From: Gammaproteobacteria bacterium 42_54_T18 | Lineage (GTDB): Bacteria > Pseudomonadota > Gammaproteobacteria > Pseudomonadales > Ketobacteraceae | Length of the DNA: 37,453 nt | Assembly: GCA_002163245.1 (NCBI GenBank) | Contig: MAAL01000162.1 | Location: 1-37,453, forward strand | Direction of reading: 5' to 3' | Part shown: piece after piece, positions 1 to 37,453 of the stretch | Layout of the letters: each line of letters opens with the position of its first letter | Position numbering within the stretch: the first letter of the stretch is position 1 | The notes under the pieces: generated by a model | What the model was told of the DNA's origin: nothing | Seen by the model: the letters and a program-made list of their open reading frames with translations, nothing else | Databases searched by the model: none | Made by a program: the position numbers and the translations under genes

Positions 1-1221
1 ATTATGTGCCAAGGCCTAATTTTCCTTTTGTATTACGTTGTTTGTTCGCACTTGTATTGTAACACTTATCGAGAATTAGGCCTTTTTTATGTCAAACTGT
101 GGGACAGCAGTGATAATGGATATGTTAAGTTTAATGATTCCATAGAGAAAGGTGTTAGTGCCATAGGGGCATTTGGTGAAGGTGGTATTGAGGTCTATGA
201 AGAGTTTACAGAAAGTTGGGAGTTGTCTTCTGAACTTCTTTGGCGAGTGGATGAGGGTAGTGATGTTCTTTTTGGCTTAAATTGGAATACCGCTAAACGT
301 ACGGATGAGAGTTTTAACGTTAGTTCGGACTTGAGCACAGCCCCCCCTCAGTTTACGGCTAATGTGACAAATCATATTGAGTCTGATGGGTTTGATACGA
401 TGTCAGTGTTCTCTCAGTATCAAACACGTTTTAACGTGTTAAGGGGGTTGTTGCTTACTTTTGGTCTCCGATATGACGATGGGAGATCTGCTCAAGAGGC
501 ATTTAGCCAAACATCTCCTCGGTTTGCATTAGTGCAAAAAATCACGGATGTTTGGAATGCAAAGCTGCTCGTGGGGCAGGCATTACGAGGGCCCTCCAAC
601 AAAGAGGTGACACTTAATAATCAGATCAGAGACGATGTCGCAGATCCATCCTTATTGGGGCCTATTGATGCGGAAACTATTACCAGTACGGAAATTGGCG
701 TAACGTACGATACTTCATTTGTTAGTCTTGGATTAACGTTGTTTCAAAATGAAACGGATGATGCAATAACACGAGGGGGGGCTACTGGAGGTTTTATTAA
801 TAGAGCGGGTACAACCACAACTGAGGGTATTGAAATGGAAATGCGTTATGCGGTGAATGCATCGTTACAATTACGTGGTAATTATTCCTGGGCAGAAGCT
901 GAAGATGAAAGTGGCAATGAAGTTGATGATGTGCCAACGCAGAAAGTAAATATTATTGCGATGTTTAATGCAGGACCATTAGAGAATACGTTGATTGCAC
1001 ATTGGGTAAAAGATTACCGGGTGGCAGATTCTGAAGTATCACACCCTGATGGTTTCAATACCGTGGATTTTAATACGGTTTTGGCATTTAGTAAAAACTC
1101 AACGGTTGAGGTTCAGGTGCGCAATATGTTTGATAAACAACATAAATTGCCCAAGAGCGGCACGCCGGACGTGCCGCTACCTGGACGATCAATTCACTTT
1201 TCTATAAAAAGTCATTTATAG
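1..1221 (+). CDS. TonB-dependent receptor, C-terminal beta-barrel part (partial or disrupted)
   Basis: Outer-membrane receptor for TonB-driven uptake of a large ligand such as a siderophore or glycan; the ligand cannot be told. From about nt 91 the protein reads as alternating barrel strands (SELLWRVDEGSDVLFGLNW, LLLTFGLRYDDG, TEIGVTYDTSFVSLGLTLFQNE, VEVQVRNMFDKQH), ending near LPGRSIHFSIKSHL, close to the usual aromatic-rich receptor terminus. The TonB box and plug domain are not in the window. The first 30 codons (rich in C, L and Y) do not look like a receptor and cover a palindrome at 11-84, so the frame there is probably accidental and the gene may be interrupted. The frame stays open to base 1. 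The stop overlaps the tail of the convergent acyl-CoA dehydrogenase by 6 bp. Confidence 0.8.
   Translation: MMCQGLIFLLYYVVCSHLYCNTYRELGLFYVKLWDSSDNGYVKFNDSIEKGVSAIGAFGEGGIEVYEEFTESWELSSELLWRVDEGSDVLFGLNWNTAKRTDESFNVSSDLSTAPPQFTANVTNHIESDGFDTMSVFSQYQTRFNVLRGLLLTFGLRYDDGRSAQEAFSQTSPRFALVQKITDVWNAKLLVGQALRGPSNKEVTLNNQIRDDVADPSLLGPIDAETITSTEIGVTYDTSFVSLGLTLFQNETDDAITRGGATGGFINRAGTTTTEGIEMEMRYAVNASLQLRGNYSWAEAEDESGNEVDDVPTQKVNIIAMFNAGPLENTLIAHWVKDYRVADSEVSHPDGFNTVDFNTVLAFSKNSTVEVQVRNMFDKQHKLPKSGTPDVPLPGRSIHFSIKSHL
8..92. repeat. Palindromic element between 6-bp direct repeats, inside the receptor frame
   Basis: AAGGCCTAATT at 11-21 is the exact reverse complement of AATTAGGCCTT at 74-84, extending to 13 of 15 matching positions (11-25 with 70-84). 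The right arm runs into six T. TTATGT occurs at 2-7 and again at 87-92, flanking the palindrome like a target-site duplication. Receptor-like coding resumes at once after the right copy. Removing 85 nt (8-92) would read TAT GTC AAA CTG TGG, a plausible barrel strand in the downstream frame. This suggests a MITE-like or REP-like insertion; an intrinsic-terminator-like hairpin is the alternative. Confidence 0.45.
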
Positions 1222-3036
1222 AAAGGCGAAGTTATCTTCTTCCATTTGCATCAAGCTTTTTGTACTAGACATCATCGTATCAGCTAAGGTTTTGGTACGC
1301 GGTAATAAACGTTCGAAATAAAACTCAGCCGTTTGAATCTTAGCTTTGTAGAATTCAGCATCACCTTCACCTGAAGCTAAACCTTCATAAGCTTTCTGTG
1401 CCATCATTGCCCAGAAGTACGCCATGGTGATGTAGCCAGAATACATCAGATAATCTACAGATGCTGCACCAACAACATCACGGTTGTTCTTAGCCTTAAG
1501 AGCAATACGAACGGTGTATTGCTGCCATGCGGCTACATGTTTAAATAGAGGCCAGATAAACTGGTTCATATTCTTTTTGTGTGGGTTACGAGATAATAAT
1601 CCGAAATCTTTACAGAAAACCATGATTTCTGTTGTGAAGGTTTTGAATGAACCACCGCCGCCCAACAAGATCTTTCGACCTAATAGATCAAGACCTTGAA
1701 TACCCGTGGTGCCTTCGTACAATGTTGAGATACGTGCATCACGTGCAATTTGTTCCATGCCCCATTCTTTGATGTAACCGTGACCACCATAAACCTGCAT
1801 ACCTAAGTTTGCAGCCTCAAGCCCAGTTTCTGTTAAGAAGGCTTTTAAGATGGGGGTGAGTAGGCCAAGCATATCGTCTGCTTGTTCTTTCTCTTTTTCT
1901 GTTTTTCCGTACATCATGGTGTCAGCAAGTTTGGCTACGTAATAAATCATCGCTCGTCCACCTTCAGCGATAGATTTTTGTGTTAGCAACATACGACGCA
2001 CATCGGCATGACAGATAATCGGATCAGCAACTTTATCGGGTGCTTTTTTACCCGTAAGAGCACGCATGGATAGGCGGTCTTTGGCGTAAGGTAGTGAACC
2101 TTGATAAGCCAGTTCTGCTGTACCAACACCTTGTAGAGATGTTCCTACACGGGCGGTGTTCATAAAGGTAAACATACATTCGAGGCCTTTGTTCTCTGGC
2201 CCTAATAAGTAACCTTTTGCAGCATCAAAGTTTATTACAGCCGTTGCTGATGCTTTGATTCCCATTTTCTCTTCTAGAGAACCACAGCTAACGTTATTAA
2301 ACTCACCAACACTGCCATCAGCGTTGACGTTGTTTTTAGGAACGATAAATAGTGAGATTCCGCGAGTACCAGAAGGAGCACCCGGCATACGTGCTAATAC
2401 AACGTGGATTATGTTGTCAGTAAAGTCGTGGTCACCGGCAGAGATAAAGATTTTTGTGCCGCTAATAGCGTAAGAGCCATCTTCATTGGGTTCTGCTTTA
2501 GTTTTTACTTGTCCAAGATCAGTACCACACTGTGGTTCGGTCAAACACATGGTACCTGTCCACGTGCCGTGTGTTAGTGGGATCAAGTACTCTTGCTTCT
2601 GAGCTTCGGTGCCGTGCATATAGATAGTGTTCATTGCACCCATGCTTAAACCAGGGTACATGCCCCAAGACCAGTTAGCGGTACCGATCATATCTGATTT
2701 TAATACGCCGAGAGATAGTGGAAGCCCTTGCCCGCCGTATTCTGTAGGGTGAGATAATGACTGCCAGCCACCGTCAACAAACTGCTTGTAGGCTTCTTTA
2801 AAGCCTGTGGGTGTGGTGACCTTGCCGTCTTTTAATACACAACCTTCTTTGTCGCCTGACTGGTTGATAGGTGACAGTACATTCTCACAGAACTTTGCAC
2901 ACTCAGAGAGGATAGCTTCTACCATGTCTGGGGTGGCTTCTTCACCTTCAGGGAAAGTTTTGTAGTGACTTTCAAAATCAAGTACATCGTTGATTAGGAA
3001 GTCCATATCTTTCAGGGGCGCTTTATATTCAGGCAT
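1216..3036 (-). CDS. Acyl-CoA dehydrogenase, FadE-like long form
   Basis: FAD flavoprotein of about 606 residues that should oxidise acyl-CoA to trans-2-enoyl-CoA in the first step of fatty acid beta-oxidation. The length and the start MPEYKAPLKDMDF fit the roughly 600-residue proteobacterial class (like the Pseudomonas FadE1/FadE2 pair) rather than the 380-residue classical enzymes. Visible are the flavin and substrate motif MCLTEPQCGTDLG, the stretch YGGHGYIKEWGMEQIARDAR, and LYEGTTGIQ with the probable catalytic Glu441. A helical C-terminal extension follows (last ~150 residues). It is divergent from phhB across 267 bp, and its 3' end overlaps the receptor gene by 6 bp. Chain length is not determinable here; long or medium chain is likely from the family. 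Confidence 0.92.
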   Translation of the reverse strand: MPEYKAPLKDMDFLINDVLDFESHYKTFPEGEEATPDMVEAILSECAKFCENVLSPINQSGDKEGCVLKDGKVTTPTGFKEAYKQFVDGGWQSLSHPTEYGGQGLPLSLGVLKSDMIGTANWSWGMYPGLSMGAMNTIYMHGTEAQKQEYLIPLTHGTWTGTMCLTEPQCGTDLGQVKTKAEPNEDGSYAISGTKIFISAGDHDFTDNIIHVVLARMPGAPSGTRGISLFIVPKNNVNADGSVGEFNNVSCGSLEEKMGIKASATAVINFDAAKGYLLGPENKGLECMFTFMNTARVGTSLQGVGTAELAYQGSLPYAKDRLSMRALTGKKAPDKVADPIICHADVRRMLLTQKSIAEGGRAMIYYVAKLADTMMYGKTEKEKEQADDMLGLLTPILKAFLTETGLEAANLGMQVYGGHGYIKEWGMEQIARDARISTLYEGTTGIQGLDLLGRKILLGGGGSFKTFTTEIMVFCKDFGLLSRNPHKKNMNQFIWPLFKHVAAWQQYTVRIALKAKNNRDVVGAASVDYLMYSGYITMAYFWAMMAQKAYEGLASGEGDAEFYKAKIQTAEFYFERLLPRTKTLADTMMSSTKSLMQMEEDNFAFL

Positions 3037-3303
3037 TATATGTCTCTCTACAGTATCTATCTTGGTTTAGGTGCTGCTTTTCTGATGTGAGGTAGTGTGC
3101 CGGAATGCGGGGCCATTACATTGGCAATAATCACCGCTTGTGGTGCCATTTAGGTCAATGGTGGTTTTAAGTGCTTGATTTTTAATGCCCTAGACTTATA
3201 TGTAAAGGGATTGTTGGAGAAATGTTACCGTCAGAATGTAGTGATATACTGAGTAAATGTGAGCATTATTGATTCTGTTTAATAAGTCTATTAGGAGCGT
3301 GTG

Positions 3304-3636
3304 ATGTCTAGTTTGAGCCAAGAGACCTGTGAAGCCTGCCGTGCGGATGCTCCACGTATTAGTGATGATGAGCTGAAAACACTGATGCCAAAAATACCTG
3401 ATTGGACACCTATCGTGGTGGATGGCATTTTGCAACTTCAGCGGCAGTATAGCTTTAAGAATTTTAAGCTTGCGATGGCGTTTTCAAACCAGGTGGGGGA
3501 TCTTGCTGAGTCGGCGGGGCATCATCCGGCTATTTTAACGGAGTGGGGAAAGGTGACGGTTACTTGGTGGAGTCATTCGATTAAAGGGTTACATAAGAAT
3601 GATTTAATTATGGCAGCGCGTTGTGATGAGCTTTGA
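3304..3636 (+). CDS. phhB: Pterin-4a-carbinolamine dehydratase
   Basis: Small cytosolic enzyme (110 residues) that dehydrates 4a-hydroxytetrahydrobiopterin, recycling the pterin cofactor of phenylalanine hydroxylase. The family signature is clear: the His pair in ESAGHHPAI (H73, H74), then the conserved [20 protein letters not shown] with its distal His. The length matches the family. I chose ATG 3304 because AGGAG (3293-3297) sits six bases upstream; the in-frame GTG at 3301 is too close to it. No phenylalanine hydroxylase gene is adjacent. The last 29 bp overlap the 3' end of the convergent EAL gene, so the two tails are mutually constrained. Confidence 0.93.
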
Positions 3637-6349
3637 CAGAGGTTGCCTGTGATTTAGATCGCGTAGGGTAGCGGTCTTTATTGTCTGCGATCCATTCAAT
3701 AAATGCGTCAAAGGGCATAGGGCGGGCAATAAAGTACCCCTGAGCGATATCACAACCCAAATCGGTGAGTAACGCCAAGGTAGGTTCATCTTCGATACCT
3801 TCAGCAACTACCTCTAAGCCCAAGTTATGGCCCATTTGTAGGATAGTCGTGACAATCGTTTCGTCGTCTTTATTTGTTACCATATCCATGACAAATGAGC
3901 GGTCAATTTTAAGTTCTTTCACCGGTAGTTGTTTTAGGTAAGACATAGATGAGTAGCCGGTTCCAAAGTCATCAATGGATAGTTTTATTCCTTCATTGGA
4001 TAAGGCTTGAATGATTCGCATGGCTTCATCGGGGTTGATCATGACTGCGGTTTCGGTTAATTCAAGAATCACATTTTCTGATGGGATTTTATAAATGTTT
4101 GATAACGACATCACGTTATCTTTAAAGCCACTATCTTGTAAGTTACACGCAGAAATATTGATGGATAAGGTGAGGTCAATATTATCTTCGAGTAGTTGGT
4201 TGAGTGCTTGGAATGCGTTCCTGCAGATCCAATAGGTTAAGGGGTGGATAACCCCCGTGCGCTCGGCCAGAGGAATAAACTCATCGGGAGGGATAAACCC
4301 ATGTTCAGAGTGAGTCCAACGAATGAGAACTTCTGCCCCGATAAGTGTTTGTGTTTGTAAATCTATTTGTGGTTGGAAGTGCAGGGCGAGTGAGTCATTT
4401 TCAATGGCTTGGCGTAGTTCCCCAATCAAACTCAGGCGTTTGGCACTGTAGGGATCAATAGAGGGGGAATACATAACAGCTTTTTCATTACTGGAGTGTG
4501 TTATGTCTAATGCAATTTGAGCGTTACGTAATAACTCGTCTACGTTGGTGCCGTGATCAGGGAAAACCGCAATGCCAACACTGCTTTCAATTTCCAGGGT
4601 CATTTGTTGGAATTCGAAGGGGTACTCAACCGCTTGTACCACACGACCTGCATAGTTAACGGCGTCAAATTCTGATTTTAACGGCACAGCCAACGCAAAC
4701 GTAGTGCCCTCGGCATTGGCGATACATTGAGTGATGTTTTCTGTTTTCTCAATGACAATGACATTTTTAATTTCCTTGGCTTCTGCTGATAGGCGTGATG
4801 TTAGTAGCGTGAGAATCTCATTGCCGTTGGCATAACCTAGGGTTTGGTTAAATTCATGGAAGTTGTTGAGCGAGATAAGGAATAATCCAAATCGTTTTTT
4901 AGGTTCATTGTTATCAATATACTGTTCCAAACTACGTTTTAGGTATGCGCGATTTGGCAGGCTTGTGCTGCTGCTGTGTAAGGCGCGGTAGAGTAAGCGA
5001 TCTTCGCTTTTCTTAAGTCGTAGAGTGGCATTATGTTGGTTTTGTAACGCTTGGAATTTTTGTTTCCGCTCCCAGTTAATGCGATCTGCGAGGCCTAGAG
5101 AAAGTAGAATAACTTCGATGGTTGCGCCAATTTGTATGCCATAGGTAGTAAAGGCATTGCTGGGTATAGCCCCCATTAATGATAGGGTGTAGCTGATGAC
5201 ACCAATAAATAACATGCTCCAGGCGACCAGGAAAAAGCCGGCAGGACGGGAGCCTTTACGCCAGCAATAAAATGTAACGGCAGGTATGATCAGAGACACA
5301 ATATTGGCATATAAGACATTGGCAATGCTGTGAAACGTTGGAATAATAACGATGGAGGTAAAAATAGCGCCGCCAACCAAAGCGAGCACGGAGAGTATTT
5401 GATTGCCGATAACGGTGTAACGTTTTACTTTTATGAAATGGCGTACAAAGAATAGCCCCATTGTTACACTGAAAGTAGATAGAAGTTGTGCGGAGCGCTG
5501 GTTAACTTCGGGGTGTTCTGGCCATAGATATAAAAAGCCGAAACCACTCATGGCTAAAAAAGTGCCTGCAAGCCCACCAATATAGAGAATGTAATAAAGA
5601 TAGGCGCGACCACCAATCGACAACATCAGAAAGAAGTTGTAAAGGATCATGGCAAAAATGCAACCATAGAAGATGCCTGTAATATACTGGGCAGAGGCAT
5701 CTTGTGTCAGAAAATATCGAGCGGAGTACAGGGTGAGTGGGATCTGAACGGTGCCACCTTTTCTTGACACTTCCATATAATAAACATTACTGTCACCGGG
5801 TTTTAGGGTGAGAGGGAAGATGAAATTATTATGGGGGATTTCTCGTGTACTAATCGCATTTTTGTAACCGATAGCCCGTTTTATCAGTGTGTCATGTGGT
5901 TGATGTTGTTCGTACAGTGTGACAACTTCTAGCGTTGCGAAGGCGAGTTCCAGTATCCACTCTTGTTCTTTTGCATTGTTATTTAACCCGGGTTGAGGCG
6001 GGCAGGTGAGTTCAAACCGCAGCCAGTAGGTAGCGTCGCTGTGACCGAAATTTAATACATTTTCGTTGCTGACAATAAAGTGTTTTTGAAACTCGGGTTG
6101 ACGAATGTGTTCGATAGAATATTGGCTATCAATATCTTCAAAATAAACCAGGTGTTTACCTAGGGGGATTTCTTGAGTGTTACGCGTGATTTCGACAGAA
6201 TGCGCAACTACCGGAAATATTATGCTAAGTGCTGCGCTTAGTATTATTAGGCATAAGACTGCGCTATGCCGCTCTTTTCTTGGTGAAAGAGGAGGGGCAG
6301 TGTTTAGGGTGCCAATATAAATGGTGTTGTATATAGTGGAAAGCAACAA
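3608..6349 (-). CDS. Membrane c-di-GMP phosphodiesterase: 7TMR-DISM sensor, degenerate GGDEF, EAL
   Basis: Inner-membrane signalling protein of about 913 residues, predicted to hydrolyse c-di-GMP to pGpG. Order: N-terminal hydrophobic segment (about 30-50, signal-like), periplasmic 7TMR-DISM extracellular domain (about 60-210), seven membrane helices (about 220-430), a short linker, a GGDEF-like domain (about 455-620) and EAL (about 670-885). The cyclase site is lost: AEGTTFA stands where GGDEF should be. The EAL side looks active: EVLIRW with E673, [16 protein letters not shown] with D793-D794, ELKIDRSF and VVAEGIE. The only start found in the frame is TTG at 6349 behind a weak AGG, so the exact N terminus is uncertain. 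DISM domains often sense carbohydrates or other small ligands; the ligand here is unknown. Confidence 0.88.
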
Positions 6350-6484
6350 TAACCTATTGAATTTTAACTAAAATATTTAGTATCACACAGTGTTTGTGAG
6401 TGCATCAATTAAAGTATAGCTGAAGATTAGGTGACTAAAGGTTCGCTTAGCTTTAGGTAATAGGACGGGACAGGGATTTCGTTT

Positions 6485-7753
6485 ATGAATCAAAGTATTG
6501 CTGAAGAAACATTGATTAAAAGTGTGGTATCGGAAGCTGCTGTGTCCGATGGAGAAGTGCTGCCAATATTTCACTTGTTGGATTTAACGACGCAATTCCA
6601 TTCAATGGCTTTTGCCATGATGGCTATGTATGTGGTTTTGGGGTTCAAGCAGTGCCGTTACAATCAGTCCGGCATTTGGAATTTGGCGCTAATACTATGT
6701 ATGTTTGCTTATACTATTCGTGCGATGTTGGTGGGCTACTTTCCCTCAGTAGCCCATGTTTTTAATAGCGTTGAGTATATGACCCCGGTGTTTTTTATGA
6801 TTTGTATGCGGGTGAATTTTGATGATGATTTTGTGTTTGGCTGGGTGGAACGTTGTGTCCTTGGTACGGTGGGGGTGTTGGCTTTTCTGTTTGCGATCTA
6901 TGAATATATTGGCACGTCAGAAGCCATGTACAGTTTTCAGCGGCAAAGTCGATTTGCACTGGATGCATTAGCGGTTATTTGGGCGTATTGGTGTGTTATT
7001 CACACCTGGTCTGATGATCTTGTCGCTCGCCGTCGATTGGCGAGGTTGTTTTTTGTGGCTGGATTTGGCCCCGCTGTCGCTGCCGGTATTATTTTATACT
7101 TTTTATCGATATTTGAGGGGGTGGGGTTCGCTTTTCATGTGGATATGTTTGTTAGTGGTGCGATGTTTTTGTTGGGACTGGTAGGGGTAATTTTCTTTGT
7201 TGATGTGGGCCCTGGCTTTTTAGGTGGGACGGCTAATCAAGGTAGGGGTCAAGAGAGTGGCCAAGAGAGTGATCAAAAGAGTATTAAGGAGGGAGATCAA
7301 GAGACTTTAGTGTTGGGTAAACCAACTGAGCAAGCTGATAAGGCAGAAGGAGCAGAGCAAGCAGAGCAAGCAGAACAAAAGGATGAACCTTTAGAACTCG
7401 AAAATACACCTAATTTAACTTTTTTGAACACACTTGAGCAGATAACTTTAGGTCAATCTCGTTTCAAAGAAATGGGGATGACTTTGGCGACATTGGCGCA
7501 ATATGTCCAGGTTCCAGAATACCGATTACGAGCGGTTATCAATGGTGATTTGGGGTATCGAAATTTTAATGCTTACCTCAATCATTACCGTGTTCGCTGT
7601 GCTTGTGAGCTGTTAGCAGAGCCTGGGAACCGGGACAGTATTTTAGATATCTCCATGGAATGTGGCTATAAGAGTTTGTCTACGTTTAATAAAGCCTTTA
7701 AAGATATCACCTCATTAACCCCGTCAGAGTATCGAAAAAAGCGGGCTTCGTGA
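6485..7753 (+). CDS. Membrane-anchored AraC-family regulator
   Basis: About 422 residues. The N-terminal half has six or seven hydrophobic helices (about 35-245), then an acidic, Gln/Glu-rich low-complexity linker (about 250-310) with short repeats (AEQAEQAEQ), then a C-terminal AraC DNA-binding domain with two helix-turn-helix units (MTLATLAQYVQVPEYRLR and ILDISMECGYKSLSTFNKAF) ending in TSLTPSEYRKKR. ATG 6485 has AGGGA eight bases upstream. The architecture suggests a one-component sensor that reads a membrane or lipid signal and binds DNA from the membrane. It lies upstream of, and in line with, the FadL-like porin, lipid hydroxylase and hydrolase genes, which are its likely targets. This is an inference from position. 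Confidence 0.88.
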   Translation: MNQSIAEETLIKSVVSEAAVSDGEVLPIFHLLDLTTQFHSMAFAMMAMYVVLGFKQCRYNQSGIWNLALILCMFAYTIRAMLVGYFPSVAHVFNSVEYMTPVFFMICMRVNFDDDFVFGWVERCVLGTVGVLAFLFAIYEYIGTSEAMYSFQRQSRFALDALAVIWAYWCVIHTWSDDLVARRRLARLFFVAGFGPAVAAGIILYFLSIFEGVGFAFHVDMFVSGAMFLLGLVGVIFFVDVGPGFLGGTANQGRGQESGQESDQKSIKEGDQETLVLGKPTEQADKAEGAEQAEQAEQKDEPLELENTPNLTFLNTLEQITLGQSRFKEMGMTLATLAQYVQVPEYRLRAVINGDLGYRNFNAYLNHYRVRCACELLAEPGNRDSILDISMECGYKSLSTFNKAFKDITSLTPSEYRKKRAS

Positions 7754-7843
7754 CAGTATTTTTGTTTTGACAAATCTATCAGTTTATTTTCATTTTATTT
7801 TTTAACCTGTTGTATTTATTATTCTTTCTCTGTTTTTCAAACT

Positions 7844-7882
7844 GACGAATTTCTTTAAAAAGTAAAATTGTAGAAATTCGTC
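7844..7882 (+). terminator. Inverted repeat after the membrane AraC gene
   Basis: GACGAATTTCT (7844-7854) and AGAAATTCGTC (7872-7882) form a perfect 11-bp stem with a 17-nt loop. It lies between the AraC stop and the porin gene, with a modest T-rich stretch after it (ATTGGTTTTTG). It could be a weak terminator or attenuator. It could also be a dyad operator for the upstream regulator, since the two arms are spaced like AraC-type half sites. Confidence 0.4.
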
Positions 7883-7928
7883 ATTGGTTTTTGAAGAATT
7901 GAGAAGAAGCCTTGCCTCGCCCCCTGCA

Positions 7929-7969
7929 CACTGATGTAACAACACTGATGTAACAACACTGAATAACAA
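7929..7969 (+). repeat. Tandem 14-bp repeat upstream of the porin gene
   Basis: CACTGATGTAACAA occurs at 7929-7942 and 7943-7956, followed by a third copy missing one base (7957-7969). The array ends about 28 bp before the ATG of the FadL-like gene, in the expected leader or promoter region. Copy-number change would alter promoter or leader spacing. Possible roles are regulator binding or a replication-slippage tract. Confidence 0.6.
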
Positions 7970-7997
7970 AAATAATAATAAGGGTGTGGACGGTATC

Positions 7998-9611
7998 ATG
8001 AGAAAGGATTTAGGTGTTATTGCGCTAATACTTAGTAGTTTTGTCACATCCAACAGTTGGGCTGTGTTGATGGAAAATCTTGCCATTGGTAGCCCTAAAG
8101 CGTTGGGGTTGGCGAATGCCGTTACCGCTTCCCCCCCTGGTATCGAATCAATACATTTTAACCCTGCTGGGTTGAGCCGTGTCGAGGGGAGGCAGCAGTC
8201 AATTAATGTTGTGTACGGGGATTTTGGTATCACCCTCGATTTTGGTAAAAGAACCCAAACACGACAAGCGTTGTTAGATCAAGCGGAGAGCTTGGGTCAT
8301 GATCTTGACGTCGAGTTTCCAGACGGTTTTTTTGATGATGAAGCGTATATGACTTCAAGTGAAACGTCTGGAATGACCATCATGCTGCCTGGCTTAGGGA
8401 TGACAGATTTGATGGCTCCTATGTCACTTGTTGGCGGAGTATCCGTTAGCCCTCCTGGAGGTGATATTACGTTTGGTACGGCTGCTTATACGACGATGGC
8501 CGCTGGATTTAGGCGTGAAGATGACGACCCTGGGCGCTTTATAGGCCAGCGTTTTTCAATGATTGATTTAGTGTATTTTTCTCCAACCGTGGCCGTTGAT
8601 GTGAGCGATACGCTTTCGGTGGCAGCGACGATAACTTTCAACTACGGAGGTGTTGGTTTGGATATGCCTTTGCGTGTACCGCATTTGGCACAAATGGCGA
8701 TACCGTTTTTACAGTTAAGTAATTGTGATCTATCTAACCCGGGAGGTGTGGGCTGTGAAAATCTTCCGTTGTATGAGCAGCTCGGAGAATTAAGTGTTGA
8801 GGCTGAGCACGGACTGGCATTTGGTTTTAACTTTGGACTGTTATGGGAGGCGACACCCTGGTTAACCTTTGGGGTTGTCTATCAGTCTGAGGTTGATTTG
8901 GAGATGGAGGGTGAATTTAGTTGGGAAAATAGCGACCAATGGATGGCGTTTGTTGGATCGTTACGTAAGGACCCGGCTATTCGGCTGGCGATGGATGTTG
9001 TGGGTGTAAGGGGTGAAAAAAGGGTTGAGGGCGATGTCGCCATTGCGTTAACCATGCCAGAGCATCTAGCGCTGGGAGTGAGTGTGCTGTTAACCCCAAA
9101 GCTTCGTGTGAATGTCGATTATAAATTTACCGGTTGGTCTGCTTGGGATGAATTGGTCATTGAGTTATCTAAAACCACTGATCTAATGGCGATTGCCAGT
9201 ATTGGTGAGTTTAGCGCAGGCGAGGGGGTGTCTTTGAAAATCCCACTGGGGATGCAGGATACCTGGAATCTTGCCGTTGGGCTTGAGTATCAATATAACG
9301 ATCAATGGGTATTACGAATGGGGGTTGAAGATAGACCCACATCAATACCTGAGGATATAAAAACACCCTTGTTACCTTTGGGTGATGGGTTGTTGCTTGG
9401 GTTTGGATTTGGATACGAGTCGGTATCCGGTGCTGTTTATGATGTGGGGCTTTCCTATTTTGAGAGCAAGATCAGTATGCCGGGAAATACCAGTGACTTT
9501 GGTAACAGTGAGGACCCGACCAAGCTGATTTATAACCCTTATCCAGGGCAAGATATTGAGGCGACAACAACGGTCGTTATGTTTGAAATGGGTGTTCAAC
9601 GACCATTCTAG
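7998..9611 (+). CDS. FadL/OmpP1-family outer-membrane hydrophobic substrate transporter
   Basis: Outer-membrane barrel of about 537 residues for uptake of long-chain fatty acids or other hydrophobic compounds. It has a signal peptide (VIALILSSFVTSNSWA, cleavage after SWA). The mature N terminus shows the family pattern of a small-residue stretch then NPAGLSRV (ALGLANAVTASPPGIESIHFNPAGL), matching the FadL hatch region. Many amphipathic strands follow (LRVNVDYKFTGWSAWDELV, WNLAVGLEYQYNDQWVLRMG), and the C terminus is VVMFEMGVQRPF with a terminal Phe. I prefer ATG 7998 over GTG 7986 because it starts a standard signal peptide; neither has a strong ribosome site. It is the first structural gene of the lipid set reaching to 11,904. 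Confidence 0.88.
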   Translation: MRKDLGVIALILSSFVTSNSWAVLMENLAIGSPKALGLANAVTASPPGIESIHFNPAGLSRVEGRQQSINVVYGDFGITLDFGKRTQTRQALLDQAESLGHDLDVEFPDGFFDDEAYMTSSETSGMTIMLPGLGMTDLMAPMSLVGGVSVSPPGGDITFGTAAYTTMAAGFRREDDDPGRFIGQRFSMIDLVYFSPTVAVDVSDTLSVAATITFNYGGVGLDMPLRVPHLAQMAIPFLQLSNCDLSNPGGVGCENLPLYEQLGELSVEAEHGLAFGFNFGLLWEATPWLTFGVVYQSEVDLEMEGEFSWENSDQWMAFVGSLRKDPAIRLAMDVVGVRGEKRVEGDVAIALTMPEHLALGVSVLLTPKLRVNVDYKFTGWSAWDELVIELSKTTDLMAIASIGEFSAGEGVSLKIPLGMQDTWNLAVGLEYQYNDQWVLRMGVEDRPTSIPEDIKTPLLPLGDGLLLGFGFGYESVSGAVYDVGLSYFESKISMPGNTSDFGNSEDPTKLIYNPYPGQDIEATTTVVMFEMGVQRPF

Positions 9612-9712
9612 TGAAATTTAAGAAATCCGTCGGTCATTTTTGATGATTTAAGAAGACGACGTGTGTTGGTTATCTTCATAGTCTGGGTTCATTGTTATTG
9701 GAGGGCATCATA

Positions 9713-10978
9713 ATGAGAGCACTATTTTATAAACTCATTTATACAGAAATTCCAGAAGATTTTACTCATCAATGGATTAGGCCACTGTCGATTGTTTGGG
9801 GTATTGCAACGGCAGCATTATTATACGGATTGTTGTTTTTGTTTGGATCATTGGATGCTTTTCAGGCGTTCTATCATTATTTTGATACGCCAGGAAAAGA
9901 AGGTTTGCTGTATTTGTTTTTGTTAGTTACATTTTTGGGTGTTAGTTTTCGAGCGTATTTTGCTGTTACGAGTATTACGCAACACGATGAACATGTAGGT
10001 TTTGTGTTGGAGGATCGGTATGTTACTTTTGTAATCAGCTCGGTCATTATGCAAAATATTCTGATGGGTGTGTTGACGGTTTTTATTGGATTGCTTCTTT
10101 TTTTCTTCGGTTATTCGGCATTTGATGCTTTCGAACTGAGCTTTCTTAGTGATTTTTTTCAACGCGTTGTTGATGCAGTGCCAACCCTGGTACAGCTGCC
10201 TTATTGGCCGGCATTGATTGTGACATATCTGGTTATTACGTTGAGTGAATATGGCTGGCACCGAATGGGACATGAGTCGCGGTTGTTGTGGTTGCTTGCG
10301 CATCGGCCACATCATATTTCTACGACATTATGTTCTGCCACCGTAGTGGAAGCTGACCCTGCGTTTCCGTTAGGTTTATTATGGAAAACCATTGCATTAG
10401 CATTAATCGGAAGTGTTATTGCTAAGTTGTTTCACCAAGGTAATACTTTTTTTATAGAACTGGCAATGTTGCGGATGGGGTGGGGGATTACTGAGATATT
10501 TAATCATACCTCTGCTTTTTATGCGCGAATTTTAAAAAACAAGTGGATGTATTCAGTGATGACATTTTTTGGTAGTGGGCCTTATCATATCCTGCACCAT
10601 TCATCGTTGCCAGAACATGCTATGGCAAATTTGGGTGGAGGTGTTTTTCTGATGTGGGATCGTGTTTTTGGTACATATTTTAAACCAACCGAGAAAATCC
10701 CACCCTTAGGATTAACTGGTCAGCCGGACATTTATCTGAACCCGCTAAATATGGCACTTTCGGGTTTGTTGCAGATCGTTTATGAATTAAAGAATAACAA
10801 AGGGGTTGTTGTTCGGCTTAAAATTTTATTTGGGGGGATATTTTATGCCCCACCTGTTAGCAAGAGTTTTATTAAAAAGCCGTTGCTGTCGGAGCAAGGG
10901 GCAGAAATGTCATTGAAGCCAATTGATTTATCAATGATCGAAAGAGCTAATAAAACCAACATGGCGGAGTCATCGTAA
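9713..10978 (+). CDS. Sterol desaturase / fatty acid hydroxylase superfamily membrane enzyme
   Basis: Integral-membrane di-iron oxygenase of about 421 residues. Four or more hydrophobic helices precede the metal site. The histidine boxes are complete: HRMGH (183-187), HRPHH (197-201) and HILHH (292-296), with a further FNH at 265. Members hydroxylate or desaturate sterols, fatty acids, carotenoids or cleave alkylglycerols; the substrate cannot be read from the sequence. ATG 9713 has GGAGG eight bases upstream, so the earlier in-frame TTG (9692) is not used. The stop TAA overlaps the ATG of the next gene by one base, implying translational coupling with the hydrolase. The porin upstream could supply the lipid. 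Confidence 0.9.
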   Translation: MRALFYKLIYTEIPEDFTHQWIRPLSIVWGIATAALLYGLLFLFGSLDAFQAFYHYFDTPGKEGLLYLFLLVTFLGVSFRAYFAVTSITQHDEHVGFVLEDRYVTFVISSVIMQNILMGVLTVFIGLLLFFFGYSAFDAFELSFLSDFFQRVVDAVPTLVQLPYWPALIVTYLVITLSEYGWHRMGHESRLLWLLAHRPHHISTTLCSATVVEADPAFPLGLLWKTIALALIGSVIAKLFHQGNTFFIELAMLRMGWGITEIFNHTSAFYARILKNKWMYSVMTFFGSGPYHILHHSSLPEHAMANLGGGVFLMWDRVFGTYFKPTEKIPPLGLTGQPDIYLNPLNMALSGLLQIVYELKNNKGVVVRLKILFGGIFYAPPVSKSFIKKPLLSEQGAEMSLKPIDLSMIERANKTNMAESS

Positions 10979-11904
10979 TGAAAAAAATAGCAATATCTTG
11001 TATTACTATATTATCCTTCCTTTCCGTTTTAATGGTGGTTTACAGTTATCACCCCGAAGTTAACCTGGAGGTGATGAAGAAAAAGTATCAATATTCCAAC
11101 TCAAAATACGTCAATGTTAATGGACTTTGGGTACATTATTATGAGAAGGGGGCTGGAGATACGTTATTGCTACTTCATGGTAACGGCGGAAATATACACC
11201 ATTTTGATGAGGTAACAGAGGAGTTAAGTCAGCACTTTAAGGTCATTTCACTGGACTATTTAGGGCATGGTTTAACAGGGGCTGATCCTGCATTGGATTA
11301 TAGTAATCAAAATATGTTGGCATTTTTGGAAGCATTTTTTGATACATTGAATTTAGGTAAAGTACATATCGCCGGTAATTCTATGGGAGGGTATTGGGCA
11401 ATGTTATACGCTCAGGAACACCCTGAAAATATAGAGAAGATTGTACTGTTGGATGCTTATGGTGGTATATGTCAAAATTCGGACTATGCCCCACACTTTA
11501 TGCCTGAGAATCTACCCTTTGCTGAGACAATTACCTCCTACCTTTTTCCACGATTTATCGTTCGCTCGGAGTTTGAAAAGAACGTTTATTCTGCAGACTC
11601 AGCAACTGATAAGCTGGTTGATTTACATTACGATATGTTTTCAATTACCGGAAATCGGATGTACAGGAAGTATTTTTCTCAATATGAACACCCTAGAGAT
11701 TTGATTAAAGGCGGGGCATTAACGCAACCTATATTGATGTTGTGGGGAGAAAAGGACGCCGTGCATAATTTATGTGAAGCCAATGATTTGGTGAGCCGGC
11801 TTGACCCTGAACGTTTTACGGTGATGAAAGACGTTGGCCATTTACCTATGCTTGAAAGCCCAAGGATAGTAGAGGAATCAATGTTGGATTTTTTGAAAGG
11901 ATAA
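10978..11904 (+). CDS. Alpha/beta hydrolase, membrane-anchored or exported
   Basis: About 308 residues with an N-terminal hydrophobic segment (residues 4-22) that anchors or exports it. It has the alpha/beta-hydrolase layout: oxyanion loop LLLHGNGGN (64-72), nucleophile elbow GNSMGG with Ser135, the acid in GEKDAVH, and the histidine in DVGHLPMLE. Substrate unknown; an ester or lipid is likely from its coupling to the di-iron hydroxylase, whose stop overlaps its start by one base (TAATG). With the porin and hydroxylase it makes a plausible uptake-oxidise-hydrolyse lipid route. Confidence 0.88.
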   Translation: MKKIAISCITILSFLSVLMVVYSYHPEVNLEVMKKKYQYSNSKYVNVNGLWVHYYEKGAGDTLLLLHGNGGNIHHFDEVTEELSQHFKVISLDYLGHGLTGADPALDYSNQNMLAFLEAFFDTLNLGKVHIAGNSMGGYWAMLYAQEHPENIEKIVLLDAYGGICQNSDYAPHFMPENLPFAETITSYLFPRFIVRSEFEKNVYSADSATDKLVDLHYDMFSITGNRMYRKYFSQYEHPRDLIKGGALTQPILMLWGEKDAVHNLCEANDLVSRLDPERFTVMKDVGHLPMLESPRIVEESMLDFLKG

Positions 11905-11914
11905 ATTTACACGG

Positions 11915-11951
11915 TGCTCATGCTCGCAGATTATCGTAGCGAACATGAGCA
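11915..11951 (+). terminator. Hairpin after the lipid set
   Basis: TGCTCATGCTCGC (11915-11927) pairs with GCGAACATGAGCA (11939-11951) with one mismatch and an 11-nt loop, starting 10 bp after the hydrolase stop. It lies between convergent genes. There is only a short T stretch on the plus side, so the terminator call is moderate. Confidence 0.5.
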
Positions 11952-11961
11952 TTTAGGGGCT

Positions 11962-11994
11962 ATTTGAAGGTCATTTGAAGGTCATTCGACGGTT
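11962..11994 (+). repeat. Three 11-bp tandem copies at a gene end
   Basis: ATTTGAAGGTC is repeated exactly at 11962-11972 and 11973-11983, followed by a degenerate copy (ATTCGACGGTT, 11984-11994) that runs into the stop codon of the leftward periplasmic protein gene. It looks like slippage duplication at the 3' edge of that gene. Confidence 0.5.
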
Positions 11995-12628
11995 ATTCGG
12001 ATTCTGTATTGTTATCAAATATCTTACGTAGCGCAGGTAGGTGTTTTGCTACGAGGGCGGTGTCTTCAGAAGATGCGCTGTCCATGGTTTTAAATGCAGC
12101 TTGGCTTTGCTCCATCATTTGCATCATCATTTTTTGTTGTTCTGGTGGTAGATTGGCGTTCTTAAGTTGTTCCATTGATGCTTTCATTTGAGCCTTCATG
12201 CCGGGGTTTTGCTGTTCCATCATGGCATTCATTGTTGCGCTAAAAACACGATTGCTGATCTCTGCCCACTGTTCGACGGATGTAAAGCCATTTTTAGTTA
12301 ACATCGTGTTGTATTCTTTGTAATAACCGTTGGCCTTTAACATGGGGGCGACATTATTAAACCACTCTCCCATAGTGTCTCCCCCTTCTTTTTTATTTTT
12401 TAATGCTTGAGCTTCAAATTCCTTCTCGTGCTTATCGCCCCACGTTTGTATTTCAGGCCATGCATTAATCCATTGGGTAACTTGTTTGTCGGTGAGGTCC
12501 GCGGCAACAGCAGGGGAGCTGACAAGTGATGTGCTGATGGTTGTGACAATGAACATACTAAGAGCGAACTTAAGAACATTTAGTTGCTTGAATAGTTGTT
12601 CAAATAAACGGGCTGTTATTAGTTTCAT
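11993..12628 (-). CDS. Periplasmic protein of unknown function
   Basis: About 211 residues. It starts at ATG 12628 with AGGAAG a few bases upstream. A signal peptide is clear: positive start, hydrophobic stretch near 20-40, and VSSPAVAA before the mature Asp. The mature part is hydrophilic and probably helical, with a Met/Gln-rich stretch (MMEQQNPGMKAQMKASMEQL, then PPEQQKMMMQMMEQSQ) that could be a coiled coil or metal-binding surface. I do not recognise the family. It is the last gene of a leftward group after the DoxX-like gene (94-bp gap), so it may be co-transcribed with that gene and the lipoprotein hydrolase. Confidence 0.75.
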   Translation of the reverse strand: MKLITARLFEQLFKQLNVLKFALSMFIVTTISTSLVSSPAVAADLTDKQVTQWINAWPEIQTWGDKHEKEFEAQALKNKKEGGDTMGEWFNNVAPMLKANGYYKEYNTMLTKNGFTSVEQWAEISNRVFSATMNAMMEQQNPGMKAQMKASMEQLKNANLPPEQQKMMMQMMEQSQAAFKTMDSASSEDTALVAKHLPALRKIFDNNTESE

Positions 12629-12722
12629 AAGGCTTCCTGGCGCAGAACGTGGATAAAGAATGTGGATAAACAGTTTGATCTGTTATCGAGAGCTCTGCGC
12701 CAGTGTATCCCTTGAATTGTTG

Positions 12723-13178
12723 TTACGCTAGTGAGGAGGGTGATTGGGGTGGGTTGCTAGCGATTTTTTGTGATGGTGTTCTTGTACTCCACCAGATGCC
12801 AATGAGTAATATCACTTGTACCACAAGTCGAACACTGAGAAAGGCTTCTGGTACTTCAGGAAATAACTCAGGGTGCATCCACATGTGGATGTTTGCGGGA
12901 GTTACGGCAAGGGTCAGTAGGAACAGGCCGTTGCCTGCCCATTGTCGTGTGGCAAATAGTAGGATGCCTAGCGCCCCTAGTATTTCAAATACACCGCTGA
13001 TATAGACAATCTCTAGGTGATAAGGCAGGTAGGGAGGCATGATGTTGACAAAAAATGCGCTATTCACAAAGTGGCCGACACCGCCACCAAAAAACCAAAT
13101 AAAGACGATACCAAGGGTGATTTTTTTGCCGGTGCTTAGTTCGTTGCTAGAGGTCGTATTTGTCGTATTGTCAGACAT
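12723..13178 (-). CDS. DoxX-like four-helix membrane protein
   Basis: About 151 residues with four hydrophobic helices (roughly 18-38, 55-78, 83-103 and 115-135). The repeated pattern of a His/Asn-containing first helix, a glycine-rich second helix (YISGVFEILGALGILL) and a charged tail resembles small DoxX/SURF4-type inner-membrane proteins. The biochemical role of that family is poorly defined. The start lies 3 bp after the stop of the upstream lipoprotein hydrolase gene, so the two are surely in one transcript. AAGGAAG lies about ten bases before the ATG. Confidence 0.7.
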   Translation of the reverse strand: MSDNTTNTTSSNELSTGKKITLGIVFIWFFGGGVGHFVNSAFFVNIMPPYLPYHLEIVYISGVFEILGALGILLFATRQWAGNGLFLLTLAVTPANIHMWMHPELFPEVPEAFLSVRLVVQVILLIGIWWSTRTPSQKIASNPPQSPSSLA

Positions 13179-13181
13179 GCT

Positions 13182-15083
13182 TTACAGGCTTCCTTTGTGT
13201 TGTTGTGCAAATTCGAGTATTGGGGTGATAACGGCGTTTTCTCGTCGCGCTTTATGATGATTGGATGCGCTTAATAGGTCAACATGATCATAACCTTTGG
13301 CAACAATCAGTGTTCCCAATGGGTCGGTATTGTCATCAACCTTGGCGAGGCCTCGTTCACCCGCTATTTCTAATAAAGGTTTGTTTCTGGCAGCTTTTGC
13401 GTGCCAGAAGTTTAGGCCTGCAATAGGGCTAGGTTGGGATATAGCATCAAGCTCCAGTCCAACCCGTGCTGACATGTACCACTCTGCGAAAGTGCCGGGG
13501 CCTTGGTAGATACTTTTGGCAAATAACACAATGTCGGTCACTTCCTCTTCTTCCGTTGTATTGAGATGTACATCATTTTGAATATCATCAAAGTTGACCC
13601 AGGAATACAGTGGTGCAGTGGGGGGTGTTTCGACGTTGTCTGAGTCTTTCATGGAGTCAGTGGGAATGTAGAGGGTTTCATCGCTGAGTAGGTTGGCTAG
13701 GTCGGGGGCAATAAAGTTAAGAATGGCACTAAGGGTTGGATTCAGTGGAAAGCTCTTTTGGGTGATGTTCCCCCCTTGTAAAAAACCGACACTGGCTTGT
13801 AGGATGCCAACGGGCATAAAGTCATCGTCAAACACGGCACCTAGTAATGCTTGGTTGGTGTAGCGAAAATCTCGTATGCCGGTATTGCTGTTAAGAAAAT
13901 CACCAATTGATCGGGCATGTATTAGCTTTAACATGAGGTTGGTTGTTGAGCCAATGGGTAAATCTCTAACCAGAGTGGCTTCTTCATCAGGGGACCAGTC
14001 TGCAACCATTGCGAGCATTTCTAGCAAGAAAAATGTTTCAGTATCAAGCCCTGGCATTTCCATGATTCGAGAGCTCTTTCCTTGTACCAGCTTTTCGATG
14101 TCTTGCTGATATCGTTGGTTAGCTTTATCGTTTGCATCCACCATAAAGCCATCTTGCCCATAATCGAGATGACGATCTAAGGTTTCATCTTTCGGGGTGA
14201 CGTCGATATCAAGACGAATGAACCCGGCAGCTTGATTGTACCCTGCATCATCCGAGGTATTTAGATCACCATCAAAGTCCCAGCCAGCAAAGCTGTGGGT
14301 TAATAACCCTCCTAGGGAGTGTCCGCCAATAAAGACTTTTTCTTGGCGTTGAATAGGGTCGGGTACTAAGTGGGATAATACCGCCATCAGGTCTTCTTGT
14401 ACGAGGGCTAGCCCCATGTCAGATAACCAGGGTAGGTCGCTGCTAGACTTTATGCCTTCAAACTTTTTATCGTTAATGCTGCTTTGGTTGTAGTAGTAAT
14501 CAACGGCGAAACTGATGTCTTTTTGTTGTTCTGCTTCTTCAAGCCCAGCTAGATCTCGTAAGCATTGATCTCTTCGGTCTAGCACAATGACTTCGGCTAT
14601 TTGATGTTGCTGTTCAAAGGCCTCTAATACCAATTGCTCTGCCAAATAATTAAAGGCGCCTGCTCCGGCAAGGAGGCCTGGCATAAAGAAGAAAATAGTA
14701 TCAGCATCTTTGGTTTCACGTTGATAGGGTTGGTTGTTGGTATCTAATGTGGGTGTGTAATGCAAGAACTGTACATTGTGACACTCTTCAGGAATATTGG
14801 GGAATTGGCTCGTAAAGGGGGAGGTGAGCTGACCTTGCTTTATAACAACGGCCTGTATGTTGTCGTTATTATTTGTGTCGTTGTCTTCGTTATTTGAATT
14901 GTCATTATTGTTATTCTCGTCGGCTGTTTCCGTTGCTCGGTTGGTACTGTCGCCGCTTGATGAGCCATTTCCACAGCCAATGCTCGTGCCAATAAATAGG
15001 GTTACTAATAAGATGGCGACATGTTTTCTAGAGTGCAATAAAGAAGATAATGAAGAGGGTAACAAAAATGAGGTGTTAAGCAT
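13182..15083 (-). CDS. Surface or periplasmic lipoprotein with alpha/beta-hydrolase (lipase-like) fold
   Basis: About 633 residues. The N terminus carries a hydrophobic export segment and a likely lipoprotein cysteine (IGTSIGCGNG, Cys37; the -3 residue is not ideal). A low-complexity Ser/Asn/Asp linker follows (about 40-76), typical of surface lipoproteins. The catalytic core shows FFFMPGLLAGAGAF (oxyanion region) and FIGGHSLGGLL with nucleophile Ser256. Late histidines near the C terminus (KGYDHVDLL) could complete the triad. The size is larger than ordinary lipases, so extra lid or binding domains are likely. ATG 15083 has AAGGAA about eight bases upstream. It is divergent from an AraC gene, its possible regulator. 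Substrate unknown. Confidence 0.78.
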   Translation of the reverse strand: MLNTSFLLPSSLSSLLHSRKHVAILLVTLFIGTSIGCGNGSSSGDSTNRATETADENNNNDNSNNEDNDTNNNDNIQAVVIKQGQLTSPFTSQFPNIPEECHNVQFLHYTPTLDTNNQPYQRETKDADTIFFFMPGLLAGAGAFNYLAEQLVLEAFEQQHQIAEVIVLDRRDQCLRDLAGLEEAEQQKDISFAVDYYYNQSSINDKKFEGIKSSSDLPWLSDMGLALVQEDLMAVLSHLVPDPIQRQEKVFIGGHSLGGLLTHSFAGWDFDGDLNTSDDAGYNQAAGFIRLDIDVTPKDETLDRHLDYGQDGFMVDANDKANQRYQQDIEKLVQGKSSRIMEMPGLDTETFFLLEMLAMVADWSPDEEATLVRDLPIGSTTNLMLKLIHARSIGDFLNSNTGIRDFRYTNQALLGAVFDDDFMPVGILQASVGFLQGGNITQKSFPLNPTLSAILNFIAPDLANLLSDETLYIPTDSMKDSDNVETPPTAPLYSWVNFDDIQNDVHLNTTEEEEVTDIVLFAKSIYQGPGTFAEWYMSARVGLELDAISQPSPIAGLNFWHAKAARNKPLLEIAGERGLAKVDDNTDPLGTLIVAKGYDHVDLLSASNHHKARRENAVITPILEFAQQHKGSL

Positions 15084-15414
15084 GGTGACCGTTCCTTTGG
15101 GCAGGCTCTTATTCTAATTTGCGGGCAGTATCCTATGGGGAGTAACTAGCGATAAGAGTCTGCTAAGGCCGAGATTGAGGCTTAGTTAAGATTGAAAGTT
15201 TTATAAATTTGTTAGCTAGCGAGAGGTATTATTTCTATGTCTCTATAAAATGCATGAAAAACAATGAGTTAAGTTGTTTATGTGCGTGGAGTCTGTTTGG
15301 GACAATAGGGTTATAAAGGGCCTGGATTGCTGATAAGCTAACACTAGTGTGGGTGCTTTCGTATAGAAACAATGTGAGAGAGTAGGGTAAAGAACATTAA
15401 CGAGGAGTGTGCTT
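15084..15414. other. Divergent intergenic region with a short palindrome
   Basis: This 331-bp stretch separates the leftward hydrolase operon from the rightward AraC gene and must carry both promoters. I see no small gene. The only clear structure is the palindrome ACACTAGTGT at 15341-15350, about 65 bp before the AraC start, a possible operator. No convincing -35/-10 pair could be picked by eye. Confidence 0.4.
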
Positions 15415-16497
15415 GTGGGGCAGATGATCAATACCGAAGAAAAATTGGTACCGTTAAATAATTATCCCGCCGGTTTAATTCGGATGATGCAAGAGCAAGG
15501 CGTTGGTTTAGCAGGTCTGCTTCAAGATACGGATATTACGGAAATTCAATTACAGGACTTTTCTGCGCATATCTCTTATGCCCAATATACTCAGCTTATT
15601 GTGAATTCATTGCGAGCATTTTCGAAACCGGGTTTAGGTTTGCATTTAGGAAAGTACCTTCATATTGCTAGTAATGGCATGATGGGTATTGCGGCCATGA
15701 CGAGTAACACATTAGCAGATGCGTGTGAGATTCAGTTGGCGTATTACAAAGCCCTCTCGCCATTAATGGTGGTGGATATGCATATCAGTGAAGGTAAGGT
15801 GCATTTTCAAACCCATGAGGCGTGGGGAGCGGGGCGTTTATTACCATTGGCGGTTGAATGCTTGTTTACGGGAATTTATCACAACGCAAAAATGATGTTG
15901 GGGGTGGATCATATTGAATGTGAAATACGTTTGGCGTATACGGACCCTGGTTATGTAGAGACTTATACTGATATTTTGGAAAATCCGGTGCAGTTTGGGT
16001 GCGTGGTGAATCAGTTATCCATTGATGAAAGCTTGTTGGCTCTCCCTTTAACGTTTAGAGACCCTAATACTTGTCAGATGGCTAAACAACACTGTCAGCG
16101 AGAGTACGCTGGAGCGGCAGCGCGCCAAAGCTTGGTAACAAGAGTGCGCCGTGTTGTGCATTACGAACTAGACCGTTGGCAGGTTCTTGAGGGGCACGCG
16201 CCACCATTAACATTGGTGTTTGTTGCAGAAGAATTGTTTATGAGTCCACGGACGCTAAAGCGTAAGTTGAGTTCATTAGGTACGAGTTACCAAAAGGTGA
16301 AGGAAACTATTTTATTGGAACGTGCCGATGCGATGTTACAGGATACAGGCATTACGGTGGCGGATATCGCTCAGCGTTTACAGTTTTCGGACACTGCAAA
16401 TTTTCGTAGGGCATTTAAACGTTGGACGGGAAAAACACCTCTAGCGCACCGGCAAGAATTTCTCAGCTTCACCCCAAGGAACGGGTTTGCTGAATAA
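15415..16497 (+). CDS. AraC-family regulator with arabinose-binding-like N-terminal domain
   Basis: About 360 residues, cytosolic. The first ~210 residues match the ligand-sensing domain of the OruR/ArgR-like AraC subclass (start YPAGLIRMMQEQGV, then LGLHLGKYLHIASNGMMGIAAMTS). The C-terminal ~100 residues carry two helix-turn-helix units (VAEELFMSPRTLKRKLSS; VADIAQRLQFSDTANFRRAF) and the ending GKTPLAHRQEF. I choose GTG 15415 because GAGGAG (15402-15407) is seven bases upstream; ATG 15424 and GTG 15409 are worse spaced. It is divergent from the lipoprotein hydrolase operon, a likely target. Its last 57 bp overlap the 3' end of the convergent GGDEF-EAL gene, an unusually long coding overlap. 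Confidence 0.88.
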   Translation: MGQMINTEEKLVPLNNYPAGLIRMMQEQGVGLAGLLQDTDITEIQLQDFSAHISYAQYTQLIVNSLRAFSKPGLGLHLGKYLHIASNGMMGIAAMTSNTLADACEIQLAYYKALSPLMVVDMHISEGKVHFQTHEAWGAGRLLPLAVECLFTGIYHNAKMMLGVDHIECEIRLAYTDPGYVETYTDILENPVQFGCVVNQLSIDESLLALPLTFRDPNTCQMAKQHCQREYAGAAARQSLVTRVRRVVHYELDRWQVLEGHAPPLTLVFVAEELFMSPRTLKRKLSSLGTSYQKVKETILLERADAMLQDTGITVADIAQRLQFSDTANFRRAFKRWTGKTPLAHRQEFLSFTPRNGFAE

Positions 16498-18483
16498 AAA
16501 ACCTTGGGCGTAATCACACCCGGAGGATGCTAAGAAGTCGAGTTGTTGTGTCTCAACGCCTTCAGCAATAACTTTTTGCCCTAAGGAATGAGCCATCTGA
16601 ATAATGGCTCTGATTATCGCTTCGTCATTTGTATCTTCGCCAATGTCTCTGATAAAACTCTGATCAATTTTAAGGTAATCAATAGGGAATTTCTTTAAGT
16701 AACTTAAGGACGAATAGCCGGTTCCAAAGTCATCAATGGCAATGGTGATACCCGCTTTGCGTAAATCGTTTAATTGACGAATGACATCCATTGGGTCATC
16801 CATTAATGCGGATTCTGTTAATTCCAATTTTATATGGTTTACCGCTATTTTATTTTCCGTTAGTAGCGTTAAAATTTGTTCGGAGAAGTTTTTTTGTTTG
16901 ATCTGTTTGGCTGCAACGTTAATGGCAATGGTGAGATTGTTTCTTGCATCGCTGTAATTACCAGTGAACCATTGGTTTGCTTGTTGTCCGGCTTTTAGTA
17001 GCATAAATTGGCCAAGATCTTCAATTAACCCAGCTTCTTCTGCAATTGGGATAAATACTCCGGGTGAAATCATTCCTTTGTCTTTATGATTCCATCGAGC
17101 CAGAGCTTCAAAACCTGAAATTCTATTTTCTGCAATGTGAATAATAGGTTGGTAGTAGGGGAGTATATCGCAACCCTTAATAGCCAGACGAAGTTCGTTG
17201 GTAACTTCAATGTGACTTTGAATGCGCATGTGCATGTCATTATCAAAAAATTTGAAGTTATTACGACCACTTTTTTTAGCATGATACATGGCGGTATCGG
17301 CTGCTTTTGTGAGAGTAATTGCATCGGTTCCATGTTCTGGAAAGCTGGCAATGCCAATGCTGGTTCCAATGTATGCATCTTTTCCAAACAAATAAAATGG
17401 TTGAGAGAAAACGTCAATAATTTTTTGTGCGACATTGGCGGCGTCATTAATGCTGGTCATTTGTTGTAACACGACAGCAAACTCATCTCCACCGAGTCGA
17501 GCAATAAGGTCCGCATTTCGTAATACGTCTTTTAGCCTTTCTGATGCTTGTACAAGTAATAAATCCCCTGCGTCATGGCCTAATGTATCATTGATATCTT
17601 TAAAGTGATCAAGATCAAGAAACATGACGCACAAATTGTCGCCAATTCTTTGGCAGTTTGCGGTCAGTTTTTCTAAAAACTCCCAATATAGAGTGCGATT
17701 CGATAAACCGGTAAGTTGATCGAATTTTGCAAGATTTACCAGCTGGCTTTCAATTTCTTTACGTTCAGATATGTCTTGAAAAATTATGACACCACCTTTA
17801 CGTTCGTCATCTTCGATAATTGAAGATTGCGTATATTGTACGGGGAATTGCGCTTGTTTGTTTCGCCAAAAAAGGGAGTTATCATCCTGATTACATTGGT
17901 TTTCTTTAAAGGTTTGCACAAACTCGGATGCCATCCAGTCATTGTTGTTGCTTAGGGGGTCGATAAAGTCCTTTATGGATTGTCCGACGATATCGTTTCG
18001 TTTGGCTGTGAGTAATGTACAGGCAGCGGTGTTAACAAAGGTAATAACATTCTCAACATCTAGACCGATAATGCCTTCTGCAGTGAAATTAAGCAGTTGT
18101 TCGTGTTGGCGTTGTAAAAATCGTACTTGTGCCAAGGCTTCTTCGGTGCTTTTTCTTTCATTAAATAAGGCAAGTAAGATGTTAAGTTTGCTGAGGAGGA
18201 TGTCTTCATCAAAAGGTTTGCTAAGATAATCAATCGCGCCAACCTCATAGCCTTGTCGGATGTAGCCTTCTTGGTTTCCTGCTGCAGTAATAAAAATAAT
18301 GGGGGTGAGTCTGTGAAATGGCAGATTACGGATTTTTTCTACGCATTCGAAGCCATTCATTCGTGGCATATTAATATCCATTAAAATGGCGGCGTATTCA
18401 TTCTCCTTTGCCAATTCGATTGCGTCCTCTCCACTTAACGCGCGGTCAAAAGCTGAGGGTAGTGTTTCTAGTGCCATTTCCAA
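16441..18483 (-). CDS. Response-regulator PAS-GGDEF-EAL protein, 5' end frameshifted
   Basis: Cytosolic c-di-GMP turnover protein. In the main frame (680 residues): a receiver lacking its first strand and acidic pair but with phospho-acceptor D36 (LMDINMPRMNGFE) and K89; PAS (about 128-240); GGDEF (about 250-420) with intact GGDEF at 331-335 and a product-inhibition RxxD at 322-325; EAL (about 435-680) with [22 protein letters not shown] and VIAEGVE intact. Both catalytic halves look competent. The missing receiver start lies just upstream in another frame (see 18488-18532). As written, the frame starts only at TTG 18483 with no ribosome site, so either the gene is broken, the sequence has an indel, or the ribosome shifts frame. 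No histidine kinase is adjacent. Confidence 0.85.
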   Translation of the reverse strand: MEMALETLPSAFDRALSGEDAIELAKENEYAAILMDINMPRMNGFECVEKIRNLPFHRLTPIIFITAAGNQEGYIRQGYEVGAIDYLSKPFDEDILLSKLNILLALFNERKSTEEALAQVRFLQRQHEQLLNFTAEGIIGLDVENVITFVNTAACTLLTAKRNDIVGQSIKDFIDPLSNNNDWMASEFVQTFKENQCNQDDNSLFWRNKQAQFPVQYTQSSIIEDDERKGGVIIFQDISERKEIESQLVNLAKFDQLTGLSNRTLYWEFLEKLTANCQRIGDNLCVMFLDLDHFKDINDTLGHDAGDLLLVQASERLKDVLRNADLIARLGGDEFAVVLQQMTSINDAANVAQKIIDVFSQPFYLFGKDAYIGTSIGIASFPEHGTDAITLTKAADTAMYHAKKSGRNNFKFFDNDMHMRIQSHIEVTNELRLAIKGCDILPYYQPIIHIAENRISGFEALARWNHKDKGMISPGVFIPIAEEAGLIEDLGQFMLLKAGQQANQWFTGNYSDARNNLTIAINVAAKQIKQKNFSEQILTLLTENKIAVNHIKLELTESALMDDPMDVIRQLNDLRKAGITIAIDDFGTGYSSLSYLKKFPIDYLKIDQSFIRDIGEDTNDEAIIRAIIQMAHSLGQKVIAEGVETQQLDFLASSGCDYAQGFLFSKPVPWGEAEKFLPVR

Positions 18484-18487
18484 TAGA

Positions 18488-18532
18488 CTAAGGCATTTCT
18501 ATGTCGTCAACAGCAAGAATTCTAGTAGTCAT
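18488..18532 (-). pseudogene. Detached receiver-domain N terminus of the GGDEF-EAL protein
   Basis: Reading left from ATG 18532 gives MTTRILAVDDIEMP then TAG (18488-18490). This is the canonical first strand of a receiver domain, with the Asp-Asp Mg2+ pair. The continuation (SLLEMALETLPSAFDRAL) is in the +1 frame and begins at once. A one-base change near CCTTAG restores a normal receiver with standard spacing between the acidic pair and SGED. It is a 5' exon-like piece of the adjacent gene, not a separate gene. Confidence 0.8.
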
Positions 18533-18750
18533 AAGGCCGTGCGCGTCCGTGATGCTTTAGCGAGATTATCATTTCAGTAAAGCATAAAATTCAAGCGTTT
18601 GTCGTTATATGGGTGATGGCCAGTTATACGTTGCTTTAAATGGTTAATTCTGAGCAGTTGACAGTATTTGCATCTGGGCATTATTCCTATGGGCTATAGT
18701 TAATGCATTATCGTTTGGTTTATGACTATACCTGTGTGTAAGGGGAACGT
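18533..18750. promoter_or_regulatory. Divergent promoter region with a perfect -35 hexamer
   Basis: TTGACA at 18658-18663 on the plus strand is a consensus -35 box. The best -10 candidates are CATTAT (spacing 15) or TATTCC (spacing 18), so the promoter call is tentative. It would serve the hydrolase at 18751. An 8-bp inverted repeat (ATGCTTTA 18552-18559, TAAAGCAT 18578-18585) lies just upstream of the receiver gene start and could be an operator or leader hairpin. Confidence 0.3.
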
Positions 18751-19983
18751 ATGAATAAAACGTTGGTGAAGCGCTCGGTGTCATCCCGGATTGGAAATAG
18801 TGATTTCTCGATGATGCGCCAACTTTTACCTAATCAACCTTGGTGGCAGAATTTAGAGACCAATTTTTACAAATTTCCTGATGATTTTGAGTTGAACGTT
18901 AGAACACAAGCGATTGTCAGGGGTACCGCTGCCATCGATGTGGTGTTACGTACTGCGGTGGCTACGTTGGCTTCGGTGTCAGCACTGCCGGTAAGTGCTT
19001 CACCTGCCAAGTTAAAGCGGGATATGGATGATAGTGAAATTTATAGCGAGAAGGCGAAGATAGGAGACCCTGCATTATTTTTTAAAAAGCCACTTGGCGG
19101 AGTGGTGGTGCATGAGGGGCCTGCCGCATGGCCACACTTTCGCCCCAAAAATGGTACTTGTATTCAACTCAGTTTTGATAGTCCGTTTGTGCCAACGAAC
19201 CCACGCTTGCGAGAGGGGTATCGCAAAAACTCCCATAATATGAAGGCGATAGCACAATATTGGCGACACGACAGCGGGCCGCGACCTACGATCTGTGTTA
19301 TTCATGGTTTTATGGCGGATCCTTATTGGCTGAACAGTATGTTCTTAGGGTTGCCTTGGTTTTATAAGCAGGGTTACGATATTTTACTTTATACCTTGCC
19401 TCATCATGGTCAGCGTAAAACAGTAACGGCTCCTTTTAGCGGTTATGGTTATTTTTCAGGTGGTATTGCTCACATTAATGAGACGGTTGCACATTCGGTT
19501 CATGATTTTCGAATTTTTATGGATTACCTCGAAGGTCAGGGTGTGGAGAAAATGGGCGTGACAGGCATTAGTCTTGGCGGTTATACCAGTGCGTTGTTGG
19601 CTGCGGTTGATGATCGTTTGTATTTTTCTATTCCCAATGTGCCGGTGGTGAGTTTGTTTGATTTGGTGTTGCAGTGGTTTCCCGCGAGTTGGGTGATTAA
19701 GTTGGGTATGGCACTGGGTGGTGTGGGGGTACATGAGGCGAGAAACTTGATGGCAGTACATTGCCCGCTGACGTATAAGCCCCTGATTCCTAAAGAAAGG
19801 TTATTTATTATCGGAGGGGCGGGAGACCGTTTGGCCCCCCCGAAACATGCTCGTTTACTGTGGGAGCATTGGGATGAATGTTTAATTCACTGGTTTCCAG
19901 GTAGTCATGTCTTGCATTTTGATCGAGGCTTGTACTTACGAGAAATGCGTAACTTTATGAAACGCATTGATTTTTCTTGGTAA
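18751..19983 (+). CDS. Alpha/beta hydrolase of unknown substrate
   Basis: About 410 residues, larger than most of the superfamily because of a ~170-residue N-terminal extension without recognised domain. Core motifs: CVIHGFMADP (oxyanion), GISLGGYTS with nucleophile Ser274, GGAGDRLAPP with the acid, and FPGSHVLHFDRG with the histidine. No clear signal peptide; a moderately hydrophobic stretch lies at about 60-82. The start ATG 18751 has AAGGGGA about six bases upstream. It stands alone, divergent from the GGDEF-EAL gene. Several serine hydrolases in this window suggest a lipid- or ester-degrading lifestyle, but its reaction is not determinable. Confidence 0.82.
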   Translation: MNKTLVKRSVSSRIGNSDFSMMRQLLPNQPWWQNLETNFYKFPDDFELNVRTQAIVRGTAAIDVVLRTAVATLASVSALPVSASPAKLKRDMDDSEIYSEKAKIGDPALFFKKPLGGVVVHEGPAAWPHFRPKNGTCIQLSFDSPFVPTNPRLREGYRKNSHNMKAIAQYWRHDSGPRPTICVIHGFMADPYWLNSMFLGLPWFYKQGYDILLYTLPHHGQRKTVTAPFSGYGYFSGGIAHINETVAHSVHDFRIFMDYLEGQGVEKMGVTGISLGGYTSALLAAVDDRLYFSIPNVPVVSLFDLVLQWFPASWVIKLGMALGGVGVHEARNLMAVHCPLTYKPLIPKERLFIIGGAGDRLAPPKHARLLWEHWDECLIHWFPGSHVLHFDRGLYLREMRNFMKRIDFSW

Positions 19984-20110
19984 ATGCAACTTGATCGTAG
20001 GCGTTGTGCTTAGCCAGTCTCTAAGGTGTAATTATGTCAAAATATGGGGTGTGATGAATTGATCGATATCAGATAAATTTACCTGCTACGCTTTAGTTGG
20101 AGGTTTTTTT

Positions 20111-21544
20111 ATGAGTGATGATAAGGACGGTTTAAAGAAGTGGGTGAGGCGCCTCAATGAAGAGGAGTTTCCCCTTTTTGCCCATACAGCAAGAAGTATA
20201 GCGTCGTTATCTACTGATGATGAAGCATCTGTTCATGAGTTGGCACAGGTGATTTTGGGTGATAATGCCATGACCGCCAGAGTGTTGCGGATGGCTAATA
20301 GTGCTTACTACAACCCTTTGAATCAGCGCATTACTACGGTAAGTCGAGCTATTGTGTTATTGGGGTTTGATGTGGTGAGAAGCATCGCTTTATCGATTTC
20401 ACTTATTGATACCGTATTAACTGGTGGACGGCATGACGCGGCGTTAGGCGAATTAGTTAAATCATTTCATGCTGCGATTCAGGCGAAGGAATTTGCTAGT
20501 GTTCGTAAATCGTCAAATACGGAAGAGGTCTTTATTGCGGCGTTATTGAATCGATTGGGAGTCGTGGCTTTTTGGTGTTTTCCTTATGGTAACGATGAAG
20601 CGTTAATTGACGCTTATGCATCAACTTCGCAACCTGAGGATGTAGAGAATGCAGAGAAAGAGGTATTGGGGTTTACCTTGGAGCAGCTCACCTCTGCGTT
20701 ATCAAAAGAGTGGCAATTAAGTTCATTGCTTATGAAGGCGTTAAGTCATTCGGATACACGAAATAAGAATATTCTTGATATAGAGCGAGGGTTTCGGATA
20801 GCCAATTCGGTAGAAAAGGGTTGGGACGCTAAACCGGTGATATCGGTGTTGGAAGAAATTAGTGAGGAGATTAATAAGTCGTTAAAAGCAGTTAAAGATA
20901 TCGCCTATGATAACTCGCAAAAAGCGATGCGCATGATTGAAAAATTTGGCATTCAGATCGCCGGTCAATTTATACCGCCGATGCAAGAAGATGCTGTATC
21001 GGGTATGGCATTCGTGGGTAAAAAAACAGATGATGGGGCGGATTTGCAATTGGATATCCTTCGTGAATTGTCAACGATGCTTAGCGAGCAGGTAGATTTG
21101 AATACGATTCTTGTCACGGTGCTGGAGGGGATTCTTCGATCATTGGGCATGGATAGGGTTGTGTTGGCTTTGATGGTGAAAAAGGGGGAGAGGTTGGCGT
21201 CAAAGTTAGTTCTAGGTGAAGGCCGTACTCAATTTGAAAAATCTTTTGATTTTCCGCTCAACGAAAAAGATAATGTTTTCACCCATCTATTTGAGCTAAA
21301 TGAACCGTTATGGATGGATAGAAAAATGCGGGCTGATTTGGGGCCGTTGTTAACACCTGATATTTACAATGCAATTGGCCAAGTGGAATTTTTTGCGGTA
21401 CCTATTTGTGTCGCAGGTAAACCTAGAGGTGTGATTTATGCAGACCGTTCTTTAACACGAGAGCCGTTAGAAAAGCATGCGTTTTTAACGTTCCGTCATT
21501 TCTGTGAGCAAGCCAATATCGCTTTTACGATATTGGGCCGATAG
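20111..21544 (+). CDS. HDOD-GAF signalling protein
   Basis: About 477 residues, cytosolic. The N-terminal HDOD domain (about 15-215) shows the family pattern: LAQVILGDNAMTARVLRMAN, NSAYYNP, then ISRAI-like TVSRAIVLLGFDVVRSIALS. The C-terminal GAF domain (about 320-475) begins LDILRELSTMLSEQVDLNTIL and includes FFAVPICVAGKPRGVIYADR. HDOD proteins are HD-superfamily relatives lacking hydrolase residues and act as signalling scaffolds, often with c-di-GMP modules. GGAGG lies about seven bases before ATG 20111. Only 27 bp separate its stop from that of the convergent AraC gene. Confidence 0.88.
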   Translation: MSDDKDGLKKWVRRLNEEEFPLFAHTARSIASLSTDDEASVHELAQVILGDNAMTARVLRMANSAYYNPLNQRITTVSRAIVLLGFDVVRSIALSISLIDTVLTGGRHDAALGELVKSFHAAIQAKEFASVRKSSNTEEVFIAALLNRLGVVAFWCFPYGNDEALIDAYASTSQPEDVENAEKEVLGFTLEQLTSALSKEWQLSSLLMKALSHSDTRNKNILDIERGFRIANSVEKGWDAKPVISVLEEISEEINKSLKAVKDIAYDNSQKAMRMIEKFGIQIAGQFIPPMQEDAVSGMAFVGKKTDDGADLQLDILRELSTMLSEQVDLNTILVTVLEGILRSLGMDRVVLALMVKKGERLASKLVLGEGRTQFEKSFDFPLNEKDNVFTHLFELNEPLWMDRKMRADLGPLLTPDIYNAIGQVEFFAVPICVAGKPRGVIYADRSLTREPLEKHAFLTFRHFCEQANIAFTILGR

Positions 21545-21571
21545 CGCTATCTACTTCAGCCTTAATCAGTA

Positions 21572-22399
21572 TTATCCAACGTCAGACAACGAATGCTTAA
21601 GGGCCCCTTCATCAACAAAAATCGCCATGTTTTTAGTTCGCCGAATAATCGAGGAAGGACTCATTCCTAACATATCCTTAAATACATGGTTGAAATGAGA
21701 TGCGTCTGAAAAACCGGCTTCTAACGCGGCTTCGGTAATAGATCGACCACAGGCAAGTAACGTTGCGGTGACAAAAAGTCTATGCCATAAGCGAAAGCGG
21801 CGGATTGGGATGCCTGTCGTTGCTTTAAATAAACGCTGCAATGTGACTTCTGATACACTGATACGTTTTGCCATAGCTTTGTTGGTGTGATTAATCGTGG
21901 GGTCATCTTGAATAAAGTCGATGATCTCAACAATTCTAGGGTCTGTTGCGGGACGTTTCGGTGCTTCAAATATGGATGGGAACACCGCGTGCTCTAGCAA
22001 GCTGCTAGCTTCTTTTTGATCAAGCGTATGGCATAACATTTTTTCAAACGCAGCGGCTTGCATGATTTCTTTTTTGTTGCCAACGTAGATTTCACCCACT
22101 TGCTCTTTCATGGCTTGCTTTAACCGAAAAAAATCTTCGTTGTATGGGTCAAGGTAACAATTCGCAATGCGGTGACCGTTGCTATCTAGAACAAAGGTAA
22201 TGCCGGCGGGTATTAGAAAGGAGTTACCGCTAATGGTTTCTCCTGAACTGCATTGGGTGATGGATATGGGGCCGTCAACACCAACCAAAAGTGAAGCCGC
22301 GCCTTGGGTAAGAGGGCTGAATTCGGGGTATTCACCAATATATAAGGTGCGTGATTTCCAAAGATACAATATGGATGGAGCTGTGATGGCATGAATCAT
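21572..22399 (-). CDS. AraC-family transcriptional regulator
   Basis: About 275 residues. The first ~120 resemble a cupin-like sensing domain (SSGETISGNSFLIPAGITFVL). The C-terminal domain carries two helix-turn-helix units (AKRISVSEVTLQRLFKATTG; ITEAALEAGFSDASHFNHVF) and the hallmark MLGMSPSSIIRR. A target is not obvious; upstream lies a 472-bp AT-rich gap before a GGDEF gene in the opposite direction, so that gene is one candidate. Confidence 0.88.
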   Translation of the reverse strand: MIHAITAPSILYLWKSRTLYIGEYPEFSPLTQGAASLLVGVDGPISITQCSSGETISGNSFLIPAGITFVLDSNGHRIANCYLDPYNEDFFRLKQAMKEQVGEIYVGNKKEIMQAAAFEKMLCHTLDQKEASSLLEHAVFPSIFEAPKRPATDPRIVEIIDFIQDDPTINHTNKAMAKRISVSEVTLQRLFKATTGIPIRRFRLWHRLFVTATLLACGRSITEAALEAGFSDASHFNHVFKDMLGMSPSSIIRRTKNMAIFVDEGALKHSLSDVG

Positions 22400-22871
22400 A
22401 AGGTGACCATTATCATTTTTTATTTTTAGTATGATTTTTTATTTTTGGTAACGAGTTAAATGATACCTAAACGTAGTTAAGTAAACAAGTGTTTACTGAA
22501 TGGTAATTCTACAGTGTTAACTTTACAGCTGGCAAGTGTTACAGAGTAATCCTTTGTAAGGTTCGAATATGTCTAATTCCTACAATCACAGGTGATATTT
22601 GTTTTCATATAGTAATCAATCAAAGAAAAAATAATTCAGATGAAAACCTTTTAGGTAAAGAGTGATATTTTGTCACTTATGACTACACACCTAACGTAAA
22701 TAGCGTTTTTTCAAGAATTGGATAACCCGAAAATGGCCAGGGTGTCGTTATTCTATAGGACTAAGGTACTCGATTATGGAATAGTTCTTTATATAACCAT
22801 TAGTTAGGTCAAAAGGTTATTGTTTGTTTTTTTGCCAGTGATATTTGGGAGTCTGTGTGTACACATAGTGT
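22400..22871. other. AT-rich divergent intergenic region
   Basis: 472 bp between the AraC gene and the diguanylate cyclase. Near the AraC side is an AT-rich near-repeat (ATTTTTTATTTTTAG and ATTTTTTATTTTTGG at about 22415-22449). Near the cyclase start is the palindrome TGTGTACACA (22856-22865) inside a GT/AC-rich stretch, a possible operator. I see no coding sequence or RNA gene. Confidence 0.4.
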
Positions 22872-23705
22872 GTGTTGCTTTGTGCTTTAACCCGTTGCCA
22901 GACTATAGAGGCGTTGGACTGTGCATTAGAAAGTGTGTTTCAGACGTTATTTGGTGCCGATGGTGTGCGAGAGATGAGGTCAACAGAACCTTTCGTTAGT
23001 AATGAAAGCGGCACGCTGCGGTATATGCCTGTTTCGAGTATGGAAGATAAAATTCGAGATGTGGTCATTGATGAGTCTCAATTTTCTCCAAAAAGGCGAT
23101 ACCTCGATGCGATTTTAGAGGTTTATGGCAATCAGTATGAGTTATTGCTTAAAAACCAGGTAGATAAACTAACGGGATTATCAAATCGACAGTTGCTTGA
23201 TGAAAAGGTCAGCCGTTTAACCGCTGGTGGTGCCACGGACAGGCGAAAAAATGAGCCTCACCGTATTGTAGTGATATTTGATATTGATCACTTTAAGTTA
23301 ATTAATGATCGGTTTGGTCATTTGTATGGTGATGAGGTGCTGGTGTTAATCGCCCATATGATGAAGCTAGCATTTAGAACGGATGATTGGTTGTTCCGTT
23401 ATGGAGGGGAGGAGTTTCTTGTCTTTTTGAATAACGTCGATATTGATCAGGGGCGTTCGGCGATTAATCGTTTTCTTCACCAGGTGGAAAGTCATGACTT
23501 CCCGCAAATAGGTAAGGTGACAATTTCTTGTGGTTATACGTGTTATAAGTCCAATGAGAGTTTTTCGACAATTTTTGATTGCGCGGATAAAGCACTCTAT
23601 TTTTCAAAAGGGAATGGCAGAAATCAGTCACGATTCTATGAAGACCTGGTGGCGAATGGTGATATTGAATCTACTGAGCGAGATAGCGATATAGATTTGT
23701 TTTAG
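22872..23705 (+). CDS. GGDEF diguanylate cyclase
   Basis: About 277 residues, predicted cytosolic, making c-di-GMP from two GTP. A short N-terminal region (about 1-95) of uncertain fold precedes GGDEF: VDKLTGLSNR start, FDIDHFKLINDRFGHLYGDE, RYGGEEF active site (GGEEF 178-182) and a product-binding RxxD (RTDD, 169-172) five residues before it. The start is doubtful: GTG 22872 has no ribosome site, and TAG lies in frame at 22866. The N-terminal domain may therefore have been shortened, or a later start used. Confidence 0.85.
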   Translation: MLLCALTRCQTIEALDCALESVFQTLFGADGVREMRSTEPFVSNESGTLRYMPVSSMEDKIRDVVIDESQFSPKRRYLDAILEVYGNQYELLLKNQVDKLTGLSNRQLLDEKVSRLTAGGATDRRKNEPHRIVVIFDIDHFKLINDRFGHLYGDEVLVLIAHMMKLAFRTDDWLFRYGGEEFLVFLNNVDIDQGRSAINRFLHQVESHDFPQIGKVTISCGYTCYKSNESFSTIFDCADKALYFSKGNGRNQSRFYEDLVANGDIESTERDSDIDLF

Positions 23706-23880
23706 GGTATAGGCTATCACGACTTATTTCTTATTTCCGTTAAGGCGGCTTCCTATGAAAGGTAACAAAATTAATAGGGTGATGATTGACTTGATGATAG
23801 GTGTATAACGTATTAAAGATGTCAACATATTATGTCTCCGATCAAGCAGCTTGGCTAAAGAGCCACGATTCCCTGATGAC

Positions 23881-24660
23881 CTACAGGCCGCGCTGCCATT
23901 CTTCTCGTAAATGAATAGAACCAGGTCGTTGAATCGCATCGTCCACTTGTTGTAGTAATGAGGCTTTGTCTTTACCGAGCACACCTTTCAGTACAAGATA
24001 ATTGGATGCATGGTCACTGCGGAATATGGTGCTTTTTAAATTAAGATTTGCCAATAATAAGCGAATCTCTTTGAATAGTTCTTGCTGTTCCAATATCTCA
24101 AATGATTGGTTAAATCCTTCTTGAACTCGTTCTAGACCCGTAGGAAAAGATACCACTAGAGTCGATAGATATTCTGGCTGGGCTTCATTCATTAATTTTG
24201 CAGAGTTAATTGCGTGTTGCTCAGAGTAATGTTTTCCGCCCATACCATTTAGAATCATTACTGAGCTTTTCATGCCTGCTGTTTTGATTTTTTTTAGTGC
24301 GTCGAGGGATGTTTGGTAGGTTTCGCCTTTCTGTATTTTCTCTAGGACGGTGTCATCGCCACTTTCACAACCCACATACATCAATGACAGACCCAGGTCT
24401 TTCAGCGCTTGAAGGTCTTCAACGGATTTGTTTTTAAGGTTCCTTGGTAAACAATATGAAGATACTCGCTGAATATTAGGGAAGTATCGACGAATTAGCA
24501 TGAGTATTTCTGTGAGCCGACGAATGGATAATGTCATCGCATCACCGTCGGCTAGAAAAATACGTCTAATTTGATGTTGATAGGGTTGAGCTTCCTGAAG
24601 GAATTTTTCAATGTCTTCAATAGCAGTGGGTTTGAATTTTTTTTGTGACGCGGTGTACAT
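23881..24660 (-). CDS. Radical SAM protein lacking its N-terminal iron-sulfur motif (truncated)
   Basis: About 259 residues. The body matches radical SAM proteins of the type with IRRIFLADGDAMTL, SLMYVGCESGDDTVL (SAM-binding GxE region) and MILNGMGGKHYSEQHA, and the family-typical end REEWQRGL. In relatives the opening CxxxCxxC, which binds the 4Fe-4S cluster, directly precedes the MYxxKKF stretch. Here that stretch (MYTASQKKFK) is the very start, and the upstream codons (YVFLGTSND) hold no cysteines and meet a stop. About 45 residues are missing, so the protein cannot be a normal radical SAM enzyme and is probably a pseudogene. Confidence 0.75.
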   Translation of the reverse strand: MYTASQKKFKPTAIEDIEKFLQEAQPYQHQIRRIFLADGDAMTLSIRRLTEILMLIRRYFPNIQRVSSYCLPRNLKNKSVEDLQALKDLGLSLMYVGCESGDDTVLEKIQKGETYQTSLDALKKIKTAGMKSSVMILNGMGGKHYSEQHAINSAKLMNEAQPEYLSTLVVSFPTGLERVQEGFNQSFEILEQQELFKEIRLLLANLNLKSTIFRSDHASNYLVLKGVLGKDKASLLQQVDDAIQRPGSIHLREEWQRGL

Positions 24661-24789
24661 ATCATTACTAGTACCTAAAAAAACATACTATTTGACAATG
24701 ATGACGCTGTAGGTCTTGTATCAAGCGAGTTTAGTTCTTGGGGCATATAGTATGCGTACTATTGAAATGTACTATTTCCGTTAAAGGTA

Positions 24790-24921
24790 TCATTCCCATT
24801 CTTGCCGCAATGGCATTGATCCTGGCTTGTTAAGGGTGAGGTCGGTTAGCTGCTTATCAGTCCCAGAGTTTCTTTCAGGACTAAATAGGATTCTGTCAAA
24901 GCTAAGACGGCTGTTTTCCTG
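24790..24921 (-). pseudogene. C-terminal remnant of a second radical SAM gene
   Basis: An open stretch of about 43 codons with no start, ending at TGA 24790-24792, finishes in NKPGSMPLRQEW. This closely resembles the end of the neighbouring radical SAM protein (QRPGSIHLREEW). The rest (RLSFDRILFSPERN) is less alike. It begins directly beside the terminator of the serS operon, so it looks like the residue of a paralogue cut off when the serS-NRPS block arrived. Confidence 0.5.
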
Positions 24922-24923
24922 CT

Positions 24924-24961
24924 AAAAACAGCGCCAGTTCCCTGTTGGGTATTGGCGCTGT
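24924..24961 (-). terminator. Intrinsic terminator of the serS/NRPS operon
   Basis: On the minus strand ACAGCGCCA (24961-24953) pairs perfectly with TGGCGCTGT (24936-24928). The loop is 16 nt and holds an inner CCC/GGG pairing, and the stem is followed by a run of five T. It lies about 70 bp after the serS stop and closes the leftward transcription unit. Confidence 0.88.
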
Positions 24962-25033
24962 CGGGATATGCCATGAGGTTTAACGCTATTCTAATCCTGC
25001 TACCAGCAGGCTCAAACAGGCTAATATCAAGAA

Positions 25034-26305
25034 TTAGACGGAGAGTTTATCCTTACCCATGACTGCCTGTAAGGGTTCAGGGATACGGATCGAACCATCA
25101 CCTTCCTGATAAGTTTCCAAGACCGACAGCATAGCCCTGCCAGTGGCGATGGCGGTTCCGTTCAGCGTATGGACCAGGCCAGCCGATTTACCAGTACTGG
25201 AGGAGCGCATGCGTACTTTCATACGGCGGGCCTGATAATCGGTGCAGTTACTGACGCTGGTGACTTCACCATAGCTATCCCGGCCCGGCATCCATGCTTC
25301 CATGTCAAACTTGCGATAAGCCGATGCGCCCAGATCGCCCGTTGCATTCTCAACCACGCGGTAGTGAATGCCAAGGCCGTCGAAAATCTCTTTCTCAATA
25401 TCCAGTATCTTTTCGTGCAGATCTTCCGCTTGGTCCGGATGAGAAAAAGCAAACATTTCTACCTTGGAAAACTGGTGGACACGATACAGGCCTCGGGTGC
25501 CGCGGCCACTACCACCAGCTTCCTTTCGAAAGCAGTGGCTAAGACCGCCCATCAGAATAGGCAGTTCGCGTTCATCAATCAAGGTATCGGCATGAATACC
25601 AGCCAGCGTAATCTCGGATGTGGCAATCAGCCCAAGGTCTGTACCATCAATAGAGTAAATCTGGGACTCTTCTCCACGCGGGTTATAGCCAGTGCTAGCA
25701 ATAACCTCCAATCGGGCCATATCTGGCGTTGTGTGGACAGTAAAGCCGTGCAGCTCAAGAATATCGATAGCATATAGCTGCAACGCCAGGTCCAACCGAA
25801 CGGCATCACCCTTCAAATAGTAAAAGCCCTGGCCCGCTACTCGACTGCCAGAAGCGAAATCAAACAGGTCGTGTAGTTCGCCCAGTTGCACATGGTCACG
25901 GACCTCGAAATCAAATTCGGGTCTCGCTGTTATGCCGTACTCGCGCACGACATTTTCTTCGTCTGTTGCACCATCCGGGACTCTGGGGTCAATCAGATTT
26001 GGAATGGCACCGTGCAGGTCTGATAGTTCTGTTTCTATACCGCACAACTTTCCCCGCAGGTTATCCCGCAGTTCTTTAAGGTCACGCCCTGTTTGTAGTT
26101 CTTCAGCGCTGGGACGTCCCTTAATGGCTTTCAGGGATGCTGCATGTTCATTCGCCCGTCGATTGGTTTCTTGAATGTCCCGATCTATGGCATGTGCCTG
26201 TTGGTACAGTTCCAGAAATTTATCAAGGTCGACATTCATTTTTCGACGTGAAATATTAAGACGAATTTCGTCCTGGTTATCAATTATGTAACGAAGATTA
26301 AGCAT
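25034..26305 (-). CDS. serS: Seryl-tRNA synthetase, divergent type, inside the biosynthetic block
   Basis: Class II synthetase of 423 residues that charges tRNA-Ser with serine. An N-terminal long coiled-coil arm (about 25-105) for the tRNA precedes the catalytic core: FDFEVRDHVQLGE, the serine-binding TSE (239-241), motif 2 CFRKEAG (R260, E262) then RGLYRVHQFSKVEMF, SNCTDYQARRM, and motif 3 NGTAIATGRAMLSVLE. All key residues are present, so it should be active. It does not look like the usual gammaproteobacterial SerRS (which has SNxWDFQARRM and different arm and linker sequence); it resembles forms I associate with planctomycetes or actinobacteria. It is the last gene of the leftward block, 50 bp after the SDR, with its own terminator. 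Likely a second copy for self-resistance or for supplying seryl-tRNA. Confidence 0.92.
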   Translation of the reverse strand: MLNLRYIIDNQDEIRLNISRRKMNVDLDKFLELYQQAHAIDRDIQETNRRANEHAASLKAIKGRPSAEELQTGRDLKELRDNLRGKLCGIETELSDLHGAIPNLIDPRVPDGATDEENVVREYGITARPEFDFEVRDHVQLGELHDLFDFASGSRVAGQGFYYLKGDAVRLDLALQLYAIDILELHGFTVHTTPDMARLEVIASTGYNPRGEESQIYSIDGTDLGLIATSEITLAGIHADTLIDERELPILMGGLSHCFRKEAGGSGRGTRGLYRVHQFSKVEMFAFSHPDQAEDLHEKILDIEKEIFDGLGIHYRVVENATGDLGASAYRKFDMEAWMPGRDSYGEVTSVSNCTDYQARRMKVRMRSSSTGKSAGLVHTLNGTAIATGRAMLSVLETYQEGDGSIRIPEPLQAVMGKDKLSV

Positions 26306-26355
26306 ATTTTTTCAAATCTGTGGGTGGCTAGCATTCAGGGAACGCAGACACAAAA

Positions 26356-27119
26356 TTATGGATAAGATTGCCGTGTTGTTCGCAACATGATGTCATGTAG
26401 ATGAACGTGCGGCGGTTGGTCAACTACATATTCCACGGTCCGTGCAACATCTTCAGCCTCAATCAAGGGGCCAATGTTCTGCACAGCTCGTTCAAAAGCT
26501 TCAAGGTCATAACCAGATGCTTCCTGGAAATTTGTGCGAACGAAACCGGGTTGTATCAGTGTCACACGTACGCCAAGCGGACCCAGCTCTCGTCTAAGCG
26601 CTTCTGTTGCCCCATGAACGGCAAACTTCGTTGCGCCATAAACAGGATTGGTAGGAGAAACATAGGTCCCAATGGTAGACCCAATAACCACAATGTCACG
26701 GGGGGGGGGGCGTCCGTATCCTGCGCATCGTTTGATGTCATTGCCTCTGCTAACATCCGAAACTGACGAAAAGCCCCAAGAATATTTAGGTTAATCATTT
26801 CTTCCCATTTGCTTGGGTCAGAACTGGTGAAGCTGCCCGACAAGCCCCGACCAGCATTGACAACGCCGATGCAAGGCAAAACATCGAATTTATTACGGCA
26901 CACGTCCAGAAGTGTTGTAACCGTATTTTCATCGGTGATGTCCCCTGTTACTGGAATGAACGTGCCCGGTGCTTCTTTGCTCCAGGCTTCAAGATCGGTC
27001 AAACGATCTCTGCTGCGTGCATTACCAATGACTGCATAGCCCTTCGATAAAAATTGCTCGGCAATTGCTCTGCCGATACCTGAACTAGCGCCGGTAACGA
27101 TTGATACTCTGGTTTTCAC
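26356..27119 (-). pseudogene. Short-chain dehydrogenase/reductase, frame broken in a run of 11 C
   Basis: Together the two frames make a complete classical SDR of about 254 residues: NAD(P) motif TGASSGIG, VVNAGRG, catalytic Ser in VVIGSTIG, and YGATK for Tyr/Lys. The start is GTG 27119 with AGGAAG about seven bases upstream. The first frame runs from 27119 to a stop at 26562; the proper C-terminal part (111 codons) is in another frame and ends at 26356. The shift is at a run of 11 G on the plus strand (26700-26710). Nine or twelve bases would restore the frame. The enzyme would reduce or oxidise an alcohol/carbonyl, possibly the aldehyde released by the NRPS. It may be phase-variable, a pseudogene or a sequencing error. 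Confidence 0.88.
26700..26710 (-). repeat. Homopolymer of 11 C in the SDR coding strand
   Basis: Eleven consecutive G on the plus strand sit exactly where the SDR reading frame breaks, between NDAQDTDAPP and the GSTIG catalytic strand. It is the longest mononucleotide run noticed in the window. Such tracts slip during replication and are also a common site of sequencing error. Confidence 0.95.
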
Positions 27120-27265
27120 GATAGACTTCCTTTGTCTTTTTTGCTGTTAGTTAAGTTACTCTCGGCAAGGCCGAGAACTTATGGGTTGACACCCTCAAAG
27201 GGCTTTTGTTGCGCCCGGAGCGGTACACACCAACATCATCTGGTCTCGATGAATATCGTCATATA

Positions 27266-27340
27266 TCAGCTTTCGTCGACGCTAGTGAATGAATACCACA
27301 TGGTGCTCACAATCTCATCTTGTATGCGCCAGACTCTCAT
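27266..27340 (-). CDS. Possible small ORF, perhaps the start of a frameshifted gene
   Basis: ATG 27340 follows a perfect AGGAGG (27354-27349) at eight bases, one of the best ribosome sites in the window. It encodes 24 residues (start MRVWRIQDEIVSTMWYSF) and stops at 27266. In the next frame an open stretch continues with KLIYDDIHRDQMMLVCTAPG and stops at 27195, so the two parts may be a ~50-residue protein broken by one base. I do not recognise it. It would sit directly upstream of the SDR in the same direction. Confidence 0.35.
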   Translation of the reverse strand: MRVWRIQDEIVSTMWYSFTSVDES

Positions 27341-27446
27341 AGATATAGCCTCCTGTTTCTTGGTCGAAGCAAAAGGTTACTCGACCGAGGCATCGGTCCA
27401 ACCTATTCGAGTCTCCCGCATCAAAGCTTACCTAATTGATTAATTA

Positions 27447-27640
27447 TCATTGCTTTGATGGGGTGTGGTCAAGTAAATCTGTACACCACCATAAACTATT
27501 ATGCTGCTTTCTCCTCGCCAAGGCAGGGCAGGGAGAAAAATTATTGAAGTTGTGCCCTTGGTGATGATTGTAATGTTTGATGTACGCCATAATATCTCCT
27601 TCTGCATCAGCGTAGGCTTTGTAGATATCGACTAGGTTGC
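27447..27640 (-). pseudogene. IS3-like transposase C-terminal remnant
   Basis: An open frame without a start, ending at TGA 27447-27449, reads VDIYKAYADAEGDIMAYIKH then YNHHQGHNFNNFSP. This resembles the end of IS3-family OrfB (the DDE integrase tail pattern AExDIFxYIExFYNxxRxHxxxGxxSP). It is degraded: the usual Arg-Arg-His is now HHQGH, and no upstream catalytic residues are in frame. Nearby GTGGTCAAGTAAATCTGTAC (27465-27484) could be an old IS end. It marks past transposition between the SDR and the acyltransferase. Confidence 0.55.
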
Positions 27641-27758
27641 TAAAAATAGAATAGTTAAAACTGTAGGTTGAAGTAGCAATTTACTATCACTCATTAGTTA
27701 GCATACCGAAACCTATTATCACCAAAAAGTGCTACAGCAGATAAACCGTATTCGGAAC

Positions 27759-29156
27759 TCAGCGTATCGACTGCACAGAATCGAGTAACGCACTAAACTC
27801 TTGCCTAATGTAAGAGGCCAAGTTATCTAAATCGGGCAGTGTATCCCTACATGCCGTCAAACTAAAATTGAGTTTTCCTGCGTAACTGACTACGGTAATA
27901 TTCAGACACTGCATTTGGAAAAGCAATGATGGAGAATAAAAACTCTCTAATTTGGCTCCATTTAGATAAAGAGGTTCTTCAGAGCCGACAACATTAGAAA
28001 CTATGAAATTATAGGGAATTGGAATGCCTTTGGTCAATCCAAAGATCTGACTCAATGCGAACGGAAAAGATGTTATTAGCGTATAATTACGAATAGCAGT
28101 CTTTGAAAGAGACACGAGCTTACGCTTAGATGCAATCATTGAACTATGAATACTAGACAATCGTTCCACTGGATCCCTAATGTCACTACCAACTTCACAA
28201 AGTACGTCACTTATGGCATTTCCAGTATCTACCTGACTACTCTTTTTTCTTAATGAGACTGGGACGGAAACAATGAGCGATTTATCCAACGGTAGTCCTT
28301 TTTCGACTAGCAGCCTTCTAAGGGCACCACCACTAACAGCTAGGATCACATCATTAATAGAGGATTTAGTATTTGTTGCCACATACTTGAATTCTGAGAG
28401 TGAAAATGTAACAGTTGCAATTCTCCTGTTTTTGCTAACAGGAGAATTAATAAATGATGAACTTGCTGTGTACCAACCTGGTATTTTTGCGCCCGATACC
28501 TTTCGTCGACGCCTCTTCACCTTTTTATTGTTATGTGAAAGCTCTTGAATAGACTTAATATTCTGAGAAAAACTGTGGAAGTATTTCCTGGCTATTACAC
28601 TAACCGTATCACGCTTTTCGCTCTCGAATACGTTATTACCCCTAACCCCCATTATCCTATCAGAGGCCAAGGAGTCTGGTTTTTTACTCAGAATAATTGT
28701 ATCCATAGTATTTAGAGCTGAAACACCATCCCAATACGCGTGATGAAACTTCCAATATGCACCAAACCTACCTCCATCCAGACCGTCAATTAGAGTGCAC
28801 TCCCATAGTGGTCGTGATCGGTCTAGTATTGAACTATGTAGTCTAGAGGTTAACTCGATCAACTGTTCATCTTTATCGGTTCCGGACAATTTAACTTGTC
28901 GAATATGGTGGTCAATATCGATATTATCATCGACTTCCCAAGAGGGTAGACCTATACCATACCGTGGGGGGCGTAACCGTTGATTAAAGGGCGCTATCGT
29001 TCTAGCTATTTCAGCAACGTAATGGACTAGCTCTTCAATATAACTCTGAGCGTCTCCATCAGGATACCGATATATCTGTAATGTGCCAAAGTGCATGGGA
29101 TGAGAACACCTTTCCACTCTAAGAAACAAACTGTCGGCAACGCTAAGCTTCTTCAT
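27759..29156 (-). CDS. WS/DGAT-family acyltransferase
   Basis: About 465 residues. Bacterial wax ester synthase/diacylglycerol acyltransferase: it transfers an acyl group from acyl-CoA to an alcohol or diglyceride, at the membrane face. The catalytic HHxxxDG is intact (HHAYWDG, 138-144). Family context is seen in the start LSVADSLFLRVE, RPLWECTLIDGL, INDVILAVSGGALRRLL, VPVSLR and the late block NFIVSNVVGSEEPLYLNG. The length is normal. ATG 29156 has GGAGGG about eight bases upstream. It is more AT-rich than the NRPS genes around it. It lies 81 bp after the A-T-C NRPS stop. WS/DGAT proteins share the condensation-domain fold, so it may acylate the NRPS product rather than make storage wax; that is inference. 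Confidence 0.88.
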   Translation of the reverse strand: MKKLSVADSLFLRVERCSHPMHFGTLQIYRYPDGDAQSYIEELVHYVAEIARTIAPFNQRLRPPRYGIGLPSWEVDDNIDIDHHIRQVKLSGTDKDEQLIELTSRLHSSILDRSRPLWECTLIDGLDGGRFGAYWKFHHAYWDGVSALNTMDTIILSKKPDSLASDRIMGVRGNNVFESEKRDTVSVIARKYFHSFSQNIKSIQELSHNNKKVKRRRRKVSGAKIPGWYTASSSFINSPVSKNRRIATVTFSLSEFKYVATNTKSSINDVILAVSGGALRRLLVEKGLPLDKSLIVSVPVSLRKKSSQVDTGNAISDVLCEVGSDIRDPVERLSSIHSSMIASKRKLVSLSKTAIRNYTLITSFPFALSQIFGLTKGIPIPYNFIVSNVVGSEEPLYLNGAKLESFYSPSLLFQMQCLNITVVSYAGKLNFSLTACRDTLPDLDNLASYIRQEFSALLDSVQSIR

Positions 29157-29237
29157 ACTATATACCCTCCGCTGTTAAGCTGATTTTTGTCATCAAAATA
29201 CGAATTGTTTCACTTGGTAAACTATTGCCCTATCGAG

Positions 29238-32200
29238 CTAACTGTCCACGGAAAAACTGAAAAGCTCGTGCAGGAAAGTCTGCGCAAGCCTGTTGATTGT
29301 TTCTTCACGATACAGTGCTGTTCTGTACTCAAACGAAAAGACAAAACCGGTATCCGTGACTTCTGTATTGAACGATAAGGGGAATTTGGAAAAACCGCTG
29401 TGAAAACTGAGTGGTTCAGCATGTACGCCTCGCAGCTGGAGAAACCGAGTGGCTAGGTCATCGAAGGAAACAACGGTCTGAAAACCTCTAAAATTCATGG
29501 CCTGCCCCTTAGCCCTCAAATGATTAAGTACTACCTCAAATGGAATACGGCCATGGGCAAGCGCGCCCCACAGGGTGTCGCCAACCTTGGTTAGTAAGGC
29601 ACTATTCGTTGTATCGTCGCCGATATCAATAAAGCACGGGAGGGCGGTAACGTAGCAACCCAGTGCATCACCATGCTCGTCCGGCCGCAGCCCTGTTACA
29701 AATCCAATCGCCTGATCTGAGTACCCCAGTGTTTGATAAAGCGCGCTGGAATAGGACGCAAAAAACAAATGAAAGGGTGTGACGCCTGACAGAGGTATCC
29801 GTTTCAGTTGGGCGTTGACTGTGTCTTTGTCTATTTCAACAACAACCTCTCGACCCGAAACGGACATGGAATGAGCACCCTCTGGCATGTCGGACTTGAG
29901 CGCGACAGCTTTATCAAGGTCAGGCAAAGTTTTACCCCAATACTCGAGAGCTGCAGCAACAGCTCTCTGACTTCTAGTAGGCGTATCCGCAGTCCCGTAG
30001 GGTATACAATCTGAACCGAATAACTGGTTTTCCCATCGGCAGTAGGCTGGGAAGCGAAGATCCGGTTCCTTTGCAGGCCATGGCTTGCTGGTAGCACTTA
30101 TAGTGTAAGCTTCAGACAGCCGCTGAACGAAAACCCGCATCGACTGCCCGTCACAGATCAGGTGATGCACCTGAATAATCAGAACCGCTTCTTTATCCGC
30201 TATTTTTAAAACCCTCATGTAAAGCGGCGGTGATTGTTTCAAATCTAAGCGCATAGACGCCACTTGGGTTATCTGCTTCTTGATATAGCGTTCTTTGTTA
30301 TTATCAGAGATGCGTCGCGCGCGGATAACATCAAAACAAATGCTAGGGTTATCATGAATGCGTTGCTGCGGGCCATCCGCTGTCATAAATATCCGCGCAG
30401 ACAATATTGGATCCGTCTTCACTACATAGGTTACAGCTGCTTCTAGCGCCTCTAAATTCAGTTTGCCAGATAACACAGCTGAAATTGTAATGCCATAGGG
30501 GTTGCCTTCTACTGCGAACTGTTCATGAAGGTAGATAGAGGATTGGGCAACAGATAAGGGAGTTTCATGAAAAGGTGTTGATGTTTTTTTCTCTGACAGC
30601 TCTGCTTGAATTTCATCAATGTCAATAAAAGACGTTGATTGCGTCACTGCAGCTTCTGTGTCGTTCAAAAGGCGACATATATTTTCAATGGTCGGTTCCA
30701 AAACAAAGCGCTGCAGAGGAATATCACAACGAAACAACGTCCGCACTTCGCTAAGCATGGCTATCAACATTAAGGAGTCGCCGCCAGCTTGGAAAAATGG
30801 GTCAGCACTGTCAACATCTGGCAAGTCCAGCAAACGGCACCAAATACGCCGAAGGGTATCTTTTGTTATGGAGAGGTCGTGGCGATCCACTATCTCTATT
30901 GCGGTGTTTGGGACCGCAGGCAAGGCCTTGCGATTTATTTTTCCAGAGGGCGTACGTGGCATGTCATCCAGAAAAAAAATCTTATGCGGTATCATATATT
31001 TTGGCAAGTTATCGGCACAAAATTCACGGATGGCTTCCTGTGTGATATCGGCATCCTGATGCGTCTGGACATAAGTGATGAGGATCGTGTGACCCTTGGT
31101 ATCACGATAACTGATAGCAGCAACCGATATAACATCTACATGGGACGCGATCAAGGATTCCAGGCCGTCTAACTCCACTCGGTAGCCCCGCACTTTAACC
31201 TGTCGGTCAGCGCGACCAGATACGAAGATATCGCCATTTTCCAGGCGGTATGCCAAATCGCCGGTGGATAAAAGGCTCCCGCCCGCAGCGAAGAACGTGT
31301 TTGTCAAAAAACGTTCAGCAGACAGATCTGGCCTGTTTAAATAGCCATCAACAACGCAGTCGCCAGCTATGAAGAGTTCGCCTTCCACTCCATCCGCTAC
31401 AGGCATCAGATTTTCATCTAAAATATGGGCGTCGACACCGGGGAAGGGAGAGCCAATCGGAACAAACTCTGTTTTCATCGAATAGCTGTTTAACAAGGAT
31501 GTATCAAAGCTTGTGATATCTGCACTCGTTTCAGTGAGCCCATATTGATTGCGTAAAATGGCATCGGGAAAGCTTTGGTAAAAAAGCCGTACCAAATCGG
31601 ATGAAAGTGGTTCACCGCTTACGATCCATTGCTTAAGGTGAGGCAGTTCGAGTCCCAAATCGTCCGCAGTGGTAAGCATGGAACGCAATAGAGATGGAAC
31701 TAGGCATATTCGCGTTACCTTAAACTTGCGTAGCGACTTAACCAGCCTGCGGGGATCTTGATTGATATCATCGTCCAACAACACAACCGGAATGCCCTTT
31801 GATAATGGTCCCCATATCTCCCAATGAGAGTCAACTACAGTAAGCGCGGTGTTTTGAATGGCAACTTCATGCTCTAAGAACGGCTGCAAAGCCCAAAGGC
31901 TCTCGCAGCGTTGTATAATACCGTGATGAAGACCTTTAACAGCCTTCGGACGGCCGGTAGAGCCGGATGTATATAATATCCAGGCGGGTGCATCACCAGG
32001 CCAATCGGTGCTTGTCGGCAGGTCGCGCGGTGCATGAAACGCCAAACGATCCACACGCAAGGTATCGATAGAACTGTCGAATGCCACCTCGTCGCCTGTT
32101 AGTATTAGATTGGGCTTCGCGTCATCGAGAATGAATTCAATAAACGATATTGGATAATTCATACTTATTGGTAGTTGCGCAGCACCAGACTTCAAGCAGG

Positions 32201-32495
32201 CAAGCAGGGCAACGACCGCATCAATAGAGCGCGGCAGAAAGATCGCCACGGTTGAACCGGGGCCAATGGCGGTTTGTTCCAAGTTTGCCGCCAGCTGGTT
32301 TGCACGTGCATCAAGCTCATCATATGTTAGGCTTTGATCTTCCGTAATCAGGGCAGTGGTATGCGGGGATCGCAGAGCCTGATTTTCAAAATATTTGTGA
32401 ATTGAAGAGAATTCTCGCGTTATGTTGTCTGTAGACAAGGTACCAGCGGCTTGATGAGCTGGAGGTACAGCGGCCTTCGTTATATGGGTGAACAT
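29238..32495 (-). CDS. Nonribosomal peptide synthetase A-T-C, predicted beta-alanine activating
   Basis: About 1085 residues, cytosolic. Adenylation domain (about 30-530): LYTSGSTGRPKAVKG, NQYGLTETSADI, STGDLAYRLENG, GRADRQVKVRGYRVEL, TPSGKINRKAL. Thiolation domain: QAGGDSLMLIAM with Ser574. C-terminal condensation domain (about 640-1080): LSVAQSSIYL, HHLICDG (777-783) intact, GCYVTALPC, IPFEVVLNHL. The pocket residues aligned by eye to GrsA are V221 D222 W225 C264 I291 S293 Q317 A325 D326 K519. The canonical Asp235 is replaced and Asp sits one position later, as in remembered beta-alanine codes (VDWVISLADK-like). The terminal C domain should join this residue to an acceptor on another protein, most simply the A-T-E-R synthetase encoded just upstream in the same block. 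Confidence 0.92.
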   Translation of the reverse strand: MFTHITKAAVPPAHQAAGTLSTDNITREFSSIHKYFENQALRSPHTTALITEDQSLTYDELDARANQLAANLEQTAIGPGSTVAIFLPRSIDAVVALLACLKSGAAQLPISMNYPISFIEFILDDAKPNLILTGDEVAFDSSIDTLRVDRLAFHAPRDLPTSTDWPGDAPAWILYTSGSTGRPKAVKGLHHGIIQRCESLWALQPFLEHEVAIQNTALTVVDSHWEIWGPLSKGIPVVLLDDDINQDPRRLVKSLRKFKVTRICLVPSLLRSMLTTADDLGLELPHLKQWIVSGEPLSSDLVRLFYQSFPDAILRNQYGLTETSADITSFDTSLLNSYSMKTEFVPIGSPFPGVDAHILDENLMPVADGVEGELFIAGDCVVDGYLNRPDLSAERFLTNTFFAAGGSLLSTGDLAYRLENGDIFVSGRADRQVKVRGYRVELDGLESLIASHVDVISVAAISYRDTKGHTILITYVQTHQDADITQEAIREFCADNLPKYMIPHKIFFLDDMPRTPSGKINRKALPAVPNTAIEIVDRHDLSITKDTLRRIWCRLLDLPDVDSADPFFQAGGDSLMLIAMLSEVRTLFRCDIPLQRFVLEPTIENICRLLNDTEAAVTQSTSFIDIDEIQAELSEKKTSTPFHETPLSVAQSSIYLHEQFAVEGNPYGITISAVLSGKLNLEALEAAVTYVVKTDPILSARIFMTADGPQQRIHDNPSICFDVIRARRISDNNKERYIKKQITQVASMRLDLKQSPPLYMRVLKIADKEAVLIIQVHHLICDGQSMRVFVQRLSEAYTISATSKPWPAKEPDLRFPAYCRWENQLFGSDCIPYGTADTPTRSQRAVAAALEYWGKTLPDLDKAVALKSDMPEGAHSMSVSGREVVVEIDKDTVNAQLKRIPLSGVTPFHLFFASYSSALYQTLGYSDQAIGFVTGLRPDEHGDALGCYVTALPCFIDIGDDTTNSALLTKVGDTLWGALAHGRIPFEVVLNHLRAKGQAMNFRGFQTVVSFDDLATRFLQLRGVHAEPLSFHSGFSKFPLSFNTEVTDTGFVFSFEYRTALYREETINRLAQTFLHELFSFSVDS

Positions 32496-32792
32496 TAGAA
32501 TGGTTCCAAGAGTTATGATTATTTCTGCTGCATGACTAACTCGGTTGCAGCCCTTTTCCTACCGGGGAGCCTGCACAGAATGTTAAAATCTGACTGCCCA
32601 ACGTTTTTGCGTTGGGCTCTGTTCATGATCTGTAAGATACTTCAGGAGCTGTTCTGACCGTTCGTTCGGACCATCGCATAAATAACCAGAGGTCCTGGCT
32701 TGAGTGTGCTTGATGACCTTGCGGATACGGCGCTCATTCACTGTGAAATTGCGCTCACTGTCGAGCAAGATGTCGTTTCAACTTCACGATAT
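32496..32792. other. Gap between the two NRPS genes, with a hairpin
   Basis: 297 bp. GCCCAACG (32596-32603) and CGTTGGGC (32610-32617) form a perfect 8-bp stem with a 6-nt loop, followed leftward by a weak T stretch, a possible terminator or attenuator after the A-T-E-R gene. A leftward open frame of ~61 codons from TTG 32768 lacks a ribosome site and any family resemblance, so I do not call it. A promoter for the A-T-C gene may lie in this gap. Confidence 0.45.
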
Positions 32793-33641
32793 TTAGAAGG
32801 CATCTAAAACCTCTTTTTTTGGTTCAGGCATATAGTCAGCGTCGATAGCGAAGCTCATCGCTCTCTCGAACCACTGGTAATTCGGCTTGGGAAAACTAAT
32901 TCCCAACCTGTCCATGGTATCTAGAGTACGTTTGTTATCGAAAATGACATTTCGATTTGGGCGTTCGCTCCATTGGAGTGCTACTGCTGCCAGTACTTCA
33001 TCCTGCTTGGCAACATGGTTGTTAAGAGCGTTCCAATATTCGTGAGCGGAAACTGGCACGACTGGGTAGCCAAAGTCAGTTAGCCAGCTGGCCATTTGAC
33101 GTGGGTCGAGTATGTATGGGTTTTCGACGTGAAAAACTTGAGCGGGCACAAAAGGGTCACGGGCAATGGCCAAAATGGCTGCGGCCACTACGTCGATATG
33201 GGAAAAGGAAACACCGTGGCTTTCTTTATCTATGATTAAACCAGCAAGTGCGTAGCTTTTAATCATCTGGTATATCCGGTTGTCACCCATGTTGGTTTGA
33301 AAGGCACCAGTTGCGCTGTTGCTTGCGATATGTCCCATCCGATAAATATATGTTGCGCTGCGCGTAGCCGCTGTATCGCGAACGATACGTTCAGAATTGA
33401 ATTTTGATTCCTCGTATGGAGACAAAAAACGTTGGCCGATATCAAAGTCGGTTTCTGCGAACGCCCTGGGGTCACTAACTTCTCCAGCCACTGCCAGCGT
33501 TGATATGTAGTGCAGCGGTATCCCCCCTTGTTGCGATATCCACTCCACAACATGACGGGTGCCGCACTCGTTCGTTTGTATCAGCTCAGTCGCTTGTCCC
33601 AGTAGCCTTGTATCCGCTGCAGCGTGAAAGACTGTCGACAC
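32793..33641 (-). CDS. Reductase domain, C-terminal part of the A-T-E-R synthetase (frame-broken)
   Basis: This frame begins inside the R domain, not at a true start: GTG 33641 is a Val codon, and the same frame is open upstream to about 33730, reading KCVLVVSGNVSSPGLGL then DGRVSTVFHAAAD. It carries the catalytic residues: Ser/Thr in HYISTLAV and YEESK (Tyr/Lys), then YIYRMGHI and the substrate-binding C-terminal subdomain. Together with the Rossmann motif GATGYLG at the end of the preceding frame it forms one thioester reductase domain of about 370 residues. It has no ribosome site of its own. The R domain releases the peptidyl thioester with NAD(P)H as an aldehyde or alcohol. Confidence 0.85.
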   Translation of the reverse strand: MSTVFHAAADTRLLGQATELIQTNECGTRHVVEWISQQGGIPLHYISTLAVAGEVSDPRAFAETDFDIGQRFLSPYEESKFNSERIVRDTAATRSATYIYRMGHIASNSATGAFQTNMGDNRIYQMIKSYALAGLIIDKESHGVSFSHIDVVAAAILAIARDPFVPAQVFHVENPYILDPRQMASWLTDFGYPVVPVSAHEYWNALNNHVAKQDEVLAAVALQWSERPNRNVIFDNKRTLDTMDRLGISFPKPNYQWFERAMSFAIDADYMPEPKKEVLDAF

Positions 33642-33700
33642 GCGCCCATCTAACGATGGGGGTAAACCAAGTCCTGGAGAACTGACATTGCCGCTAACAA

Positions 33701-36700
33701 CTAGGACGCATTTAGCTGCCTTATAGAGGCGGCTTCCTGACCGAACGATCGGGTATAAGATTCAAAAAAGCGGTTGCGAGCCTCTATATCCGATCCGCCC
33801 CGAACGAGACAAATAGGTTGGTAGGCCTTTTGGCGTAGCATTTCATGAACCAGTTGTAGGCCCAAATAACCGGTAGCACCGGTTACCAGAGCGGCGGGCA
33901 GGTCAATTGTATTAAGTGTTATGGGGGATTCAACGCGCGACAACAAGATCATGCCGGATGTCGAGCTATACTCTCGCGTGAAGTCGCCAATTGCCCTATC
34001 CTGTAGTGTTCCCTTGCTCGGCGCTGAAATTTCGCCCAGCCGTTTACGGAGTGTCGACACGATTTGATCGGCTTGAAAGGTCGAAATCCGCGTTGGGTCA
34101 TGCACAAAGTCAATTGTTAGTCGGTCATTGACAATTCTTGCTGTTAAGCGACCTGCATAGACCTTATCAATGGCTGTGCTGCGAGTGGGGCCGTGTGCCT
34201 CCTCTGCCGCTTCCCAATCCTGATTTGTTAACGATGTGGACAAAAAAGTGCCTAGGAAATTGAAACACAGCTCAGCAATATTCTGCTCACTGGCCAGCGG
34301 GTCTAAAAGGTCCTCAGTAAGCATCTTTTGTAAGGCATCTGCTCTTGCCTTAAATGTGTCGTGATCGCCGGCGGGAAAGGCCGCCTGCCTAAGGGATGTG
34401 AACCAGCCAACGGTACCATAGTAGAGTTCTATATCCTGGAGGTTTTCCCTGCCATGCCGCTCGACGTCCATCACCACCTCTGGCGTTGAGCTCACAATAC
34501 CGATGCCATCCAAAAAACCCTGAAGTAGAAAGGCCTCCAGAGCGCCTGAATTCTCTGAAGCATCAAGTAAAACTCTTGTTTCGCGCGCATCAAGTGACAA
34601 TACCAGTGATTCAAGCTCAGTGTTCGTTGTGAAGCGCTTTGCAAATAATTGTTGTTTCTCCAGCAATGGCGCCGTTTGATTTTGTCGTTCAGTCTCATCA
34701 GACAGTTTTGCCGTCCAATCCCAAAAGCTTGCAGGCGTATCTGGGGACCAGTCTTTCCCGGCAGCACAGGCAGCATAAGCGGCACCGAGTTCATCGAACA
34801 ATATGCGCCAGGAAACACCATCAATTGCAAGATGATGAACAATGATCAGAATACGGTCTTGTTCACCTTTTGCGGATTTAAATAGGTGCGCTTTGAATAG
34901 ATTCCCAAGTGCCGTGTTCATGGATTGGTTCAACTCTCGACTTACGGAGGTTATGGTTTGCTGCATGGCAGCCAAGTCATCTGGCAGCGCGGAAATGCTG
35001 AAACTAGTTAGCATGGCATCGCTTTGCACAGGGCCTAAACGGTCCTTTTCAAACACATGACATAGCAAAGGGTGGCGCTTGCCCAAAAGGCAAATAGCTC
35101 TATTGAGCACAACAGGGTCAACTCCCCGTTTTGATCTGAGTAGAATGGCCTGATTGTAGTGATTTGGATCATCAAGCTCCAGCTTGAAGAACCAGTCTTG
35201 CATCGGTGAAAGAATGTGTTCGTCGGTTTCGGAGGGCGTATTTTGTGTATCGCCCGTTAGCTCTGGCTTTGACTGGAGATAATGGGCTAACGCCGCTGGA
35301 GTGGGGTGTTCATGTATCTCAGGTAGGTTTGTTCGCCAGTTTCTGGCACGCAACCGCGCTATTGATAACATGAGCGTGATGGAGTCGGCCCCCGCTGCAA
35401 AAACATCTTCATCCGGATCTAATGTTGGTAGACCCAGTAGTTGTGCCCATATGGCCGAAATCTGAGCAACTAGATCGCCAGTTGCTTGATCAGCTGACCC
35501 GATGGCCTGTGGTGTCTTGTCATCGGAATTGGCGTGTTTTTGTACCAACCTCTCAATCGACCGATAATCGAGCTTGCCACTTTCCGCCAGGGGCATAGTG
35601 GCCAAGGGGTATATCCGAGAGGGTATCATCCAGTCTGGCAGGCGCCGTTGCAGGGATTGACGAAGCTCTATGACAGCGTCAGCATCTTTCTGCGCATCCG
35701 GTTCGAATTCCACCGCGCAATCAATGCGAACAAAACCACCATGCTCGTAAACCAGTATGGCCGCTCTGACGACGCCCCGTGTTTCTTCAATGGCCGCCTC
35801 TACATCCGGCGGATTGACAATGTAGCCACGCACTTTGACTTGACGATCTTTTCGGCCCAGAAACTGAAGTTGTCCGTCAGATGTTTTTGTGCACAAATCA
35901 CCGGTACGGAAGGCAATGGGGCTATTGTCGTCAACTTCAAAGCGATCAGCTGTCAGATCTGGCCTGCCGAAATAGCCTAGGCTCACGCCCGGACCGTGGA
36001 TAACTAATTCGCCGACCTCGCTGCCATCCTGCCGATGATAGACGTTCTCAAGCGATAAGATGTTTTGACCAAGAGCGGTGCCGATTGGCACCGTATCCTG
36101 CCAGTTGGCCAGCTCCTCTGGCAACGTCACAACATGGCAGCACACTCCAATGGTCGCCTCGCTTGGTCCATAGTGATTAATCAATCGTCGGGCGTGGCCT
36201 TGTATCAGGATTTCTCTTGCCAACCCAAGGCTCAGCCTCTCGCCGCCCAGGATAACCGTGTCAATCATTACGCGGTTATCAGGACACCCTTGCATCAATG
36301 CCTGGAAATGCGAGGGTGTGGTTTTGATGTAGTTAATGTTATTTTGCTCAGTCCAAGTCCAAAAAGAGATCGGGTCGCGGACGGTATGATCAGATGCTAC
36401 ACAAATGCTGCCCCCGACTAAAACCATCGGGAAAATAGCAGTATGTCCCAAATCTGCTGCCAATGTCGTAACGTGCGCAAATCGTGGGGCGTCGCCCTGC
36501 TGTATGCCCAATCGTTCAATGATAGCTTTTGCATAATGCACCACATTAGTATGGCTGACAGCGACAGCTTTGGGCCGCCCCGTTGATCCAGACGTAAGTG
36601 TCAGATAGGCTGTTTCCGGCATTTCGAAAAGGACTGCGTTCTCAATGCTGCTATAAAATTCCTGCAGCTCCACCACGGGAGGCCCCAAAGCAGCTAGAGG

Positions 36701-37075
36701 TGACGCGTGGTCTGCGATAAGAAGACTTAACTGAAGTTCTTGAACATCTTGGCGCAGTTGCGCCATGGGCTTGATCGGTAAGACGACTGCGGTTAGTCCT
36801 GCAGCCATAATACTTAGAAAGATTGCTACGCTCTTTGCTGACCGATCAATAGCAACCCCCACCTTGTCACCACTTTGCAAACCATGACGACGCGCAATAA
36901 CTACAGTGCTCGCTGTTATCCGAGTCAGAGCTTCATAAGTAAGCGTAGTATCGCTATCATGAACTGCCGTGCGTGTAGCCCAGTGGCTCGCAGCCAGAAA
37001 GATCATATCTCGGACATTGCGAGGCTCAGAGATCGGTCCGTCCAGTCCAGGCACAGATGTTTTAAAATTCAACAT
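33701..37075 (-). CDS. Nonribosomal peptide synthetase A-T-E-R, predicted aspartate activating (frame broken in R)
   Basis: 1124 codons in this frame. Adenylation (about 20-510): YLTLTSGSTGRPKAVAVSH, NHYGPSEATIG, FRTGDLCTKTSDG, GRKDRQVKVRGY, AESGKLDYRSI. Thiolation: AAGADSITLML with Ser565. Then an epimerisation domain (about 618-1010): HHLAIDGVSWRIL (H747-H748), VERHGREN, VGWFTSL and FNFLG, which are E-domain motifs rather than C-domain ones. The reductase starts near 1058 with ALVTGATGYLGLQLVHEM, and the frame stops shortly after (LNAS, TAG at 33701). Pocket residues D208 L209 T212 K251 I275 G277 H301 I309 G310 K501 match the remembered aspartate code (DLTKVGHIGK). There is no condensation domain, so the partner must be the A-T-C protein. 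ATG 37075 has only a weak GAGA upstream. Confidence 0.92.
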   Translation of the reverse strand: MLNFKTSVPGLDGPISEPRNVRDMIFLAASHWATRTAVHDSDTTLTYEALTRITASTVVIARRHGLQSGDKVGVAIDRSAKSVAIFLSIMAAGLTAVVLPIKPMAQLRQDVQELQLSLLIADHASPLAALGPPVVELQEFYSSIENAVLFEMPETAYLTLTSGSTGRPKAVAVSHTNVVHYAKAIIERLGIQQGDAPRFAHVTTLAADLGHTAIFPMVLVGGSICVASDHTVRDPISFWTWTEQNNINYIKTTPSHFQALMQGCPDNRVMIDTVILGGERLSLGLAREILIQGHARRLINHYGPSEATIGVCCHVVTLPEELANWQDTVPIGTALGQNILSLENVYHRQDGSEVGELVIHGPGVSLGYFGRPDLTADRFEVDDNSPIAFRTGDLCTKTSDGQLQFLGRKDRQVKVRGYIVNPPDVEAAIEETRGVVRAAILVYEHGGFVRIDCAVEFEPDAQKDADAVIELRQSLQRRLPDWMIPSRIYPLATMPLAESGKLDYRSIERLVQKHANSDDKTPQAIGSADQATGDLVAQISAIWAQLLGLPTLDPDEDVFAAGADSITLMLSIARLRARNWRTNLPEIHEHPTPAALAHYLQSKPELTGDTQNTPSETDEHILSPMQDWFFKLELDDPNHYNQAILLRSKRGVDPVVLNRAICLLGKRHPLLCHVFEKDRLGPVQSDAMLTSFSISALPDDLAAMQQTITSVSRELNQSMNTALGNLFKAHLFKSAKGEQDRILIIVHHLAIDGVSWRILFDELGAAYAACAAGKDWSPDTPASFWDWTAKLSDETERQNQTAPLLEKQQLFAKRFTTNTELESLVLSLDARETRVLLDASENSGALEAFLLQGFLDGIGIVSSTPEVVMDVERHGRENLQDIELYYGTVGWFTSLRQAAFPAGDHDTFKARADALQKMLTEDLLDPLASEQNIAELCFNFLGTFLSTSLTNQDWEAAEEAHGPTRSTAIDKVYAGRLTARIVNDRLTIDFVHDPTRISTFQADQIVSTLRKRLGEISAPSKGTLQDRAIGDFTREYSSTSGMILLSRVESPITLNTIDLPAALVTGATGYLGLQLVHEMLRQKAYQPICLVRGGSDIEARNRFFESYTRSFGQEAASIRQLNAS

Positions 37076-37109
37076 AATAAATTCTCGAAATTAGTTTTTG
37101 GGGTAAGCC

Positions 37110-37391
37110 TCAAGAGGTACGGGATAACTTGAGGTCAGGGTGGTGGGTCAGAATATGGTCCAGCGCCAGCCTGATTGTTTTGCGATCAAAAACAGGCGTT
37201 TCTAAACCCGACAACTCCAATTCTTCCCGTGTCTTTTTCCAGTCGTAAAGTGTGCGGTGTTGTGCGGCATTCATTTGGTGATCTTCAAATGCGTTCTGAC
37301 TCATTGAAAAGCCAAATTCCACGAAAGGTATCGCAGACATGGCGAGCGCATCCGAATACCCCGTCAAATATGGGCTGTAGAAAGCAACCAC
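37110..37391 (-). CDS. Unknown ORF upstream of the NRPS genes
   Basis: 93 codons from GTG 37391, ending 34 bp before the A-T-E-R start, so in operon position. It contains VAFYSPYLTGYSDALAMS, PFVEFGFSMSQNAFEDHQMN and a C-terminal ALDHILTHHPDLKL. I do not recognise the family; the last stretch is faintly like the first helix of condensation-fold acyltransferases. GTG has no ribosome site, an in-frame TAA lies about 25 nt upstream, and an ATG at the window edge (37453) opens a 13-codon frame in another phase. It may be a truncated or frame-broken gene. Confidence 0.45.
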   Translation of the reverse strand: MVAFYSPYLTGYSDALAMSAIPFVEFGFSMSQNAFEDHQMNAAQHRTLYDWKKTREELELSGLETPVFDRKTIRLALDHILTHHPDLKLSRTS

Positions 37392-37453
37392 ACGAATAAC
37401 TGTAACACTCGCTAATTACCATGAGCTCTTTTAGCTATAAGAGCGAGCCTCAT

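Follow-up and report, generated by a model that had tools for sequence, protein, structure and literature searches.

What does a compact pair of nonribosomal peptide synthetase (NRPS) genes in Gammaproteobacteria bacterium 42_54_T18 make, and why does a second seryl-tRNA synthetase gene (serS) lie with them? The window, that is, the whole stretch of 37,453 nucleotides analysed, had been read from its sequence alone as encoding a complete two-module line for beta-alanyl-D-aspartal or its alcohol. We propose instead that the locus is a decaying, horizontally acquired cluster for a small product containing reduced D-Asp, and that the extra seryl-tRNA synthetase (SerRS) would guard against a product that hits SerRS, a reading to which we give an even chance.

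Layout and condition of the cluster

The cluster runs [A-T-R remnant] - A(Asp)-T-E-R - A(beta-Ala)-T-C - TniO-type SDR - serS (Table 1). At least two of its biosynthetic genes are broken, whereas serS and the 1085-aa A-T-C gene, which is open throughout, remain intact.

Table 1. Positions in the window of the cluster genes and of the adjoining acyltransferase gene
Feature	Position	Strand	Basis
A-T-R remnant, C-terminal end of thioester-reductase-ended NRPS	37110-37415	-	29% identity to rhizobial A-T-R C-terminus over 82 aa
NRPS A(Asp)-T-E and N-terminal part of R (NADPH motif)	33701-37075	-	Pfam; pocket code; E tree
Rest of R domain (YxxxK motif), other frame	32793-33641	-	Pfam NAD_binding_4
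NRPS A(beta-Ala)-T-C, intact	29238-32495	-	Pfam; code VDWCISQADK; 48% identity to rhizobial A-T-C
WS/DGAT acyltransferase	27759-29156	-	PF03007/PF06974; TIGR02946
TniO-family SDR, N-terminal part	26562-27119	-	NF038213, 133.9 bits; 36% identity to rhizobial SDR1
TniO-family SDR, C-terminal part, other frame	26356-26691	-	NF038213, 159.2 bits; 59% identity to rhizobial SDR1
Second seryl-tRNA synthetase (serS), intact	25034-26305	-	TIGR00414, 410.6 bits (cut-off 301.65)

Pfam matches bore out the A-T-C and A-T-E-R layouts of the sequence-only reading, but not a reductase intact within a single ORF. The R domain lies in two frames: the NADPH motif TGATGYLG (TGxTGxxG) is in the first ORF, which ends at 33701, and YEESK (YxxxK) is in the second, which is 55% identical to residues 1123–1398 of the rhizobial A-T-E-R described below. 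The frame change sits upstream of the stop at 33701, and no slippery site for a programmed frameshift was noticed there by eye. A complete C-terminal thioester reductase in one frame was found in the rhizobial orthologue and not in the window. The SDR gene is broken at an 11-base homopolymer (26700–26710), and because this break splits it, its halves fall separately below the NF038213 (SDR_TniO) cut-off of 300 bits, a value passed by two intact relatives (319.4 and 367.1 bits).

Nor is the two-module line complete within the window. The remnant at the contig edge had a single match at E≤0.01 among 72,556 plasmid records, the rhizobial A-T-R protein (E 2e-7), of which it is, judged by sequence, the counterpart; in-frame stops lie directly upstream of it, and there the contig ends. 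The sequence-only reading named further NRPS modules directly upstream of the window as grounds for giving up its proposal, and this remnant of a third NRPS comes close to that. A-T-R is intact in Rhizobium, and serS and the SDR belong to the same cluster.

The WS/DGAT gene is probably a later neighbour outside the cluster, since its G+C content (0.407) is host-like and it had no match among the 15 rhizobial proteins compared; a role as release enzyme was rejected on its composition and missing rhizobial counterpart. A siderophore role, raised by a TonB receptor at 4–1221, was likewise rejected, because the receptor gene lies far away and has a host-like G+C content. A radical SAM ORF adjoining the cluster has, by eye, apparently lost its 5′ end.

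The cluster genes are raised in G+C, though the separation is not clean. G+C content was 0.482–0.507 for serS, the SDR parts, A-T-C, A-T-E-R, the R part and the upstream remnant, compared with 0.387–0.471 for 15 other window genes, 0.442 for the serS copy on contig C93, and 0.419–0.440 for six other NRPS stretches in the genome. The ranges nearly touch, one host-like gene (0.471) lying close to A-T-C (0.482), while third-position G+C in the second SDR part is as low as in host genes (0.384). The cluster was probably imported by horizontal transfer, and it is partly broken.

Domain specificities and relatives

Pocket codes obtained by alignment to GrsA (a yardstick checked against 1amu) were identical to those read earlier, and both are nearly unchanged in the rhizobial orthologues. 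The A-T-C code is VDWCISQADK in the window and VDWCVSQADK in Rhizobium; we take VDWVISLADK-like codes to be those of beta-alanine pockets, and a literature search did not find such a reference code in print. The A-T-E-R code is DLTKIGHIGK, matching DLTKVGHI(GK) at 9/10 positions, and at 10/10 in Rhizobium (DLTKVGHIGK); the first eight positions, DLTKVGHI, are listed as SrfAB-M2-Asp (PMC3207962).

One condensation and one epimerisation step, as claimed before, agree with the single C and single E domain seen. In a 42-row C/E tree (38 different rows; 3 of 41 loci yielded no domain and were left out, and some others contributed a neighbouring domain instead, so that rows are repeated), the E domain fell in a 12-row group with support of 100/98, subject to a long-branch warning. 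GWFT and ExHGR occurred in all 12 rows and in no other row of the 42, the group being named by its motifs rather than by outside reference sequences. By this placement and by the motifs tested (HHxxxDGVSWRIL, GWFT, ExHGR), the window domain looks like a genuine E domain.

A homologous cluster with intact reductase, which the sequence-only reading had advised looking for, was found once, as the sole full relative, at about 240–270 kb of Rhizobium leguminosarum GLR17 plasmid p3 (NZ_CP071629.1). No description of it was found. Here A-T-E-R is intact (1407 aa; 51% identical to the window protein over 1105 aa), serS is the next gene, the A-T-C gene (48% identical over its full length) lies near by, and A-T-R and a TniO-type SDR complete the shared set. 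Unlike the window, this cluster has reductase and SDR intact, together with genes for a TPP enzyme, a second SDR, a TauD-type dioxygenase, a cupin protein, an MFS transporter, a glycosyltransferase, a PPTase and an ABC transporter; WS/DGAT is not among the annotated genes shown, in a table that is incomplete. The TPP enzyme, dioxygenase, cupin protein and glycosyltransferase missing from the window may mean a large change of product. Two rhizobial queries located no further cluster genes elsewhere in the window genome: A-T-R gave 30 matches, all stopping short of its R domain, and the TPP enzyme two (25–30% identity).

Paraburkholderia phymatum STM815 plasmid pBPHY02 also carries an A(Asp, DLTKFGHIGK)-T-E-R gene followed directly by a TniO-family SDR. 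This A-T-E-R is only 28–30% identical, an ATP-grasp D-Ala-D-Ala-ligase-like protein and a MATE transporter are encoded near by, and A-T-C and serS are absent among the annotated genes shown. At E≤1e-25, only 2 of 72,556 plasmid records contained a TniO-type SDR. Each of these two exceeds the NF038213 cut-off and is clustered with Asp-A-T-E-R, as are all three seen (window, Rhizobium, Paraburkholderia); a Nostoc plasmid record with a more distant Asp-like A-T-E-R had no TniO-family SDR. A literature search found nothing pairing TniO with a short-chain dehydrogenase, and no TniO title on genes among the matches listed.

Close relatives are otherwise scarce in the overlapping samples searched. 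A-T-C orthologues were confined to the window genome itself in the order (1/293 genomes, E≤1e-150) and class (1/369, E≤1e-130), as was a match to the rhizobial A-T-E-R in the phylum (1/398). The family yielded 3/15 at E≤1e-110, namely the window genome and two others, whose matches (395 and 372 bits, 30–31% identity) lie in longer NRPS frames; a scan of genome contigs with the A-T-C protein gave four loci at 24–28% identity. Zero counts for A-T-C in the family of genome G690, which an 84% DNA match suggests is rhizobial (0/267, E≤1e-130), and for the rhizobial A-T-E-R in its genus (0/148) show nothing, those sets holding no known positive.

The second seryl-tRNA synthetase

The window SerRS is a divergent second copy, 37% identical to the housekeeping-like one on contig C93. 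Among 293 genomes of the order searched, 278 had a SerRS match at E≤1e-30, and the window genome alone had two, the other 277 having one each. In one independent case, Rhizobium p3, serS again accompanies the biosynthetic genes. The two cluster enzymes are only 33% identical, and in a tree of 19 of the 37 collected rows, flagged for long branches, the window SerRS grouped with that of Paenibacillus (87/85) and not with the rhizobial one; for these two reasons their common origin is not demonstrated. Deviations at otherwise invariant columns numbered 8/60 in the window, 16/60 in Rhizobium and 11/71 in Paenibacillus, making the window enzyme no odder than the last, and the positions altered in the rhizobial SerRS are unaltered in the window. 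No literature was found on SerRS, Rhizobium and an antibiotic gene cluster together.

Duplicate aminoacyl-tRNA synthetases about 30% identical protect the producers of albomycin, mupirocin and indolmycin (PMC9437257), and reviews name albomycin as a SerRS-directed natural antibiotic whose producer has a resistant second SerRS (PMC9437257, PMC9032320). The albomycin cluster (AbmK; SerRS2) resembles the window in its clustered SerRS, and would also do so in the resistant second copy and in SerRS as target; albomycin itself, unlike the product proposed here, is a thionucleoside-siderophore. By analogy the window serS is proposed to be a self-resistance copy, and its presence suggests the target of the cluster product. 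We know of no Asp/beta-Ala reductive NRPS pair in the albomycin cluster.

Proposed product and competing explanations

In the intact relative, A-T-E-R would load L-Asp and epimerise it, the C domain of A-T-C would couple beta-alanine to Asp, the R domain would release the alpha-carboxyl as an aldehyde, and the TniO-type SDR would probably reduce this to the alcohol. Reduced D-Asp would be (R)-3-amino-4-hydroxybutyrate, configured like an L-serine with one additional CH2 in its chain; this would explain the E domain, and we infer that the finished product could therefore mimic a seryl group and block seryl-tRNA synthetase. The second, divergent SerRS would then keep the producer alive.

It is unlikely, in our estimate, that the cluster SerRS is itself biosynthetic, supplying seryl-adenylate or seryl-tRNA for a peptide aldehyde or alcohol. 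SerRS enzymes in clusters can supply seryl groups, as with AbmK in albomycin and VlmL, a class II SerRS that serves seryl transfer in valanimycin biosynthesis (PMC9032320). The window enzyme keeps most invariant positions (52/60), which would suit such a function. AbmK, the albomycin supplier, is reportedly also the resistant copy. Against supply, no L/F-transferase or FemX-type Pfam match was found among ten rhizobial proteins and 20 window ORFs (the rhizobial TauD, MFS and glycosyltransferase proteins had an NCBIfam scan only, several rhizobial cluster genes lay outside the Pfam scan, and a GNAT protein encoded close to the rhizobial A-T-C might serve as acyltransferase), and the rhizobial SerRS, unusual at 16/60 otherwise invariant positions, seems ill-suited to a supply enzyme. 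Livipeptin/leupeptin-type peptide aldehydes share R-domain release of a short peptide with the window, but livipeptin involves an Arg-type A domain and an L/F transferase, and neither an E domain nor a cluster serS appears in the part of the source consulted (PMC10548850).

The decay admits a further explanation, that the pathway is lost and serS persists as an immunity gene against rhizobial-type producers or as a decaying passenger, which we judge improbable. The frame-broken R and SDR, the A-T-R remnant with in-frame stops at the contig edge, the seemingly lost 5′ end of the radical SAM ORF and the intact serS all accord with it, and it fits our preferred account of the cluster's original role. 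Yet a still-open A-T-C implies recent loss or sequencing error, and one break falls in an 11-base homopolymer, a typical spot for read error or phase variation. Very improbable, to our mind, is the product first proposed, a beta-alanyl-D-aspartal acting as protease inhibitor or cyclic imine, with serS a chance neighbour. The codes and the E and R domains are as first described, and even the three rhizobial NRPS proteins have one C domain besides E. But serS recurs beside A-T-E-R in Rhizobium, shares the raised G+C of the cluster genes, and has a second copy in 0/277 other matching genomes of the sample, while a third reductase-ended NRPS is part of the cluster and the R domain is broken in the window. 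The codes point to Asp and probably beta-alanine as building blocks, but the presence of a TniO-family SDR in the window, Rhizobium and Paraburkholderia clusters makes it doubtful that the pathway ends with the dipeptide aldehyde. Asp-protease inhibition found no support, the second serS pointing to seryl-tRNA synthetase instead, and nothing observed speaks for or against a 1,4-diazepinone.

The guard reading gives a reason for an otherwise odd E-R pair, in that D-Asp reduced at C1 would have the serine configuration. At its fullest, and here we are tentative, it would mean a novel non-nucleoside SerRS inhibitor, D-Asp reduced at its alpha-carboxyl to mimic a homologated L-serine and bearing a beta-alanine cap (possibly for uptake), with a co-transferred SerRS guard, shared by a distant proteobacterium and a rhizobium. 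Because the NRPS cluster is compact, includes a SerRS and exists in intact form on a plasmid of a sequenced rhizobial strain, both target and product are directly testable.

NRPS domains, pocket codes and frame breaks

The window is one entire contig of a 6.66 Mb genome in 199 contigs, which holds 47 condensation-domain matches, 46 of them above the family cut-off. Pfam returned the same domain orders as the sequence-only reading, A-T-C and A-T-E-R, though with R (thioester reductase) split over two frames. The pocket codes it had given, VDWCISQADK (A-T-C) and DLTKIGHIGK (A-T-E-R), were reproduced exactly by alignment to GrsA, a yardstick itself checked beforehand. The beta-alanine assignment of the VDWCISQADK-type pocket is presumptive, no printed source for the reference code having been found in the literature searched. 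For the second pocket, SrfAB-M2-Asp is listed with code DLTKVGHI in PMC3207962. The E domain of A-T-E-R has HHLAIDGVSWRIL, GWFT and ExHGR motifs. In a tree that combined it with the window's C domain, two rhizobial domains and 38 domains from elsewhere in its genome, it sits in a 12-row group, the sole one with GWFT and ExHGR, a placement that upholds its assignment as E rather than C, subject to the tool's warning that long branches meet.

Features of the window (G+C as a fraction)
Feature	Position	Strand	G+C	Remarks
TonB-dependent receptor fragment	4-1221	+	host-like	left contig edge
Radical SAM ORF	23881-24660	-		starts without the usual Cys cluster; upstream stretch, to 25033, looks by eye like a decayed 5' end in other frames
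serS	25034-26305	-	0.506	intact
TniO-family SDR, two parts	26562-27119; 26356-26691		0.491-0.502	frame change at 11-base homopolymer 26700-26710 (C on coding strand)
WS/DGAT acyltransferase (DGAT)	27759-29156	-	0.407	between A-T-C and SDR parts
NRPS A-T-C	29238-32495	-	0.482	Pfam; intact
Gap between A-T-C and R part	32496-32792			297 bp; open stretch of ~64 codons on - strand
Remainder of NAD_binding_4 (R part)	32793-33641	-	0.488	Pfam; different frame from A-T-E ORF
NRPS A-T-E and beginning of NAD_binding_4	33701-37075	-	0.507	Pfam
A-T-R-like C-terminal fragment	37110-37415	-	0.482	contig edge; in-frame stops 37416-37418 and 37431-37433

The claim of a complete two-module line was not borne out in the window, as an A-T-R-like fragment lies upstream (82 aa, 29% identity to the C-terminus of an A-T-R protein on Rhizobium leguminosarum GLR17 plasmid p3, NZ_CP071629.1; E 2e-7, with no other plasmid record matching at E≤0.01). 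The adjacent in-frame stops indicate that this upstream gene is broken or a remnant. The SDR (short-chain dehydrogenase, NF038213) downstream of the NRPS genes is also split, which brings the frame-broken genes of the cluster to two or more, whereas A-T-C and serS (seryl-tRNA synthetase, SerRS) are intact. These breaks reflect either decay or read error; for the SDR homopolymer the alternatives are read error, decay or phase variation.

Relatives on plasmids

Among 72,556 plasmid records, p3 was the standout relative. Its A-T-C shares 48% identity with that of the window over the full length (≤32.4% for the 19 others among the best 20 of 3079 matching records), and its A-T-E-R 50.7% (≤29.5% for the 14 others among the best 15 of 2226). 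This A-T-E-R is unbroken (1407 aa), so that a homologous cluster with intact reductase, which the sequence-only reading had proposed looking for, is present on p3. The Asp pocket of this protein reads exactly DLTKVGHIGK, and the pocket of the rhizobial A-T-C reads VDWCVSQADK. The same stretch carries serS, a cupin protein, two SDRs, a TPP enzyme, a TauD-type dioxygenase, an MFS transporter, a glycosyltransferase, a PPTase, an ABC transporter and the A-T-R NRPS, whose pocket code, DATKVGEVGK, is presumably Asn-like.

On Paraburkholderia phymatum pBPHY02, an A-T-E-R with code DLTKFGHIGK has a TniO-family SDR immediately after it (367.1 bits to the family, cut-off 300), with an ATP-grasp protein (D-Ala-D-Ala-ligase-like) and a MATE transporter close by (positions 8450-17058 of the locus). 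Across the whole plasmid collection this SDR matched two records only at E≤1e-25, P. phymatum and p3, and an Asp-A-T-E-R occurs in the same cluster for 3/3 TniO-family SDRs from the collection and the window. The P. phymatum locus may represent a sister pathway in which A-T-C is replaced by an amide ligase of the ATP-grasp type or Ddl serves as guard. The pairing is not reciprocal: an NRPS frame on Nostoc sp. UHCC 0926 plasmid pn1 ends in A-T-E-R, and the same search of the plasmid collection (P. phymatum SDR, E≤1e-25) returned no TniO-family SDR on that record. The pocket of this frame is Asp-like by eye, and an E-R ending after Asp is therefore found in a longer line too.

A second seryl-tRNA synthetase

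Matches to the window SerRS at E≤1e-30 were present in 278/293 genomes of the order sample, two in the window genome only and one each in the other 277. The copy on another contig of the genome is of housekeeping type (556.5 bits to TIGR00414; 410.3 for the window copy). The two share 37% identity, and the window protein shares ≤39% with matches outside its own genome, among those listed; coexisting aaRS pairs in antibiotic producers are put at ~30% identity in PMC9437257. At E≤1e-5 the window SerRS was matched by 97 plasmid records, some being small plasmids annotated with serS. For comparison with the cluster G+C tabulated here, the figures are 0.387-0.471 for 15 other window genes, 0.442 for the housekeeping-type serS and 0.419-0.440 for six NRPS stretches elsewhere in the genome; third-position G+C is 0.473-0.521 in the cluster, except in the second SDR part (0.384), and 0.350-0.445 in the rest of the window. 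serS is part of the NRPS cluster, and the simplest reading, by a modest margin, is that the NRPS genes, SDR and serS came in together, with DGAT a host-like insert.

The window SerRS had 8 deviations, against 16 in the rhizobial copy, at 60 columns that were invariant over 30 sequences of the order plus five further ones. When each of these five was left out in turn as a control, the counts were 11/71, 0/60, 2/62, 4/64 and 0/60; the window copy falls inside this range and the rhizobial copy is thus altered beyond all five. Among its changes, D replaces N in the LNG stretch of motif 3, and S replaces T in the TAE stretch; both presumably contact serine. The window and rhizobial proteins (33% identity) did not group in the tree, where the window SerRS grouped with a Paenibacillus SerRS (support 87/85, with a long-branch warning), and the two genes may have been recruited separately.

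Proposed product and role of SerRS

The R domain would free D-Asp from T, bare or beta-alanylated, as an alpha-aldehyde, which the SDR could plausibly turn into an alcohol. By our own stereochemical derivation, D-Asp reduced at C1 would be (R)-3-amino-4-hydroxybutyrate, configured as L-serine one carbon longer; under the usual rules, reduction of L-Asp instead would yield the mirror configuration. Such resemblance to a lengthened L-serine would account both for an E domain before R and for a SerRS travelling with the cluster. The aldehyde may itself be the end product, and a cyclic imine is also possible. SerRS, rather than acting as a guard, may have a biosynthetic role, as described for valanimycin and albomycin in PMC9032320. 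Literature on in-cluster SerRS concerns albomycin and valanimycin, as far as the available text of PMC9437257 and PMC9032320 extends, and a literature search, with subscription journals largely outside its reach, yielded, among the titles it listed, none on this cluster.

The observations of the sequence-only reading were good, and its interpretation, a line to beta-alanyl-D-aspartal, was incomplete. The cluster, which is broken in the window genome and has an intact relative on the rhizobial plasmid p3, is a variant of a known NRPS cluster type with a putative aaRS guard.
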